From assembly GCF_000312665.1 (NCBI RefSeq), contig NZ_HF536778.1, positions 271,590-335,589 of the forward strand: 64,000 nt of DNA. The letters are read 5' to 3'. Under the pieces are notes generated by a model. That model was not told the origin of the DNA and made no database searches. It saw only the letters and a program-made list of their open reading frames with translations. A program made the position numbers and the translations under genes. This DNA is from Rhizobium mesoamericanum STM3625. Its GTDB lineage: Bacteria; Pseudomonadota; Alphaproteobacteria; Rhizobiales; Rhizobiaceae. Shown piece by piece: positions 1-64,000 of the stretch; the stretch's first letter is position 1, and each line of letters opens with the position of its first letter.

Positions 1-123
1 TCGATGGCGACCACTATCTTTGCGCGGATCAATGTGGCGAAGAGCATCAACCGGGTCGATACCGTTCCGACCCTCGACGGTCAGAGGATGCGGCTGAAGA
101 AGGACTTCGCCCTCAGTGTTTGA
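1..123 (+). CDS. C-terminal end of an unidentified gene entering from the left
   Basis: An open frame runs in from the left edge and ends at a TGA at 121-123. The last residues read [19 protein letters not shown] followed by ALSV. It converges with the ABC ATPase gene and overlaps its 3' end by about 40 bp, which is normal for convergent genes. About 40 residues are too few to name a family. It could also be chance reading frame. Confidence 0.35.
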
Positions 124-872
124 GGTCTCGCTATCAGTTCATCAGGCGGCCCCTGTTCAACTATCACGCCACCGTCCATGAAAGTCACCATATCCGCAAC
201 TTCTCGGGCAAATCCGATTTCGTGAGTCACTACAACCATTGTCATGCCTTCTGACGCTAGTTCCTTCATGACATTGAGAACCTCGCCGACCAGTTCGGGG
301 TCCAATGCACTCGTAGGCTCGTCGAACAGTATCAGCTTTGGCTGCATGGCAAGAGCCCGCGCGATGGCGACACGCTGTTGCTGCCCCCCAGAAAGAGTGC
401 GGGGATAGGCGTTGCGCTTGTTTTCCAGACCGACCTTCTTGAGAAGACTTTCCGCGTAGTCGGTCGCCTCGCGCTTGGACTGTTTTCTCACTCCGACCGG
501 GGCTTCGATCAAGTTTTCGACGACTGTCATGTGCGGAAACAGGTTGAAGCTCTGGAACACCATTCCGATATCCGCGCGGATCTTGGCGATCTCTCGCGGC
601 CGGAGCTCGTAGAGCTTATTGTTGCGTTCCCGATATCCGACGAGGCTCCCACCCACCGAGAGGTGGCCGCCATCGATGCGCTCCAAATGGTTCATGCAGC
701 GTAGGAAAGTGCTCTTCCCCGATCCCGAAGGACCCAAGATGCAAGAGACTTGGCCATACGGAACATCGAAATTGATGTCCTTGAGGACCTCAAGGTGTCC
801 AAAAGATTTTCGCACTCCTCGTGCAGAGACGGCGTTTTGCGGATTGATCTGACCAGAGCGGGAATCACGCAT
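81..872 (-). CDS. Polar amino-acid ABC transporter, ATP-binding protein
   Basis: This is the cytoplasmic ATPase of a polar amino-acid/opine importer (GlnQ/HisP/OccP type). At 263 aa it is full length. It shows Walker [10 protein letters not shown] near residue 48, the Q-loop [12 protein letters not shown], signature [15 protein letters not shown], Walker [15 protein letters not shown] and the switch histidine in [12 protein letters not shown]. Its start overlaps the permease stop by 8 bp, so the two are probably translationally coupled. It is the last gene of a three-gene operon with the permease and binding protein. Substrate is not readable from the ATPase; the oxidative amine genes nearby suggest an amino acid or a modified amino acid. 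Confidence 0.93.
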
Positions 873-1776
873 TGGAATTCTCCTCGGCAGTCGACGAGGC
901 CTTTATGGTACCCCGAAGCTCACTGCGACCGAAGTGTCTTTCGAGGAAGAACTGAACGAAGGACAGGATCGTAGTCAGCACCAGATACCAGACCGACGCT
1001 ACAATCAGCAGAGGGATAGTCTGGAAGTTGGTGGAGTAGATCAGCTGAGCTGAGTAGAGCAGCTCCTGCATCGCGATCACGCTTACCAACGACGTTGTCT
1101 TGAGCATACCGATCAGCTGGTTCCCCGTGGGCGGGACAATGACGCGCATCGCCTGAGGCAGAATGATCCGGAAAAGAATTCGCGGTCCGGTCATTCCGAG
1201 CGCTTCAGCGGCTTCGCGTTGTCCTTGAGGGACTGCATTCAGTCCCGAGCGGACGATTTCGGACATGTACGCACCCTCGTTAAGCCCGAGGCCCAAGACT
1301 GCTGCTACGTAAATCGTGATATATTGGTTTGCGTCGAGACTTGCGAAAGTCGGGCCGAAGGGAAATCCGATGTCGATTGTCGGATACAATGCTGACAGGT
1401 TGTACCAGAAGATGAGCTGCACGAGCAGCGGCGATCCGCGGAAGAGCCAAGCGTAGGCGGAAGCGAAACGCGAGAGTAACGGGTTTTTTGAAATTCGCAT
1501 GATCGCGAGCACAGTGCCGAGCGACGTGCCTATCAACATGGCAGCTATCGTCAACCAGATCGTCGCATAAAGTCCCTGGAGTATGGACGGATCAAAAATG
1601 TACTGCCAAACCACGTCCCACTTGAAACGAGGATTGGTGACCATCGAGGTTGCGCAGGCAAATACAATGAGCCCGATAATACACGCGGCGGTCCACCGCC
1701 CGTAGTGTTTGAGAGGAACTACCTGCATTTCCGCGAAATCGGGGGCAGCCCGATGCGTATCACTGATTATCGACAT
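865..1776 (-). CDS. Polar amino-acid ABC transporter, permease
   Basis: This is an inner-membrane permease of the HisM/GlnP family. It carries the EAA loop [20 protein letters not shown] followed by [20 protein letters not shown], which docks the ATPase, and several hydrophobic segments. The family segment [15 protein letters not shown] is also present. I place the start at 1776 ([10 protein letters not shown]) because AGGGAG lies 8 bases upstream; longer in-frame starts add an unconserved, basic leader. A single permease polypeptide in the operon implies a homodimeric channel. It lies 94 bp after the binding protein gene and overlaps the ATPase gene. Confidence 0.92.
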
Positions 1777-1870
1777 CGCCAACTCCCTGAGACTTCTCAT
1801 AATACCGGCTGCCGAGAGCCCGGCCGGCTGCGGAGCGGTCACCCACGGCGTGTGGATGACCGCATTTGAG

Positions 1871-2728
1871 TTAGTAGGTCGGCGGGGTCGAGCTAGCGTC
1901 GTAGATTTCGGACTTGGTGATTGCTCCGAAGCCCGCATGATTGGCATCAAGAATCTTCTGGTACTCACCGGATTCAATCAGAGAGTCCATTGCTTCCTTT
2001 ACTGCCTCGTTCAGCCCCTTTGCACGATCTCCCCTGGAAACAGCGATCGCGGTCACGCCACCACCGATCTGCCCGTTCACGGCAAGACCAGGGTTGCCGC
2101 TCAGAGCTTCTTCGACCGCACCTCGGTCGGCGTACACAGCATTGACACGACCGCTCGTAACAGCCAAAACTGCATTAGCCGTTGAAGGAAATGCGCTGAT
2201 TTTTATGGGCTTGTCGCACTTCTCAGCCTCCTTGGTAAGGGTTGCAAGTTCGACGGATCCCGCCATAGACGCGACTGACTTACCGCACATGTCGGCAACC
2301 TTGACCGGCTTGAGGTTGCTATCATTCTTCACAAGGAATGAGCTGAATGTGTGCCAGCTGGTAACCATGTCGACCACCTTGAGACGCTCCGCAGTGACGT
2401 AGAACTCACCGAACGACAAGTCATATTTCTTAGCCGCCATTCCGGCGAGGGCGGCGGTGAATGGTACGAGCGAAAACTCGGCCTTCAAGCCGAGCTTCTT
2501 TGAGACCGCCATAGCAAGATCGGGATCAATGCCCTTGAGCGCCGCGCCGTCCTTATAAGCGAATGGCTTCCCCTGATCCGGAATAGCTATCCGCAGTACT
2601 CCCGACTTCTGCACCTCCTGAGACAGCGCTGCCTTCGCGTCTTGCGCTCGGGCCACGACAGGACCCAGTGCGGTTCCTGCCAATGCACATGCTGCGAGCA
2701 GCAGATTTCTCCAGCGTGTCTTGTTCAT
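1871..2728 (-). CDS. Amino-acid ABC transporter, periplasmic substrate-binding protein
   Basis: This is the periplasmic solute receptor (SBP_bac_3 family) of the importer. It begins with a Sec signal peptide (MNKTRWRNLLLAACALAGTA ending near ARA-QD). The mature part follows the family pattern VLRIAIPDQGKPFAYKDG, KGIDPDLAMAVSKKLG and a middle hinge region. The start at 2728 has GGAGGGG just upstream. It is about 285 aa, typical length. The gene is first in the operon, and the operator-like palindrome at 2794-2807 lies upstream of it. The substrate is unknown. Confidence 0.9.
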   Translation of the reverse strand: MNKTRWRNLLLAACALAGTALGPVVARAQDAKAALSQEVQKSGVLRIAIPDQGKPFAYKDGAALKGIDPDLAMAVSKKLGLKAEFSLVPFTAALAGMAAKKYDLSFGEFYVTAERLKVVDMVTSWHTFSSFLVKNDSNLKPVKVADMCGKSVASMAGSVELATLTKEAEKCDKPIKISAFPSTANAVLAVTSGRVNAVYADRGAVEEALSGNPGLAVNGQIGGGVTAIAVSRGDRAKGLNEAVKEAMDSLIESGEYQKILDANHAGFGAITKSEIYDASSTPPTY

Positions 2729-2793
2729 GTACCCCTCCAATATTGGTTCTATTTCCCGCGCCGGCAGCTCATAGCCCCGGCGACTTCGATACC

Positions 2794-2807
2794 ATACTAG
2801 CAAGTTT
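2794..2807. promoter_or_regulatory. Operator-like palindrome upstream of the ABC importer (2729-3036 gap)
   Basis: The sequence ATACT-agca-AGTTT differs by one base from the inverted repeat ATACT-N4-AGTAT that recurs before other genes of this window. It lies about 66 bp upstream of the binding-protein start, a suitable position for a repressor site. The rest of the 308 bp gap between the binding protein and the chemoreceptor shows no gene I can support. Confidence 0.45.
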
Positions 2808-3036
2808 AAAAATTTGTCCAGCGAGTGCTTTTTAATTTTGATAATAATGTTGCGATCATTCGATAGGGTGCGTCTTCAGGCAACCAGTCAACCGAGGCGT
2901 TAGACGTTAAAGAAACAGGAAAAGGTTAAGCGGAATCGCCGCGAGGTTCGAAGGCAATAGCTCGTTGTTAGCTCCGAGTCGCAAGCCGCCAGCCGCACGC
3001 TATGTTACGAACTTTCTCGCGGATTAGCGGTTGCGT

Positions 3037-5253
<2,217 letters not shown>

Positions 5254-5359
5254 CTCGCTCTCCCGTGAGCATCAGTTCGTGCGCCATCGGGATTGATGGC
5301 TGAGATGGACGTGAGTTTGCTTAGGCGCACTTAAATATTTACTAAACTTATTCGTACGC

Positions 5360-5640
5360 AGAAAATACTTATACGTACGCACTGCGACAGGCGCGCTGAT
5401 TTCGATACCGAGCAAAGAAGGCAGCGCGTAGTGGAACCAGATCAGACTTACCAACAACGGCGTGCAGCGGAACAGCTTCTGTTAATGCGACCAAAGACCA
5501 CGCGAGAAGCCGAATTTCGGACATCCTGACGAAGGCCCGCTTGCCCAAAGAAAAGCCACCGGCGATGGTAAGGAGGTAAAGACGACGGTGTAAAGGAGCC
5601 CGCTCAGCAAGAGACCGCGATACTCGAATATTACGTTCAG
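5360..5640 (-). pseudogene. Remnant of an amino-acid ABC transporter permease
   Basis: Three reading frames on the minus strand together give a permease of the HisM/GlnP type. FEYRGLLLSGLLYTVVFTSL is in one frame near 5640-5575. LLTIAGGFSLGKRAFVRMSE then EIRLLAWSLVALTEA is in a second. LLVSLIWFHYALPSLLGIEI is in a third near 5460-5400. At least two frameshifts separate them and the C-terminal half with the EAA loop is missing. It is therefore a dead fragment of another importer, unrelated to the complete one at 81-2728. The weak palindrome ATACT-tata-CGTAC at 5365-5378 falls inside it. Confidence 0.65.
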
Positions 5641-5784
5641 ATTCCAAGCGTACGTTCAGCGTCCCGATTATTAATGTATGAGCAGGCAAACCAAAAATAC
5701 GATCGCTTAAGCGATATATCGAACCACGCGACCGAGGGACGGGACTGCCCAGACGGCTGCTCCTCATGCAATGAAATGAGCGCC

Positions 5785-6009
5785 TTAAGCAGCCGGGCTA
5801 TTAATTCCAATAAACCCTGTTAAAGCGGCCCATAGATAGGCGAAAACGCCTGCCCAACTATCTTCCCCCTCCTGCGAGGCGACGGCCGATTTGAGATCGG
5901 CCGTTTTCTCCCCGCGAAGCGGCACTCCTTCGTGGCTTGTCTCCGGGTAGATCATGCTGAAGCCACCGCCCATCGCAATGGCACACCGACTTTCGTCATT
6001 ATCCGTCAC
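5785..6009 (-). CDS. Small hypothetical protein downstream of the amidase
   Basis: This is a 74-residue frame starting at a GTG (6009) preceded by a good GGGAGA ribosome site. Its N-terminal half is polar (TDNDESRCAIAMGGGFSMIY) and its C-terminal third is hydrophobic (DSWAGVFAYLWAALTGFIGI), so the product may attach to a membrane. It follows the amidase gene by 40 bp in the same direction and could be the last gene of that operon. I recognise no family. The ribosome site and position support it; its small size and the neighbouring pseudogene count against it. Confidence 0.4.
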   Translation of the reverse strand: MTDNDESRCAIAMGGGFSMIYPETSHEGVPLRGEKTADLKSAVASQEGEDSWAGVFAYLWAALTGFIGINSPAA

Positions 6010-6049
6010 GCTCGCTCTCCCGTTAAACAAATTAGCTAGACGAAGTCGC

Positions 6050-7480
6050 TCAAATCGCAGGAAGTTTTCCGAACCACGGTAGGGCTTCCTCCAATCGTGC
6101 TGACAGCCGCAAAAGACTGTCTTCCGCACCGAATGGTGCGATCAGTTGAACGCCGATGGGAAGGTCCGATGAAGACCAGTGCAGCGGCACGCTCGCTGCG
6201 GGCTGCCCGGACGCATTGATGATCGCAAGGAAGGTCGCGTACCGGCTGATTTTCGTGCGGAAACTGAAGAAGTCATCGTCCATGTTGATCGCGCCAAGCT
6301 CTGCAGGTGGTTGCATCAACGTCGGCGTGAGAATGAAATCGAAGTCCTGGAGATAGTTTTCGAGCTGACGACCGATCGTGTGGAAACGTGTTATCGCCAG
6401 TGCATAGGTTTCCGCGCTTAGCGTTTTACCCCTCTGATAAGCATCCAAGATGGCCGGCTCGAGCTTCTGCTCCCAGCCCGATCCCAAATTGTTGCGGACT
6501 TTCCCGTTGACCGAAACGGTAACGTTGGCCGCCATCACATTGATTTGCGCTTCCACGAACTTCGAGAACTGGATTGGCGGCAACGGAGATTCTACCACTT
6601 CGTGGCCCATGCTCTCCAGCAGGGTCTTCGCCGTGATAAGCGCGGCGATGCAATCTTCGTGGACTGGAATGTCTTCGAAACCAACTTTCCACGTTGCGAT
6701 TCGTAAAGGTCTTGCGAAAGGCTTGTCCAAATTTTCGAGGTAGGCCCCCCTTTTTGGCGGAGCCGCATAGGGTGCCCCGATCTCCATTCCGGCAATGCCA
6801 TCGAGGGCTGCTGCGGTATCTCTGACCGAGCGGGACAACACGCCGTCGGTCGCGAGACCGCCCCACCCCTCACCCCTGGCCGGACCTGTCGGGACCAAAC
6901 CGCGCGATGGCTTGAGGCCGTAGATCCCACAGCACGAGGCTGGAATGCGAATTGAACCACCGCCATCACTAGCGTGAGCAAGAGGCACGATGCCTGCTGC
7001 GATCGCAGCGGCTGCCCCGCCGCTCGATCCCCCGGTCGAGCGCGCGAGATCCCAGGGGTTGCGCGTTGGACCGCCATTCTGGATTGCCTCCGTGGTTGGA
7101 GCCATGCTGAACTCGGGAACAGTCGTTCGCGCGAACGGAACAAGCCCGTCATCCAGAAATCGACTAGTCAAGGTCGAGTTGAAGTTGATTTCGGTCCCCT
7201 CGAACAGTCGGGAGCCCAGCGAGTTGGTCAGCGCAGGATAGCCTAGCCCCGAGTCCTTCAACAAGAAGGGCAGTGCACCGAAATGCCCTTTGAGGGTCGC
7301 CGCTCGCGCGGTCTCGCGAGCCTGCTGGTAATTCGCGTTGCAAAGCGCGTTGATCTTGGGATTGATCTGCTCCGCCCGGTCGATGGCGCAATCCATCAAC
7401 TCCAGCGGGGTCACCTCCTTCTCACAAAGCATCCTGGCGAAATCGAGACCGTCGTGCTTCCTATAATCGCTGTTGTTCAT
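6050..7480 (-). CDS. Amidase (amidase signature family)
   Basis: A cytoplasmic amide hydrolase of 476 aa, usual length for the family. The Lys-cisSer-Ser catalytic set is visible: Lys in LPFLLKDSG, the Gly/Ser-rich [16 protein letters not shown], and the nucleophile Ser in [17 protein letters not shown]. The sequence FGLKPSRG-like [20 protein letters not shown] agrees with aryl-amidase/6-aminohexanoate-dimer hydrolase relatives, but the substrate cannot be fixed. It lies 28 bp downstream of the acyl-CoA synthetase gene in the same direction. An inferred role is release of a carboxylate or amine that the synthetase then activates. Confidence 0.9.
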
Positions 7481-7508
7481 TTTGTCTTTTCCCGCGTTTC
7501 TCGGTGCT

Positions 7509-9026
7509 TCAAGCAGCTGCTAGCGCGTCTTCCGCACGGGCTTTGAGAGCCTTTTTGTCCACCTTTCCGGTCTTGCCCTGGGGCAGTTCGGACTCGAAGT
7601 AGATCGTGCGCGGGACTTTGAAATCGGAGAGCTTCTGGTCCAGGTACGCGATGAGCTCCTCAGGGCTGAGAACCGTGTTCGCGCGCAGTACGACGAAGGC
7701 GATCGGAACTTCCCCGAAAATGCGATCGAGGACACTGACGACCGCCGCGTCCTGCACGGATGGATGACTGATGATTGTCTGTTCTACTTCCGCGGGTGAG
7801 ATATTGTGGCCACCTCGGATAATAATGTCCTTGATCCGCCCGACTATGTAGTAGAACCCGTCCTTATCCTGCCTGACGAGATCTCCTGTTCTAAAGAGTC
7901 CGTCCTGCAACGCAGCGGCTGTCATCGCTTCGTCTTTAGCGTATCGCTTGACCGTAGACGGACCGCGCACATAAGCTTCGCCGGCCTCGCCCAGCTCGCA
8001 TTCGGTACCGTCTGGGTTCATGATCTTGACTGTGACGCCCGGACCGGCCCTTCCGATAGCTCCCGCCGGAAGAGGGGTTGGGTCATCGTAGTAGCGACCA
8101 AAGACAGGCGTGACCTCTGTAAGCGCGTAATAGTTCTGCAACGGTTTGCCGAATTTAGCCTCGAACCGGGCCGACACCGCCTCCGGGAGAGGCGCCCCCG
8201 AACAGATGAGCAGCCTGCTATTCGACAAGTCGAAAGATAGATCACGTTGTTCGCAATACTCCATCATCATGGAAAACATTGTTGGCACGCCGTGATAGAC
8301 GGTCACCGAATAGGTGTTGAAAGCCTCGAGCACGTCGCGAGGGTGGAAGCGGCGCAAGAGAACTACGGTTCCGCCGACAGATAAAGCGGTTGCAGCCGCG
8401 GTTGATAATCCGAAAATATAACCCAGCGGCAGAGCGACCAAGGTGACGTCATTATCCGAGACGCCCCACATCGTGGACAGCGACGCTGCCACGCCGATCT
8501 GGCACCGTTGGTCCAACACCACGGCCTTCTGATTGCCTGTCGTGCCGGACGAGTAGGTAATGATGAAGTCGTCCTCGACATCAATTCTGGCGTGAGGATG
8601 CTCAGCTATAGATGGCTCTGCGGTGAGTTCGGAAATGGGAAGCAGCTTGTCTTCCGGCACCGCCTGCCTCGCGATTTCCTTAACGTAGTCGTCAAAGAAG
8701 AGGACCTTTGCGCCACTGTGCTTGAAGTTGTAAGCGACCTCCGGAGCCGTCAGGTTTGGGTTTACGGGAACAAACACCGCGCCGATCTTTGCAGCGGCGT
8801 AATAGCAATAAATCTGCTCCGGATGGTTCTGTCCAAAAACGGCGAAAACGTCGCCTTTCCCAATACCAAGAGATGACAAACGCGCGATAACATCTTCAAT
8901 ACGGGACAAAAGCAACGCGTAGCCAATGGCTTCGCCTTCGTGGACGATCGCAATCTTCTCCATGCGCCCCCGAGCCGCCGCCAATAGTACGTTGTAAACC
9001 GACGAAAAGGGTGTTTGGTGTTCCAT
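7509..9026 (-). CDS. Acyl-CoA synthetase (AMP-forming, ANL superfamily)
   Basis: This 505 aa enzyme would convert a carboxylic acid, ATP and CoA to acyl-CoA, AMP and PPi. The A3 motif TYSSGTTGNQKAVV (residues about 165-178), A5 NYYALTEVTPVFG, A7 GLFRTGDLVRQD, A8 GRIKDIIIRGGHNISPAEVE and the catalytic Lys near the end (PQGKTGKVDKKALK) are all present. Its ATG overlaps the stop of the deacetylase gene (TAATG), so the two are coupled. It belongs to the broad fatty/aromatic acid ligase group and the acid is unknown. The AMP it makes may explain the adenylate kinase gene at 26811-27389. Confidence 0.92.
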   Translation of the reverse strand: MEHQTPFSSVYNVLLAAARGRMEKIAIVHEGEAIGYALLLSRIEDVIARLSSLGIGKGDVFAVFGQNHPEQIYCYYAAAKIGAVFVPVNPNLTAPEVAYNFKHSGAKVLFFDDYVKEIARQAVPEDKLLPISELTAEPSIAEHPHARIDVEDDFIITYSSGTTGNQKAVVLDQRCQIGVAASLSTMWGVSDNDVTLVALPLGYIFGLSTAAATALSVGGTVVLLRRFHPRDVLEAFNTYSVTVYHGVPTMFSMMMEYCEQRDLSFDLSNSRLLICSGAPLPEAVSARFEAKFGKPLQNYYALTEVTPVFGRYYDDPTPLPAGAIGRAGPGVTVKIMNPDGTECELGEAGEAYVRGPSTVKRYAKDEAMTAAALQDGLFRTGDLVRQDKDGFYYIVGRIKDIIIRGGHNISPAEVEQTIISHPSVQDAAVVSVLDRIFGEVPIAFVVLRANTVLSPEELIAYLDQKLSDFKVPRTIYFESELPQGKTGKVDKKALKARAEDALAAA

Positions 9027-9898
9027 TAGGTATTCCTAGGAAGGCGGTTGGGTTCGTTGGTAGAGGAGGATTTAAGAATTGAGGGCGACCGGTTCTGCAC
9101 TTCGTCCGCTACGGTCCGGAAGACTACCCCCGGAGTTGTAGCCATGTAATCGATCAGTCTTCCAAGCATATTGAGGCGGGGGCCACGTCCTATTACTTGC
9201 GGATGCATAGTAAGGGTGAAGACCCCGTCTCCTAAGCTGTGGCAGAAATCAAACTCTTCTCTCCACAGTTCGAAGACTTCCCCAGGCGTCCGCAACCCGA
9301 GATACATTGGCTTATTGAGAAACGTGAAATGAGGAAAATCGTCGAGTTCCCAGGCGACAGGGACCTCGATCACATTGCTCGGCTCTCCCAGTTGGTAGTC
9401 GTCTTCGGTCGCGACGTAGTTCTTGCGCGCTCTGTATGGCTGAAAGTCGTCGGCCATCATGCTCGAGTCATAGAGGATCCCTCTCTCCTCGAGGATCGAT
9501 ATCGAATCCGGAGTGAGGTCCCACGCTGGAGACCTGTAGCCTACGGGGTTGTAGTCTTCGCCCAAAACTCCACGAAGCTTCTTGATCGAGCGGTCGATGA
9601 GCCTTTCTTCCTCGGCACGGGAAAGGCCTACTGGGGTCTCGTGACAATAGCCGTGAAGCGCGATCTCGTGTCCAAGCTCGCGGATTCGGCCTGTCTCGGT
9701 TGGAAACGCCCCTGCGGTATGCGATGGCACGAAAAATGTTGCGGGAATGCTGTTCCGAGTGAGCAGGTCAAGCACTCTCGGCAGTCCCACAAGCGCACCA
9801 AACTCGCCCCGTGAAAGGGGCGTGGCGCTTATTTGGCGCATGGTGCTGATCCATAGCGATACCGCGTCAAAATCGAAAGTCAGACAGACCGTCGTCAT
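9026..9898 (-). CDS. Polysaccharide-deacetylase-fold amide hydrolase (PuuE/PgdA type)
   Basis: A NodB-homology (CE4) protein of about 290 aa. The N-terminal metal/base Asp motif TFDFDAVSLW and the HxxxH-type zinc site ALHGYCHETP are present, followed by GYRSPAWDLTPDSI and a late TMHPQVIGRG. Lack of a signal peptide and the closeness to PuuE/HpPgdA-like proteins suggest a cytoplasmic C-N hydrolase on a small molecule and not a wall deacetylase. Start at 9898 is chosen for GGAGG just upstream; the longer frame to 10018 is unconserved. It is first in an operon with the CoA synthetase and amidase. Confidence 0.85.
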   Translation of the reverse strand: MTTVCLTFDFDAVSLWISTMRQISATPLSRGEFGALVGLPRVLDLLTRNSIPATFFVPSHTAGAFPTETGRIRELGHEIALHGYCHETPVGLSRAEEERLIDRSIKKLRGVLGEDYNPVGYRSPAWDLTPDSISILEERGILYDSSMMADDFQPYRARKNYVATEDDYQLGEPSNVIEVPVAWELDDFPHFTFLNKPMYLGLRTPGEVFELWREEFDFCHSLGDGVFTLTMHPQVIGRGPRLNMLGRLIDYMATTPGVVFRTVADEVQNRSPSILKSSSTNEPNRLPRNT

Positions 9899-10016
9899 AT
9901 TGCCTCCGGACCTAGACTCACCTTTTGTACTAAGGCGTATTATTTCCGTCCTATGAGTATCCCTACCCAGATTGGCTGCACATTGCAAGTCGAACATGCC
10001 GGCGCGCACAAAATAC

Positions 10017-10030
10017 ATTCTCCCTAGTAT
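10017..10030. promoter_or_regulatory. Operator-like palindrome between deacetylase and esterase genes (9899-10238 gap)
   Basis: ATTCT-ccct-AGTAT lies within a larger symmetrical AAATAC-N10-GTATTT. It differs from the shared ATACT-N4-AGTAT inverted repeat at one base. A second, weaker match, GTACT-aagg-CGTAT, is at 9927-9940, nearer the minus-strand operon. The 340 bp gap separates divergent operons, so each site could serve one promoter. Nothing else was found in the gap. Confidence 0.5.
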
Positions 10031-10238
10031 TTTTCAGTACGGTGGCGGGTGTGTAACTCAAGGCGCCCCCAGTCTCTTGCTATCTCGTTCCTTTGGGCTT
10101 TCTCTGGAAGGTGCGAAGAAATCCACGGCGGATTGTACGCAAAAGGCAGCTTCACATTCTTGACAGAATGTTTTTCGTATCCGAGGGTACGCGTGCGATA
10201 AAGGTCGCAATTAAGGACAATTGGGAGAGCTGCGCGCA

Positions 10239-11924
10239 ATGAACAGTGATCAATCATTTCTCATTACCCGTCGCAATTTCGTGGCGAGTTCACTGGCGGC
10301 CGCAGGGGGAGCCGTCACGATGGGTATTCCGATCTCTAGCTGGGCAGCCGGGAAAGCACCGGTCGCCACCACCGTCAACGGACCCGTTTTGGGCTATGCC
10401 ACTGCGAACGTTAACGTCTTCAAGGGTATCCCGTACGGCGCACCAACCGGCGGCAGCGCACGATTCAAGCGCTCCACGCATCCCAGCCCGTGGTCAGAGC
10501 CCCGCGTGACCCATGCGGTAGGCGACCCGTGCTACCAGATCAACGAAGACTGGAAGGGGTGGGTCGACAACCGAAACGGCAGCGAAGACTGCCTGGTGCT
10601 CAACGTCTGGTCGCCGATCGGAGCAGAGCGCAAACCCGTAATGGTCTTCCTTCATGGCGGCGCTTACAGATTTGGCTCGGGCGGAGCGCAGCTCTACGAC
10701 GGAGAGAACCTGTCGGAGCGCGGTGACGTTGTCGTCGTGACCGTCAATCACCGGCTTCACGCACTTGGCTTCACGTATTTCGCCGACCTCGCGCCTCAAG
10801 CTGGTTTCGCCACGAATGTTGGACTTCTCGATCTGGTCGACGCGCTTGAATGGGTGAAAGCCAACATCGCTCAGTTTGGCGGAGACCCGGGTAATGTCAC
10901 CATCTTCGGCGAGTCGGGAGGCGGCGGCAAGGTTTCATGCTTGATGGCCATGCCCTCTGCAAAAGGTCTCTTTCATCGCGCAATCGTGCAGAGCGGCGCG
11001 CAGCGAAGGTTGAGGACTCGGGAAGAGGCGACCAAGGATACGATCGCACTTCTGAAAGAGCTGAACCTGGGGGAGAAGGATGCGGTCAAGCTAACCGACG
11101 TTCCGGTCGAAAAGCTGTTCGCTGCGTTCAAAAAGGTTCTGGAAGACGGCAGCTCTGCGCCTGAACTTCCCACGGCATTCTCTCCGGTTATGGACGGTGA
11201 GATTCTACCCTGGAATCCAACCGACGACGAGGCCCTCAAGCTATCGAGCAGCGTCCCGAAAATGTATGGTACGAACGCCCACGAGACAGCCTATTATCTG
11301 GATTTCGCGGGGCTTCTTACCGTTCCAAAATCGGACGACGATGTTGTCCGCGACACGGCAGCATTCTTCAAGACGAAGTTCAAGCCCGAGCATAGCGCCG
11401 AGATCGCTAAGCTTCTAGCGGATTACAAAGCAAGATCCCCTAATGAGCCCTTGGACCGGATCAAGGGAAGGATAATTTCAGACCTATGGATGGCATCGGA
11501 TGCAGTGAAGGCTGCGACCCGGGCATCGTTGGACGCCTCGGCTGCTCCGGTTTATCACTACATGTTCACATGGGAGGAGCCCTACAAGGGTGACTTCTGG
11601 TCGATCCACGGCGCTGAGCTATTGTTTGTCTTCGGCCGGGTGGACGCGGATGAAATGTGGGGCGAAGCGGGTGCGCCGACTGCCAGGGCTGATCGAGACC
11701 CGGAAGGAATGAGGTATATTTTGCGCGACGACATCATCTCCGCGTGGACGTCGTTCGCCAAGGACGGCAAACCACACCTCAAGGACAAGACGGAGTGGAC
11801 CGCGTTTGACGCGGAGGGACTACGAAGCATGGTTTTTGGCAAAATCTCTGCGCTTGAATCCGATATCTTCGGTCCGAGAACACGGGAGCTGTTCTCCAGG
11901 ATCGAGCTTGGTGTAGGAGCGTGA
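10239..11924 (+). CDS. Tat-exported type B carboxylesterase
   Basis: A secreted or periplasmic alpha/beta hydrolase (carboxylesterase/lipase type B), 561 aa. The N-terminus has a twin-arginine signal (TRRNFVASSLAAAGG). Family landmarks are SEDCLVLNVWSP, the oxyanion-hole HGGAY, the nucleophile elbow FGESGGGGKVS and the late His in FWSIHGAELLFVFG. Start at 10239 is chosen because GGGAG precedes it; a TTG at 10221 in the same frame is less likely. It is divergent from the deacetylase/CoA-ligase operon and ends in a strong hairpin. It probably hydrolyses an ester outside the cytoplasm before import; the ester is unknown. Confidence 0.9.
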   Translation: MNSDQSFLITRRNFVASSLAAAGGAVTMGIPISSWAAGKAPVATTVNGPVLGYATANVNVFKGIPYGAPTGGSARFKRSTHPSPWSEPRVTHAVGDPCYQINEDWKGWVDNRNGSEDCLVLNVWSPIGAERKPVMVFLHGGAYRFGSGGAQLYDGENLSERGDVVVVTVNHRLHALGFTYFADLAPQAGFATNVGLLDLVDALEWVKANIAQFGGDPGNVTIFGESGGGGKVSCLMAMPSAKGLFHRAIVQSGAQRRLRTREEATKDTIALLKELNLGEKDAVKLTDVPVEKLFAAFKKVLEDGSSAPELPTAFSPVMDGEILPWNPTDDEALKLSSSVPKMYGTNAHETAYYLDFAGLLTVPKSDDDVVRDTAAFFKTKFKPEHSAEIAKLLADYKARSPNEPLDRIKGRIISDLWMASDAVKAATRASLDASAAPVYHYMFTWEEPYKGDFWSIHGAELLFVFGRVDADEMWGEAGAPTARADRDPEGMRYILRDDIISAWTSFAKDGKPHLKDKTEWTAFDAEGLRSMVFGKISALESDIFGPRTRELFSRIELGVGA

Positions 11925-11933
11925 CAACGCGGA

Positions 11934-11960
11934 CCACGGGACGAACTGTCCCGTGGCCGG
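11934..11960. terminator. Hairpin between convergent esterase and RidA genes
   Basis: A perfect 9 bp stem, CCACGGGAC / GTCCCGTGG with a 5-base loop, lies between the esterase stop and the end of the convergent RidA gene. A short T run follows on the plus strand (ccttttcc). It is probably a bidirectional terminator. Confidence 0.8.
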
Positions 11961-11969
11961 CCTTTTCCA

Positions 11970-12356
11970 TCACGGAACGACGGCGATAACTTCAATCTCC
12001 GCGAACAGCCTTGGATCGTAGAGACCCGCCTGAACCATGACGCTGGCAGGCGGGCACTCCTGATTGTAGTGCAGGGCTCGGACCTCCTTGATCGTTCTGA
12101 GCAACTCCGGTGAGAACTCGCGGACGAAGCAAGTCGTTCGCGCCACGTGCTCGAAGCCCAGACCCGCCTTCTCGAGCGTACGCTTGAGATTCTCGAACAT
12201 TGCGATGACCTGATCCTCAATAGAACTTGTTACCGGCTCTCCAGACGCGTCCAGGCCACAGTGACCTCCGGACACAAAGAACCCTGAGCCCTTGATCAAC
12301 ATTCCCTGCGAGAGACCTGGCCATTCAGCCTCCGGCGGATTCACTGCGGTCAACAT
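11970..12356 (-). CDS. RidA/YjgF-family protein lacking the catalytic arginine
   Basis: A 128 aa member of the RidA (YjgF/UK114) family. The fold motifs VSGGHCGLDASGEP, a central helix and the C-terminal LFAEIEVIAV are clear. At the position where active RidA enamine/imine deaminases have Arg (pattern R-S-x-V-x-V), this protein reads PPASVMVQAGL, giving Ala. It therefore belongs to the Rid subfamilies not expected to have the classic deaminase activity. The start at 12356 has AAGGATG upstream. It is divergent from the citrate-synthase-like gene, with operator-like repeats between them. Confidence 0.85.
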   Translation of the reverse strand: MLTAVNPPEAEWPGLSQGMLIKGSGFFVSGGHCGLDASGEPVTSSIEDQVIAMFENLKRTLEKAGLGFEHVARTTCFVREFSPELLRTIKEVRALHYNQECPPASVMVQAGLYDPRLFAEIEVIAVVP

Positions 12357-12434
12357 TGGTGTCACATCCTTTACCTTAAGTTTGAAGCAAGCCGCGCTGT
12401 GGTGCACGCCAAGGAGACTGATAAAGATATTTTG

Positions 12435-12450
12435 CATACTTGTCAGTATG
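12435..12450. promoter_or_regulatory. Perfect operator-like palindrome CATACT-N4-AGTATG
   Basis: CATACT-tgtc-AGTATG is a perfect 6+6 inverted repeat, the best example in the window of the repeated ATACT-N4-AGTAT signal. It lies about 80 bp upstream of the RidA start in the RidA/lyase divergent region (12357-12657), which holds no gene. Confidence 0.65.
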
Positions 12451-12510
12451 TCATCGGCCGCTAATTTTGTCTGCGGACGTATGCACGATAAATTTTTTGG
12501 ATTTCTTTAT

Positions 12511-12524
12511 ATACTCTTGAGTAT
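12511..12524. promoter_or_regulatory. Second perfect operator-like palindrome ATACT-N4-AGTAT
   Basis: ATACT-cttg-AGTAT is a second perfect copy, centred 75 bp (about seven helical turns) from the first one at 12435-12450. A half-site AGTATG follows at 12541-12546. Two copies in one divergent region suggest separate control of each promoter or cooperative binding. Confidence 0.65.
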
Positions 12525-12657
12525 GTTTATCGCATCTTCTAGTATGTGGACGCTCGCCTTCGATGCCGAGATCGACGGAGTACTGGCCCGAAAGAGGTGC
12601 CGCAGAGACATCGGCAGGTTGCAGCGACTTCTTTGAACACTTTACGATGGGGATTGC

Positions 12658-13473
12658 ATGCCAAAAGGAACACCGTCCCACTGGGTAACCGGGGTCAGCG
12701 AAATTTCCGAGTCCGACATTTTCATTCGCGGGTATGCGATGAACGAGCTTGTCGGGACGGTTCCGTTCTCAGCCATCACCTACTTGCTGATCCGCGGCGA
12801 ATTACCCACACCCGGCCAAGCCCGTATGATGGACGTCATTCTCTCGTCCATTCTCGACTACGGTTTGCAGAAGTCTGGAACTGTCGCTGCTCGTGCGGTC
12901 GTCTCCGTAAACCCGGTGATGACCGCGGGGCTTGGCGCTGCCGTTCTAGCTGCCGGCGAGTACGCCTTGTCTCCGGAGGACACGGGTCGATTCATTGCTG
13001 AAACTTTCGCCAAATGGCAAGCGAGCGGGAAGTCTAAGGAAGAGGCCGCAACCGCGCTCGTGAGCGAACTCCGTGCGGCTAAGAAGAGGGTACCGGGGTT
13101 TGGTCACCAGGTATTTCGGTATGTCGATCCGCGTTCGCAGCGGCTGAAGGCTCTGGCAAAAGAGCAAGGCGTCTGGGGTGAGGCCATTGAGTGGTACGAG
13201 GCGGTCCATAAGGCGTTTCAAGATGCGACCAACAAGCCGGAACTTGTATTGAACGATGTCGGAATGCTCGCGGCGATCATGGTTCAGATGGGCTTTACGC
13301 CGCAGGAGATGTGCGGCCTCGCCCTGCTGTCGACGATGCCGGGATTGATCGCCCACGTGTCGGAAGAGCTTCAGTCAGGTGTCCGCAATCGACTCATCCC
13401 AGATTCTCACGTCGAATACGAAACCCCGAGGCGGGATCTTGCGGGTGAACTCACAAAGTTGGGATGGCGGTAA
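12658..13473 (+). CDS. Citrate-synthase-superfamily lyase (citryl-CoA-lyase-like)
   Basis: A 271 aa protein, much shorter than citrate synthase (about 430 aa) and matching citryl-CoA-lyase-type members. The conserved segment PGFGHQVFRYVDPRSQRLKA carries the family His and CoA-binding Arg. The other catalytic His motif (GPLHGG in citrate synthase) is not visible; the region reads AAGEYALSPEDTGRF. This suggests C-C bond cleavage of a CoA thioester or a changed reaction, not ordinary citrate synthesis. It starts an apparent plus-strand operon with MaoC, ETF and flavin dehydrogenase genes. Substrate unknown. Confidence 0.75.
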   Translation: MPKGTPSHWVTGVSEISESDIFIRGYAMNELVGTVPFSAITYLLIRGELPTPGQARMMDVILSSILDYGLQKSGTVAARAVVSVNPVMTAGLGAAVLAAGEYALSPEDTGRFIAETFAKWQASGKSKEEAATALVSELRAAKKRVPGFGHQVFRYVDPRSQRLKALAKEQGVWGEAIEWYEAVHKAFQDATNKPELVLNDVGMLAAIMVQMGFTPQEMCGLALLSTMPGLIAHVSEELQSGVRNRLIPDSHVEYETPRRDLAGELTKLGWR

Positions 13474-13518
13474 AGCAGCAAGCCGGCAATCGAATGTCAC
13501 CCGTGCCGTACTGCTCGC

Positions 13519-13565
13519 TTGACATAGCAAACCGGCTAGTAGAAAATACATTCTGCGCAGTATGT
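13519..13565 (+). promoter_or_regulatory. Promoter with overlapping operator before the MaoC gene
   Basis: TTGACA at 13519-13524 resembles a -35 box, with an AT-rich AAAATA about 18 bases later as a possible -10. The palindrome ACATTCT-gcgc-AGTATGT at 13548-13565 (one mismatch in seven per arm) starts at the end of the -10. A repressor there would block transcription of the MaoC/ETF/oxidase genes. Confidence 0.55.
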
Positions 13566-13635
13566 CACGAAGACTTGGGCATATTCGTTCGGCCCCACGA
13601 ACAGTTCAGCGCCGCGGCGCATATGGAGGGAATTA

Positions 13636-14124
13636 ATGGATACGACACTTGAACGCCCGACTTTGATTGTTGGACCGAACGCGATGTTCTTCGACGACTT
13701 TAAGGTGGGGCAGGAGTGGACGACGCCGCGCCGGACCATCACCGAGACCGACATCGTCATGTTCGCCGCTCTTACCGGTGATCATAATCCTGTCCATACC
13801 GACGAGATTTTCGCTCAGTCCACTCCGTTCGGTGCTCGTATTCTCCATGGGCCTGCGGTTTTCGCGATCGTTACAGGTCTTGAATTCCGTCTAGGCATTA
13901 AGGAAGGCACCGCGATTGCATTCTTGGGAATGACCTGGGATCTGAAAGCACCGGTAAAAATGGGCGACACGATCCATGTGTATCAGCGTGTAGAGGAGGT
14001 TCGGCGCACGTCCAATCCGGAGCGGGGGATCGTCAACTTCTGGCTCGAGGTCCGCAATCAAAAGGGCGACGTTTGTCAGCAAGGGATTTGGAAAGTCATG
14101 TTCCACTCCCGCAATGCTGGATGA
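13636..14124 (+). CDS. MaoC-family (R)-enoyl-CoA hydratase-like protein
   Basis: A 162 aa single hot-dog-fold protein. The hydratase-2 signature is present: FAALTGDHNPVHTDE with catalytic Asp and His, followed by ARILHGPAVFAIVTG. Members hydrate enoyl-CoA esters or dehydrate hydroxyacyl-CoAs. It has its own promoter/operator region and is followed by the ETF beta gene after 86 bp. With the CoA synthetase and the citrate-synthase-like lyase it implies a CoA-ester route, but no acyl-CoA dehydrogenase to make an enoyl-CoA is present in the window. Confidence 0.87.
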   Translation: MDTTLERPTLIVGPNAMFFDDFKVGQEWTTPRRTITETDIVMFAALTGDHNPVHTDEIFAQSTPFGARILHGPAVFAIVTGLEFRLGIKEGTAIAFLGMTWDLKAPVKMGDTIHVYQRVEEVRRTSNPERGIVNFWLEVRNQKGDVCQQGIWKVMFHSRNAG

Positions 14125-14210
14125 GGACAGGACCGCATTGTTGGAGCCTACGCAATATCACGCGGTCCAAAACATGGGAGCGGGCCAGCAGCAGGAGCGC
14201 AGTTTTAGAT

Positions 14211-14975
14211 ATGGACATCATCGTACTAATCAAGAAAGTTCCCGATCCGAATGTTCCGGAACACTTCGTGTCGATCTCGGATAACCACGAGAATATCATC
14301 CTCCACGCGTCGTCCCAGTATTCGATAAATCTTTATGACCTCAACGCGGTAGAAGCCGCGATCAGCCTCAAAGAAGCGCACGGGGGTACCATCACCGTCG
14401 TGACGGCGGACGACGCTTCGGCGGACCAATATCTGCGTCGAGTTCTGGCGATGGGTGCGGATAGCGCTGTCCGAGTGGAACTTGATCCAGCCGTTCGCAA
14501 CGACGCATTCCAGACTGCCGATGCTCTTGCATCTGCCATCAAAGCGATAGGTATTCCGTCGCTGATCATTGCCGGCCGACAGGCGTCTGACACCGACGCG
14601 GGTTATGTACCATTCCTGGTCGCTCACGGACTGGGAATTCCAGCGATTTCGCCGGTTGTTGCGTTCAAGTCCGCCACGGACAAGACCATCAACGTAGGCA
14701 AATTGTCGGAGGTAAGCATCGATGAGTATGAACTGGCTCTGCCGGCGATGGTCCTGGTCTCGAATGAGATCAATAAGCCGAGAACTCCTGGTCTTAAGGG
14801 TGTAATGGCAGCCAAGAAGGCAACGATCGATGTTGTTGAGCGAGCCTCGGGTCAAGTGGAGTCCAAGCCCACCTATGCGCCTAGGAAGGGACAGCGCACT
14901 GTCCAATCAACGCAGTTCATCGAGGGCAGCGACGACGACAAGGCGGCCGCCCTCGTCGCCGCTCTCCAAAACTGA
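14211..14975 (+). CDS. etfB: Electron transfer flavoprotein, beta subunit (cluster-specific copy)
   Basis: The beta subunit of an ETF, the soluble FAD/AMP carrier that takes electrons from flavin dehydrogenases. At 254 aa it shows IVLIKKVPDPNVPEHFVSIS, NLYDLNAVEAAISLKEAHGG and ADDASADQYLRRVLAMGADS. The later ADP-binding-type IAGRQASDTDAGYVP is also seen. The start at 14211 has GCAGGAG upstream. It differs clearly from the second, housekeeping-like ETF beta at 29088-29837. It is next to its alpha subunit (9 bp) and the two-subunit flavin dehydrogenase, its probable electron donor. Confidence 0.9.
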   Translation: MDIIVLIKKVPDPNVPEHFVSISDNHENIILHASSQYSINLYDLNAVEAAISLKEAHGGTITVVTADDASADQYLRRVLAMGADSAVRVELDPAVRNDAFQTADALASAIKAIGIPSLIIAGRQASDTDAGYVPFLVAHGLGIPAISPVVAFKSATDKTINVGKLSEVSIDEYELALPAMVLVSNEINKPRTPGLKGVMAAKKATIDVVERASGQVESKPTYAPRKGQRTVQSTQFIEGSDDDKAAALVAALQN

Positions 14976-14984
14976 GGCTCAGGA

Positions 14985-15929
14985 ATGACAAACGCTCTAT
15001 TCGTACTTCATCACTCTGCGGACACCCGGGCCACCGAATTCGGGACCCTCGCCTCGCTGGCCGCTTCGCTCAACAGTGCTGGATACACCAGCGGCTTGTT
15101 TATCCTTGACACGACTGCTGCCTCAACCGTTACGGTCAAGGCCGGCGGTGTATTTCGGAAAATTTCAGCGGTCTCGGCCGGGAAGCCCGTAGGCGATGGA
15201 GCGGACTACCTGGTGCAAGCAGTTCGTAAAGCATCGTCTGACTCATCGGTCATTGTTGCCTTGGGAACGGTTTCGAATAGGAACTGGGGGCCGCAAGTGG
15301 CAGCGGCGCAAGGCGCAGAATTCCTGACGGCTTGCGAGACGATTAATGCCGGTCGCGACGGTATAACCGCTACGGCTCCAGCATTGGGAGGGCTGGTGGT
15401 GAAGACCGTCGACCTCGGCAGCAAGCAAGCAGTCTTGCTTTATAGCGGAGAGGCACTTCCTGCGCCCGCTTTTGCCGACGTCGAGGCGGCCGTGTCGACA
15501 GATGAAGCTTCCGAAGGCCGGGTTCGGTTTGTTGCCTCGGAAGCATTGCCGGATACAGGAGGCATTCCGCTCCGTGGAGCGAGCAAGGTCGTGGCGGGCG
15601 GTCTTGGCGTAGGCTCGGGCGACAAGTGGCGGATTATCGAGGAGTTCGCCGGAAAGGTCGACGCTGCAGTCGGTGCAAGCCGTGCGGCAGTGGAAATGGG
15701 CTGGGTGCCGTCAAGCCGCCAGGTAGGCTTCTCCGGACAGAAGGTTAGTCCGGATGTCTACGTAGCGATTGGCATCTCCGGCGCCGTCCACCATCTAGCA
15801 GGGATCGGAGGCGCGAAGAAGATCGTGGCCATCAACAAGGACCCCGACGCCAGTATCTTCAAGGTGTCTGACGTCGCCATCGTTGGCGACTACGAGCATA
15901 TACTCGCTGCAGCGATGCGCAAGTTGTAG
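14985..15929 (+). CDS. etfA: Electron transfer flavoprotein, alpha subunit (cluster-specific copy)
   Basis: The alpha subunit of the ETF, 314 aa. The C-terminal FAD-binding domain is intact: [40 protein letters not shown] and [20 protein letters not shown], ending in [20 protein letters not shown]. It forms a heterodimer with the upstream beta subunit, starting 9 bp after it. Electrons would pass to the ETF-quinone oxidoreductase encoded at 21864-23513. Confidence 0.93.
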
Positions 15930-16030
15930 TAACAATCGGATCGCAATATCCGTCCGCTGGGAGGTACCACGGCGACGGCTTGATCAATACATGAGGCGGC
16001 CCAAGGCAGCCTGCACAAGGGAACACCGAA

Positions 16031-17485
16031 ATGAGCGGCAAACGTATCGTCGTTATTGGTGCGAGCCGATTGGGTTGTGACTTCGCTTTGGCGGCCGGTT
16101 CGGCGGGGCATGAAGTTACGCTGGTCGATGAGCATCCGCAGGAATTAAAGAGCATGTCGTTCGACGCTCCGTATTTTTACGGTTCGGGACTGCCCGCATC
16201 TCTTAGCGACGAGACAGCCGTTTTCGATAACGTCCTTAGCTCCAACGAAGCCCTTCTCGAATGCGTCGAGAACGACGTGGACGTCAAGATTGGCGTCGTT
16301 GCGTGGGGCGCATTTCACAATGCGCCGAATTCACAGCACATAGGTGTTCCCAAGGTCGGCATCGTTTCCCGCGAAGGCAACGAACTTCTAGAGTATGACC
16401 AGCTGGTTCTCGCGACAGGCTCCCGTGACTTTGTTCCATCCTTCAAAGGCTGGGAACTTCCCGGCGTTCTTGGTGCCAAGGCTGGATTGAAACTTCTTCA
16501 ATCCTATCAGTGTTTCAACGGCAGCCGCTGTCTCGTCCTCGGAACGACGGCGGTGGCGGTCGAATTTGCCAAGGCCGCGCGAGATTTCGGCATCGATGTC
16601 GCGGGCTTCGTCGAACCCACAGCATCGTTCCAGGCAGAAACCGAAATGCTTGAATGGGTCTCGTCGGAAGGAATTCCGATCTACTACGAGAGCGTGATCC
16701 TCGAGGCCAAGGGAACAGACAAGATTGGGTCAGCGGCCATCATCGCCGCAGATGGCTCGGGCAGTTTAGCGGAAATTGCCTGTGACTCGATCTGCGTCGC
16801 TATCGGTGTGTTGCCAAACGTCGAGCTTCCAGCCGCCATGGGCTGTGAAATGCGGTTCGACGACACGATCCCGGCCTGGGTACCTAAAGTCAAGGGGGAC
16901 CGCGAAACGTCGATATCTCAGGTCTTTTGGCTTTCTTCTTTCGATCCGACCGACGAACAACCGGCGAAAGCATTGGCGGCGATAGAAAATGGACCAACTG
17001 GAACGAACGCAGCACTGGCTGAATCGGATGGCAGACAAGCAGACTACATCAATCTTTGGGTCGCCAAGCTGCATGAAATGGGCGGCGCTGACGTCGTGCT
17101 TTGCCAGTGTGAAACCGTTACGCGCGGCGAGTTTCTAAATCTACAGCCCCCGCGCTATCTCAAGGCCGGCCTCAAGGTGATCCATGATCCTGTGACAGGT
17201 GGTGAAGGCGGACCGAAAATCAGCCAGGACCTTGCCAAGCGCATGACGCGCGTTGGCATGGGCCATTGCCAGGGCAAGCGTTGCCGCGACGAAGCGGCTT
17301 TCTTGCTCTCGCAACGATTCGGCGTGCCATTGCGAGATATCAGGCCAGGCAGTTATCGGTTCCCGATCCGCCCTATCGACATGTCCCTGATAGCAGCAGA
17401 AGATGACGATTATCACACTCGCGAAAAGTGGCCTCACTGGATGCATGAGGAAGTCGTTCCGGTCGATGTGGCAGGCACCGAGTAA
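16031..17485 (+). CDS. Flavin dehydrogenase subunit A (HcnB/OoxA/sarcosine-oxidase-alpha-like)
   Basis: The larger subunit (484 aa) of a heteromeric amino-acid/opine-type dehydrogenase. An N-terminal Rossmann FAD site (VVIGASRLGCDFALAAGSAG), a second nucleotide site (CLVLGTTAVAVEFAKAARD) and CVAIGVLPNVELPAAMG fit the pyridine-nucleotide-disulfide-reductase-like fold of OoxA and HcnB. The C-terminus has a BFD-like 2Fe-2S site: CQCETVTRGE and GHCQGKRC supply four Cys. The partner FAD subunit follows after 11 bp. The pair probably oxidises a C-N bond in a secondary or N-alkyl amino acid. No separate small ferredoxin subunit (HcnA/OoxC type) is visible. Confidence 0.82.
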   Translation: MSGKRIVVIGASRLGCDFALAAGSAGHEVTLVDEHPQELKSMSFDAPYFYGSGLPASLSDETAVFDNVLSSNEALLECVENDVDVKIGVVAWGAFHNAPNSQHIGVPKVGIVSREGNELLEYDQLVLATGSRDFVPSFKGWELPGVLGAKAGLKLLQSYQCFNGSRCLVLGTTAVAVEFAKAARDFGIDVAGFVEPTASFQAETEMLEWVSSEGIPIYYESVILEAKGTDKIGSAAIIAADGSGSLAEIACDSICVAIGVLPNVELPAAMGCEMRFDDTIPAWVPKVKGDRETSISQVFWLSSFDPTDEQPAKALAAIENGPTGTNAALAESDGRQADYINLWVAKLHEMGGADVVLCQCETVTRGEFLNLQPPRYLKAGLKVIHDPVTGGEGGPKISQDLAKRMTRVGMGHCQGKRCRDEAAFLLSQRFGVPLRDIRPGSYRFPIRPIDMSLIAAEDDDYHTREKWPHWMHEEVVPVDVAGTE

Positions 17486-17496
17486 GGAGGATTGAG

Positions 17497-18660
17497 ATGA
17501 ATCACTACGACATTATTGTCGTCGGTTCCGGCCTTCTCGGATTGTCGACTGCTTACAATGCTCAAAAAGCTGGCGCGGGGGTGTTGGTTGTCGACCGAGG
17601 CCCCGTCGCATACGAAGCCTCGTCTCGCGCGACAGGCTACCTGAGCGTCAGAGCTGACGACCCCGATGAAGCTCCTCTAGCGAAAATGGCCGAGGACCTA
17701 TGGGGAACACTTGATGAAGAACTTGGATATCCTACCGAATGGACGCCCAAGGGCCGTCTCTGGGTTGCGTTCTCCGATAAGCAGGTTGACGAACTGCATG
17801 AGACGTACAAGGCATTCCAACGGGCCGACGATAGCTTCGAAATCATCGACGCGGATGCATGTCGAAAATTGATCCCAATACTGTCTCCTGAAACGCGCGC
17901 TGGTCTTTATACACCACGCTCGGGCCACGCTAATCCTCAACGCGTTTCACAGGCGTACGCATGGGCGTTCCAGGACCGCGGCGGAACGATTGTCGAAAAC
18001 AACCCTGTCTATTCTGTTATTGCAGAGGGCGGAAAGGTGAAGGGGGTCAGGACGGCGCGCGATAAAGTGTACGCCGATCGCGTCGTGCTCTGCGCTGGCG
18101 GCTACAACGCCACTTTGCTTCAGCCTTTTGGCGTGGCTTTTCCAGTTGCGACCGTGCGACTTGAAGCGTTGGTGACAACGCCCCTGCCCCATATGTATGA
18201 CGTCGGCTTCATCGGCCTCAATGGTCTTTCTATCCGCCAGACAAAGCGCGGGAACCTTCATGCTAACGGCGGCCCGCACGAATGGGTGGATGTCAACGCC
18301 GACGAGGAGCCTGCTAAGCCAAACACCCCTATCGTCCGCAACCTCGTCCGTCGGATGATCGAGGCCTTTCCAGTCGCCGCGGGTGCGCAACTGCTCCGAA
18401 CCTGGGCTGGCGTTCTCGACATCACGAAAGACCAGAAGACGATCGTTCACAGGTTCGACGAACCGGAAGGGCTCTTGGTCGCGGCCGGTGCCGGTCACGG
18501 CTTCGGTATGGCTCCTTCCGTGGGGATTGCCATGTCGGAGCTTGCTCTCGAAGGAAAAACGCGGGCACCGATTGAGAAGCTTACCCTGGACAGGTTCGCG
18601 AACCTAAACCCGAACTGGAAGGCCGATAAACGGTGGACGCCGGGGTCTTATAACACTTAA
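17497..18660 (+). CDS. Flavin dehydrogenase subunit B (DAO family; HcnC/OoxB/SoxB-like)
   Basis: The substrate-oxidising FAD subunit (D-amino-acid-oxidase fold), 387 aa. It has the dinucleotide site IVVGSGLLGLSTAYNAQKAG, the conserved YTPRSGHANPQRVSQAYAWA, VVLCAGGYNATLLQPFGVAF and a C-terminal VAAGAGHGFGMAPSVGIAMS. It is coupled to the A subunit. An AAGGAGG ribosome site precedes the ATG. With the ETF genes immediately upstream, ETF rather than oxygen is the likely electron acceptor (inference). A rho-independent terminator follows at once. Confidence 0.87.
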   Translation: MNHYDIIVVGSGLLGLSTAYNAQKAGAGVLVVDRGPVAYEASSRATGYLSVRADDPDEAPLAKMAEDLWGTLDEELGYPTEWTPKGRLWVAFSDKQVDELHETYKAFQRADDSFEIIDADACRKLIPILSPETRAGLYTPRSGHANPQRVSQAYAWAFQDRGGTIVENNPVYSVIAEGGKVKGVRTARDKVYADRVVLCAGGYNATLLQPFGVAFPVATVRLEALVTTPLPHMYDVGFIGLNGLSIRQTKRGNLHANGGPHEWVDVNADEEPAKPNTPIVRNLVRRMIEAFPVAAGAQLLRTWAGVLDITKDQKTIVHRFDEPEGLLVAAGAGHGFGMAPSVGIAMSELALEGKTRAPIEKLTLDRFANLNPNWKADKRWTPGSYNT

Positions 18661-18669
18661 TAAACGAAA

Positions 18670-18700
18670 GGCCGGCCAAAGGACAGGTCGGCTTTTTTTT
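18670..18700 (+). terminator. Rho-independent terminator after the flavin dehydrogenase operon
   Basis: GCCGGCC and GGTCGGC form a 7 bp stem (one G-T pair) with an 8-base loop, followed directly by eight T residues. Confidence 0.85.
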
Positions 18701-18774
18701 CTGCGTGCCGCTCTTGGCTTGTCATTTCAGCTCTTATACCGTAGAGAACGAAAAAATACTTCAGAAGGTGGCCG

Positions 18775-19413
18775 ATGGATATGGAATCGCAGAAAATCAG
18801 CGCGAAACCGAGCATTCGGGATAAAATCAAGCAGCAAAAAACCGAACTTATCCAGGAAGAGATTCTGGAAGCGGCATCGCGCTTGATCGCAGCTCGCGGG
18901 TTCCGCGCGGTAACGGTCGACGACATTAGCGCCGAGATGGGTTTTACCAAATCCATTATCTACTATTACATGAAGAGCAAAAACGAGATTCTGTGGCGGA
19001 TTTTCGAGAAGATTGATGTCACTTATGCAGAGGGCCTTGAGGAGGCATTGCAGTCGGGCGGCAGCACGACCGACGTTCTTGCGAGCATCGTAAAGATGCA
19101 CTCTCTAAACGTAATGCAGCATCAATCCTGGGCTACCATTTACAATCGTGATGAGAACGAGTTGATCGATGATCAGCACGCGATCGTCACGGCCAACCGC
19201 CGCAAGTACAACAAGCAGATCCAGGGTTTGTATTCTAGGGGCGTAACCGAGGGCGTTTTTAGGGACACTCCTCCGTTCATCGCGGTAAGCTGCCTAATCG
19301 GCGCGTGCAATTGGGCCTACACCTGGTTCAAGCCAGGCCTGAAACATACGGCCGAGGAAGTTGCGTCTGCGTTCGCTGACCAGCTCATTCTAGGCGTTTT
19401 AATCAAGAATTGA
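18775..19413 (+). CDS. TetR-family transcriptional regulator
   Basis: A 212 aa DNA-binding repressor-type protein. The N-terminal helix-turn-helix is typical: FRAVTVDDISAEMGFTKSII followed by YYYMKSKNEILWRIFEKI (residues about 43-80). The C-terminal ligand domain contains QHQSWATIYNRDENELI and CLIGACNWAYTWFKPG, like regulators of acyl-CoA and aromatic catabolism. It sits alone between two terminators in the middle of the catabolic genes. It is the only one-component regulator of this block, so it is the first candidate for the ATACT-N4-AGTAT sites. Upstream of itself only a weak match (ATACC-gtag-AGAAC) is visible near 18737. Confidence 0.9.
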   Translation: MDMESQKISAKPSIRDKIKQQKTELIQEEILEAASRLIAARGFRAVTVDDISAEMGFTKSIIYYYMKSKNEILWRIFEKIDVTYAEGLEEALQSGGSTTDVLASIVKMHSLNVMQHQSWATIYNRDENELIDDQHAIVTANRRKYNKQIQGLYSRGVTEGVFRDTPPFIAVSCLIGACNWAYTWFKPGLKHTAEEVASAFADQLILGVLIKN

Positions 19414-19504
19414 GCTTTTGCCCGGCCGTCGTGGCCTCCCGATCATGGATTGGGGGGGGTCAAGCTTCCCGCTGATTACAGCCTTCAAAGAGATTTGTTC
19501 GGGA

Positions 19505-19540
19505 CGACCCCTGGCATTTTCGAACGCCAGGGGCGATTTT
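19505..19540. terminator. Terminator hairpin between convergent TetR and SDR genes
   Basis: CCCCTGGC and GCCAGGGG form a perfect 8 bp stem around a 10-base loop at 19508-19533, with CGATTTT following. It lies between two converging genes and can serve both strands. Confidence 0.8.
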
Positions 19541-19548
19541 CATCATAA

Positions 19549-20337
19549 CTACTGGATGGTCCAGCCGCCGTCGATGACAAGGGAATGTCCGGCCATGTAG
19601 CCAGCGTACGGAGACGCCGCAAACATGATCGCATTAGCGATATCCAGTGGCGCGCCCTTCTTCCCGGCTGGTACGCGCTTCAGGGCATCGGGGTTGACCC
19701 CCACACCACGGGCCATATCGGGAGCGGTATCTCCCAGAATGCGTGCAGAATTGCCACGCATATCGGTCTGAATCATTCCCGGGCATACCGAGTTGATCAC
19801 AACACCGGTCTTCGTCAGTTCGACGGCCATCTGGCGCGTTAGGCCAATAACTCCGAACTTGGACGTTGTGTAGGCAAGACCGTCGGCACCACCGAGAATG
19901 CCGCCGACGGAAGCGACGTTTATGATTCTTCCTTCGCCTCGCGCAACCATGTCTTTGAGTACGGCGCGGCAGAAGTAAAACGTGCCGCGGAGGTTGGTGT
20001 TAATGACTTTCTCCCACAGTTCGTTCGACGTATCGAGTACGCCAGCAAAGCCGTCGAATACTGATGCGTTGTTCACGAGCACGTCAATCCGGCCATGCTT
20101 TGAAAGCACATGGGCGATTACGCTGTTGATCGAGCTTTCCTGCTGGACGTCGGTCTTTACGAATTCGACGGTGATCCCTTCGGAAGCAAGCGATGAAACA
20201 ACATCCTGCCCCTTGTCCTCGAGGTAGCCCGCAATCACGACATCCCCGCCAGCCCGCGCGAACGCTTCGACGGTTGCCCGGCCGATTCCCGTCTCGCCGC
20301 CAGTGATAACCACTACTTTTCCCTTAAAGTCGAACAT
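19549..20337 (-). CDS. Short-chain dehydrogenase/reductase
   Basis: A classical SDR of 262 aa. It has the cofactor motif TGGETGIGRA near residue 12, NNASVFDGFAG (NNAG-like), the catalytic Ser in NVASVGGILGG and Tyr/Lys in YTTSKFG, and the C-terminal GHSLVIDGGW. The start at 20337 follows AGGAGACATTC; the longer frame is not conserved. It is divergent from the nitronate-monooxygenase-like gene across an operator-like repeat. Its substrate is unknown; a 3-hydroxyacyl or hydroxy-acid role would fit the CoA genes nearby. Confidence 0.9.
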   Translation of the reverse strand: MFDFKGKVVVITGGETGIGRATVEAFARAGGDVVIAGYLEDKGQDVVSSLASEGITVEFVKTDVQQESSINSVIAHVLSKHGRIDVLVNNASVFDGFAGVLDTSNELWEKVINTNLRGTFYFCRAVLKDMVARGEGRIINVASVGGILGGADGLAYTTSKFGVIGLTRQMAVELTKTGVVINSVCPGMIQTDMRGNSARILGDTAPDMARGVGVNPDALKRVPAGKKGAPLDIANAIMFAASPYAGYMAGHSLVIDGGWTIQ

Positions 20338-20454
20338 GAATGTCTCCTGCAGCTTCGCGTTCAATTCTCACGTCCGAGTCGCGGACGAGCACACGGGCGT
20401 TCTCAACCAGAGGTGGCGGACATCCTCGACGGCTCCGCCCCCTGGTCGGTTAAC

Positions 20455-20468
20455 ATACCGACAAGTAC
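20455..20468. promoter_or_regulatory. Operator-like palindrome in the SDR/NMO divergent gap (20338-20666)
   Basis: ATACC-gaca-AGTAC matches ATACT-N4-AGTAT with one mismatch in each arm. It lies about 118 bp upstream of the SDR start in the 329 bp divergent region. Apart from this site I see nothing in the gap. Confidence 0.4.
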
Positions 20469-20666
20469 AATACAATACCAGAGAGATTGCGCAACCCTTA
20501 GCCGGGGCACGGAATGGGAAAAGTCGCACATCAATAATACGGCTCTTTACAAACGTACCGATCATAATGTTTATTATACCCATTGGTCGACAAACAAGCG
20601 CGATCGGTGGAAGGCTCAACACCTGGAGCGCGATACCGATTTGTTACTGGCTCGGAGGACGGACAC

Positions 20667-21785
20667 TTGCAGACAGAAATCACGAAAATCTTGGGGATCG
20701 AAATTCCGATCTTTGCCTTCTCGCATTGCCGGGACGTTGTCGCAGCAGTGACCAAGGCGGGCGGCATGGGATCGCTCGGGGCAGCCTGGATGACGCCTGA
20801 GGAACTCGAAATGTCAATTGAATGGATCGAGCAGCGCGTCGACGGTCGTCCGTTCTCCGTGGATCTTGTGTTTCCCGGTACCGGTGGTGAAGACGTCGAA
20901 AAGACACCAGCTGAGTACAGAAAGATGATCCCTCAAAGCCACCTCGAATTCGTAAAGCATATGCTTGACGACGCAGGCATTGCCGATCTTTCTGAAAAAG
21001 ATCGCGACGAGTATCTGGCCGAGTCTGCTGAGAAGATGTCGATGACCAACAAAAAGAGCCGGGAACAGCTTGAGGTCGTCCTTAGCAAGAAGTCCGTAAA
21101 CCTCGTCGTCGGTGCGCTTGGCGTGACGCCAGACTGGGTCGTCAAGGAGGCTCATTCAAAGGGCGTGAAAGTCGGCGCGCTTGTCGGTTCAGGTCGACAT
21201 GCTGCTAAACAGCGTGAAGCTGGCGTCGATGTTTTAGTTGCACAAGGAACGGAAGCGGGTGGTAGCGTCGGGAACATCGCCTCTATGGTGCTCTGGCCGC
21301 AGGTTGTGGAAGCAGCCGCCGGGACGCCGGTCCTTGCAGCCGGCGGCATCTCCCGTGGCTCACAGATTTTGGCGGCGCTTGCGCTCGGATGCCAAGGCGT
21401 CTGGATGGGATCACTGTGGCTGGGCACAGCGGAAAGCGATCTAAGCATTGAGATGCGTGAAAAGCTTTTTGCGGCGGCTTCTGAAGATGCTCGCATCGCC
21501 AAGGTTATGACCGGTAAGCAGGGTCGCATGCTCTATACTAAATATGTAGAAAACTGGCAGAAGCCGGACGCACCGCAGCCGCTCCAGTGGCCAATGCAGA
21601 GCATCCTGAACGGCTATCCTTACAAGCGTGCCGAGCGCGGGCGCAATCTTGACTACTGGACGTATGCGGTAGGTCAGGTGGTTGGCGATATGCATGAACA
21701 TACCACCGTGAAGAGCGAGATTGAACGCATGCTGAACGAATACGTGGAGGCTCTCGAGAAGCTTCAAGGCGTAACCGCGTATTGA
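20667..21785 (+). CDS. Nitronate-monooxygenase-family FMN protein
   Basis: A TIM-barrel flavoprotein of the NMO/2-nitropropane dioxygenase family, about 372 aa. The FMN-binding motifs are PVLAAGGISRGSQILAALAL and QGVWMGSLWLGTAESD. In characterised enzymes the motif AQGxEAGGH carries the catalytic His; here it reads AQGTEAGGSVG, with Ser at that position (about residue 200), so nitronate oxidation is doubtful. I choose the TTG at 20667 because GGAGGA lies 8 bases upstream; an ATG-like start at 20583 would add unconserved residues. It may act as a different flavin oxidoreductase. Confidence 0.8.
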   Translation: MQTEITKILGIEIPIFAFSHCRDVVAAVTKAGGMGSLGAAWMTPEELEMSIEWIEQRVDGRPFSVDLVFPGTGGEDVEKTPAEYRKMIPQSHLEFVKHMLDDAGIADLSEKDRDEYLAESAEKMSMTNKKSREQLEVVLSKKSVNLVVGALGVTPDWVVKEAHSKGVKVGALVGSGRHAAKQREAGVDVLVAQGTEAGGSVGNIASMVLWPQVVEAAAGTPVLAAGGISRGSQILAALALGCQGVWMGSLWLGTAESDLSIEMREKLFAAASEDARIAKVMTGKQGRMLYTKYVENWQKPDAPQPLQWPMQSILNGYPYKRAERGRNLDYWTYAVGQVVGDMHEHTTVKSEIERMLNEYVEALEKLQGVTAY

Positions 21786-21863
21786 GTTCGATCGCCCGCC
21801 ATTCTCCGGTGGCGGACATTTCACACTGACATTGACGCGCTGGGCGCATCGGCAGAAGCAAGC

Positions 21864-23513
21864 ATGGAATCCGAACGCGAGAGTATGGAATTTGACGTGG
21901 TGATCGTCGGCGGTGGACCTGCTGGTCTATCAGCTGCCATTCGCCTCAAACAGGTAAACCCCGAGCTGTCGGTGGTCGTGCTCGAGAAGGGTTCGGAAGT
22001 GGGCGCCCATATCCTGTCGGGTGCCGTTGTCGACCCGATCGGCATCGACCGCCTGCTGCCGGGTTGGCGCGAAGAGGAGGGCCACCCTTTCAAGACGGCA
22101 GTGACGGACGACCAATTCCTACTTCTTGGGCCGGCGGGCAAAATCCGCCTGCCGAATTTCATGATGCCGCCGCTGATGAGCAATCACGGCAATTATATCG
22201 TCTCGCTGGGCAACGTCTGTCGCTGGCTGGCCGAAAAGGCCGAAGCCCTCGGCGTCGAGATCTATCCCGGTTTTGCCGCGACCGAAGTGCTCTATAATGA
22301 TGAGGGCGCGGTCATCGGTGTCGCCACCGGCGACGTGGGCATCGAGAAGAATGGCGAACCCGGTCCAAACTATACCCGCGGCATGGCGCTGATCGGCAGA
22401 TACGTGCTGATTGGCGAGGGCGTGCGCGGCTCGCTCGCCAAGCAGCTCATTGCCAACTTCGATCTGGCGCGGAACAGCGACGTGCCGAAGTTCGGCATCG
22501 GCATCAAGGAACTCTGGCAGGTCAAGCCGGAGAACCACAAGCAGGGCCTCGTGCAGCATTCTTTCGGCTGGCCGCTCGGCCTATCGACCGGCGGCGGTTC
22601 CTTCCTTTATCACCTGGAAGACAATCTCGTCGCCGTCGGTTTCGTCGTCCACCTGAACTACAAGAACCCCTACCTATACCCCTTCGAAGAGTTCCAGCGC
22701 TTCAAGACGCATCCGGCGATCCGCGGCACTTTCGAGGGCGGCAAGCGCCTTTCTTATGGCGCGCGCGCCATCACCGAGGGCGGTTGGCAGTCGGTGCCGA
22801 AGCTTTCCTTTTCCGGCGGCGCCCTGATCGGCTGTTCGGCAGGCTTCGTCAACGTGCCGCGCATCAAGGGCAGCCACAATGCCGTGCTCTCGGGCATGAT
22901 GGCGGCCGACCGTATCGCCCAGGCAATTGCATCGGGCCGCGCCAATGACGAGGTGGTCGAGATCGAAAACGACTGGCGCAAGAGCGATATCGGCAGGGAC
23001 CTGAAGCGGGTGCGTAACGTCAAGCCGCTCTGGTCGAAGTTCGGCACGGTTGTGGGCGTCGCCCTCGGCGGCCTCGACATGTGGACGAATCAGCTGTTCG
23101 GCCTCTCCTTCTTCGGCACGCTGAAGCATGGCAAGACGGATGCGCAGAGCCTAGAGCCCGCAGCCCAGCACCGGCAGATCGACTATCCGAAGCCGGATGG
23201 CGTCCTCACCTTCGACCGTCTCTCCTCCGTGTTCCTGTCGAACACCAACCATGAAGAAGATCAGCCGGTGCATCTGCAGGTCAGGGACATGGATCTGCAG
23301 AAGAGGTCGGAACACGATGTCTTCTCCGGTCCATCGACGCGTTATTGTCCCGCAGGCGTCTACGAATGGTTGGAGAAGGACGGCAAGGACACCTATGTCA
23401 TCAACGCCCAGAACTGCGTCCACTGCAAGACCTGCGACATCAAGGACCCAAACCAGAACATCAACTGGGTGCCGCCGCAGGGCGGCGAGGGACCGGTCTA
23501 TCCGAATATGTGA
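21864..23513 (+). CDS. Electron transfer flavoprotein-ubiquinone oxidoreductase
   Basis: This membrane-associated enzyme passes electrons from ETF to ubiquinone. At 549 aa it is full length. It has an FAD site VVIVGGGPAGLSAAIRLKQ, the central SFGWPLGLSTGGGSFLYHLE and a C-terminal 4Fe-4S site with Cys in RYCPAGVYEW and CVHCKTCDIKDPNQN. Its third-codon-position GC is visibly higher than that of its neighbours, like a housekeeping chromosomal gene, so it was probably captured separately. It supplies the terminal step for the two ETF pairs in this window. Confidence 0.95.
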   Translation: MESERESMEFDVVIVGGGPAGLSAAIRLKQVNPELSVVVLEKGSEVGAHILSGAVVDPIGIDRLLPGWREEEGHPFKTAVTDDQFLLLGPAGKIRLPNFMMPPLMSNHGNYIVSLGNVCRWLAEKAEALGVEIYPGFAATEVLYNDEGAVIGVATGDVGIEKNGEPGPNYTRGMALIGRYVLIGEGVRGSLAKQLIANFDLARNSDVPKFGIGIKELWQVKPENHKQGLVQHSFGWPLGLSTGGGSFLYHLEDNLVAVGFVVHLNYKNPYLYPFEEFQRFKTHPAIRGTFEGGKRLSYGARAITEGGWQSVPKLSFSGGALIGCSAGFVNVPRIKGSHNAVLSGMMAADRIAQAIASGRANDEVVEIENDWRKSDIGRDLKRVRNVKPLWSKFGTVVGVALGGLDMWTNQLFGLSFFGTLKHGKTDAQSLEPAAQHRQIDYPKPDGVLTFDRLSSVFLSNTNHEEDQPVHLQVRDMDLQKRSEHDVFSGPSTRYCPAGVYEWLEKDGKDTYVINAQNCVHCKTCDIKDPNQNINWVPPQGGEGPVYPNM

Positions 23514-23542
23514 TCGAAATTGCCCCTTTTTAGGAGGCCGAA

Positions 23543-24823
23543 ATGCTCAATACCGAACTCGCAACACGCCGTTCGGACGCTGTCTCTCGGGGTGTCGGGG
23601 TCACAACGCAAGTCTATGCAGCGTGCGCCGAGAACGCCGAAATCTGGGACGTCGAAGGTCGTCGCTACATTGATTTCACAGCTGGCATCGCAGTCGTGAA
23701 TACCGGCCACCGCCATCCCAAGGTCATCGAAGCAGTTAAGGCCCAGCTTGATTGCTTTACTCACACTTGCCATCAGGTCGTCCCATACGAGAACTACGTG
23801 CGCCTGGCAGAACGGCTGAATGCCCTGGTTCCGGGCGATTTCAAAAAGAAGACCATCTTCGTGACGACAGTCGCGGAAGCTGTTGAGAATGCTGTAAAGA
23901 TTGCTCGTGCTGCCACGAACCGTTCGGCGGTAATCTCCTTCACGGGTGGCTTCCATGGGCGCACGTTCATGGGGATGGCCCTCACAGGGAAGGTGGTGCC
24001 ATACAAGACAGGTTTCGGCGCTATGATGCCAGAGGTGTTCCATGTTCCGTTCCCGGTCGACCTGCATGGAACATCGGTGGAAGACTCGCTTGCCGTGCTC
24101 GGCAAACTGTTCAAGGCTGACGTTGATCCCAACCGCGTTGCGGCGTTCATCATTGAGCCCGTGCAGGGCGAAGGTGGGTTCTACGAAGTTCCACGCGCCC
24201 TCATGCATAAACTCCGTCAACTTGCAGACAAACACGGAATTCTTCTAATGGCCGATGAGGTTCAGACAGGCTTCTCGCGAACGGGCAAACACTTTGCGAT
24301 GGAACATTATGGTGTTGCGGCCGACATCACAACGATGGCAAAGGGCCTTGGCGGCGGTTTTCCAATCGCGGCGGTAACGGGACGCGCTGATATCATGGAC
24401 GCCCCTGGGGCCGGAGGCCTCGGTGGAACATACGGTGGTAATCCGGTCGGTGTAGCTGCAGGCAATGCTGTTCTCGATGTCATCGAACAAGAGGGCCTCA
24501 ATGAGCGGGCCGAACTTCTCGGCAACCGTCTCAAGCAGCGCCTGCATTCACTTCGTGATGCGGTTCCGCAAATCGCCGACATTCGTGGCCTTGGCTTCAT
24601 GAATGCCGTCGAATTCAATCTGCCGAACTCGGCGAACCCTAACGCCGACTTCACCAACAAGGTTCGCCAGAAGGCCTTGGATTACGGCCTCATTCTGCTG
24701 ACCTGCGGCGTCTACGGGAACGTCATTCGCTTCCTCGCGCCGATCACTATCCAAGACAGCGTGTTCGCAGAAGCGCTTGGCATCCTTGAAAAAGCGATTC
24801 GCGAAGTCGCGGCGGAGGGTTGA
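23543..24823 (+). CDS. gabT: 4-Aminobutyrate aminotransferase with an altered PLP phosphate site
   Basis: A class III PLP aminotransferase of 426 aa, close to GabT, which transfers the amino group of GABA to 2-oxoglutarate. The cofactor Asp (LMADEVQTGFSRTG), the PLP lysine (TMAKGLGGGFPIA) and YGGNPVGVAAGNAVL are intact. At residue 110 the phosphate-binding motif, usually TTGAEA or TTGSEA, reads TTVAEA: the codon at 23870 is GTC where the family has Gly. That could weaken PLP binding. It is followed 3 bp later by gabD, which is also damaged, so the pair may be decaying. Confidence 0.88.
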   Translation: MLNTELATRRSDAVSRGVGVTTQVYAACAENAEIWDVEGRRYIDFTAGIAVVNTGHRHPKVIEAVKAQLDCFTHTCHQVVPYENYVRLAERLNALVPGDFKKKTIFVTTVAEAVENAVKIARAATNRSAVISFTGGFHGRTFMGMALTGKVVPYKTGFGAMMPEVFHVPFPVDLHGTSVEDSLAVLGKLFKADVDPNRVAAFIIEPVQGEGGFYEVPRALMHKLRQLADKHGILLMADEVQTGFSRTGKHFAMEHYGVAADITTMAKGLGGGFPIAAVTGRADIMDAPGAGGLGGTYGGNPVGVAAGNAVLDVIEQEGLNERAELLGNRLKQRLHSLRDAVPQIADIRGLGFMNAVEFNLPNSANPNADFTNKVRQKALDYGLILLTCGVYGNVIRFLAPITIQDSVFAEALGILEKAIREVAAEG

Positions 24824-24826
24824 TCG

Positions 24827-26142
24827 ATGACGGTTCGGCAAAACCTCTCCTCGAAACTCAAAGACCCGACGCTCGCGGTCGATAAGGCGCTGATCGCCGG
24901 CGAGTGGGTTCCAGTAAGCGATAGTGGGGGGACGTTCGACGTGAGCAATCCGTCGACGGGTGAAATTCTCGCGACACTTCCTGATATGAACCGCACTGAG
25001 ACAAAGCGTGCGATCGCCGCTGCTCACAAGGCTCAAAAGGTCTGGGCGAAGAAGACGGGAAAGGAGCGCGCGGGGGTTCTTCGGAAGCTTTTCGATCTAA
25101 TGATTGACAACGTTGATGACCTTGCGACCATCTTGACCCTCGAAATGGGAAAGCCCTTCGCGGAAGCAAAGGGGGAAATCCTCTACGGTGCATCGTATGT
25201 GGAATGGTTCGGCGAGGAGGCTAAGCGTCTCTACGGTGACGTAATCCCTGGGCATCTCTCGGATAAGCGGATCATGGTCATTAAACAGCCAGTTGGGGTC
25301 GTCGCCGCCATCACGCCGTGGAATTTTCCGAACGCGATGCTTGCGCGGAAGATGGCTCCTGCGATCGCCGCCGGGTGTGCGATGATTTCCAAACCGGCCG
25401 CTCAAACTCCGCTCTCTGCACTCGCGCTAGCGCTTCTGGCGGAACGGGCGGGAGTCCCAGCGGGTATTTTCAACGTAATCCTGTCGAAGGACTCACCCTC
25501 GGTAGGACGAGAGTTCACCGATAATGACAAGGTTCGAAAACTTACGTTTACCGGGTCGACTGAAGTAGGCCGCATTCTTATGCGCCAAGGCGCTGATCAG
25601 ATCATGAAGCTCGGACTTGAGCTGGGTGGGAACGCTCCGTTCATTGTGTTCGACGACGCCGATCTAGATGCTGCCGTTGAAGGCGCGATGGTCTCGAAGT
25701 ACCGCAACAACGGCCAGACCTGCGTATGTGCGAACCGGCTTTACGTGCAATCCGGTATCTATGACGCCTTCGCGAGGAAACTGGCTGATCGGGTCTCGTC
25801 AATCAAAGTCGGTGACGGTTTCGAAGCCGGTGTCGCAGCCGGACCGCTCATCGACAGCAAGGCCTTGGCTAAGGTTGAAGAACATATCCAGGACGCTGTT
25901 TCCAAGGGTGCGCAAATCGCCGTGGGTGGAAAGCGGCACGAGAAAGGTGCTCTCTTTTTCCAACCTACCGTGCTGACGGGTGTAACCACGGAGATGAAGG
26001 TCGCCCGTGAAGAAACATTTGGCCCCGTCGCCCCGCTGTTCAGGTTCGAAACGGCGTCAAGCAGTCTGGCCAAGGCCGGGAGGGATCGAAATACGGCTTA
26101 GAAGATTACACCGAGATCAAATATCTCTGCCTAAGTGTATGA
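24827..26142 (-). other. Placeholder strand note for gabD (see plus-strand entry)
   Basis: No minus-strand gene is supported in this interval; the coding content is the plus-strand gabD remnant listed separately. Confidence 0.05.
24827..26142 (+). pseudogene. gabD: Succinate-semialdehyde dehydrogenase, C-terminal internal deletion
   Basis: The NAD(P)-dependent enzyme that should follow GabT in GABA breakdown. The first about 405 residues are normal: ITPWNFPNAMLARK, catalytic Glu in [16 protein letters not shown] and catalytic Cys in [14 protein letters not shown]. After [20 protein letters not shown] the frame jumps directly to what should be the last 20 residues. In another frame the DNA reads [20 protein letters not shown], ending with TGA at 26140-26142. 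About 50 codons including the APFGGVKESG region are gone and the frame is shifted, so the ORF stops early at 26101. The product lacks part of the catalytic and oligomerisation region and is probably dead. Confidence 0.9.
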
Positions 26143-26313
26143 TCCCAGCCGATTCCGAATAGACCCACCACCCTGTTCGTCTTTGACCCTGCTTCTGCGA
26201 ATCAATGCAGCTCCACCAACTGAGCTTTGGCCAGGAGCTGACCTGGGCGTTAGGACCGACGATGTGCTTATTCAGACGTGCACTCACCCGGAAATACGAG
26301 GCATCCTTCGTTA
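26143..26313. other. Non-coding gap between gabD remnant and thioesterase
   Basis: This 171 bp gap shows no gene. On the minus strand 26180-26240 has a stretch resembling a tRNA D-arm (GCTCAGTTGGTGGAGC) and an imperfect anticodon stem, but no acceptor stem or T-loop can be built. Confidence 0.3.
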
Positions 26314-26814
26314 CTAACGAGTTCGATTGAATACAAGAGGCCTGCGCAGGACGGAGCCAGTACCTTCTGGAACAGGAAGAGAGCGCTGTGCCTCAAAGAG
26401 GCATCTAATCTTTTCGATCATATCCTGAGACGCTGGCTCGGCCGAGGAAGCGCGCACGTGAATAGAAAGGTGCTCTCCTGTAGCCAGAAGCTTACCATGG
26501 GTGTCGAAAAGCAGGTGGTAGATGTGTAATCGCTTCTCGTCGTAACCGAGAACCTCCGTTTCACTCCACAGCTCCGTTCCGACTTTGGCCTCGGCTCGAT
26601 GTTTGATGTGCGTTTCCAGTGTGTAGTAGGCACCCTTTTCGGCATGCTCGAAATCCACACCAATCTCTTTATAGAGCGCGTCAGAGCTTTCTCCGAAAAC
26701 CTGAAGATACCGATGCTCGGTCATGTGGCTGTTGTAGTCCAGCCATTCTGGCAGAACACGACCGTTCCAAAGCCCTATGGGCTTACCCGCTTCGCGGTTC
26801 AATATGCGGTTCAT
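26314..26814 (-). CDS. Hot-dog-fold acyl-CoA thioesterase (betainyl-CoA-thioesterase-like)
   Basis: A 166 aa 4-hydroxybenzoyl-CoA-thioesterase-type protein. The conserved part is VLPEWLDYNSHMTEHRYLQV followed by FGESSDALYKEIGVD, then YYTLETHIKHRAEAKVG. This pattern recalls the thioesterase domain fused to or linked with carnitine dehydrogenases in rhizobia and pseudomonads (known family relation, from memory), so a quaternary-amine acyl-CoA is one possible substrate. Its ATG overlaps the adenylate kinase stop (ATGA), so it is the coupled last gene of the operon running from the ETF beta gene at 29837. Confidence 0.82.
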   Translation of the reverse strand: MNRILNREAGKPIGLWNGRVLPEWLDYNSHMTEHRYLQVFGESSDALYKEIGVDFEHAEKGAYYTLETHIKHRAEAKVGTELWSETEVLGYDEKRLHIYHLLFDTHGKLLATGEHLSIHVRASSAEPASQDMIEKIRCLFEAQRSLPVPEGTGSVLRRPLVFNRTR

Positions 26815-27389
26815 GAGAGAGCCTCCACGATCTCAGCCGTCACCTGGTCCACTTCGCGCATTCCATCAATTGAAACCAGCCGACCCTGGTTGTAATAGAA
26901 GTTGGAGAGCGTAGCTGTGCTTTCGCGGTATGTTTGGAGCCGCTTCTTGATTATCACCGGATCATCATCTGACCTGGGAGACTCTCCCTTCCCGATAGCC
27001 TCCTGAGCGCGCTTCTCAAGCCGCCTCACAAGCAGATCCTCGTCGACAACAAGCTCAAGCACAGCGTCCAGCTTGAGGCGGCTCTGCCGCAGAACCTCGT
27101 CGAGAGCTACGGCCTGGGCAACTGTCCTCGGAAATCCATCAAGAATAAATCCCGAGCAGGCATCAGGTTTGGCCAGCCGTTCCACTACGCAGCCTACCAC
27201 GATATCGTCCTGGACAAGGCCTCCTGCATCGATGACTGACTTAGCAGCCATTCCCATCGGGGTGCCAGCCTCGACCGCCGCGCGTAACATATCTCCGGTC
27301 GACAGTTGGGGCACGCTGAAGCGCTCCGACAGACGCTGTGCCTGCGTTCCCTTCCCCGCTCCGGGCGGTCCAAGCATTACAAGCCGCAT
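26811..27389 (-). CDS. adk: Adenylate kinase (accessory copy)
   Basis: A 192 aa adenylate kinase of the short (no zinc LID) type, making 2 ADP from ATP and AMP. It has the P-loop MLGPPGAGKGTQAQRL, AMP-site QLSTGDMLRAAV, DGFPRTVAQAVALDEV and the late RLQTYRESTATLSNFYYNQG. The start at 27389 has GGAGAG upstream. Housekeeping adk normally sits in the ribosomal protein region. Here it lies in an operon with ETF, a cupin and a thioesterase, so a role in recycling AMP from CoA ligation is inferred. Confidence 0.93.
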   Translation of the reverse strand: MRLVMLGPPGAGKGTQAQRLSERFSVPQLSTGDMLRAAVEAGTPMGMAAKSVIDAGGLVQDDIVVGCVVERLAKPDACSGFILDGFPRTVAQAVALDEVLRQSRLKLDAVLELVVDEDLLVRRLEKRAQEAIGKGESPRSDDDPVIIKKRLQTYRESTATLSNFYYNQGRLVSIDGMREVDQVTAEIVEALS

Positions 27390-27412
27390 TAAGTTCTCTC
27401 CGATGATTTCAA

Positions 27413-28117
27413 TTAGGGTGTGTGCCGCTGGCCTTCGAGATGGCACCAGAGCACCAGTAGTGACTTTTGTGTGCACCGCATGGCGCATGTGCTGCTCGCG
27501 GGGTTGAACAAAACGTCCCCAACTCCAGCGCTCTTCCATTCCTCTTCGCCGAAACGAAATTCTCCAATCGACAGCGGCAAGAATACACGCGCCTGTTTTT
27601 GCATATGATCAGGAAAACGGGTGTATGGACCGAGAAAAGTCAGACCGAGAACGACATCAAGCCGGTGCTCCAGTGCACCCGGGCCGAGCAATATTCCTTG
27701 GGAATGGCTCTGCTCGAAGTTGACGCTTGCAAAGGCACCGGCTCTTCTTTTGAACCAATCCACCCGGTCGACCACCGCCAGAAGACCGTCTGTCAAACTC
27801 TTGTAAGACGGTGAGGTCGCGCTGGCTTCTGCTAGCAGGGCCTTGATCTGTTGGAGACACGAGAGTTCATCAGAAGTGCAAGACTCAACCGTTGCTGCTC
27901 CCCGTGCTCCGAGCAGGTTGATGATCTTGCCGGCAGTGAACTTTGCCATTAGCGGCACCGGCTCAGCCAATAAGATGTCACCGAGGGCCAGAATGATTGC
28001 TTGAAGTTCGGCTGGCCGCGCGGAATCCCATTTTCTGCGCGGTGTTCCGTCGAGCAAGTGACGGTCTTCGATCAGCAGATCGTCGCCAAGCTTCCCTGAG
28101 GCGCTGATACCGGCCAA
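27413..28117 (-). CDS. DMSP-lyase-like cupin with altered metal ligands
   Basis: A 234 aa protein whose C-terminal cupin resembles the dimethylsulfoniopropionate lyase family (DddL/DddQ type): LGPYTRFPDHMQKQARVFL then LPLSIGEFRFGEEEW, GDVLFNPASSTCAMRC and LLVLWCHLEG. Active members bind metal through an HxHxxxE/Y set and a late His in PHAMRT. By my hand alignment only the first His remains; the second His, the Glu and the last His (now Cys) are changed. It is therefore unlikely to be a DMSP lyase and may bind another ligand. It probably starts at TTG 28117 with GGGAGA upstream, 13 bp after the ETF alpha gene. Confidence 0.6.
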   Translation of the reverse strand: MAGISASGKLGDDLLIEDRHLLDGTPRRKWDSARPAELQAIILALGDILLAEPVPLMAKFTAGKIINLLGARGAATVESCTSDELSCLQQIKALLAEASATSPSYKSLTDGLLAVVDRVDWFKRRAGAFASVNFEQSHSQGILLGPGALEHRLDVVLGLTFLGPYTRFPDHMQKQARVFLPLSIGEFRFGEEEWKSAGVGDVLFNPASSTCAMRCTQKSLLVLWCHLEGQRHTP

Positions 28118-28130
28118 TGATGTCTCCCGC

Positions 28131-29063
28131 TCAGAGAGCTTTCTGCAGCTCGGGGAGTACCTCGAAGAGATCGCCGACGAGGCCGTAATCGGCGACCTGG
28201 AAGATCGGAGCTTCCTCGTCCTTGTTGATGGCGACGATGACCTTCGAATCCTTCATGCCGGCGAGATGCTGGATCGCACCCGAGATGCCGCAGGCGATGT
28301 AAAGCTGCGGAGCCACGACCTTGCCGGTCTGCCCGACCTGCCAGTCGTTCGGGGCGTAGCCTGCATCGACGGCGGCTCGCGACGCGCCCACGGCGGCACC
28401 CAGTTTATCCGCGACAGGAAGAATGATTTCGTTAAACCTCTCAGCGGATCCCAACGCCCTACCACCGGCGATTACGATCTTGGCAGAATTGAGATCCGGG
28501 CGTTCTGATGCGGCAATGGCGGTTGAGATCTCGCGTGACAACTCCGAGGAAGTGGCTGCCGTCGAGATAACCTCGACGGCAGCAGAGGAGCCTTGGGAGG
28601 CTGGAGTAAACGACGCCGTGCGAACGGTGATGACCCTCTTCGTATCGGTCGCCTGGACCGTTTGGATCGCGTTGCCTGCGTAGATCGGTCGTTTGAAAGT
28701 GTCCGCTGACACAACTTCTACGATTTCGGAGACCTGCGCGACATCGAGCAGAGCAGCAACGCGCGGCAGGACGTTCTTGCCGCTCGAGGTCGCAGCCGCG
28801 ATGATTGCGTCGTAGCTGCCGGCCAGCGAAATGATCAGGTCGGCGATCGGTTCGGCAAGGTTGTTGGCGAGATCGTCGCTTTCGGCGAGCAATACCTTGG
28901 AGACGCCGCAGAGCTTCGCAGCGGCATCGGCCGCAGCTTTGGCGCCCTTGCCGGTTACAAGCACATGCACGTCGCCGCCAATCTGCGTTGCAGCCGTCAG
29001 GGCCTTAGCGGTCTGGTCGGAAAGGCCCGCGTTGTCGTGGTCAGCCAGAAGAAGAATGGCCAT
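28131..29063 (-). CDS. etfA: Electron transfer flavoprotein, alpha subunit (second copy)
   Basis: A 310 aa ETF alpha subunit, more like the housekeeping alphaproteobacterial form than the copy at 14985-15929. It contains [20 protein letters not shown], the FAD domain [40 protein letters not shown] and [20 protein letters not shown], and ends in ALL-like VLPELQKAL. It pairs with the upstream beta subunit. Unlike the first copy it is joined to adk, cupin and thioesterase genes. Confidence 0.95.
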
Positions 29064-29087
29064 TATCGTGTTCTCCCTTTCCAGATC

Positions 29088-29837
29088 TCAGAGTACGCCA
29101 GCTTCGTTCTTGAGCTTGTCGACAAGCTCGGCGACCGACTTCACCTTCACGCCTGCCTTGCGGCCCGATGGTTCTTCCGTCCTCAGCACTTTAAGGCGCG
29201 GCGCGGTAGAAACGCCGAAATCAGCCGGGCTCTTCTTTTCGAGCGGTTTCTTCTTAGCCTTCATGATGTTCGGCAGCGAGGCATAGCGCGGCTCGTTGAG
29301 GCGAAGGTCCGTGGTGACGACAGCAGGAAGCTTGATCTCGATCGTCTGCAAGCCGCCATCGATTTCACGGGTGACGCGCGCTTTATCGCTGAACAATTCG
29401 ATCGCCGAGGCGAAGGTTGCCTGTCCGACTCCAGCCAGCGCCGCGAGCATCTGGCCCGTCTGGTTCGAGTCGTCATCGATCGCCTGCTTGCCGACGATGA
29501 TGAGGCCGGGCTTTTCAGCGTCGGCGACGCCCTTCAGGATCTTGGCGACGGCGAGCGGCTCGACGGCATCGTCGGTCTCGACGAGAATTGCGCGGTCGGC
29601 ACCCATGGCGAGCGCGGTGCGCAGCGTTTCCTCGGCCTTGGCCGGGCCGATCGAGACGACGACTATTTCCCTCGCGTCGCCACCTTCCTTAATACGAAGT
29701 GCTTCCTCGACTGAGATTTCGTCGAAGGGATTCATAGACATTTTCACGTTGGTGAGGTCGACGCCCGAGCCGTCGGGATTCACGCGGATTTTAACGTTGT
29801 AGTCGACCACCCGCTTCACGGGGACCAGTATTTTCAT
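29088..29837 (-). CDS. etfB: Electron transfer flavoprotein, beta subunit (second copy)
   Basis: A 249 aa ETF beta subunit with the standard start [58 protein letters not shown] and the recognition-loop region [20 protein letters not shown]. The start at 29837 has GGGAGAC upstream; the longer frame to 29924 is unconserved. It is the first gene of the minus operon 29837-26314, with an operator-like palindrome about 50 bp upstream. Confidence 0.95.
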
Positions 29838-29888
29838 GTTTGTCTCCCTCTTGAAGGATCGGACGAGGTTCCACAATCGGTCCTTGCC

Positions 29889-29902
29889 ATACTCTCTAGT
29901 AC
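29889..29902. promoter_or_regulatory. Operator-like palindrome upstream of the second ETF operon
   Basis: ATACT-ctct-AGTAC differs by one base from the shared ATACT-N4-AGTAT repeat. It lies about 52 bp upstream of the ETF beta start, a usual operator position. Confidence 0.5.
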
Positions 29903-29963
29903 AAAGACATTCGCATAAGTACAAGAACTTTTTGTGGAAGATTACGCATCCCGCCGTCTATCT

Positions 29964-29984
29964 CCGATCCTCTAGGAGGATCGG
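29964..29984. terminator. Perfect 9 bp hairpin upstream of the ETF operon
   Basis: CCGATCCTC-TAG-GAGGATCGG is a perfect inverted repeat with a three-base loop. No T run follows on either strand, so it may be a weak terminator or a protein-binding site. Confidence 0.4.
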
Positions 29985-30030
29985 CCTACGAAAGTCAGCA
30001 CGTCTCTTTGAAGTCGCCCATGGTCGCCCG

Positions 30031-30336
30031 GTGTCGTTTTGCATTTAATCGCGAGACTCCGCATGCAATAATTTCAACAACATAGCGCGGCACTTGAATT
30101 GAGATTGGGCACTTAATTTGAGATTCCGGCTTCGATTTTGGCAGTTAATGTGAGATTCGTCGCCATAGAAAAGATGGCTGGACGCGGCTAAGCTTCATCA
30201 GAAATGCTAGATATCACAAATGGTCGTGGCCGACTCAGAGGGTTTCAAGCGCCGAAAATCGCGCCGAAAAATCTCAAATTAGGTGTCATCACCTGCTCGA
30301 ACAGGCGCATTCTTACGATTAAATGCCAAACGACAC
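30031..30336. mobile_element. 306 bp non-autonomous inverted-repeat element (IS21-like ends)
   Basis: The element begins GTGTCGTTTTGCATTTAATCG and ends with the complement of GTGTCGTTTGGCATTTAATCG, about 20 bp inverted ends. Inside are repeated blocks AATTGAGATT, AATTTGAGATT and AATGTGAGATT near the left end and AATCTCAAATTAGGTG inverted near the right. Such multiple subterminal repeats are usual for IS21-family ends. It encodes no protein and cuts off the 3' end of a binding-protein gene. A partial second copy is at 45477-45732. I see no clear target duplication. Confidence 0.75.
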
Positions 30337-30924
30337 GCAGCAATCCTTGCCGCCGTCGCTTTTCAGGAGTGCGTCGAGCGCCAGTGAATCACCCAAGACG
30401 TAGTCAATGCGGGGGGAAGCCAGATCCTGGAAAGCCTCATCGAGTGTTTGGTAGGTCTTCTCCTCGGCAGCCCCGGCAAAATACTTTTTGTAATATTCCG
30501 ACTGGATCGTCGACACCTGGATACCGATGGTCTTGCCCTTGACCTCTTCGGCAGTGGCGCCCGGCTTCCGGTCCTTGGGACCGATCAGGGTGCTCGGCGT
30601 GTTGTAATATTTGTCGGTGAAATCGATCACCTTCGAGCGCCCGGCGGTGTTCGACATCGACGACCAGATCACGTCGAACTTCTTGTTCTCAAGAGCCGGA
30701 ATGAAACCGTCCCAGGAGATGTCGACGATCGAGCATTGTTCCCTCATCTCTGCGCAGACGGCGTTCATCAGGTCGATTTCCCATCCCTGCCACTCACCCG
30801 ACGCATCCTTGGCGAAGAAGGGCGGATAGGATTCGTTCATGACGCCGAAGCGGACTTCGGCCTGCGCGGCGACCGTCGAAAGCGCAAGGGCCGCGCCGGC
30901 AAAAAGCGTAGGGAGCAGTTTCAT
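30319..30924 (-). pseudogene. Truncated amino-acid ABC transporter binding protein
   Basis: A periplasmic SBP_bac_3 receptor with signal peptide ([20 protein letters not shown] ending AQA) and normal domain sequence EVRFGVMNESYPPFFAKDAS through DLASPRIDYVLGDSLALDAL. It breaks after GGKDCC, where the 306 bp element begins, and takes a short foreign tail. At 201 aa it lacks about 55 C-terminal residues that complete lobe I, so it is probably nonfunctional. The next gene upstream is the remnant of its ATPase. Confidence 0.85.
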
Positions 30925-30962
30925 TCGCGGGATTCTCCTGGTTCGTGTGTTGTCGATGATGG

Positions 30963-31323
30963 CTGACGTGGATCAGTGGGCGTGACGATCAGCATGGTCC
31001 GGCCTTCCTCCGCGAGATCGCGGATGACCTTGAGGACCTCGCCGACCAGTTCCGGATCGAGCGCCGATCTCGGCTCGTCGAACAGCATGACGGCGGGATC
31101 GACGCAGAGCGCTCTTGCAATCGCCGCACGCTGCTGCTGGCCGCCGAAAAGGAAAGCGGGATAGGCGTCGCGCTTGTCAAAGAGCCCTACCTTGTGGAGC
31201 AGGGCTTCCGCCTTTTCGATCGCCTAGCGCCTGGAAATGCCCATGACATGCACTGGCGCCTCGACGACGTTTTCCAATACGGTGCGATGGGCCCAAAGAT
31301 TGAAACTCTGAAAGTCCATGCCG
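30963..31323 (-). pseudogene. Remnant of a polar amino-acid ABC transporter ATPase
   Basis: Minus-strand translation gives GMDFQSFNLWAHRTVLENVV and EAPVHVMGISRR, then a TAG at 31224-31226, then [39 protein letters not shown] and [19 protein letters not shown] in the same frame. The Walker A region is missing, the signature Ser is Phe, and the end is lost after TMLIVT. It is a dead partner of the truncated binding protein at 30319-30924. Confidence 0.8.
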
Positions 31324-31467
31324 AGCCCCGTCCGCAGCCGTTCGGTATCTCAACCGAGGCCCACAAGTCGGATGTCATCTTTTCTGCGATGCATCATTTC
31401 CTGGAAACGCCGGATCGCGGGAGCATCCATGGTTCCGGCTGAACTTGAGATGCGAAGGACAATGATA

Positions 31468-31493
31468 AATTGCGCGGTTCCTCGCGCAATTTC
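31468..31493. promoter_or_regulatory. Lrp/AsnC-type operator palindrome 1
   Basis: AAATTGCGC and GCGCAATTT form a perfect 9+9 inverted repeat with an 8-base spacer. It lies between the broken ABC ATPase (minus) and the Lrp-type fragment (plus), where an autoregulated divergent promoter is expected. Confidence 0.6.
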
Positions 31494-31500
31494 GATCTCT

Positions 31501-31521
31501 TTTGCATTTTCTATGCAAAAT
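31501..31521. promoter_or_regulatory. Lrp/AsnC-type operator palindrome 2
   Basis: TTTTGCAT and ATGCAAAA form a perfect 8+8 inverted repeat with a 5-base spacer. Its centre is about 31 bp from that of palindrome 1, roughly three helical turns, as expected for an Lrp-type octamer. Confidence 0.6.
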
Positions 31522-31550
31522 GAACTTTCTCACGCGGCGAACACGGCAGA

Positions 31551-31862
31551 ATGCGCCGCGCGCTGGCGAAATTCCGCGTCTGGGCCGAGAAGCAGGATCA
31601 TATACAGCAGGTCTATTACGTCACCGGCGCGGTCGATCTGATCGCGATCGTCACCGCCCGCGATGTCGAGCATTATGACGACATCACCGCCCTGATCATG
31701 GCTGATAATCCGCAGATCCGGCGCATGCACACCAATGTCGTACTGCGCGACGTCGAGCTCGGCCTGTTCGTGCCGTTGGAAATAGGATCGCGCCCGGGCA
31801 AGCGACTGGACTCAGATCGGGCAAACGGCATAATTCCGGGCGCAGATCCTTGGGAGGAATGA
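31551..31862 (+). pseudogene. Lrp/AsnC-family regulator, C-terminal domain only
   Basis: This 103 aa frame is the ligand-binding (RAM) half of an Lrp/AsnC regulator: VYYVTGAVDLIAIVTARDVE then HYDDITALIMADNPQIRRMH and TNVVLRDVELGLFVPLE. The N-terminal helix-turn-helix is absent, and the sequence upstream is operator DNA, so an internal deletion is likely. A lone RAM domain can still oligomerise, but on size and context I treat it as a remnant. Its stop overlaps the ribosome-site region of the sensor kinase gene. Confidence 0.75.
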
Positions 31863-31865
31863 CCG

Positions 31866-33251
31866 TTGACGCTACGACACCAGATCATCGCATTGGCGAT
31901 CGTTCCGCTTGTCATCTCGATCCTCGCGATCACCACCTTCATTACCTGGCAATCGGCAAACCTTGCCAAGAACAGCATCGACATGTTCGAGCAGAACATG
32001 CTGAAGGCCAAGGAAGCCGAGATCCTCAACCTGACCAATCTTGCCCTATCCGCCATCCAGACGATCTATGACGAGGCCGGGGCCGACGACGAAGCCGCCA
32101 AGCAGCAGGTGGCGGCGATCCTGACCTCGCTCGACTACGGCAAGGACGGGTATTTCTTCGTCTATGATTACGACGGCAACAATATCGTCCATCCGCGCCA
32201 GAGTTTCCGGCATGGGCACAATTGGCTCGATCTCACCGATCCGGATGGCGATAAGGTCATTGCAGAACTGATCGTCACGGCCAAGGCCGGCGGCGGCCTG
32301 CACCAGTACAAATGGCAGAAACCATCGACCGGACAGATCGCCGACAAGCTCTCCTTCGTCGTCAGCCTCGACAAATGGCACTGGGTCGTCGGCACCGGCG
32401 TCTATCTGGATGACGTCTTTGCCCAGAGCGCTGCCGCCAATGCGGTGACGCGCGCCAACATCAGACGGACCTTCGTCATCGTCGCGCTGATCGCCGTGCC
32501 TTCGGTGCTGGTCGTGTTCACGACCTGCATGCTGCTGACCTTCCATGAGCGCCGCATGGCCGACAGCCGGCTGAAGGAGTTGACGCAGCGGGTGATCGAC
32601 ACCCAGGAGGAAGAGCGCACGCGGCTGGCGCGCGAGCTGCATGACGGCATCTCCCAGACCCTTCTGGGCGTGCGTTATGCGATGGATCTCGCCGGCCGCA
32701 AGGTCAGGACCAATGTCGACGAGGCGGCGCTGACCATCGAGCGCGGCGTCGAGGCGCTGAATGGCGCGATCAAGGAAATCCGGCTGCTCTCGCATGATCT
32801 GCGCCCCCGCGTGCTCGATGACCTCGGCCTGACGGCTGCGCTGGAGGCACTGTGTCATCACTTTGCCGAGCGCACGGGGATCGAGACGGAGATCGATGCC
32901 TCGGCCTTCGCCGGCACGCTGAAGGCGGAAGCCAGTACCGCCCTTTATCGCGTCGCCCAGGAGGCCTTCAATAATGTCGAGCGGCATTCGGGAGCCTCGA
33001 AGCTCTCGGTCAAGCTCTGGAGCGACGGCGGCCGCGCCCGCATGACCATCTCCGACAACGGCACCGGCTTCGATGGCGCCGGGGATGGCGCGTCCGGCGG
33101 CTCGGGCCTCGGCCTGCGCAACATGCAGGAACGGATGGCGCACTTCCGGGGCCTGCTCCTCATCAACAGCAGCGAGGCCGGCACGACGCTGACGGCAATG
33201 ATGCCGAGATCGGCAAATATTGCCGCCGGCAAGCAGGCGGAAGCCGCATGA
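31866..33251 (+). CDS. mctS: Cache-domain sensor histidine kinase of the MctP locus
   Basis: A membrane sensor kinase of 461 aa. Two membrane segments (residues about 8-28 and 202-222) enclose a single-Cache domain with YGKDGYFFVYDYDGNNIVHP and DKWHWVVGTGVYLDDVF. The cytoplasmic part is NarX/DesK-like: H-box RLARELHDGISQTLLG, N-box YRVAQEAFNNVERHSGA and G-box GSGLGLRNMQERM. It starts at TTG 31866 with GGGAGG upstream and overlaps the regulator by 4 bp. Position before an MctP-type permease matches the known Rhizobium mct locus, where the kinase activates monocarboxylate uptake (recalled). Confidence 0.85.
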   Translation: MTLRHQIIALAIVPLVISILAITTFITWQSANLAKNSIDMFEQNMLKAKEAEILNLTNLALSAIQTIYDEAGADDEAAKQQVAAILTSLDYGKDGYFFVYDYDGNNIVHPRQSFRHGHNWLDLTDPDGDKVIAELIVTAKAGGGLHQYKWQKPSTGQIADKLSFVVSLDKWHWVVGTGVYLDDVFAQSAAANAVTRANIRRTFVIVALIAVPSVLVVFTTCMLLTFHERRMADSRLKELTQRVIDTQEEERTRLARELHDGISQTLLGVRYAMDLAGRKVRTNVDEAALTIERGVEALNGAIKEIRLLSHDLRPRVLDDLGLTAALEALCHHFAERTGIETEIDASAFAGTLKAEASTALYRVAQEAFNNVERHSGASKLSVKLWSDGGRARMTISDNGTGFDGAGDGASGGSGLGLRNMQERMAHFRGLLLINSSEAGTTLTAMMPRSANIAAGKQAEAA

Positions 33252-33919
33252 CGGAACGCCGGAAAATCAAGGTGCTCCTGATCGACAACCATCCGCTGGT
33301 GCTGGACGGGCTGAAAGCCGTGCTCGAAACCTTCGATCACATCGAAGTCGCCGGCACCGCCGGCCTCGCGCAGACCGGGCTCGATATCGCCCGGCAGATC
33401 CAGCCGCAGGTGGTGCTGATGGACATCAACATGCCGAAGCTCAGCGGCATCGATGCAATCGAGCTGTTCATGAGCGAACTTCCGCAGACCCACGTCGTGA
33501 TGCTCTCCATGCATGACAGCCGCGAGTATATTTCCTCGTCCGTCATGCATGGCGCCGCCGGCTACGTACTCAAAGACGTCTCGACGGACGAGATCGTCGC
33601 GGCAATCGAAACCGTCGCCGGTGGGGGCACCTATTTCTCGTCGGGCGTCTTCGACGCATTGATGGGCGAACGCGCGGATGAGGGGAGCGATCCCCTGACG
33701 CCGCGCGAGCGCGATACGCTCGGGCTGATTGTTGCCGGCCGGAGCAACCGGGAAATCGCTAAGGCGCTCGGGATAAGCGCCGCCACGGCGGAAACCCATC
33801 GCAAGAACCTGAAGAAAAAGCTTGGCATCGCCACAACGGCGGGCCTCATCCGCTACGCGCTCGACCACGGCATCGCCTCTAAAGTCGACGCGAATTCGCG
33901 CCTACCCACTTCTGGGTAG
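33248..33919 (+). CDS. mctR: NarL/FixJ-family response regulator of the MctP locus
   Basis: A two-domain response regulator, 223 aa. The receiver has the phospho-Asp in QVVLMDINMPKLSGIDAIEL and Lys in GYVLKDVSTDE. The C-terminal LuxR-type helix-turn-helix is LTPRERDTLGLIVAGRSNRE then IAKALGISAATAETHRKNL. It overlaps the sensor kinase gene by an ATGA. It most likely controls the permease operon that starts about 250 bp downstream. High third-position GC matches the rest of the mct locus. Confidence 0.92.
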   Translation: MTERRKIKVLLIDNHPLVLDGLKAVLETFDHIEVAGTAGLAQTGLDIARQIQPQVVLMDINMPKLSGIDAIELFMSELPQTHVVMLSMHDSREYISSSVMHGAAGYVLKDVSTDEIVAAIETVAGGGTYFSSGVFDALMGERADEGSDPLTPRERDTLGLIVAGRSNREIAKALGISAATAETHRKNLKKKLGIATTAGLIRYALDHGIASKVDANSRLPTSG

Positions 33920-34166
33920 GCCCCGGTATTTCGCCGCCGCGCCCATCTTGTGAGTGCAAAACCAACGTCCTAGGACTCCATTCGCGGCTTGCCAAGTGCC
34001 AAGCCGTTGGGAGGAATTCACATGTGTTACATCAGCTTCCGATCCGCCGGAAAAGCTCGAGCGACCCGAACCGGGCCTGCTGCCGCCGCCGGCTGACAGA
34101 CCTGCCTTCCACGCCGACAACTGGAACATGGCGACCGCAACTGCGGCGCCTGAAAGGTACTCCGAC

Positions 34167-34364
34167 ATGGAAAAACCACGTAGCAAGGCAGCGCTGTGGC
34201 TGCTGATCATTCCTTACATAGGTCTGCTCTGGCCGCCATTTTACAATCTCCGCGAGCCGTCGCTTTTCGGCTTCCCCTTCTTCTACTGGTATCAGCTTCT
34301 CTGGGTGCCGATCACGGCGACGCTGACCTGGATTGCCTATCGGAGCGTTCGCCATGACGACTGA
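34167..34364 (+). CDS. DUF3311-family small membrane protein
   Basis: A 65 aa protein with two membrane segments (LWLLIIPYIGLLWPPFYN and FFYWYQLLWVPITATLTWIA) and charged ends. Small proteins like this commonly precede sodium:solute symporters as an accessory subunit. Its last codons overlap the permease start by 11 bp, so the two are coupled. I start it at ATG 34167, preceded by GAAAGG; the longer frame has no conserved features. Confidence 0.85.
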   Translation: MEKPRSKAALWLLIIPYIGLLWPPFYNLREPSLFGFPFFYWYQLLWVPITATLTWIAYRSVRHDD

Positions 34365-35829
34365 CATCAATGGCACGGCGCTTGCCGTCTTCATCTTCTT
34401 CTTCGCCCTCGTCACCGTCATGGGATTCGTCGCCAGCCGCTGGCGCAAGCCCGAGACGCTCGCCCATATCGATGAATGGGGCCTCGGCGGACGCAACTTC
34501 GGCGCCTGGATCACCTGGTTCCTCGTCGGCGGTGACTTCTATACCGCCTATACCGTGATCGCGGTCCCGGCGCTGGTCTATACGGTCGGCGCCTTCGGCT
34601 TCTTCGCGCTGCCCTATACGATCGTCGTCTATCCCTTCGTCTTCATGGTCATGCCGGTCCTGTGGAAACGCGCCAAGGAATTTGGTTATGTCACGGCCGC
34701 CGACGTCGTTCACGGGCAGTATGGATCACGCGGTCTCGAACTCGCCGTCGCGGCAACAGGCGTCATCGCCACCATGCCTTACATCGCCCTCCAGCTCGTC
34801 GGAATGACGGCGGTGCTGAAGGCGCTCGGGCTGCATGGCGAACTGCCGCTTGCGATCGCCTTCATCGTGCTGGCGCTCTATACCTATTCGGCGGGCCTGC
34901 GCGCCCCGGCGCTGATCGCCTTCGTCAAGGACATCATGATCTACATCGTGGTGATCGCAGCGGTCGCGCTCATCCCGTCGAAGCTCGGCGGATATGCCAA
35001 TGTCTTCGCCTCAGCCGATGCGGCCTTCCAGGCCAAGGGCGCCGGCAACCTCCTGCTCGGCGGCGATCAGTATGTCGCCTATGCCACGCTTGCTCTCGGC
35101 TCGGCGCTCGCGGCCTTCATGTATCCGCATACGCTGACCGGCATCTTTGCCTCCAACAGCGGCGAGACGATCCGCAAGAACGCGATCATGCTGCCCGCCT
35201 ATACGCTGCTGCTCGGCCTGCTGGCGCTGCTCGGCTATATGGGCCATGCCGCCAACCTGAAGCTCGACAGCGCCAATGATGTCGTTCCTACGCTGTTCAA
35301 GACGCTGTTTTCGGGCTGGTTCTCCGGCTTCGCCTTTGCCGCGATCGCCATCGGCGCACTGGTGCCGGCGGCGGTGATGAGCATTGGCGCCGCCAATCTC
35401 TTCACCCGCAATTTCTGGAAAGCCTATGTCGACCCCAAGGTCAGCGATGCGGGCGAAGCCAAGGTCGCGAAGGTGACGTCGCTGGTGGTGAAGGTCGGCG
35501 CACTTCTCGTCATCATCTTCCTGCCGACACAGTTCGCCCTCGACCTGCAGCTGCTCGGCGGCATCTGGATCCTGCAGACGCTTCCGGCCCTGGTCTTCGG
35601 CCTCTACACCAACTCGTTCCGGGCGCCCGGCCTGCTTGCAGGCTGGTTCGTCGGTTTCTGCGGCGGCACCTTCCTCGTCTGGGATGCCGGCTGGAAGCCG
35701 CTGCACCTGATCAGCCTTGGCGGTGAACCCTTCACCGTCTACACCGGACTGCTGGCGCTCGCGGCAAATATCGGCGTCGCGGTCGTCGTCAACGCCCTGC
35801 TTCCAGCCAGGGCTCCGGTTCGGGCCTAA
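34354..35829 (+). CDS. mctP: Sodium:solute symporter, MctP-type monocarboxylate permease
   Basis: An integral membrane symporter of 491 aa (SSS family, about 13 membrane segments). Recognisable parts are DEWGLGGRNFGAWITWFLVG then GDFYTAYTVIAVPALVYTVG, and the sodium-site region FSGFAFAAIAIGALVPAAVM. It matches the Rhizobium MctP permease, which takes up lactate, pyruvate, acetate, propionate and alanine (recalled). The gene is intact and follows its kinase/regulator pair. A hairpin follows the stop. Confidence 0.9.
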   Translation: MTTDINGTALAVFIFFFALVTVMGFVASRWRKPETLAHIDEWGLGGRNFGAWITWFLVGGDFYTAYTVIAVPALVYTVGAFGFFALPYTIVVYPFVFMVMPVLWKRAKEFGYVTAADVVHGQYGSRGLELAVAATGVIATMPYIALQLVGMTAVLKALGLHGELPLAIAFIVLALYTYSAGLRAPALIAFVKDIMIYIVVIAAVALIPSKLGGYANVFASADAAFQAKGAGNLLLGGDQYVAYATLALGSALAAFMYPHTLTGIFASNSGETIRKNAIMLPAYTLLLGLLALLGYMGHAANLKLDSANDVVPTLFKTLFSGWFSGFAFAAIAIGALVPAAVMSIGAANLFTRNFWKAYVDPKVSDAGEAKVAKVTSLVVKVGALLVIIFLPTQFALDLQLLGGIWILQTLPALVFGLYTNSFRAPGLLAGWFVGFCGGTFLVWDAGWKPLHLISLGGEPFTVYTGLLALAANIGVAVVVNALLPARAPVRA

Positions 35830-35839
35830 GATAAAATCC

Positions 35840-35863
35840 GAAGGGCAGCAATCGCTGCCCTTC
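35840..35863 (+). terminator. Hairpin after mctP
   Basis: GAAGGGCAGC-aatc-GCTGCCCTTC is a perfect 10 bp stem with a 4-base loop directly after the permease stop. A T run is lacking, but position and strength suggest a terminator. Confidence 0.7.
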
Positions 35864-35889
35864 AGTCTGCTGACAAACCCGCCGATTTC

Positions 35890-35934
35890 GAACTGACCCC
35901 CGAAAGTTGGACGACAACCTTCGGGGGTCAGTTC
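35890..35934. repeat. Abutting inverted ends of an IS3-like element
   Basis: GAACTGACCCCCGAA (35890-35904) and its exact complement TTCGGGGGTCAGTTC (35920-35934) flank a short centre that continues the symmetry (AGTTG/CAACC). This sequence resembles ends of IS3-family elements (TGAACTGACCCCCGAAAGTTGG). The two ends face each other with no interior, as a deletion scar or minimal element. It could also act as a strong hairpin. Confidence 0.5.
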
Positions 35935-36164
35935 ATTCGAGCGGGCCTATTCTTTATCTATTGAGAATTCCCACCATCCGATTGACAGCGCCCCAATATT
36001 CCTTGTGCATGGTTTCGGCTGCCTCCGAGATCGCCAGCTTCCAGGCAGGCCCGCGATCCCATGCCTCTTCCAGGTGTCAGCCAGTGAAGGCCCATGACCT
36101 GTGACCGGCAGGGCGTGACGGCGGCGTCGCCTTAACGGATCGTAGCCGCGGCAAGGCACGCGTC

Positions 36165-36850
36165 CCGAATTTCAGAGCACGGTCGACAATGCGAATTCAC
36201 GCCAGGTGTTGACGGCGCGGGCGCGGGGTTGGCGGTGGTCTGCGGCAGTGAGAGTTTCCGATGGAGATGAAAGAGGTTGGCGACCTGGCCATGAACCGAG
36301 ACGAAACGTTGACATTGCCGCGCCGATTTGAAGCGCATCATCCGCCTCTCTTGTCGCCGCAGCGGGAGATGAGAATTTTCGGCGCGGTTGTTCAACCCTT
36401 GTGGGATCGATGCTCAACGCCGGATATCAACTCAGCTTTCGTGGCAGCATAGGAGCGCAGCTTGTCGGTGACAATCACCCTTGGTGTGGCACCCTGGCTT
36501 TTGAGCAGCTTGCGCATCAGCCGCAGCGCAGCGCTCTTGTTCCTACGGTTTTGTAAAAGCGCATCTATAATAAAGCCTTAGGCATCGACGGCACGCCACA
36601 GCCAGTATTTCCTGCCCTTGATCGATACCACAAGTTCATCAAGATGCCATTTGTCGGCAAAGTTGCCGCTTGATCGTCGGCGGATGATAAGTGAACTTGA
36701 GACCAAATTTCACCACCCATTCCGACACTGTCTGAAACTACGGCAAGCAGGTCTTCGACATCGCGAAGGCTCAGCGGAAATCGGTAACCACACGGCATGG
36801 GCGATAATCTCGGCTGGAAAACGTTGGAGGTGGTAACGGGTAAACGGTTC
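36165..36850 (-). pseudogene. Degenerate IS6-family transposase (different subtype)
   Basis: Minus-strand fragments read YRFPLSLRDVEDLLA near 36785, then a damaged DDE region, and NNRAENSHLPLRRQERRMMR with FKSARQCQRFVSVHGQVANL near 36390-36270. These are the N- and C-terminal hallmarks of IS6-family transposases. Several frameshifts and stops interrupt them. It differs from the two related copies at 36945 and 41349. Host sequence between 35935 and 36165 shows no gene. Confidence 0.7.
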
Positions 36851-36944
36851 TTCGGTCATGCTGGTCGAATTTCACCTCGATCAGCAAAATCCGTTAAGGC
36901 GATGCCACCGTCGGAGAACCTGTGCGGCTACTGGCAGGGCGGCG

Positions 36945-37435
36945 TTTGGCCGCCCCGTAGGAGCGCAATTTGTCGGTGATCATGCGCTTTGGCGGCATGC
37001 CCTGCTTCTTCAGAAGTCGCGTCAGCAGGCGCTTGGCCGCCTTGGTGTTGCAGCGCGTCTGGACGATCTCGTCGAGCACATATCCATCTGATCAACCGCT
37101 CTCCAAAACCAGCATTTCTGACCGTTGATGCGCACCGCGACTTCATCGAGGTGCCAGACATCGCCTTTCGTCGGCGCCTTGCGGCGTATGCGGCGCGCAT
37201 AATCAGGGCCGTGCTTTCGGCACCATCGGCGGATGGTCTCGTAGGAAACGACGATCCCGCGATCGAACAGCATTTCCTCGACATCGCGCAGGCTCAGATT
37301 AAAGCGGAAGTAGAGCCAGACAGCACGGGCTACGATTTCGATCGGATAACGGTGGTTCTTGTAGGTCGGTGCACTCACGGTCATGGGCGCGCTGCTACCT
37401 CAATTTCCTTACCGCTCAATCAATGTGACAGCACC
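36945..37435 (-). mobile_element. IS6-family element, left copy, truncated and frameshifted
   Basis: The transposase frame starts at 37384: MTVSAPTYKNHRYPIEIVAR, LYFRFNLSLRDVEEMLFDRG and HLDEVAVRINGQKCWFWRAV. One missing base near 37092 (VDQDGYVLDE is broken) shifts the frame; it resumes as LDEIVQTRCNTKAAKRLLTR and ITDKLRSYGAA, then homology stops near 36945. The right end, at 37435, is the inverted repeat GGTGCTGTCACATTGATTGA (complement). It is nearly identical to, and in the same direction as, the copy at 41349-42155. Confidence 0.85.
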
Positions 37436-37567
37436 GGTCGAAACCCTCCCATTTCGAAAGCGAGCGTCCTGGCGCTGCTGCACAGTGACGTGGGCTCGTT
37501 CGTCAAAAGCGACGAGGTGATCGACGTCATCGACCGCCGTCTTATAAGTGAATAGGCCTGCCTCAGC

Positions 37568-38722
37568 TCAATCTTCTTTGACGTTCTCCTGGCGGGCGGC
37601 CGGAAAATCTTCTGGTTCTGCCGTTGTATCGAAAATATAGTTCTCAGTCGCCGCATACCGCTTCTGCCGCCGAGCCCAGTCGTAGTGACCACGCATCAGT
37701 GTGCCCATGTCGTTGAGGAAACGACGAAGCTCGGCGCCCGCCCAAGGGGTAATCCGTGCCTCCAGGTCGAGATAGTCGCCCACTACATCATTGTGGATCC
37801 GTACAGTATTCGTGATGGCTTCTTGTTGCGACAGGCCTTGTGCGATGAGAATGTTCGGCAAATTCCAGATTACGCCGATTTCGCGCGGGAACGACATGAC
37901 GTCGTTGCATAGACTGAGGACGGTGCCCACGAGGGTCTGTAGCCGCCTGACCTGGACGTGCTGGTAATCGTTCCCCGGGACCTCGTATCCCGCAACGATA
38001 TCGGCCAGCGCGTAGGTGGGCGGCGCGCCGGCAAAGCTTGCGCGACCGAGCAAATACTCCCTCACACTTGGCGGCGGACCGCTCATGTTGAGACCCACCT
38101 GCCAGATGGTGCTGAGAAAGTAAAAGGTCATGCCTTCCATCCATCGCGCGTATTGCATCGGGCTGCTGACATTCTCAATGCGCCGCGCCATGTCGGCAGT
38201 CGCCTCCCCCGTCCTGATGCAGAGTTCGGCATATTCGGTCGAAAGGTCGCGGACAATCTCTTGACACATCGACCGCCAGTCGCATCCGCGCGGATCGGTC
38301 AAGATCGCCCTTAGCCAGAGATGGAACTGTGCAAGTCCGCCCGGCGATCCATGATACGCGCCAACCTCGCAGAAGTGCTCGTCCACCAAGAACATCCACG
38401 CGCTCCAGATCGACGCAGCCAGGAACGCTTCGCGGTTCATGTGGTGGTACATCCGACCGATTACGTCGGCCGGGCCGAGGCTGCGCAGCATGGCTTCCCC
38501 CTTGCCGCCACACTCGACGAGGGCATGGCCGACCGCCCATTCCGCTACTTCCACTTCCACGGCGTCGGTATTCGGATTGCGACCGTCCGGAAATGGATAG
38601 TGAAACGCTGGAAGCCTCAGCTTGGTGGCCAGAAGTGCGCTGTTGGGGAGGAGCATGCTTTCGGGCTTGCCCGACCGTCTCGATTGATTCATGTCCGCTC
38701 CGGAAGTGACCTTGCCTTCCAT
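37568..38722 (-). CDS. Class I terpene synthase
   Basis: A bacterial class I terpene cyclase of 384 aa, which ionises a prenyl diphosphate through a Mg cluster. The aspartate-rich motif is DEHFCE (residues 114-119), and the second metal motif is NDVMSFPRE (273-281), fitting (N/D)DxxSxxxE. An RxxRY-like RRQKRY lies near the C-terminus. The ATG at 38722 has TAGGAG 8 bases upstream. It is the last gene of an apparent operon with a cis-prenyltransferase and a small ORF. Product and substrate chain length are unknown. It resembles neither the CPS nor KS of the rhizobial gibberellin operon in context. The operon lies between direct IS6 copies. Confidence 0.88.
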   Translation of the reverse strand: MEGKVTSGADMNQSRRSGKPESMLLPNSALLATKLRLPAFHYPFPDGRNPNTDAVEVEVAEWAVGHALVECGGKGEAMLRSLGPADVIGRMYHHMNREAFLAASIWSAWMFLVDEHFCEVGAYHGSPGGLAQFHLWLRAILTDPRGCDWRSMCQEIVRDLSTEYAELCIRTGEATADMARRIENVSSPMQYARWMEGMTFYFLSTIWQVGLNMSGPPPSVREYLLGRASFAGAPPTYALADIVAGYEVPGNDYQHVQVRRLQTLVGTVLSLCNDVMSFPREIGVIWNLPNILIAQGLSQQEAITNTVRIHNDVVGDYLDLEARITPWAGAELRRFLNDMGTLMRGHYDWARRQKRYAATENYIFDTTAEPEDFPAARQENVKED

Positions 38723-39045
38723 ACTGTCGCTCCTACTCTGGTGGCGAGCCCACGTAGCGACGCCAGATGTGCAGCAGGTCGTTGACTTCGTGCACAGACA
38801 GCAGTCGCTGGGCGCGACGCGCGGCGGCGAGTCGCCACACCCGTGCGCCGGCAGCTCACATGCGGTAGAACATGACGTTCCTGGTGCATCAGATGCGCGA
38901 CAGCGACTTCGCCAGCCAGGATCCTGTCGCTGGCCAAAATCGCAAACCGCCCTTCAGTATAGGTGGCCGATGCGCGTGCGATACCGATGTTGCACGGCGC
39001 ATTCATGACGGGCATTTCCGCTTGAATGTGCAGGGAAACTTTCAT
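38689..39045 (-). CDS. Small unknown ORF between prenyltransferase and terpene synthase
   Basis: An ATG at 39045 overlaps the prenyltransferase stop (AATGA), opening a 118-codon frame that starts MKVSLHIQAEMPVMNAPCNI and includes RFAILASDRILAGEVAVAHL. Downstream of HLMHQERH the coding character seems to move to another frame, where RRAQRLLSVHEVNDLLHIW then RRYVGSPPE ends at a TAG inside the terpene synthase ribosome site. Either a frameshift has broken a gene of about 100 aa, or two very small genes exist. I recognise no family. Confidence 0.45.
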   Translation of the reverse strand: MKVSLHIQAEMPVMNAPCNIGIARASATYTEGRFAILASDRILAGEVAVAHLMHQERHVLPHVSCRRTGVATRRRASRPATAVCARSQRPAAHLASLRGLATRVGATVWKARSLPERT

Positions 39046-39809
39046 TGCCCGAACCTGCGATGACGCGACCGATAAACGGTGAGAGCCTCCTCGAAATCCG
39101 TGCGCCTGAAATCCGGCCAGCAAACGGGCGTGAAATAAAATTCAGAGAACGCACACTGCCAAAGCATAAAGTTCGACAGCCGCTGCTCTCCGGACGTTCG
39201 GATGACGAGATCCGGATCGGGTTGCCCTGCTGTATAGAGCCGACTCGTGATCGATTCAAAACTTAGGTCAGTCTGCAACGTGTTCACAGTGCCGGCCAAA
39301 AGGTGATCCGCGATCAGAGTTCTGATGGCATGCAACAATTCGAGGCGGCCGCTGTATCCGACGGCGATGTTCACGTCGAGCCCGTCGACGGTTGCGGTAT
39401 GGCACTCGGCATTGCGAATGCGGCGCTTGACATCGGGCGGAAGACTGGAGAGGTCGCCGATCACGCGCAGATGCCAGCGGCCGGTGCATGCAAGTTCTTC
39501 AAAAACATCGGCGATGACCGTCAGCAGTGCCTGTAGTTCTTCTGGATCGCGACTCAGGTTTTCTGCGGATAACGGCCAAAGCGTGACCATCGGAATGTCA
39601 GCCTCACTGCACCACGATAAAAGGGCATGAACGTTGCGCCCTCCTGCTCGGTAGCCGTCGATCGACTGCAGCCCGCAACGCTCCGCCCACCGTCGGTTGC
39701 CATCCAGGATAACTGCAAGATGCCGGATCGCCACCCGTTGCTCGGACAACCGCGCATCGACCGGGTTCGTCGCGCATGCATTAAAAGTGGACGAAGCCGT
39801 AGCTTGCAT
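39042..39809 (-). CDS. cis-Prenyltransferase (UppS-family isoprenyl diphosphate synthase)
   Basis: A 255 aa cis-isoprenyl diphosphate synthase that condenses IPP onto an allylic diphosphate with Z geometry. Motif I is HLAVILDGNRRWAERCG with catalytic Asp36; later motifs are LWPLSAENLSRDPEE, VNIAVGYSGRLELLHAI and DLVIRTSGEQRLSNFMLWQC. The start at 39809 has a perfect GGAGGGG ribosome site. A second uppS beside a terpene synthase suggests a dedicated short-chain (Z-type) prenyl diphosphate supply rather than wall lipid synthesis; this is inference. Confidence 0.9.
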   Translation of the reverse strand: MQATASSTFNACATNPVDARLSEQRVAIRHLAVILDGNRRWAERCGLQSIDGYRAGGRNVHALLSWCSEADIPMVTLWPLSAENLSRDPEELQALLTVIADVFEELACTGRWHLRVIGDLSSLPPDVKRRIRNAECHTATVDGLDVNIAVGYSGRLELLHAIRTLIADHLLAGTVNTLQTDLSFESITSRLYTAGQPDPDLVIRTSGEQRLSNFMLWQCAFSEFYFTPVCWPDFRRTDFEEALTVYRSRHRRFGQ

Positions 39810-40313
39810 TGTCACCCCTCCTTCAATTTGGTGCTGGTAGATCACGAAAACATCAGACGTCTTTCGCGAACGTGCTGCACGCTCCGGCGGCGGCAAAACT
39901 CAGTGTCATAACCGTTGATCGGTTTTCCTGATTTTTAATTATTCAGCTGCAGTTGCAAACTACCAGCTTTGGGAGGTTACGGATCGCTCGCCTACGCCGG
40001 CCAACGCGAATACGGCGATGCCGAAACCAAATCAGGTGGCGGGCATTTCCAATCTTAGGGGTGACTGCCGTCCAGTTCAGCAACGCCAGAATTCTACCAT
40101 GATCCGCGAGCTAATCGGCTATAGCAGTAGCTCCAGGCCCTTCGGTCACCGAGCGTATGCTGGCGCTTGCCGAAATTTCGGCCGCCGCCCACCCAGCGGG
40201 GGGACGGCCTCGAAAGCTTTCGGAACTGGGCCTAAAGCGCGTCGCCCGTTTTTTGATTCAGGTTCTCGAATCGGCCGATTTGTGATTCCTTCTTAGCTGG
40301 AAGGAGACCGATC
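39810..40313. other. Gap upstream of the isoprenoid operon
   Basis: This 504 bp region should hold the promoter of the isoprenoid operon and the left edge of an IS630 element. AT-rich sequence lies near 39925-39950. I see no clear NifA site (TGT-N10-ACA), sigma-54 box, nod box or ATACT-N4-AGTAT operator. A 92-codon plus frame at 40018 has no coding features I trust. Confidence 0.4.
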
Positions 40314-41264
40314 ATGGGCAAATCACATCCGATCGAGTTGCGTTCCCGTGTTATTGCATTCGTTGAAGAGGGCAACACCCATCGCGAGGCGTCCCGTCAT
40401 TTCCGGGTGTCGCCTCGATTTGTGAATAACCTTGTTATCCTGAAGTGGTAGACGGGCTCTCTGTCGCCGAGACGACAGGGTCATATTGGTGGCGGCAAGT
40501 TAAGTGACCATGGTGCGTGGTTTCGTGAACGTATGGCTGAGAAGGGTGAATTGACGCTTGATGAATTGTGCGTCGAGCTTGCCGAGCGCGGCGTAATTGT
40601 GCATCGCTCGAGCGTCGGCCGCATGTTGCACCGGCTCGGGTTAAGCCACAAAAAAAAGCCTGATGGCAAGCGAGCAGCTTCGTCCAAAAATCGCCCGGGC
40701 GAGAAGTCTATGGATCGAAAGGCGCAAGCCGTTTTTTGATAAGGCCCTGGCACGCCTCACTTTTATCGATGAGACGTCGACGAGCACAAAGCTGACAAAA
40801 CGCTCCGGTTGGTCGTTACGGGGTCACCGTTACCGCAGTCATGTGCCTTTCGGATCCTGGAAGACGCAGACGTTTATCGCTGGCCTCAGATCGCATTCCA
40901 TGGTCGCGCCATGGATTGTCAACGCACCAATGAATGCCGAGATATTCGAGACTTGGATCGAAACGCAACTCGTCCCAACTCTATCAAAGGGCGACATCGT
41001 CATTGCCGATAATGTCGGTTTCCACAAAAGCCAAAAGGCCGAAAACTCATCAGACAAACCGGTGCAAGGCTGCTGTTCCTACCGGCCTATTCGCCCGACT
41101 TGAACCCAATCGAGATGGCCTTCTCGAAACTCAAGTCGCTCCTACGAAAGAAAGCCGCAAGGAGCTTCGACGCAATATCGAATGCCCTCAGCGACATCTG
41201 CGCATTGTTCTCCGTTGACGAATGTCGAAACTACTTCAAGGCCGCAGGGTATGAGGCGATTTAG
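40314..41264 (+). pseudogene. IS630-family transposase remnant
   Basis: A transposase that starts MGKSHPIELRSRVIAFVEEG with a helix-turn-helix (HREASRHFRVSPRFVNNLV). It meets a TAG near 40449, continues with HRSSVGRMLHRLGLSHKKK and, after frameshifts, FIDETSTSTKLTKRSGWSLR, IVIADNVGFHKSQKA and LLFLPAYSPDLNPIEMAFSK. The DDE residues and the typical IS630 ending are recognisable, but at least three lesions make it inactive. It lies within the segment bracketed by the IS6 copies. Confidence 0.85.
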
Positions 41265-41348
41265 ATGCGACAAGCTTTAAATGTGAAGTCAAGCGACTGC
41301 GATTTCACAACGAGAGCATCCCAAAGCCCACTGGCGACCTCGTGAAAT

Positions 41349-42155
41349 GGCGTTGTCACGTTGTTTGAAATGTGGCCACGTGAGCCGACACGGCGCTTTT
41401 CAGGCAGGCGGTGCACTTACGGCTTCCTACGCGGCCATGGCCTGGCGTCGATGGGTTGGAATTTGTACTGCGGAGCGGTTGGTCTGGAATGGAACGAAGA
41501 GGTTTCGGACGGCGGAGAAGATCGACACGAAATGTTGCAATGAGCCGACCGACCGGAAACCCTGTCGCGTTCGCTCCCGTTTTCTGAACGGCAGGTGAGA
41601 ATTCTCCGCTCGGTTGTTCAAGCCTTTATGCGAGCGGTGTTCCACGTTCGGCATGACCTGGGGTTTGGTCGCCCCGTAGGAGCGCAATTTGTCGGTGATC
41701 ATACGCTTTGGCGGCATGCCCTGCTTCTTCAGAAGTCGCGTCAGCAGGCGCTTGGCCGCCTCGGTGTTGCAGCGCGTCTGGACGATCTCGTCGAGCACAT
41801 ATCCATCCTGATCAACCGCTCTCTAAAACCAGCATTTCTGACCGTTGATGCGCACCGCGACTTCATCGAGGTGCCAGACATCGCCTTTCGTCGGCGCCTT
41901 GCGGCGTATGCGGCGCGCATAATCAGGGCCGTGCTTTCGGCACCATCGGCGGATGGTCTCGTAGGAAACGACGATCCCGCGATCGAACAGCATTTCCTCG
42001 ACATCGCGCAGGCTCAGATTAAAGCGGAAGTAGAGCCAGACAGCACGGGCTACGATTTCGATCGGATAACGGTGGTTCTTGTAGGTCGGTGCACTCACGG
42101 TCATGGGCGCGCTGCTACCTCAATTTCCTTACCGCTCAATCAATGTGACAGCACC
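41349..42155 (-). mobile_element. IS6-family element, right copy, full length with one nonsense codon
   Basis: This 807 bp element is bounded by imperfect inverted ends, GGCGTTGTCACGTTGTTTGA at 41349 and the complement of GGTGCTGTCACATTGATTGA at 42155. The transposase runs from 42104 to 41427 in one frame. A TAG at 41823-41825 replaces the Trp codon of CWFWRAVDQ, and the frame continues with LDEIVQTRCNTEAAKRLLTR and NNRAENSHLPFRKRERTRQG to the end. Everything except that codon looks complete. The 8 bases on the two sides differ, so there is no target duplication. Its right end supplies the last base of the RpiR regulator's stop codon. Confidence 0.9.
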
Positions 42156-43063
42156 TAGTCAGCAAAGCCTCCGAACTTATTTTGCAGGAGTTGCATCTGC
42201 TCGCTGCGCTCCTTGACCAAGTGGCCTAAACGGCGGATCACGTCATGTACGAGAAGACCGAGAAATGTTGTCACCGGTGCGTTGCTTTCCCAGAACATAT
42301 CGACGTCTGTGGCAATTCGAAATACATTTTCCGTGAGTTCCTGCGCCCAGTAGCATACCGAATCGGTGATTATGATTAGATCAACGTCCGATTGCGCGGC
42401 CTGCCGAGCCAACAACATGGCCTGTTTTGCATAGCGTCGAACGTCTATAACAATGAGGAGCGGCCTTCCCATTTCGTCCGCGAATAACTCGCTATAGGTG
42501 CCACTGCCGCCATCCATAAAGCGCACATTCGGTCGTGCGTATTCGAGTCGCAAGGCAAAGTCCATCGCCAGGCCGCGCACGGTCTGGAAACCAGCCACAT
42601 AAACCCGATCAGCCTTGGCGGTCAGCTCGGCCGCATGGCTGAACTGCTCGGTACGCGCGAGCTCATAGGTGCTGATGATGGCCTTCAATTCAAGATCGAG
42701 ATTTGCTGAAAGATCGTATGTTGTACTGTCCGTCTCACCCCTCGAATGCTCGTTGGAAGCGATGCGCTCATATCGTTCTCCGACAAGCCAGGTGATCTGA
42801 TGGATGGTGCTCCCCAGTTCCTCCTTGAGCGCGGCGAGGTTCTCATAGCCGAGCGAACGAAGGAAACGCCCGACGGTCATAGGGCTCAATTTGAGCTTGC
42901 TGGATATGGAGGCCGCTGTCTCGAAGGGGATATCGCGAATATTGGTAACAAGATAAGCAGCGATGGCGCTCTCAGCCTTCGAGAAGGCCGCCTGCCGTTC
43001 CTTGATCTTCTCCATGAAGGGAAACGAGGCCGGTGCGGGCTGGGGCGCTTGCTTGCTGTTCAT
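42155..43063 (-). CDS. MurR/RpiR-family regulator with SIS domain
   Basis: A 302 aa transcriptional regulator. The N-terminal HTH_6 domain includes ETAASISSKLKLSPMTVGR and FLRSLGYENLAALKEELG. The C-terminal SIS domain (residues about 130-270) has ADRVYVAGFQTVRGLAMDFA, LLIVIDVRRYAKQAMLLARQ and VDLIIITDSVCYWAQELTEN. The gene ends exactly at the IS6 element, so a few native residues may be lost. It overlaps the peptidase gene by an ATGA and probably controls that gene, its operon partner, according to a small ligand not known here. Confidence 0.9.
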   Translation of the reverse strand: MNSKQAPQPAPASFPFMEKIKERQAAFSKAESAIAAYLVTNIRDIPFETAASISSKLKLSPMTVGRFLRSLGYENLAALKEELGSTIHQITWLVGERYERIASNEHSRGETDSTTYDLSANLDLELKAIISTYELARTEQFSHAAELTAKADRVYVAGFQTVRGLAMDFALRLEYARPNVRFMDGGSGTYSELFADEMGRPLLIVIDVRRYAKQAMLLARQAAQSDVDLIIITDSVCYWAQELTENVFRIATDVDMFWESNAPVTTFLGLLVHDVIRRLGHLVKERSEQMQLLQNKFGGFAD

Positions 43064-44127
43064 GCTTTCAGTCGTCCATAATTGCGCATAACCTCCTTTA
43101 CCGCATCGTGCTCGATAGCGGCAACAAGCCTGTTCTCGCGCCCCACCATCGTTTCGGCAGCCACCATGGCGTTTATAATCGCTTCCTCCACCGCCTGCGC
43201 CGTTGCCTCGAAAAGTGGGTCGAGCATGTTATTCGGCAAAAAGGCCAGATCGCCGACAGCGGGTGCTATGGCCGACTCGCTGATAGTCAGGTTTGCCGTG
43301 GAGAAGGCAAGGCAGAGGTCGCCGGAGCCGTCTCCGGCCGGTGTGCCCGTTCGGCCGATACCGAGACCCGCCCGTCGTGCGACCCGCTCCAACTGGGTCG
43401 GCATGAGTGGCGCGTCTGTCGCCACCAGGGCGATGATGGAACCCTGCTCACCGGCCCAGAGCCGGTTCGCGGTCAGGTGTTCGCCGACAGGCACACCGAG
43501 AATTTTGAGGAGCGGTCGAATTCCAAAGTTCGCCTGCACGAGGCAGCCTACGGTATAGCGTGAGCCAAAAAAGTCCACAACGCGAGACGACGTTCCTGTG
43601 CCACCTTTGTATTCGAAGCAGATCATTCCCGTCCCGCCGCCGACATTGCCCTCGGCTATCGACCCGCTGGAAGCCCTATCCAGGGCCTCCGTCACATGAT
43701 CGGCTGTCACATGGAAAGCGTTCATGTCGTTGAGATAAGCATCGCAGGTCTCGCCGACCACGGGCAGCATGAACTTGTAGGGCCCAACTCCGGTATCCGG
43801 CTTCCCAATCATCCATCGCAGGATCGACTGATGAACGGTTCCAAGACTGTGGGTGTTGGTAATGGCGATCGGTCCTGTAAAATAACCAGCCTCCTTGATC
43901 CAGTGCGTCCCCGTCATTTCACCGTTTCCATTAAGCGAGTGGAACCCCGCCCACACGGGAGCCCGCAGAGGACCCATGCGGCCTCTCGGAAGAATGGTGG
44001 TAACCCCTGTACGCGCTGGGCCTTTGCCCGACGTTAAGGAGTCGCTGACTACGGTCGAATAGCCCACTTCCACGCCGGCTACATCGGTTATGGCATTGAA
44101 AGGACCGGTTATTCCAGAAAACGGCAA
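43060..44127 (-). CDS. P1-family (DmpA) aminopeptidase/amidase, 5' end probably frameshifted
   Basis: A 355 aa self-processing N-terminal-nucleophile hydrolase (DmpA/BapA type) for small peptides or amides with N-terminal D- or beta-amino residues. GPFNAITDVAGVEVGYSTVV, SIAEGNVGGGTGMICFEYKG and the autocleavage Gly-Ser in EQGSIIALVATDAPLMP are intact. The family start normally reads RxRDLGL before this. Here an ATG at 44186 with GAGGAC upstream begins MEITHRLTPDAPSRPR, and a frame change by one base in the run CCGCGCGCGAC is needed to join DLGLPFSG. Translation might instead start at TTG 44127. Either one base is lost or the sequence is wrong there. Confidence 0.8.
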   Translation of the reverse strand: MPFSGITGPFNAITDVAGVEVGYSTVVSDSLTSGKGPARTGVTTILPRGRMGPLRAPVWAGFHSLNGNGEMTGTHWIKEAGYFTGPIAITNTHSLGTVHQSILRWMIGKPDTGVGPYKFMLPVVGETCDAYLNDMNAFHVTADHVTEALDRASSGSIAEGNVGGGTGMICFEYKGGTGTSSRVVDFFGSRYTVGCLVQANFGIRPLLKILGVPVGEHLTANRLWAGEQGSIIALVATDAPLMPTQLERVARRAGLGIGRTGTPAGDGSGDLCLAFSTANLTISESAIAPAVGDLAFLPNNMLDPLFEATAQAVEEAIINAMVAAETMVGRENRLVAAIEHDAVKEVMRNYGRLKA

Positions 44128-44278
44128 TCCTAGGTCGCGCGCGGCCTCGACGGCGCATCAGGTGTCAGTCGGTGTGTAATTTCCATTGGTGTCCTCGTCT
44201 ATTTAGATTTCCGGGTGCGCACTTTAACGAGCGTTTGGGAGAAATGATAGTTGAATAATATTTCATAGACACCGATAT

Positions 44279-45241
44279 TTATATATCATCACCTATGTCG
44301 ACCGATGCGAACAGTAGAAGACGCAGCGGCTTCAATGGTAGCAACCACGGACGAGGCGGCACGTTTTTGCGGAACAGCGTTCCGACAATCGCTCTCGCGC
44401 CATGGATGAGAAGCGCCCGCAGATGTCTGTCACCCCCCTTACTGATCCTGCCGATACGCTCCTTCTTCCCGCTGGCATGCATCCTCGGAGTCAGCCCGAG
44501 CCAGGCCGCAAAGTGCCGTGCGGATTGGAACTGACGACCGTCTCCCACAGCTGCGACGATGGCACTCGCAGTGATCGGGCCTACGCCGGGTGCAGTCGCC
44601 AGCCGCCGGCTATCTTCGTTGTTCTTGTGCCACTCGACAATTTGTTGTTCGACAGCAGCGATCTGTCCTTCAAGCGTATTGATATGATCGAACAGGGTAT
44701 TGATAGCTTGGCAGGCGATCGCTGGCAGGTGGTCTGGCGTCATTGCGTTCATTCGCTGCCGCAGCTCTGACATACGGTAGCGGCCTTTTGCGGCGATGAG
44801 CCCAAACTCACCAACCAATCCACGAACAGCATTGATCGATGCTGTTCGTTGGCGAACCAACAATGAACGAGATCGATGCAAAGCGAGCACGGCTTGCTGG
44901 TCTCGGGTCTTGATTGGAACGAAGCGCATGTTTGGCCGAGTGGCCGCCTCGCATATCGCCTCTGCGTCTGCCGCGTCGGTTTTATTCCGTTTGACATACG
45001 GTTTGACGTATTGCGGCGGAATGAGCCGAACGTCGTGACCCATAGTGACCAGCTCGCGAGCCCAGTGATGAGCGCTCGAGCATGCTTCCATCGCAATCAG
45101 GCAAGGCGGCAGCTTAGCGAAATACGCGAGCAACTCGCTTCGTCCAAGGCGTCGGCGTAGAACGGTTTGGCCGACGTCATCAACGCCATGAGCTTGGAAG
45201 ACTGTCTTTGCGAGATCAAGACCAACGGTAACAACAGGCAT
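44279..45241 (-). pseudogene. IS110-family transposase, C-terminus lost
   Basis: A DEDD transposase beginning MPVVTVGLDLAKTVFQAHGV. The catalytic N-terminal domain is present (LIAMEACSSAHHWARELVTM, KRNKTDAADAEAICEAATRP) as is the C-terminal transposase_20 region (ATAPGVGPITASAIVAAVGD, FAAWLGLTPRMHASGKKERI). After GTLFRKNVPPRPWLLP the usual ending is replaced by an unrelated short tail, so about 40 residues are missing. The frame can be extended upstream to 45451, but that part is not transposase-like. Confidence 0.85.
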
Positions 45242-45476
45242 GAAAACGTTCCTTCTTGGCTGAAAGACGTCCGCCATCTTCGCTGAGGGGACGGGAGCGG
45301 TCCATGCCATCAAATGGGCTGTCCAGCGCGCCAGATACATGACGCTGGGAACCATCAGCCAGATGAGCGATGATCCGCTCATCAGCTTGGCAGCCGTGGC
45401 GCGCTGATCATCCCGGCCCATGCCGGAGAACGCGGCGACCAAAGCCGCCACCTACACCACTCCCTGGGACATGATC

Positions 45477-45732
45477 ACATAGCGCGGCACTTGAATTGAG
45501 ATTGGGCACCTAATTTGAGATTCCGGCTTCGATTTTGGCAGTTAATGTGAGATTCGCCGCCATAGAAAAGATGCCTGGACGCGGCTAAGCTTCATCAGAA
45601 ATGCTAAGATAGCACAAATGGTTATGGCCGACTCAGAGGGTGTCAAGCGCCGAAAATCGCGCCGAAGAATCTCAAATTAGGTGCCATCACCTGCTCGCAG
45701 ACTTATTCTTACGATTAAATGCCAAACGACAC
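45477..45732. mobile_element. Partial second copy of the 306 bp IS21-like element
   Basis: From ACATAGCGCGGCACTTGAAT to the right end CGATTAAATGCCAAACGACA (then C) this is a close match to 30079-30336, in the same orientation, with scattered substitutions. The left inverted end is missing, probably removed together with the neighbouring IS110 event. Between 45733 and 45829 nothing was recognised. Confidence 0.8.
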
Positions 45733-45829
45733 CCGGAGGCGAATGGGATCAAAGTTTGCATGGTCCGGTCCGGTTCGTTCGGGCAAGAGAGCTGACATCG
45801 GCATTTTCGCGAGGCCTGCCTCCCCCGCC

Positions 45830-46894
45830 TTACTGGCTCAAAACGCGTGAGTCCTTGCCGTTCCACGCGAGCCAGATTTTGCCGCCACGAGATACCGTGA
45901 CGGGAAGCATTTGATTAGCAGGCCTCAGGGCCGTCACAAGTTGTGACTGCCCTGGCAGGCGGACCAGTACGTTTTCGTTCTGGCCGTGGTAATTGACTTC
46001 CTCGACAACACCCTCGAGACAATTGTCGAAGTCTGCCGGACGGTCGTTATAAAGGCGTATCCACTCCGGTCGGATCGAATAGGTCACCGTCCCAACTGCA
46101 TCGACGTCGCCCGTAAGCTCACCGAGCTGCTGGACTCCGATCTTTCGGCCTTTTGCGACGCCGTCAAAGAAGTTCGTACGCCCAATGAAGTCCGCGACAA
46201 ATTTAGAAGCTGGCCGTTCGTAAAGCTCGGCGGCGGTTCCGACCTGTTCGATCTTGCCGGCACGCATGAGTGCGATGCGGTCGGCCATAACGAGCGCCTC
46301 CTCTTGGTCATGGGTAACGACAACGAACGTCAGTCCCATCTCATGCTGCAGGCGCTTGAGTTCCAGTTGCATTGCTTCGCGGAGCTTTTTGTCCAGTGCT
46401 CCAAGAGGCTCATCCAGGAGCAGGACTCGCGGCCTCATGACCAACGCCCGCGCAAGGGCAACACGCTGTCTTTGTCCGCCGGATAGCTGGTTCGGACGGC
46501 GACCCGCCATGGTGGTCAGATGGGTAGTTTCGAGTATCTCTGCGACCCTCTGTTTAATTTCAGCCGAGGGTAGCCTTGCCATTTCAAGACCATAGCGCAC
46601 GTTCTGCTCGACGCTCATGTGTGGGAACAGCGCATAGGACTGGAACATCATGTTGATAGGGCGACGCCGGGCTGGGACGTTTGTCATGTCCTTGCCATCA
46701 AGGAGAACTTCGCCAGAATTTGGCTCGACAAACCCCGCGACGATGCGCAGGAGCGAAGACTTGCCGCAGCCGGAAGGACCCAGCAGCGCAAAGAACTCGC
46801 CCTCTGCCAAATCGACGGAGACATTGTCGATCGCGGTGTAGTTGCCGTACTTGAGGACAATGTTGTTGAGTTGGATTACTTTGGGTGTGGTCAT
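45830..46894 (-). CDS. Polyamine-type ABC transporter, ATP-binding protein
   Basis: A PotA-type ATPase of 354 aa. It has Walker A GPSGCGKSSLLR, signature LSGGQRQRVALARALV, Walker B VLLLDEPLGALDKKLRE and a C-terminal TOBE domain (residues about 270-350). The start overlaps the second permease gene by 4 bp. It ends the potD-potB-potC-potA-like operon transcribed leftward. Such systems import spermidine, putrescine or related amines; the aldehyde and amine-oxidising genes to the right fit an amine substrate. Confidence 0.92.
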   Translation of the reverse strand: MTTPKVIQLNNIVLKYGNYTAIDNVSVDLAEGEFFALLGPSGCGKSSLLRIVAGFVEPNSGEVLLDGKDMTNVPARRRPINMMFQSYALFPHMSVEQNVRYGLEMARLPSAEIKQRVAEILETTHLTTMAGRRPNQLSGGQRQRVALARALVMRPRVLLLDEPLGALDKKLREAMQLELKRLQHEMGLTFVVVTHDQEEALVMADRIALMRAGKIEQVGTAAELYERPASKFVADFIGRTNFFDGVAKGRKIGVQQLGELTGDVDAVGTVTYSIRPEWIRLYNDRPADFDNCLEGVVEEVNYHGQNENVLVRLPGQSQLVTALRPANQMLPVTVSRGGKIWLAWNGKDSRVLSQ

Positions 46895-47673
46895 AGGTCT
46901 TCGAAGACCCCCTTATTGAACCGCTGAGCGGCGAATACCAAAAGAAAGCTGATAGCCAGCGTCAGAGCGGCAAGAGCGTTGATGTCGGGCTTCACGCCAA
47001 ACCTTAGCATCGAGTAGATGTGCATCGGAAGCGTCTCCGATGCGCTGGAAGAGCCGGCGGTGAAGGACGCGATCATGTATTCGTCGAACGACATCGTGAA
47101 GGATAGTAGCGCACCTGCGACGATGCCAGGCATGATCAACGGCAGCGTCACTCTCCGGAACGTCGTGAAGCTTCCGGCACCGAGGTCGGTGGAGGCCTCC
47201 AATAGCGACGAGTCAAAACCGTCAAGGCGGGCCCTGACAATGGCAGTGACGAACGCAATGCAGAAAACTACGTGCGAGATGACGATGGTGTGAAGTCCAA
47301 GCGTCAAATTGACGAGAACAAAGAAGCTCAGCAGTGAAATTGCCAGGACGATATCCGGGATGACCATGGGAGTCAGTAGAAGGCCGTCAAGGAGAACAGA
47401 GGGTCGCATCCGCTCAACCCCGAGCGCCAACATCGTACCAATGATGGTTGAAAGCAGCGCCGCTGTCCCACCAACGATCAGCGTATGGATCATCGGACGA
47501 ATAATGTTTTGATCATTTGCCAGTTTCACGTACCATTGAAGCGAGAAGCCGCCCCAGACCGTAGGCAAACCCGAGGAGTTGAAGCTCAGGACAACGAGGA
47601 TGAGGATCGGCACGTAAAGAAACGCGAGCGTCGCACCGAGATGAATGAAGAGAAGTCTATTTTTGTTACGCAA
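46891..47673 (-). CDS. Polyamine-type ABC transporter, permease (PotC-like)
   Basis: An inner-membrane permease of about 260 aa with six hydrophobic segments. The EAA loop ASTDLGAGSFTTFRRVTLPL then IMPGIVAGALLSFTMSFDEY is typical of PotC/PotI. I place the start at TTG 47673, which has AAGGAG 7 bases upstream and overlaps the PotB-like stop by 8 bp; a GTG at 47703 in the same frame has a poor ribosome site. It forms a heterodimeric channel with the PotB-like protein. Confidence 0.88.
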   Translation of the reverse strand: MRNKNRLLFIHLGATLAFLYVPILILVVLSFNSSGLPTVWGGFSLQWYVKLANDQNIIRPMIHTLIVGGTAALLSTIIGTMLALGVERMRPSVLLDGLLLTPMVIPDIVLAISLLSFFVLVNLTLGLHTIVISHVVFCIAFVTAIVRARLDGFDSSLLEASTDLGAGSFTTFRRVTLPLIMPGIVAGALLSFTMSFDEYMIASFTAGSSSASETLPMHIYSMLRFGVKPDINALAALTLAISFLLVFAAQRFNKGVFEDL

Positions 47674-48529
47674 CCTCCTGCTCCTTCTCGACGTTCCGGA
47701 CACCCTGCTGTATTCGGGCTTGAATAGCGAGCAGTGCCAACATGATGGTTATAAGGACCAGAGCTAGCGCAGATCCGAACGGCCAGTCACGCGCAGACGC
47801 GAATTGATCCTGAATAAGATTGCCGACCATCTTCATTCGTCCACCACCAAGTAACTGCGGCGTGACGAAGTTTCCGATCGACAGCACGAAAACGAAGACG
47901 CCGCCCGCAGCGATGCCGGGCATCGTAAGCGGGATGGTTACGCGGCGAAGCGTTTGCCACGCACTTGCACCAAGATCCTCGCTCGCCTCGGTCAGCTCCG
48001 GGTTGAGGCGCTGAATAGACGCGAACACCGTCAGAATGACGAATGGCAGATAGTTGTAGACGAAACCTATGACAACCGCCGACTCGTTGTAGATCAGGGT
48101 CAACGGCTCGTGGATGATCCCAGTGGCCATCATGACCTGGTTCACGATGCCTGCGCGGTTGAGAAGTACAATCCAGGCATAGGTTCTGATCAGGTAGTTG
48201 CTCCAGAAAGGGAGGATAACCAGAAACAGAAGCGGCATCTGCCATCTTCTCGGAGCGCGCGAGATCGCGAGCGCAGCGGGATACCCAATGAGCAGAGATA
48301 TTAGGGCAGACTCAATGGCGATCCGTGCTGACCGTATGAAAATCTCAAGATAGAGCCCGTTGAATGCGCGGACGAGGTTCTCGAGATTGAAGTTCGGGAT
48401 GACACCACCGTAGGTGCCCCGCTCCATAAAGGCGTACGCCAGTACAAGCGCGCAGGGGATGATCAAAAAGAACATCCACCACGCGAGACCGGGCGCGGCC
48501 AGCAGATATGGACCCAGTTTCCTGTTCAT
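47666..48529 (-). CDS. Polyamine-type ABC transporter, permease (PotB-like)
   Basis: A 287 aa permease. It starts MNRKLGPYLLAAPGLAWWMF and has the EAA loop ASEDLGASAWQTLRRVTIPL then TMPGIAAGGVFVFVLSIGNF, followed by VTPQLLGGGRMKMVGNLIQD, the usual PotB pattern. Start at 48529 is chosen by conservation; MGTNLM at 48544 is possible. About 150 bp separates it from the binding-protein gene, with no gene between. Confidence 0.9.
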   Translation of the reverse strand: MNRKLGPYLLAAPGLAWWMFFLIIPCALVLAYAFMERGTYGGVIPNFNLENLVRAFNGLYLEIFIRSARIAIESALISLLIGYPAALAISRAPRRWQMPLLFLVILPFWSNYLIRTYAWIVLLNRAGIVNQVMMATGIIHEPLTLIYNESAVVIGFVYNYLPFVILTVFASIQRLNPELTEASEDLGASAWQTLRRVTIPLTMPGIAAGGVFVFVLSIGNFVTPQLLGGGRMKMVGNLIQDQFASARDWPFGSALALVLITIMLALLAIQARIQQGVRNVEKEQEVA

Positions 48530-48680
48530 AAGATTTGTTCCCATGCTGATCCGCGAACGTCGGAGACATTGCTCAATCGGCACCAATTTTTTGCATAAAG
48601 CCGGTCGAAACCGCGGCCGTGACCTCGCCTTTCAACCTTGGCAATCGGGAACGGAGTCAAACTCCGTCCCCGCAAGGCGG

Positions 48681-49739
48681 TTACTGAGACATGATCTCGG
48701 TCACGAACTTCGAAACGCGCGGCGCATCCGGGCCGAGATCGGAAAGTATCTCGTTCTTCAAGAGGTCCTGAGCGGACATCTGAAGCGGTGGGTACTTCTT
48801 AATGAGTTCGGGATCGACCGAGTCCATCGCTGCCTTATTGGGAATTTTGTAAAGCAGCTGCGTAGTCATCCACGCATGGTGGTCAGCTTCGAGGATGAAA
48901 TTGATAAACTTCTCCGCGGCCTCTTTATGCTCTGCCTTCTTGGGAATGACGAAGCCGTCGACGAAGGTATCGGTGCCCTCCTTCGGTATGACATACTTAA
49001 GGTTATCGCCACCGCCGTCGCGCATGGCCATTGTGCACCAGGCTTCCCAGGTTGCCGCCGCAACGATCTCGCCCGAAACCAGACGGCTTCCCATGGTGAA
49101 GTTATCGAACGCGAGAGCGTTCTTCTTGGCTTCAATGAGCAACGGACGAATCTTTTCTAGAGCTTGTTCGGAAACGTCGTTGATCGAGAGCCCGCTCACC
49201 AGTTGAGCCGGCTCCAAGAACCAGCGCTCGTCGGGTACGAGAGTGAACTTGCCCTTCATCTCATCGTCGGGCTTGAGAAGATCGTTCCAGCTGACGGGCT
49301 TCTTCTTGAGCATATCGTCGCGATAGCAAATGCCGAAGGTTCCCCAAGCGTAGGGAACGGAGTATTTAAGACCCGGGTCGAACGCCAGCTTCTCAGCTTC
49401 AGGGTATAGATTCTTCATATTCGGAATCTTGGAGTGATCGATTTCACTCAGCATGTCGAGCTTCTGGAGCGCAGTCACAAACGGCGACGAGAAGATAATC
49501 GCGTCGAACCCAGTGCCGTTCGATGCCATCAGCTTGCCCATACCCTCCTCGTTCGTTGCGACTTCAGTGAGATCGACGTGGATACCGGTGGCAGCTTCGA
49601 ACTCTTCGAAAATCTTAGGTGGATAGTATCCGCTGAACGTCATGAAAGTGATCGTTTCTGCCGCGTTCGCAGCACCAACAGACAACGCGATTACGCTCAC
49701 GGCTGTGGTGACGGCCATTTTGACGCTGCTCAACATCAT
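48681..49739 (-). CDS. Polyamine-type ABC transporter, substrate-binding protein
   Basis: A periplasmic receptor (SBP_bac_8, PotD/PotF-like), 352 aa, with signal peptide ending GAANA-AETIT. Landmarks are FEAATGIHVDLTEVATNEEG, YSVPYAWGTFGICYRDDMLK, GEIVAAATWEAWCTMAMRDG and VDGFVIPKKAEHKEAAEKFI. It is the first gene of the importer operon. The binding pocket cannot be read here; polyamines, amino alcohols and betaine-type compounds are all handled by the family. Confidence 0.9.
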   Translation of the reverse strand: MMLSSVKMAVTTAVSVIALSVGAANAAETITFMTFSGYYPPKIFEEFEAATGIHVDLTEVATNEEGMGKLMASNGTGFDAIIFSSPFVTALQKLDMLSEIDHSKIPNMKNLYPEAEKLAFDPGLKYSVPYAWGTFGICYRDDMLKKKPVSWNDLLKPDDEMKGKFTLVPDERWFLEPAQLVSGLSINDVSEQALEKIRPLLIEAKKNALAFDNFTMGSRLVSGEIVAAATWEAWCTMAMRDGGGDNLKYVIPKEGTDTFVDGFVIPKKAEHKEAAEKFINFILEADHHAWMTTQLLYKIPNKAAMDSVDPELIKKYPPLQMSAQDLLKNEILSDLGPDAPRVSKFVTEIMSQ

Positions 49740-50469
49740 TTTTCTCCCGTGTTTTGTCGAACAAGCGGGTCAGAACCGCCGATCGAACTAGTCAATGTCC
49801 CCTGCGTACGCTATCCGACCATTTACATACTAATCAGAAGCTTTTTTGAACGCGCTAGTCAGCTTAGCGCTGATTACCTGAATGTCAACTATCTTAAAGG
49901 AGGATTACTGCGCTTCGGGAAACATGGTTTAGCCTCCAAGTCGGTTATGAAAACCGTCCCGGCAGCATGTCTCCACACAACGATCATCAATCATCGATGC
50001 AGGCGTAAGCACGCAGATGGCGGGGCTTGCGGCCGCAATCCACTGATAGGAGTTTGCTATCCACGAGCAAGCGTATGCCGGCTCCTTTGTCAGCTACGCC
50101 TAGTTGACATCATGCTTCATTTTGGTCTCGATGGGGATAAGCTGGCGATAGATGCCATCTCAACCTTGACGACCTCCATGGCAAACGGAGACGGCGATAT
50201 TTTCGAGATGACCTAGTTGATGCATCATTGCCGTTCGAGACGGGACAGAGGAAGCGAGCCCGATACTCCGAAGGTCTGGTTTCCCGAAATTAGCTCGAAC
50301 GATCAAGAGGCAACACCAAGTTCTTTTGGACGAGAGCGGCCAAAGCCTCCAACCTCCGAGAGACGGTATGAATCCGGGAATGGCTGGGCTTCCTACTATA
50401 ACTGTGTACTGACGAAGCATAATACGTCAGGGGCCCGCCACGCTTCATCAACCCGCTTGGCTCGTCTGC
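49740..50469. other. Intergenic region between ABC importer and aldehyde dehydrogenase
   Basis: This 730 bp stretch holds the importer promoter and a weak operator-like repeat, ATACT-aatc-AGAAG at 49827-49840 (two mismatches). I find no gene. Short frames such as the plus-strand one ending ISTLTTSMANGDGDIFEMT at 50214 have no recognisable family or ribosome site. Confidence 0.45.
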
Positions 50470-51894
50470 CTAGCCGTGGCCTACGACGGCTTTGACCTCG
50501 AGGAAGTCATGAAAGCCATATTCGCCGTTCTCGCGCCCGTTGCCTGATTGGCGGTAGCCACCGAACGGAGCCATGGGATCAAGATCGGGGGAATTCACGA
50601 ATACCGATCCGGCCCGGACTTCCCTGGCTAGACGTTGAACTACATCCATGTCTTTCCCGGTGATGTGCGCAGCCAGGCCGTAGACGGTATCGTTTGCGAT
50701 TCGGATAGCGTCATCCAGATCGTCATAGGCTATGACGCTCAGCACTGGGCCGAAGATCTCCTCGCGATAAACCGTCATCGATGGCTCGACATTCGCAAAA
50801 ATCGTCGGCTTCACATAGTACCCGGCCTTAAGTCCGTCCGGACGTCCTAACCCGCCAGTGACTAGGCTGGCACCCTCGTCGAGCGCAGTGAGTATTAAAT
50901 GTTGTACCCGTTCAAACTGATTTTTGTTTATGACCGGCCCAAGCGTCGTCTTGGGATCGGCCGGCGAACCGATAACGTTCCTCTCAGCCGCGGCGGCTGC
51001 GAGTTTGAGGGTTTCCTCCACGCGACCGCGCGGAACCAGCAGACGAGTTCCAGCGTCGCAGGCCTGACCGTTGATGAAGAAGCAGCCTGCAACAGCACTC
51101 TCGATAGCGGTCGGGAAGTCCGCGTCATCCAGGATAATGTTTGCAGACTTTCCACCAAGCTCAGTCACGACACGTTTTATGGTATCGGCTGACGCCTTTC
51201 CGATCTGGATACCGGCTCGGGTCGACCCCGTAAACGAGACCATGTCAATCTCCGGGTGCGTTGAGATCGCATCCCCGACCGTATGACCTTCGCCGTTAAC
51301 GAGATTGAATACACCCGCAGGCACCCCGGCCTCATCCAAGACCTCGGCAACAAGGACAGCATCAAGCGGAGTGAGCTGGCTCGGCTTCAACACCATGGTG
51401 CAGCCGGTTGCAAGTGCCGGCAAAATTTTGGTGAAGATCTGCCCGATCGGCCAATTCCACGGGGTTATCATGCCCACGACACCAATCGGCTCCTTGTAGA
51501 CCGTGGTTGTCCCGAGCTTCTCGGCGAACTCGAACTTCCTGAGAATTTCGATGGTGGCAGCAGTGTGGGCTTTGCACCAATCGATCAGAGCGGTGCCGCT
51601 AATCGATATCGGCATGCCCACCTCTTGAGTGACGGTTTCGGCGAACTCCCGCTGCCGACGCTCAAAGATCACTGCAATGCGTTCCAGAAGGGCGATACGT
51701 TCCTCGACGGAAGACTTGGAGTAACTTGCAAACGCTCTACGAGCTGCCTTTGCCGCGCGATCTACATCCTCCGCCGACCCCATCGCAGCACGGGCGTAGG
51801 GCGTTTCGGTAGCGGGATCGATTAGATCGCTCATTTCGGCGGATGCGGGTTCTACCCATTTCCCATCGATGTAGAACAAACTCGCAGTTTTCAT
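50470..51894 (-). CDS. NAD(P)-dependent aldehyde dehydrogenase
   Basis: A 474 aa aldehyde dehydrogenase, full length. The cofactor region is VGMITPWNWPIGQIFTKILP. The catalytic Glu is in VTELGGKSANIILDDAD and the catalytic Cys in NGQACDAGTRLLVP; FGPVLSVIAYDDLDDAIRI and MAPFGGYRQSGNGRENGEYG follow. It starts at 51894 after GGAGAG. It stands alone, 575 bp or more from its neighbours, with an operator-like palindrome upstream. It probably oxidises the aldehyde made by the GMC or MDR enzymes or by amine oxidation. Confidence 0.93.
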   Translation of the reverse strand: MKTASLFYIDGKWVEPASAEMSDLIDPATETPYARAAMGSAEDVDRAAKAARRAFASYSKSSVEERIALLERIAVIFERRQREFAETVTQEVGMPISISGTALIDWCKAHTAATIEILRKFEFAEKLGTTTVYKEPIGVVGMITPWNWPIGQIFTKILPALATGCTMVLKPSQLTPLDAVLVAEVLDEAGVPAGVFNLVNGEGHTVGDAISTHPEIDMVSFTGSTRAGIQIGKASADTIKRVVTELGGKSANIILDDADFPTAIESAVAGCFFINGQACDAGTRLLVPRGRVEETLKLAAAAAERNVIGSPADPKTTLGPVINKNQFERVQHLILTALDEGASLVTGGLGRPDGLKAGYYVKPTIFANVEPSMTVYREEIFGPVLSVIAYDDLDDAIRIANDTVYGLAAHITGKDMDVVQRLAREVRAGSVFVNSPDLDPMAPFGGYRQSGNGRENGEYGFHDFLEVKAVVGHG

Positions 51895-51956
51895 GATGTA
51901 ACTCTCCATTGCTGCTCACGAGCGACGTGACGTTGCAGCTACCGCTAGATAGCTTC

Positions 51957-51970
51957 ATACTCATGGGTAT
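51957..51970. promoter_or_regulatory. Operator-like palindrome upstream of the aldehyde dehydrogenase
   Basis: ATACT-catg-GGTAT differs by one base from ATACT-N4-AGTAT and lies 62 bp upstream of the aldehyde dehydrogenase start. It suggests that the right-hand catabolic block shares the regulator of the left-hand block. The remaining gap (51895-52177) has no gene. Confidence 0.5.
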
Positions 51971-52177
51971 CTTTACATGCCAATCAGTTGAATGTCTATA
52001 TTGCGGGGGAGGCCTGTACTCAGTATCCAATAGACGGCCATCTTCTAGTGATGCCCCCTCGAAGACATTTGCCGCGGTAGCGACGGATGCTATCAAACGG
52101 AACCTGCCCTCAAAGCCTCTATGCAACCAAGAGCCATTTCACAGAAGCCGCCTTGACCAGCCGCGAGCGATTTCTGA

Positions 52178-54502
52178 TCAGGCCTTAGATACGCAAGTTG
52201 TAAATACGGGAAGCTCGAAAGCGGTTACCTCGGGCAAAGGGCCGTTGAATAGCTCAATTTCCACAAGGCACGACTGAGCCACCGTCGCCTGGGTCATGGA
52301 GGACGAACCGACGTCAAGCGTTAGAACATTCGGGTTGCCATGCTTCTCCAGCGGGTTGCCGTCGCCCCAATTTTCGGGATCGAACCATGCGCCGGTCGCC
52401 ATGACGGCAACGTTCTCTGCAAGATCTTGCGTGACTTTCACGCCGGCCAGACATGCACCGCGATCGTTGTAAATCCGAACAATATCATTCTCACTGATGC
52501 CCCGTACCTTCGCGTCTCGAGCGTTCATAAGGACTGGTTCTCTCCCCTTGATTTTCCCCTCCCGACTATATGGTGAGTGGTCGAGCTGGCTATGCAACCT
52601 GCGTCGCGGTTCCTGAGTCAGGAGATGCAACGGGTATCGAGTCGCCTTATCGCCCCCCAGCCACTCGAAGGGCTCTATCCAGGTGGCCTGTCCAGGGCAA
52701 TCGCTGTAACCGAAGCCATCGATTTCGTCTGAAAAGAGTTCGATGCGATGCGACGGAGTGTTGAGGGGATGCTCGTCTGGGTCCGCCCTAAATTGCTCAA
52801 GAAGAATAACAGGACCTCCGGGCGAGGGAAACTCTACTCGCCCCATCTCCCAAAACTCGTGGAATGACGGAAGCGGTATCTGGCTGCCGACGCGTGACCT
52901 GAAATCGTCGTACATATGCTCCAGCCACTGATCCGCCGTGCGCCCCTCGGTGTACTTTTCACCGACGCCCATCACGGACGCGATACCTGCAAAGATCTCG
53001 AAGTCGCTTCTGGACTCCCCAACGGCGTCTTTTATCTTCCGCATCGCGACCAGTTGACCCTCTCGTGAGGCAAAACCAAGATCATTTCGCTCCAAAGCTG
53101 TATTAACCGGCATGACGATGTCGGCCGCCTTTGCGGTGCTCGTCCAGAATTGCTCGTGAACGATTATGGTCTCGGGCTTCTGCCACGCTGTCATCAGGCG
53201 GTTCAGGTTCTGATGGTGATGAAAGGGATTTCCTCCTGCCCAATAGACCAGACGGATATCTGGATATTCGTAAGTGCCTCCGTCATAGTCAAACCTTGCG
53301 CCAGGGTTCATCAGCATGTCGGAAATCCGGGCAACGGGGATGAATTCCTCGACGGAGTTCGCTCCCTGCGACAATCTCGGTCCCGAAACCCTGAGTTCGC
53401 TTGAACCGATAGAGTTCAATGTGCCGTAGCCGAGACCGAAACCACCGCCGGGCAGTCCTATCTGACCAATATGAGACGCCAGGGTTACTAAAGCCCAGTA
53501 GGATTGTTCGCCGTGGCTTTGGCGTTGCAGAGACCAAGACGCATTTATCATTGTCTTGGAGCCGGACATTTCTCTTGCAAGCGACCTAATCCGGCTAGCA
53601 GGCACGCCCGTTATCGTGGAGGCCCACTCGGGGCTCTTTGGCAATCCGTCTTTCCTTCCGAGAACGTACTCCCGCACTTGCGCCGCGCCGGTGCAATAGC
53701 GCGCGAGAAAATCGCGGTCCTCAATATTGTCCGATAACAATACGTGGATCAGCGCAAGCATCAACGCCACATCGGTATTCGGCCTGATAGCTATCCATTC
53801 TGCATCTCCATCGATGTCCTGACGCAGAGGACTAATGTTGATGAAGCGGACATTACGCGACCGCATGAGCGCGAGCGCATCGCGTACCCGGTGACGGCTC
53901 GGGCCTCCAGCTGTCATTTGTGTGTTTCTGAGAGGAATGCCGCCGAAAGCAACGAAAAGATCGCTGTTATCGGCGAGTGTAGCCCAGTCCGTATGCTGAT
54001 CGAGGAGATATTCCATCGGCGCGATGATGTGCGGAAGGATGACTGATCCCGCGCCGTAACTGTAGGAATCCTGACCACGGACATACCCGCCAATCACGTT
54101 GAGGAACCGGTGAATCTGGCTTGATGCGTGGTGGAAGCGGCCGGCACTTCCCCAGCCATAAGAGCCACCGAAAATCGCCTTGTTGCCATAGGTCTCGGTG
54201 ACGCGCCGGAGTTCAGCACCGGTAAGCTCAAACGCTTTATCCCACGAGACTTCGACGAAACGATCACTCCCTCTGAGGTCTGTTCGAGACCCCGGGCCAT
54301 GTCGCAACCAGCTTTCGCGAAACGCCGGCCTACGGATGCGAAGTGCCTCGACGTCCACGCTGAGCTGATCGAGACCGATTGGGCTTGGGTTCGCGTCCTT
54401 CTCCCAAGCCAAGAGCTGAGGCTGCCCTTGAGTGTCTCGGATAACGCGATGCATACCCCAGTGTCCAAGGGCGTACAACGGGCTTCTGTCACTGGATACC
54501 AT
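52178..54502 (-). CDS. Molybdopterin oxidoreductase, BisC/TorA/DmsA-like
   Basis: A single-subunit bis-MGD molybdoenzyme of 774 aa, of the biotin-sulfoxide/TMAO/DMSO reductase group. The N-terminus has no Fe-S cysteines and no Tat signal, so it is probably cytoplasmic like BisC. The Mo-ligand Ser lies in GGSYGWGSAGRFHHASSQIH. Later segments WAGGNPFHHHQNLNRLMTAW, VHEQFWTSTAKAADIVMPVN and the C-terminal MGD-binding LLTQEPRRRLHSQLDHSPYS are typical. It may reduce an N-oxide or S-oxide. No quinol-linked partner subunit is present. Confidence 0.9.
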   Translation of the reverse strand: MVSSDRSPLYALGHWGMHRVIRDTQGQPQLLAWEKDANPSPIGLDQLSVDVEALRIRRPAFRESWLRHGPGSRTDLRGSDRFVEVSWDKAFELTGAELRRVTETYGNKAIFGGSYGWGSAGRFHHASSQIHRFLNVIGGYVRGQDSYSYGAGSVILPHIIAPMEYLLDQHTDWATLADNSDLFVAFGGIPLRNTQMTAGGPSRHRVRDALALMRSRNVRFINISPLRQDIDGDAEWIAIRPNTDVALMLALIHVLLSDNIEDRDFLARYCTGAAQVREYVLGRKDGLPKSPEWASTITGVPASRIRSLAREMSGSKTMINASWSLQRQSHGEQSYWALVTLASHIGQIGLPGGGFGLGYGTLNSIGSSELRVSGPRLSQGANSVEEFIPVARISDMLMNPGARFDYDGGTYEYPDIRLVYWAGGNPFHHHQNLNRLMTAWQKPETIIVHEQFWTSTAKAADIVMPVNTALERNDLGFASREGQLVAMRKIKDAVGESRSDFEIFAGIASVMGVGEKYTEGRTADQWLEHMYDDFRSRVGSQIPLPSFHEFWEMGRVEFPSPGGPVILLEQFRADPDEHPLNTPSHRIELFSDEIDGFGYSDCPGQATWIEPFEWLGGDKATRYPLHLLTQEPRRRLHSQLDHSPYSREGKIKGREPVLMNARDAKVRGISENDIVRIYNDRGACLAGVKVTQDLAENVAVMATGAWFDPENWGDGNPLEKHGNPNVLTLDVGSSSMTQATVAQSCLVEIELFNGPLPEVTAFELPVFTTCVSKA

Positions 54503-54665
54503 GCTACCTCCTCCTTAGCCTGCGCGTGCGTTTGCGATGCCTTTTCGCAGATCGTATTTTGGTCGCGGTCCCGCGGCCAAGGCGGCAACGATCGTCAGCT
54601 GCGTCTGCTGATGGCCTTGACGCCAAACCTTCAGCGGCGGCAACGCGCTTGTTCCGGACTCCGGC

Positions 54666-56081
54666 TTAGCTCGGCGCAACCACTTTGCCGGGGTTCATGT
54701 ATCCAGTCGGATCGAGCGCATCCTTGATCTTCTTCATTGTCGCGACTTTTGTAGCATTGCCATATTTTGCAAGCAGATGCAGTTTGACCCGGCCAATGCC
54801 GTACTCGGCACTGAACGAGCCTCCTGTCGAGGCAACCAGATCGTAGATGAGCGGCGACACGGTTAGCTCAAATTTCTTCTTGAATTCCGAGGGCACGGCA
54901 TTTGCGGGCGGGACGACATTGAAGTGCACGTTGCCGTCTCCGACGTGACCATAAATCGAAAGGATTGAATCCGGCGCGTTAGAGAGCACGAGTTGCGATG
55001 CTTGCTCGATGAAAGTGCCCAGCCGTGAGGTTCGAATAGAGATATCGTGTTTCACAGAACCGCCGTTCAGGACCTCGCCTTCCGGTATATTCTCCCGAAG
55101 GTGCCAGAAGTGATTCCGTTGTTCCTCGCTGGAAGCAACCGCGCCATCCACCACAAGCCCTTCGATCATCAGCTCTTCCAACAAGGCGTCCAAAGCGCCC
55201 TTTATGTCGAGGAGGTGAGACGAAGTCGCTGCTTCTAGAAGGACGTAGTGCTCGGAGGGTGCCGCAAGTGGGTGACGGAGGCTCGTGCGCTTGGCAATCA
55301 GCAGTTCCAAGGAGTTTCGAGAAATATATTCGAACGAGGTAATCGATTCACCGGTGAACCTTTGAGCCCTATCCAGCAACTTCGGAAGTTCGGATACGTC
55401 GGCGATAGCAAGAAAAGCCGTGACAATGGTCCTCGGCTTTCGCGCAAGCTTCAACGATGCGCCAGTGATGATTCCGAGCGTTCCCTCTGCCCCGATAAAC
55501 AGCTGCTTCACGTCATAACCGGAATTGTTCTTCCTGAGCGGGCTGAGATCAGTCAATAGCGATCCGTCTGGGAGAACGACTTCGAGGCCCAGGACGATGT
55601 CCCTGGTCATGCCATATTTTATGACCGCAATTCCCCCCGCGTTGGTCGAGATGTTTCCCCCGATTTGACACGATTGCTGTGAGCCTAGGCTAAGTGGGAA
55701 CAGCAGGTCTTTATCAAAAGCCGCCTCGTGTAGCGTACTAAGTATACAACCAGCGTCTACGGTCATTGACAGGTTGCCGGCATCGACTTCCCTCACCTTG
55801 TTCAGCCGTTCGAGACTGACCACCACCTCGCTTCCACTGCGATCGGGCGTGGCGGCCGTGCAGTAGCTAGTGTTGCCCCCTTGCGGAACAATTGGAACCC
55901 GGTGTTTCAACAGTGTTGAGGCGATAAGTTGCACCTCTTCCACGCTGCGCGGCCGCAATACTGCATAAGTACGTCCAGAATAGAGCTGGCGGAAGTCAGT
56001 GACGTACTTGCTGATAATGTCTTGGTCGAGCACTACGATTTCGGGCGGTAAGCTTGCAACGGCTGTTTCGGTAGGGTTCAT
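54666..56081 (-). CDS. FAD-linked 2-hydroxyacid dehydrogenase (GlcD/D-2HGDH-like)
   Basis: A 471 aa flavoprotein of the VAO/PCMH family. The FAD-binding part reads VPIVPQGGNTSYCTAATPD and IGGNISTNAGGIAVIKYGMT; the FAD_oxidase_C part has YGHVGDGNVHFNVVPP (metal/substrate His) and SAEYGIGRVKLHLLAKYG. Relatives oxidise D-lactate, glycolate or D-2-hydroxyglutarate, and many pass electrons to ETF. It is read leftward, after the MDR gene. Substrate unknown. Confidence 0.9.
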   Translation of the reverse strand: MNPTETAVASLPPEIVVLDQDIISKYVTDFRQLYSGRTYAVLRPRSVEEVQLIASTLLKHRVPIVPQGGNTSYCTAATPDRSGSEVVVSLERLNKVREVDAGNLSMTVDAGCILSTLHEAAFDKDLLFPLSLGSQQSCQIGGNISTNAGGIAVIKYGMTRDIVLGLEVVLPDGSLLTDLSPLRKNNSGYDVKQLFIGAEGTLGIITGASLKLARKPRTIVTAFLAIADVSELPKLLDRAQRFTGESITSFEYISRNSLELLIAKRTSLRHPLAAPSEHYVLLEAATSSHLLDIKGALDALLEELMIEGLVVDGAVASSEEQRNHFWHLRENIPEGEVLNGGSVKHDISIRTSRLGTFIEQASQLVLSNAPDSILSIYGHVGDGNVHFNVVPPANAVPSEFKKKFELTVSPLIYDLVASTGGSFSAEYGIGRVKLHLLAKYGNATKVATMKKIKDALDPTGYMNPGKVVAPS

Positions 56082-56129
56082 GATTTTCTCACGCGAAGTG
56101 CGTCTGTCTTTGCACTCGTGTCGTTCCTG

Positions 56130-57257
56130 TTACGGAACGATAACGAGCTTGCCTACGTGGTTACGCTTGAGCAACTCCGTTTGGGCTAGCGCCATTTCCT
56201 GAAGCTGATAGGTTCTCTCGATCAAAGGCTTGAGTCTGCCAGCGACTACATGATCGATTACCGCTTTGAAGGTGTCGGGCGTCGGGCATGTGATGCCGAA
56301 CATCTCCAAATCTTTGTAGATCAGGTCCCGAAGATCGATGGACTGTATCGGGCCCGCTAGAGCACCCGCGGTGGTATAGCGCCCGCCCCGGCGAAGCAGT
56401 TTGAGGCTGTCGGTAAAGAAGGGCCCACCGACAACATCGGCGATAACGTCGATGGCACGGTCCCCTGCGATCGCCTCGATGGCTTCGCGGACATTTTCCT
56501 TCTCACGTGCCACGAAATGATTCGCACCGAGGGCACGTAGTCGTTCTTCTTTAGCAGCTCCCGCGATGGCGATAACCTTAGCGCCACGGATCAGGGAAAG
56601 CTGAACGAGTGCAGTACCCACACCTCCAGCGGCTCCGGTAACAATCACGGTTTCACCTTCTTGCAATCGTGCTCTAACAAGCATCTCCTCCGCGGTATCG
56701 TAGGACGTCGGAAAGGTTGCAAGCTCTGCATCCGAGAGGTGTGATTGGATCGCGTGAGCGTTTTCATCGTGCACCACGGTATATTCAGCGTACCCCCCGT
56801 CCCTCTCGCCGCCGAGATAGGCGACGAGTTGTGCACGGTTAGGCAGTGAGAGATCGCGAACCTGCGGGTCGATAATCACACGTTCGCCGATCCTGCTTTC
56901 CGCAACAGCTACTCCTACACCTGCAATCGTACCGACCACGGCAGCGCCCTGGATTCTCGGAAATACTATTGTCTCTTCTTTCCAAGTACCGCGCGTGCTC
57001 GTGTCCCCTCTTGCATCGCCCGCTCCTTTCAGTCCGACATCTTCGGAAAGGCTCTCGTTCACCTCGCGATCGTACCATCTGGTGCGAAGATTGATGTCAG
57101 TGTTATTCATTCCGCAAGCACCGACGCGTATCAATACCTCTCCACGACCGGGCTTTGGGACGGCGACGTCGTCTCGATATTGAAGCTTGTCGATTCCTCC
57201 AAAGCCAGTAAGGACAACGGCACGCATCTTTTCCGGAACCTTATTTGTCTTGATCAT
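56130..57257 (-). CDS. Medium-chain zinc-type dehydrogenase/reductase
   Basis: A 375 aa MDR protein. The GroES-like part is KPGRGEVLIRVGACGMNNTD and the nucleotide-binding part is GETVIVTGAAGGVGTALVQL. The usual catalytic Cys/His of zinc alcohol dehydrogenases is replaced (GACGMNNTDINLR), and no four-Cys structural zinc loop is visible, so it is closer to quinone-oxidoreductase-like members. The start at 57257 follows GGGAGACATTTA. It lies between the FAD dehydrogenase and the GMC enzyme in one direction, likely an operon. Confidence 0.87.
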   Translation of the reverse strand: MIKTNKVPEKMRAVVLTGFGGIDKLQYRDDVAVPKPGRGEVLIRVGACGMNNTDINLRTRWYDREVNESLSEDVGLKGAGDARGDTSTRGTWKEETIVFPRIQGAAVVGTIAGVGVAVAESRIGERVIIDPQVRDLSLPNRAQLVAYLGGERDGGYAEYTVVHDENAHAIQSHLSDAELATFPTSYDTAEEMLVRARLQEGETVIVTGAAGGVGTALVQLSLIRGAKVIAIAGAAKEERLRALGANHFVAREKENVREAIEAIAGDRAIDVIADVVGGPFFTDSLKLLRRGGRYTTAGALAGPIQSIDLRDLIYKDLEMFGITCPTPDTFKAVIDHVVAGRLKPLIERTYQLQEMALAQTELLKRNHVGKLVIVP

Positions 57258-57314
57258 TAAATGTCTCCCACTTGGCGTGATCGCTGGAGTGCTTGCTTAA
57301 CGAAAGTTGCGCTG

Positions 57315-58979
57315 TCACCGCTGGCTACTTTGCCAATCAGGGTTCACCCAATACGGTTCGTTAGACGGGCTAAGTTGCGGTCGGCCGAGACAGAAATCCG
57401 CTGCTCGGTCACCGATCATGATCGCGGTCGCGTTCAGGTTGGACGTCACGATCACCGGCATCACAGAACTATCTGCGACTCGCAGCCCCTCGATTCCATG
57501 CACTTTGAGCTCGGGGCTCACCACCGCGTTGGGGTCGTCCGCTCGTCCCATACTGCATGTGCTGGAGATGTGGTAAGCGGTGGTGGCGCGATGCCGGATC
57601 CACTGGTCCAGCGCTTCCTTACTCTGTACGTCTCTTCCTGGTTCGATTTCGGCGCCTCGGAATTCGTCAAACGGGGGCGAAGCTATTAACTCGCGAACCA
57701 ACCCGATCCCCTCGCGAAACGTTTCCATGTCACGATCGTCCGAAAGATAGTTGAAATGCAGGACGGGCTTGTCCGAAGGATCAGCGGTGCGGAGGCTTAT
57801 ACTCCCACGGGCATGGGACGTCTCCAAGGTACAGTGCACCTGAAACGCCTCCTCCGGATAGGGCTTGTAGTTCGAGTGCGAAATGCTGAGCGGAAAAAAC
57901 TCAAATTTCAAATTTGGCTTCGAGATGCCGGGGCGGCTGCGGACATATGCGCTGACCTCAAATTGGTTGCTTGCGGCTACGCCCCGTTTGAATAGAAACC
58001 AATTTATCCCAACAAATGCCTTCCGAGGCCATTCCGCGCTCCGCCTTAGACTGATAGGCTGCTTGCATCGGTACTGGATTGGCAGATCGAGATGATCTTG
58101 AAGGTTCGCTCCCACCGCACTTCTATCGTGAACCACAGGAATACCATTCTTGCGGAGTTGCTCTGCAGGGCCGACGCCGGAGAGAAGCAAAATATGAGGC
58201 GACCCGACACCCCCTGCGCAAAGAATGACTTCGCGGCGAACGCGAAAGTCTCTCGGCCCGTTTCTAGTGCAGCATCTGACGCCGACCGCCCGCCTTCCCT
58301 CGAAGAAAACCCTTTCAACGGGATTGCCAGAATTGATCGTCAGATTCGGCCGGCTTCTCACAGCTGCGCTTAGGAATGCGGCTGCGGAACTGTTTCGCCG
58401 ACCGTTGACGATCGTCTGCTCGGCCACGGCAAAGCCCTCATGCTGAGGTCCATTGGAGTCGTCTGACAATGGATATCCGAGAGCTTTGCCGGCATCTAGA
58501 AACGCTTGGTTCAATGGGTTTGAGGGCTTGGGGCGAGTTACTTCCAGCGGTCCACTTCTTCCTCTATAGCGGTCGTCGCCGGCTTTGGCGGTTTCCATTC
58601 GCATGAAATATGGAAGCACATCGGCATAGCCCCAACCCGTGCATCCGTTCTCATCGCGCCAACTGTCGTAATCTTGAGGATTTCCCCTCGTGTAGACCAT
58701 TCCGTTGATCGCGGAGGAGCCGCCCAAGACACGTCCTCTGGGGTGTGTTATTCTCCGGCCCTCAAGGCCTGCTTCTGCTTCTGACTGGAAGTTCCAATTA
58801 TACGTAGTGGCGTTCAGGAGGCCGTCGACTGCAAGCGGCATGCGGATCTGCCACGGGTTCGCGTCCGGACCTGCTTCAACCAGCAGGACGTCCACGGAGG
58901 CGACCTCACTCAATCTAGAAGCTAACGCGCATCCGGCCGAGCCACCGCCTACAACGATAAAATCGTATTCCTGCTGCAT
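57315..58979 (-). CDS. GMC-family flavin alcohol/choline dehydrogenase
   Basis: A 554 aa glucose-methanol-choline oxidoreductase. FAD site: FIVVGGGSAGCALASRLSEV; signature 1: GRVLGGSSAINGMVYTRGNP; signature 2 region: LCAGGVGSPHILLLSGVGPA; catalytic His region: AYHISSTCSMGRADDP; and SNLNATAIMIGDRAADF near the end. It resembles BetA-like choline or alcohol dehydrogenases. With an aldehyde dehydrogenase in the same block it can oxidise an alcohol to an acid. Start at 58979 by conservation. Confidence 0.92.
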   Translation of the reverse strand: MQQEYDFIVVGGGSAGCALASRLSEVASVDVLLVEAGPDANPWQIRMPLAVDGLLNATTYNWNFQSEAEAGLEGRRITHPRGRVLGGSSAINGMVYTRGNPQDYDSWRDENGCTGWGYADVLPYFMRMETAKAGDDRYRGRSGPLEVTRPKPSNPLNQAFLDAGKALGYPLSDDSNGPQHEGFAVAEQTIVNGRRNSSAAAFLSAAVRSRPNLTINSGNPVERVFFEGRRAVGVRCCTRNGPRDFRVRREVILCAGGVGSPHILLLSGVGPAEQLRKNGIPVVHDRSAVGANLQDHLDLPIQYRCKQPISLRRSAEWPRKAFVGINWFLFKRGVAASNQFEVSAYVRSRPGISKPNLKFEFFPLSISHSNYKPYPEEAFQVHCTLETSHARGSISLRTADPSDKPVLHFNYLSDDRDMETFREGIGLVRELIASPPFDEFRGAEIEPGRDVQSKEALDQWIRHRATTAYHISSTCSMGRADDPNAVVSPELKVHGIEGLRVADSSVMPVIVTSNLNATAIMIGDRAADFCLGRPQLSPSNEPYWVNPDWQSSQR

Positions 58980-59297
58980 AGGTTTTCGCTCCAGATACCC
59001 CGGCCGAATCACGATTACAAGCCGCGCAAACTAAACGGTATGTAATTAGACCAAGTAGTATATCGAGCATCGGCGAGCGTCAAGATAGTCTGGTGTGGTT
59101 GGCAAGCTTTTGCCAAGACGGGCAAAGATGACCGAGCAGACTGTCCTGCCCTGCTCGGTCTCTGGGGGAACCCTTCAGTCCGGATCCTAAACAGCGGTGA
59201 TCTGATAATCCGTGTTCTTAGGGTCCTTGGAGTGGAAGTGGGCCTGGACCACGTCCAGACGATCAAGGCCGCTCAGCGATGACCGTTTAACAGCTCT
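58980..59297. other. Gap with a possible gene tail
   Basis: On the minus strand, in frame after the aminotransferase stop, 59297-59187 reads RAVKRSSLSGLDRLDVVQAH then FHSKDPKNTDYQITAV and a stop. It could be the end of a degraded gene, but no start or family is visible. The rest is AT-rich near 59035-59065 and may be the promoter of the GMC gene; a half-site AGTAT is at 59057-59061. Confidence 0.3.
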
Positions 59298-60473
59298 TTA
59301 CCCAGCATAAGACTGCGACGCGCTCCGTAGCACGTCGAAAACCGACGAGAGTTCGTCGTCATTGCTGTAGCAGTGAGGAGAAAAGCGGATTGCATCGTTT
59401 CTTACGCTGCACTTTATGCCGGCGGAATTTAAGCGCTCGAACAAGACACTCGTCGGGATAGCCGAATTCCTGACCAAAATGATGCCAGATTGGGATTGGG
59501 GCGGCCAATCGCTCATGACGTTGTATCCTGCACGTTTCGCCTGCGTCCGGATCTTGTTTCCGAGTTCCATGACGTAGTCCTCGATCTGCTTCATGCCGAT
59601 GGAGTCGATCTCTTCAAGTCGACGGGCAAGACCGAAAACACCGGGACCATTTTCGGTGCCAGGCTCAAATCTCCTAGCGTCCGGAAGAAAATCGAGCACG
59701 CGATGGAACGAAAACGCGTCGTTCACGCTCAGCCAACCCACTATGCTTGGCCGGATGCGAGCGAATGCCTTCTCGGAGAAGGCGATGAAGCCGATTCCAA
59801 CTGGGCCGAGCATCCATTTATGTGCGCTCACAGCGAGCACGTCGACCCCGTCCGCCGCCATATCGATGTTAAGCACTCCAACTGATTGCGTACCGTCCAC
59901 CACCAAAAGCGCGTCGAATTCGCTGCAGATCTGCGAAAACGCCGCAAGATCGACACGGAACCCGCTGTAGAATTGGACATGACTCACCGCCACCAGCTTT
60001 GTCCTAACGTCAACGAGCGGGCGAAGGTCATCAGGAGCCAGCGCTCCATCACGCGCTTTCATCTTACGAACTTCGACGCCGTGTCGGGAAAGCGATTCCC
60101 AGATTAGGTAGTTCGATGGAAACTCTAGTTCCGGCACAACGATGTTGTCACCAGCGTTCCAGTCAATACCCAATGCGACGAGCGATAGACCATGCGAAGT
60201 GTTTTGAATGTAGGCAACCCGGTCGGCAGTTGAGCCTACGAGCTTTGCTGCGAGGCGACGGCCCTCATCTCGTGTCGGCCCGCTTGCGACCGTAATCCCG
60301 GACGTATCCAGGGTATGGAGCGCCGCCTGCCGAGCAATAGCATCCCTCACGCCGATCGAGATAGGGGACACGGCCGCATTGTTCCAGTAAATGCATTTTT
60401 CAACAATCGGATACTGCGCGCGGATATTAGCGAGCTCAGACTTGTCGAGCTTTATGTAAGCATCAGCGTTCAT
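59298..60473 (-). CDS. Class V aminotransferase (isopenicillin-epimerase/cysteine-desulfurase fold)
   Basis: A 391 aa PLP enzyme of the class V group. The N-terminal YWNNAAVSPISIGVRDAI, the cofactor Asp in ALLVVDGTQSVGVLNIDM and the PLP Lys in VLAVSAHKWMLGPVGIGFIA are intact. The C-terminus RFSPHCYSNDDELSSVFDVL matches isopenicillin-N-epimerase-like proteins. Start at 60473 follows a GAGGT. It lies 128 bp from the binding-protein gene upstream in the same direction. It may deaminate or lyse an amino compound imported by the nearby transporter. Confidence 0.88.
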   Translation of the reverse strand: MNADAYIKLDKSELANIRAQYPIVEKCIYWNNAAVSPISIGVRDAIARQAALHTLDTSGITVASGPTRDEGRRLAAKLVGSTADRVAYIQNTSHGLSLVALGIDWNAGDNIVVPELEFPSNYLIWESLSRHGVEVRKMKARDGALAPDDLRPLVDVRTKLVAVSHVQFYSGFRVDLAAFSQICSEFDALLVVDGTQSVGVLNIDMAADGVDVLAVSAHKWMLGPVGIGFIAFSEKAFARIRPSIVGWLSVNDAFSFHRVLDFLPDARRFEPGTENGPGVFGLARRLEEIDSIGMKQIEDYVMELGNKIRTQAKRAGYNVMSDWPPQSQSGIILVRNSAIPTSVLFERLNSAGIKCSVRNDAIRFSPHCYSNDDELSSVFDVLRSASQSYAG

Positions 60474-60601
60474 AGTGACCTCAGTCCAAAATGCACCCAG
60501 AATCTCCATAGGTTCTGTTGTCTCGTGAGCGCGGGCGCAGCAGACCATGCCGAAGCGTTGGGGACAGCGAGCGGACTCGTGAGAATCCGCTCGCCATCGT
60601 G

Positions 60602-61441
60602 TCATTCCGCAATCTCATTGACCGACGTGATGATACGGGACTTCTCGACCGCCGCGAGAGTCATGCCGTATTTATCAAGGATAGCCTTGTACTCTCCATT
60701 GGCGATTAGTTGCTGAAAGATGGCTTGCATCATTTCGGCGGTCGCCTTATCGCCCTTCTGGACGGCAACACCTAACGGCAGTATGTCGTAGACACCCGGG
60801 GCCACGACGAGCTTTCCCTTGCTTGTCTGCTCGTAGTACCCTGCTGCTGTGGAATCGTCGAAGCGGGCATCGACCCTACCGGTTAAGACCGCTTGGATCG
60901 TGTCTTTCTGCTCGGGAAAGATCAACTTTTCGATTTTCGGCAGATTGGATTTCGTGCAGCTCTCGCTGAGCTTGTCGGCCGTGAAATCGGCGGCCGAGCC
61001 TGTCTGGACTGCAACTCGCATGCCACAGAGGTCTTGAGCGCCGGAGATGCTATCCTTCTTGTCTGGAAGCACCATTGCCACGGTCCCGGACTGGAGAAAC
61101 GTGACGAAGTCGACCTGCCTCAAGCGATCTTCTTTAACAGTGAAGGTTGCCCAGGCGACTTTCACTCTTCCAGCTGCCAGTGAGGGAATTTGGGACGCAA
61201 ACGGTATCCGCTGAATATCGAGCTTGACCGAAATGAGCTTTGCAGCCGCATTCGCCAAATCTACGTCCAATCCTGCCGGCTGACCGTTAGGATCGACGAA
61301 CTCGAAGGGCGCGTAGTCCAGGCCGCTCGCTATGCTGAACGTGCCCGATGACTTGACGGAGTCGATCAGCGGAATCTCCGCTCCGACGGCGTTTTGCACA
61401 AGCGCTGCTGCGAAGAAAATTCCAAGATGCGCTGCCTTCAT
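60602..61441 (-). CDS. Amino-acid ABC transporter substrate-binding protein
   Basis: An SBP_bac_3 receptor of 279 aa with a signal peptide (MKAAHLGIFFAAALVQNAVG ending AE). Pattern: FSIASGLDYAPFEFVDPNGQ, AGLDVDLANAAAKLISVKLD and DLCGMRVAVQTGSAADFTAD. It is divergent from the LysR gene with 167 bp between. No permease is adjacent; the ATPase at the right edge (63219-63971) may belong to the same importer. Confidence 0.9.
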   Translation of the reverse strand: MKAAHLGIFFAAALVQNAVGAEIPLIDSVKSSGTFSIASGLDYAPFEFVDPNGQPAGLDVDLANAAAKLISVKLDIQRIPFASQIPSLAAGRVKVAWATFTVKEDRLRQVDFVTFLQSGTVAMVLPDKKDSISGAQDLCGMRVAVQTGSAADFTADKLSESCTKSNLPKIEKLIFPEQKDTIQAVLTGRVDARFDDSTAAGYYEQTSKGKLVVAPGVYDILPLGVAVQKGDKATAEMMQAIFQQLIANGEYKAILDKYGMTLAAVEKSRIITSVNEIAE

Positions 61442-61608
61442 GATGATCCCCTTTTATCTGATCGGTGGCGTTGGCACCATGAGGAGACCACATCGTATGA
61501 TGTGAATCGAATTGAAAATATGCATTGACAACATGAGCAAGATTCATTGCTAATTTGGGCGCCACCGTATAGCTGTCGACCTTTAATGCGTCTTTCCAGG
61601 GTTGCTGC

Positions 61609-62562
61609 ATGACCGAGTTCTCCCTCAACCATATCGATCTTAACCTACTGAGAACGTTTGATGTCCTTATGCGGGAACGGAGCGTAACGAGATCCGCCGA
61701 CCGGCTCGGACGGACGCAATCCGCTATAAGCCATGCACTTGGCAGACTTCGCGAAGTTTTTCAGGATGAGCTCTTCACTCGAGAGTCCGGGATTATGGAG
61801 CCCACCGCCCGGGCGAAGGAGTTGGCTGAGGTTATCTCCCGCTCTCTGCATGAAATCCGGATTGCTGTTGACCGGCATCTGAATTTCGACCCGTCGACCA
61901 CATCAAGGAATTTCCGCATAGGACTGTCCGACTATACCGCGATCACCTATCTGCCGGCATTGATCGAAACATTCTCGAAGCTCGCCCCGAAGGCATCCTT
62001 GAATGTTGTTCACGCCAGAGAACCGGATGCCCTCGGTTCATTGAAGAGCCGCGAAGTGGAGTGCGCGGTCCTTGGCAACGCCAGGCTCGATGCTGAGAAT
62101 TTCGAGGTTATGGAGCTTTCGCGGGATCCAATGGTGTGCGGCGGCTGGAAGGGAAATTCAGCCTTCACCAACATGACGTTGGATCGCTATCTCACGTCGC
62201 CACACCTTCAAATATCAGCGGACGGAATTGCGGCGGGGGTAGCGGACATCACATTGCAGCGGCTCGGTCTTAATAGGAAAGTCGTTGCAACCATACCTCA
62301 TTACCTGGTCGCTCCCTGGGTCATGAAAGGCACCAACCTGATTTCCGTATTTGGTGACGGTGTGCTGCTTGCCCTCACGGAAGAGAGTGAGACTGTAATC
62401 GTTCCTCCACCAATGGCCCTTCCCGATGTCACGATTTCGCTGATCTTCGACAAGGCAAATGAACTCGACCCCGGGCACCGATGGTTCCGCGACTTGATCA
62501 GAACCGTTTCCGAGAAGCAGAGGATGCTGAAACAGGGCGTGTACAAGCGTCTGGAGCTTTAA
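61609..62562 (+). CDS. LysR-family transcriptional regulator (NodD-like subgroup)
   Basis: A 317 aa LTTR. The winged helix-turn-helix reads LNLLRTFDVLMRERSVTRSA then DRLGRTQSAISHALGRLREV. The effector domain follows from about residue 95 (RNFRIGLSDYTAITYLPALI). The N-terminal style LRTFDVLMRERSVTRSA is shared with NodD/NahR-type regulators, but no nod genes are nearby. It is divergent from the binding-protein gene and most likely activates the binding-protein/aminotransferase operon. Confidence 0.92.
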   Translation: MTEFSLNHIDLNLLRTFDVLMRERSVTRSADRLGRTQSAISHALGRLREVFQDELFTRESGIMEPTARAKELAEVISRSLHEIRIAVDRHLNFDPSTTSRNFRIGLSDYTAITYLPALIETFSKLAPKASLNVVHAREPDALGSLKSREVECAVLGNARLDAENFEVMELSRDPMVCGGWKGNSAFTNMTLDRYLTSPHLQISADGIAAGVADITLQRLGLNRKVVATIPHYLVAPWVMKGTNLISVFGDGVLLALTEESETVIVPPPMALPDVTISLIFDKANELDPGHRWFRDLIRTVSEKQRMLKQGVYKRLEL

Positions 62563-62666
62563 CAGCCGGCGTGACGAAACCGCACATCGTTGCAGCTCGC
62601 CAACGCAAAGCCCCTATCAAGCGATCTTCGTGCGAGATCGGAGGTACCGTTTCATTAGGCAGCGAG

Positions 62667-63134
62667 TTAATGCAGTTCAAACAGCGCTTCGACCTCAACA
62701 GCGGCCTGCAATGGCAGGGAAGAAACGCCAATTGTGCTTCGCGTATGGCGCCCTTGCTCGGCAAAAATTTCAACAATGAGGTCGGAGGCACCGTTCATGA
62801 CGCGTGCGTGCTCTGAAAACGAAGGGGATGCCGAAATGAACCCGCCCAGTCGAACAACCCGCTTGATTTTATCCAGGCCCTGAAGTGCTTGCTTGGCTTG
62901 AGCCACGACATTTATTGCGGCCGCTCGCGCGGCAAGGATGCCACTTTCAACCGAAACATTATCCCCGAGTGAGCCTGTCGCCACAAGCTTCCCGTCCGGC
63001 GCCAAACACAGCTGCCCCGAGATATAAAGGAGTTTTCCGATCTGATGCGTCGCAACATAGCTCGCCACCGGTTTCGGCGGTTTGGGCAATTCAATACCCA
63101 GTTCGACGATGCGCTGTTCGAAAGACGAAGTCAT
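62667..63134 (-). CDS. RidA/YjgF-family protein with catalytic arginine
   Basis: A 155 aa RidA-family protein of the longer type. GKLLYISGQLCLAPDGKLVA and AQAKQALQGLDKIKRVVRLG are typical, and the active-site Arg is present in HTRSTIGVSSLPLQAAVEVE. It therefore could hydrolyse reactive enamines/imines released by the PLP and flavin enzymes nearby, unlike the Arg-less paralogue at 11970-12356. It lies between the LysR gene (convergent) and the ABC ATPase (same direction). Confidence 0.9.
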   Translation of the reverse strand: MTSSFEQRIVELGIELPKPPKPVASYVATHQIGKLLYISGQLCLAPDGKLVATGSLGDNVSVESGILAARAAAINVVAQAKQALQGLDKIKRVVRLGGFISASPSFSEHARVMNGASDLIVEIFAEQGRHTRSTIGVSSLPLQAAVEVEALFELH

Positions 63135-63218
63135 ATGTAGACCCTATGATGTGGACCGATTAACCGACTTAATTCCGGCAATTCCGATCGACGGTTCGGA
63201 CTAACCGGTTCACTGTCG

Positions 63219-63971
63219 TCAACGGACTCGTGCCAAAAATTCTCGTGTCCGTGGAGACTGAGGATTGGCAATCATTTCCCTCGGGTCGCCCGCCTCAACG
63301 ACGACACCGCCGTCCATGAAAATCAGTTGATCGCCCACCTCTCGCGCAAATCCGATTTCGTGCGTGACGACCACCATTGTAATGCCCTCACGCGCCAGGC
63401 CTTTCATCACCTCAAGCACCTCGCCCACCAGTTCTGGGTCAAGGGCGGATGTCGGCTCATCAAACAGCAAAACCTTTGGGTTCATCGCGAGCGCCCGGGC
63501 GATGGCGACCCGCTGTTGCTGGCCGCCCGACAACTGTCTTGGATACGCGTCCCGCTTATCGGCAAGGCCCACTCGCTTAAGCAGTTCGATCGCATTAAAC
63601 GTTGCCTGATCGACGGGCTCCAGCTTCACCCGTACAGGAGCCTCAATCAGATTTTCGAGCACAGTCATGTGAGGAAACAAGTTGAACTGTTGGAACACCA
63701 TCCCGATTTCGGCACGGCGCTTGCAAATCGTACTCGGCGTAAGTTCGTAGAGTCTATTTCCCTCAAGGCGGTAGCCAACAAAGTCTCCGTCGACAAGCAT
63801 CAAACCGCCGTTGATTTCTTCCAGGTGGTTGATGCACCGCAGGAATGTGCTCTTTCCGGATCCAGATGGGCCAATGATGCACGCAACCGTTCCCGCAGGT
63901 ACCGTCATGTCAACGCCCTTGAGGACCTCGAGATGGCCATAGGATTTACGGATGCCCTTGGCGTGGACCAT
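63219..63971 (-). CDS. Polar amino-acid ABC transporter ATPase at the right edge
   Basis: A 250 aa ATPase very similar in order and sequence to the one at 81-872. It has Walker [34 protein letters not shown], signature [15 protein letters not shown], Walker [18 protein letters not shown] and [14 protein letters not shown]. The frame is open upstream to the window edge (residues DRFGIAPTT precede [12 protein letters not shown]), so the true start may lie outside. Its permease is expected beyond the right edge. Confidence 0.9.
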
Positions 63972-64000
63972 TGTCGTTGGTGCGATTCCAAAGCGATCAT

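Follow-up and report, generated by a model that had tools for sequence, protein, structure and literature searches.

Tandem ATACY-N4-RGTAT palindromes as candidate operators of a TetR-family regulator in a plasmid-borne catabolic cluster of Rhizobium mesoamericanum

Introduction

KstR2 of mycobacteria, which acts in steroid ring degradation, recognizes a short palindrome of the CAAG..CTTG type, not ATAC..GTAT, and has a CoA-thioester inducer. QacR and similar TetR-family proteins place two dimers on one operator; the QacR dimers overlap on one 28-bp element, whereas the locus described here contains separate 14-bp palindromes 20–21 bp apart, on which two dimers may sit. The structure 3vpr, whose entry says only that the protein is of the TetR family, we take to be PaaR of Thermus thermophilus. 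The operator of PaaR differs from the one found here, and its pathway is another. PaaR has been listed among the CoA-thioester-sensing TetR regulators of catabolic pathways (PMC4424350). The closest characterized regulator that we found is MbdR of Azoarcus sp. CIB, a TetR-family, CoA-thioester-responsive repressor whose inducer, 3-methylbenzoyl-CoA, belongs to an anaerobic aromatic pathway (PMC4424350).

Here, we analyze a 64,000-nucleotide stretch of a Rhizobium mesoamericanum replicon (the window), which encodes a TetR-family protein, hereafter TetR, within a catabolic gene cluster. Its sequence relatives of known structure include 3dcf (the best, E 1e-24), 3vpr (E 8e-19), MbdR (4uds, E 7e-15) and KstR2 (4w1u, 4w97; E 1e-11). 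Like MbdR, it is a TetR protein of a catabolic cluster with several predicted operators that share ATAC/GTAT half-sites; as for MbdR, these would control a CoA ligase gene and also lie before the regulator's own gene (PMC4424350). The two systems differ in operator spacing, ATAC-N10-GTAT for MbdR and ATAC-N6-GTAT here, so that the present sites are not of the MbdR type. They differ also in pathway, since the cluster studied here looks nitrogen-related, and the 20–21 bp tandem seen here is not mentioned for MbdR in the portions of that report on which we draw (PMC4424350). In one open-access library, the ATACT palindrome and the general and TGACT-type motifs described below were not found in print, and titles and the beginnings of abstracts, searched by gene name, yielded no paper on the cluster.

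Results

A first-pass annotation of the window had described a repeated palindrome, ATACT-N4-AGTAT, as the mark of a shared catabolic regulon, and every copy that it listed is present. Perfect copies lie at 12436–12449 and 12511–12524, an extra complementary pair extending the first to 12435–12450. One-mismatch copies start at 2794, 10017, 13550, 29889 and 51957, and two-mismatch copies at 9927, 20455 and 49827. Seven further two-mismatch places (5365, 10156, 20564, 46524, 48993, 59028 and 59048) go beyond the original list; those at 46524 and 48993 fall within called genes. With up to two mismatches the window thus holds 17 places, versus a mean of 7.8 in shuffled sequence (sd 2.8, largest 14), and none of 100 shuffles reaches 17. 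All seven places with at most one mismatch are noncoding by the present gene calls, as had been said, although the 12436 site overlaps the longest RidA open reading frame by two bases at its start (the annotated homologue in R. etli Mim1 begins about 80 bp further in). An equal frequency in coding or unrelated DNA, which the annotation had named as speaking against a regulon, is seen neither in the window (seven noncoding and no coding places at this stringency) nor across the rest of the replicon. That the sites precede genes also stands; their distances before starts, put at 50–130 bp for most in the annotation, are mostly 30–150 bp.

The palindrome is real and not a chance pattern. Among 11,264 arm/spacer combinations, it ranks first in the noncoding DNA of the window (7 observed, 0.23 expected) and, in a separate run, again first of 11,264 in the noncoding DNA of three comparison loci, L054, L062 and L082 (9 observed, 0.18 expected). 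In 14 mostly alphaproteobacterial loci, where TetR is 35–43% identical, it ranks second (13 observed, 0.54 expected), behind the related TTGAC-N6-GTCAA. In six beta- and gammaproteobacterial loci ATACT-N4 itself is not enriched (1 observed, 0.71 expected). The most distant locus examined, L056 (TetR 33% identical), has no site with up to one mismatch and three with up to two, against 2.9 in shuffled sequence.

The annotation had also suggested a replicon-wide matrix scan against shuffled controls. We trained a weight matrix on 16 sites from L054, L062 and L082 only, none of them from the window, and scanned the complete 551,965-bp replicon. All 14 sites of at least 12 bits lie in the window, and the remaining 488 kb contain none; the average for shuffled replicons is 3.5. 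Over the whole 6.46-Mb genome the motif is not enriched, with 25 places at up to one mismatch versus 32 for the reversed pattern. Both perfect copies in the genome and seven of these 25 places are in the window, where about 0.25 would be expected by length; the 18 outside it, coding and noncoding pooled, do not exceed background.

The operator is mostly a tandem, a palindrome plus a usually weaker copy 20–21 bp away (Table 1). Such a copy accompanies 11 of 15 chosen sites, taken as one member per pair, versus 0–1 of 15 at five control spacings. The best partner score at ±20/21 averages 4.0 bits over the 15 sites, versus −10.7 to −14.4 at the control spacings, and the tandem score is matched by none of 5000 random sets, drawn from the whole window, noncoding and coding alike. 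The 15 sites omit three of 10.2–10.8 bits (48993 and 30481, in called genes, and 9020, just between two genes) and retain 20576 (9.8 bits) and 2794 (9.1 bits); several pairs had been noticed in locus alignments before this test. When offsets are ranked by mean percentile, +14 and −42 stand above −21 and +20, and 20/21 is singled out only by the best-of-spacing-set score and by core-match profiles. For TGACT-type seeds (see below) in the 14 mostly alphaproteobacterial loci alone, the top offset is +16 and the second −21; over 20 distant loci, −21 and +21 are ranks 1 and 2 of 64.

Table 1. Proposed regulator, selected genes and predicted operators, with positions in the window and weight-matrix (PWM) scores
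Feature	Position	Strand	Basis
TetR-family regulator, proposed binder of all listed operators	18775..19413	+	TetR_N + TetR_C_24; homologues in comparison loci
AMP-forming acid-CoA ligase, downstream of predicted operators 9927 and 10017	7509..9026	-	Pfam AMP-binding
Citryl-CoA-lyase-like gene	12658..13473	+	NCBIfam NF004869, 347 bits (cut-off 212)
MaoC, ETF beta, ETF alpha and two FAD oxidoreductase genes	13636..18660	+	Pfam
Family-3 importer site, doubtful	2794..2807		PWM 9.1 bits; no partner
Chemotaxis receptor gene operator	5344..5378		AAACTTATTCGTAC + ATACTTATACGTAC, 21 bp apart; PWM 16.2 bits, partner 7.3
Polysaccharide-deacetylase-like/CoA ligase/amidase operator, proximal pair	9927..9960		PWM 11.7 bits, partner 6.6
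Polysaccharide-deacetylase-like/CoA ligase/amidase operator, second, distal	10017..10030		PWM 13.7 bits; poor partner at -21, -1.0
Carboxylesterase gene operator	10156..10190		ATTCTTGACAGAAT + GTATCCGAGGGTAC, 21 bp apart; PWM 14.0 bits, partner 6.0
RidA gene operator	12415..12449		Perfect ATACTTGTCAGTAT at 12436, PWM 20.9 bits; weak partner at 12415, 21 bp upstream, 2.7 bits
Citryl-CoA-lyase-like gene operator	12511..12545		Perfect ATACTCTTGAGTAT at 12511; half-site partner at +21
MaoC-ETF-FAD oxidoreductase operator	13529..13563		AAACCGGCTAGTAG at 13529 + ATTCTGCGCAGTAT at 13550
tetR operator, proposed autoregulatory	18736..18769		ATACCGTAGAGAAC + ATACTTCAGAAGGT, 20 bp apart; half-sites good on the left, weak on the right
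SDR gene operator	20455..20488		ATACCGACAAGTAC + ATACCAGAGAGATT, 20 bp apart; PWM 17.7 and 3.9 bits
NMO-ETFQO-aminotransferase-SSADH operator	20555..20589		GTACCGATCATAAT + ATACCCATTGGTCG, 21 bp apart; PWM 12.1 and 9.8 bits; conserved
Second ETF operon operator	29889..29922		ATACTCTCTAGTAC + ATTCGCATAAGTAC, 20 bp apart; PWM 14.1 and 15.2 bits; conserved in L054
SBP8-type ABC importer site, probable	49827..49840		PWM 14.8 bits; no tandem partner (-7.5)
Aldehyde dehydrogenase gene operator	51957..51990		ATACTCATGGGTAT + ATGCCAATCAGTTG, 20 bp apart; PWM 21.5 and 6.0 bits
GMC oxidoreductase gene operator	59028..59061		AAACTAAACGGTAT + AGACCAAGTAGTAT, 20 bp apart; PWM 13.1 and 10.8 bits

Comparison loci were fetched by TetR homology, not by motif, and the motif is present in loci retrieved through TetR alone. 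The intergenic regions of homologous clusters, which the annotation had proposed to compare, carry sites conserved at orthologous promoters; these promoters share common ancestry, and the site counts are not independent. The RidA site at 12436 is retained with changes in L053, L054 and L062, and the segment TACTCTTGAGTATGT of the 12511 operator is identical in four of four aligned loci. L053 has a perfect copy (4031) in the place equivalent to the chemotaxis receptor operator, and L054 a two-mismatch site (12609) as the counterpart of 10017. The SDR pair is retained in L054 and L062, and the aldehyde dehydrogenase operator is conserved in L054; the Ensifer homologue of this gene is also preceded by an exact site, as are NMO genes in a Rubellimicrobium MAG and two further genomes. 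The pair before tetR is conserved in four of four aligned loci, one of them nearly identical to the window; in the window the pair is weak (two mismatches), its 18736 member scoring 13.1 bits with the matrix from other loci and the partner −2.9. In L082, the Rubellimicrobium MAG (TetR 68% identical), a perfect ATACTTTTGAGTAT lies between SDR and tetR. An overlap with a TTGACA promoter, noted in the first pass, holds for the genes from MaoC to the second FAD oxidoreductase, which probably form one operon: in the match TTGACA-17-GAAAAT at 13519–13547, one palindrome lies in the spacer and the other just past the −10, on the start-site side. The promoter and terminator scan as a whole gave no excess over shuffles (6 promoters versus 5.1), and from it only this conserved TTGACA is taken up. 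Regulon membership as first proposed is supported for most operons but doubtful for the family-3 importer, whose site is no better than background (9 bits is also attained by 14 sites elsewhere in the replicon), and the 49827 site stands without a tandem partner.

Loci with more distant TetR proteins reveal a second half-site. In 12 of 20 such loci, tetR is preceded at a distance of up to 250 bp by a TGACT-type site, where shuffled sequence gives 0.5 loci on average and 2 at most; the other eight have no such close site. Across the 20 loci, ATACY (A) and TGACY (B) half-sites combine as AA:AB:BB 9:27:11, versus a binomial 10.8:23.5:12.8 (chi-square P=0.30), and controls with shuffled arms or other spacers all give 0. 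These binomial proportions and empty controls are what one homodimer reading both forms would give. We considered the TGACT-type sites as those of a second regulator and dropped this reading, hybrid sites being the commonest form. The general operator has 47 exact sites in 58 kb of noncoding DNA, versus 4 in 343 kb of coding DNA. In the near clade, the window's own branch, only ATACY half-sites are found (8:0:0) and TGACY is lost. The recognition-helix region is almost equal between the clades, GFTKSI(I/V)YYY versus mostly GYTKSVVYYY, and no obvious substitution in it accounts for the loss.

A search of 20 genomes or records for a second TetR returned one clade member each, except for one Paraburkholderia with two; two genomes gave further matches of 24–29% identity. 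Among 148 genomes searched, the TetR clade (E up to 1e-20) occurs in five, the window's own included. ATACTN4AGTATG, counted on both strands together, has three matches in each of two Rhizobium genomes with a near-identical TetR and 0–2 in those without. Relatives of the catabolic gene set occur in Ensifer, Mesorhizobium, Ancylobacter, Paraburkholderia, Ralstonia and Pseudomonas. TetR itself scores 48.4 bits for Pfam TetR_N (cut-off 24) and 81.2 bits for TetR_C_24, a TetR-type C-terminal ligand/dimerization domain (cut-off 26.4). It lies below the curated NCBIfam equivalog cut-offs for FadR of Bacillus (50.7 of 200 bits), MftR (45.2 of 224.9) and SACE_7040 (57.1 of 250).

Discussion

We propose that the palindromes are the operators of TetR, which, from the sequence comparisons, would very probably bind and repress at the sites listed in Table 1. 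The first-pass annotation had named this protein as the best candidate regulator of a shared regulon, and comparison supports it through the conserved orthologous sites, the copy at its own promoter, the lack of another recognized regulator in three related loci and the homodimer-like variants. The operator unit would be ATACY-N4-RGTAT with, usually, a weaker copy 20–21 bp off. This spacing equals two helical turns and would let a pair of TetR dimers lie next to each other on the same DNA face, where they may bind cooperatively. TetR would thereby repress one catabolic system, comprising the esterase, RidA, CoA ligase/amidase, citryl-CoA-lyase-like, MaoC/ETF/FAD oxidoreductase, SDR and NMO/ETF-QO/aminotransferase/SSADH genes, together with the second ETF operon, the aldehyde dehydrogenase, the GMC oxidoreductase, the chemoreceptor and probably one importer. 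It may also weakly repress its own gene. Repression would end when a pathway intermediate binds the C-terminal domain. The least sure step is the nature of this inducer, for which we lean towards a CoA thioester, most likely the product of the ligase. A link to mimosine, considered for L053, which lies on the symbiotic plasmid of R. etli Mim1, was set aside; its authors report no mid- or pyd-like genes (PMC4125696).

Could the sites belong to another regulator, such as an FNR/FixK-like protein, a LuxR-type response regulator or the plasmid LysR, with TetR merely a neighbor? The window does encode LysR, RpiR and a histidine kinase/LuxR-type pair, its tetR promoter sites are weak, and a 5-N4-5 layout is common outside the TetR family, being shared by the sites of FNR/FixK-like proteins. 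Among the 40-kb loci, L054 also has a gene of the LysR family and L055 one of the GntR type (FCD). We consider this reading unlikely. In L062 and L082 the unlabelled genes include no other recognized DNA-binding regulator, nor do the listed genes of the 40 kb of L053, for which the gene table is incomplete. Seven loci supplied 40 unlabelled proteins, and no family that at least two of these match is DNA-binding. The motif was met in loci picked by TetR, TGACT-type variants lie directly upstream of tetR in most distant loci, both half-site forms combine as for a single dimer, and the extended ATACTN4AGTATG pattern is most frequent in the Rhizobium genomes with a near-identical TetR. Because the loci were chosen by TetR homology, a residual chance is left for a second regulator whose gene invariably accompanies tetR, or is located outside the stretch retrieved.

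It is also conceivable, if improbable, that TetR binds these sites as an activator or dual regulator instead of a plain repressor. Sites such as 12511 and 10017 lie at least 100 bp before starts, and two operators precede a single operon. At the best-defined promoter, however, the tandem covers the TTGACA-17-GAAAAT match over its spacer and on the side of the start site, a repressor position, and the characterized relative MbdR is a repressor (PMC4424350). That the motif is a by-product of promoters being AT-rich in a genome of higher GC content, with no regulon behind it, has next to no probability and is already refuted as far as computation can refute it. The genome-wide count below that of the reversed pattern might suggest such an origin, as might a de novo ranking against single-base frequencies with coding DNA included, in which ATACT-N4 came 51st in the window, 316th in pooled independent loci and 7th in L054, L062 and L082; that ranking, dominated by CG-rich coding patterns, was misleading and is superseded by the noncoding one, where the motif is first with base composition accounted for. 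In the pooled loci the permuted arms ATCAT (19) and TTCAA (14) come near ATACT (22), yet ATACT leads 30 permuted arms there, in the window and in L054, L062 and L082 (22, 7 and 10 sites, respectively). N4 is the commonest spacer for ATACT arms, with N8 second in the pooled loci (15). The empty shuffled-arm and other-spacer controls, the concentration of genome-wide places in 64 kb, the selectivity of the matrix across loci and the fixed 20–21 bp tandem likewise argue against a by-product.

Finally, three features are new here: the tandem itself, a weak but conserved copy at the tetR promoter, and the mixing of ATACY and TGACY half-sites in distant loci. We think it rather probable that the operator of this TetR lineage, which occurs in alpha-, beta- and gammaproteobacteria, is modular, 14-bp palindromes every 20–21 bp with halves of either form, and that the branch on the Rhizobium plasmids narrowed to ATACY with its recognition-helix region almost unchanged. 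The proposal supplies a concrete and testable pair of operator and regulator for a plasmid-borne catabolic gene set, one that is itself rare in Rhizobium. The operator can be used to find pathway genes, chemoreceptor and importers too, which offers a route to the substrate. Mixed half-sites, lost in one branch, offer a compact example of regulator–operator co-evolution; if true, the narrowing to ATACY would be a natural experiment in which the half-site specificity of a repressor shifted across a whole regulon at once.

Results

Almost certainly, the palindrome ATACT-N4-AGTAT marks a shared regulon, as the first-pass annotation had proposed, and its copies occur in the window as that annotation described. 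The genome (6.46 Mb, 7 contigs) contains only two perfect copies, 75 bp apart between the RidA and citryl-CoA-lyase-like genes. Places with at most one mismatch number 25 genome-wide, seven of them inside the 64-kb window; since this total does not exceed that of a reversed-pattern control (32), any regulon must be local. In the noncoding DNA of the window, defined with a simple gene caller, ATACT-N4 heads the over-representation ranking of 11,264 arm/spacer combinations (7 observed, 0.23 expected). It ranks only 51st once coding DNA is included and single-base expectations are used.

Related loci were fetched by homology to the window TetR (TetR_N + TetR_C_24), the motif playing no part in their choice. 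They include plasmid loci of Rhizobium etli Mim1 (pRetMIM1e, TetR 98.6% identical), R. leguminosarum WSM2304 (pRLG203, 76%), Rhizobium NZLR1 (p5, 37.5%) and Paraburkholderia sprentiae (L056, 32.7%), as well as 30 genome-derived loci, 22 of which (L061–L082) have a full-length clade TetR. The clade is rare in Rhizobium (5 of 148 genomes), with one member per alphaproteobacterial genome among those searched; at one locus of Paraburkholderia podalyriae (L065) there are two such genes, 39% and 43% identical to the window's. Several cluster genes are common to most fetched loci. In L056, TetR is the sole gene shared with the window cluster, and no place within one mismatch of the palindrome was found there.

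ATACT-N4 again tops the ranking in the noncoding DNA of three related loci, L054, L062 and L082 (TetR 68–78%), with 9 copies where 0.18 would be expected. A set of 14 mostly alphaproteobacterial loci (TetR 35–43%) has 13 copies against an expectation of 0.54; only the related TTGAC-N6-GTCAA is placed higher there, with 16 against 0.81. Six beta- and gammaproteobacterial loci show no enrichment of ATACT-N4 in noncoding DNA (1 observed, 0.71 expected), and TGACT-N4 is enriched there (6 observed, 0.77 expected). In a scan of the window's complete 552-kb replicon with a weight matrix trained on the three related loci (16 sites from L054, L062 and L082), all 14 sites of at least 12 bits fell inside the window and none in the remaining 488 kb, against 3.5 expected from shuffled replicons; at 9 bits, 21 lie inside and 14 outside. 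Across 14 related genomes, in a tally that leaves out two plasmid records, ATACY-N4-RGTAT has 49 matches versus 30 for the reversed control, and 15 of the 49 sit on tetR contigs, which make up about 2% of the DNA. Five of these 15, checked beyond the tetR locus, precede NMO genes (three), an aldehyde dehydrogenase gene and an ABC transporter ATPase homologue. The four matches of pRLG203 precede two ABC transporter gene sets, a molybdopterin oxidoreductase gene and an aldehyde dehydrogenase gene. ATACT-N4-AGTATG is present in 33 of 148 Rhizobium genomes, with at most two counts each (strands summed) apart from two genomes with three, both of which carry an identical or near-identical TetR.

At several promoters, aligned orthologous gaps share a second conserved block, 20–21 bp away from the listed palindrome, and the predicted operator is a tandem of palindromes. 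For 15 chosen window sites, the best score at ±20/21, under a matrix trained on other loci, averages 4.0 bits (five other spacings give −10.7 to −14.4; 0 of 5000 random sets match it) and is positive at 11 of 15, versus 0–1 of 15 at other spacings. By core matches alone, offsets −21, +20, +21 and −20 are the top four of 64 for near-clade sites including the window's, −21 and +20 the top two for ATACT-type sites of the distant alphaproteobacterial set, and −21 and +21 the top two for 47 exact sites in 20 distant loci. However, the best offset is +16, with −21 next, when TGACT-type seeds of the distant alphaproteobacterial set are taken alone, nor does 20/21 stand out in the window when spacings are ranked by mean percentile. 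Such spacing, two helical turns, would set both palindromes on one face of the DNA. There is also a hint of triple operators: 5 of 16 ATACT-type seeds in the 14 mostly alphaproteobacterial loci have a core of at least five matches at +41.

Window features, with best partner scores at ±20/21 for sites lacking a positive partner
Feature	Position	Strand	Observation
Palindrome site	2794		Partner about −7.5; own score also within matrix background
Chemoreceptor gene	3037-5253	-	One-frame match from 5253 to 3040 with a 738-residue R. etli Mim1 protein; ORF begins at 4887, seemingly interrupted by an in-frame stop
Palindrome site	10017		Partner −1.0
Palindrome site	18736		Partner −2.9
tetR	18775-19413	+	Candidate regulator
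SSADH gene	24827-26139		About 54 internal residues missing and frame change near 26053 relative to the Mim1 copy; looks broken
Cupin gene	27413-28117		DMSP-lyase Pfam family; in second ETF operon with adenylate-kinase-like and thioesterase genes, a grouping largely repeated in L054 and L055
Cache-domain histidine kinase and LuxR-type response regulator	31866-35829		Precede a sodium:solute symporter as a pair; the 40 highest operator scores of the replicon all lie elsewhere
Terpene synthase family 2 gene	37568-39809		An undecaprenyl-diphosphate-synthase-like gene lies close by; seems to have no connection with the regulon
IS110-type transposase	44279-45451		Separates the regulon's two blocks
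Palindrome site	49827		Partner about −7.5

The tetR promoter itself keeps ATACC..AGAAC in the window, R. etli Mim1 and L054 (GGAAC in L062), and 20 bp beyond, near the start codon, all four have ATACT....AAGGT; the first block scores 13.1 bits and the second is weak (−2.9). In L082, a perfect palindrome lies between tetR and a divergent SDR gene. Within 250 bp upstream of tetR, 12 of 20 distant loci have a TGACT-type site with at most one mismatch (shuffled mean 0.5) and three have an ATACT-type site (shuffled mean 0.4).

Discussion

The TetR protein, which the first-pass annotation named as the best candidate ligand, is very probably the binder at the predicted operators. The motif recurs in loci fetched by TetR alone, copies lie in tetR promoters, and half-sites mix. 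Against this, L054 also carries a LysR gene and L055 a GntR-type gene. Unlabelled genes of L062 and L082 include no further Pfam-recognised DNA-binding regulator, nor do the genes listed over 40 kb of the Mim1 locus, in a table that describes itself as incomplete. Two proteins with separate sites would be another reading of the two half-site forms. Exact ATACY-N4-RGTAT, TGACY-N4-RGTCA and hybrid sites occur 7:7:18 in the mostly alphaproteobacterial distant loci and 2:4:9 in the beta- and gammaproteobacterial ones, with zero matches for shuffled arms and other spacers; pooled as 9 ATACY, 27 hybrid and 11 TGACY, they fit random pairing (10.8:23.5:12.8), with an approximate P value since the sites are not all independent. 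That hybrids are the commonest class argues for one TetR homodimer, which would read either half. The helix-turn-helix region is nearly constant throughout the clade. In the same order the near clade gives 8:0:0, and has therefore narrowed to ATACY. The 20 distant loci have 51 exact sites in 401 kb, of which 47 fall in the 58 kb of noncoding DNA and 4 in the 343 kb of coding sequence; this compares with six (two ATACY, no hybrids, four TGACY) in 231 kb of control loci outside the clade and two, both hybrids, in the 488 kb of the replicon outside the window. These comparisons are all computational; the loci were picked by TetR, sites in orthologous promoters share ancestry, and gene calls are simple.

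Most likely, TetR would act as a repressor at tandem operators, its targets being about a dozen operons plus its own gene. At the MaoC operon, the tandem lies over the spacer of the best promoter match and also over its start-site side. Structures have been solved for several relatives of TetR by sequence, MbdR, KstR2 and the protein of 3vpr among them. Among the characterised regulators found, MbdR is the nearest in kind; its inducer is 3-methylbenzoyl-CoA and its operators, some before mbdR itself, are ATAC-N10-GTAT (PMC4424350). This spacing is unlike that in the window, and by that test the window TetR is no MbdR orthologue. Because of these relatives, and of an AMP-forming CoA ligase gene behind one operator, we somewhat favor a CoA thioester as inducer. 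The aminotransferase, SSADH, ETF/ETF-QO and FAD amine-oxidase-like genes suggest that the substrate of the pathway may be a nitrogen-containing carbon source.
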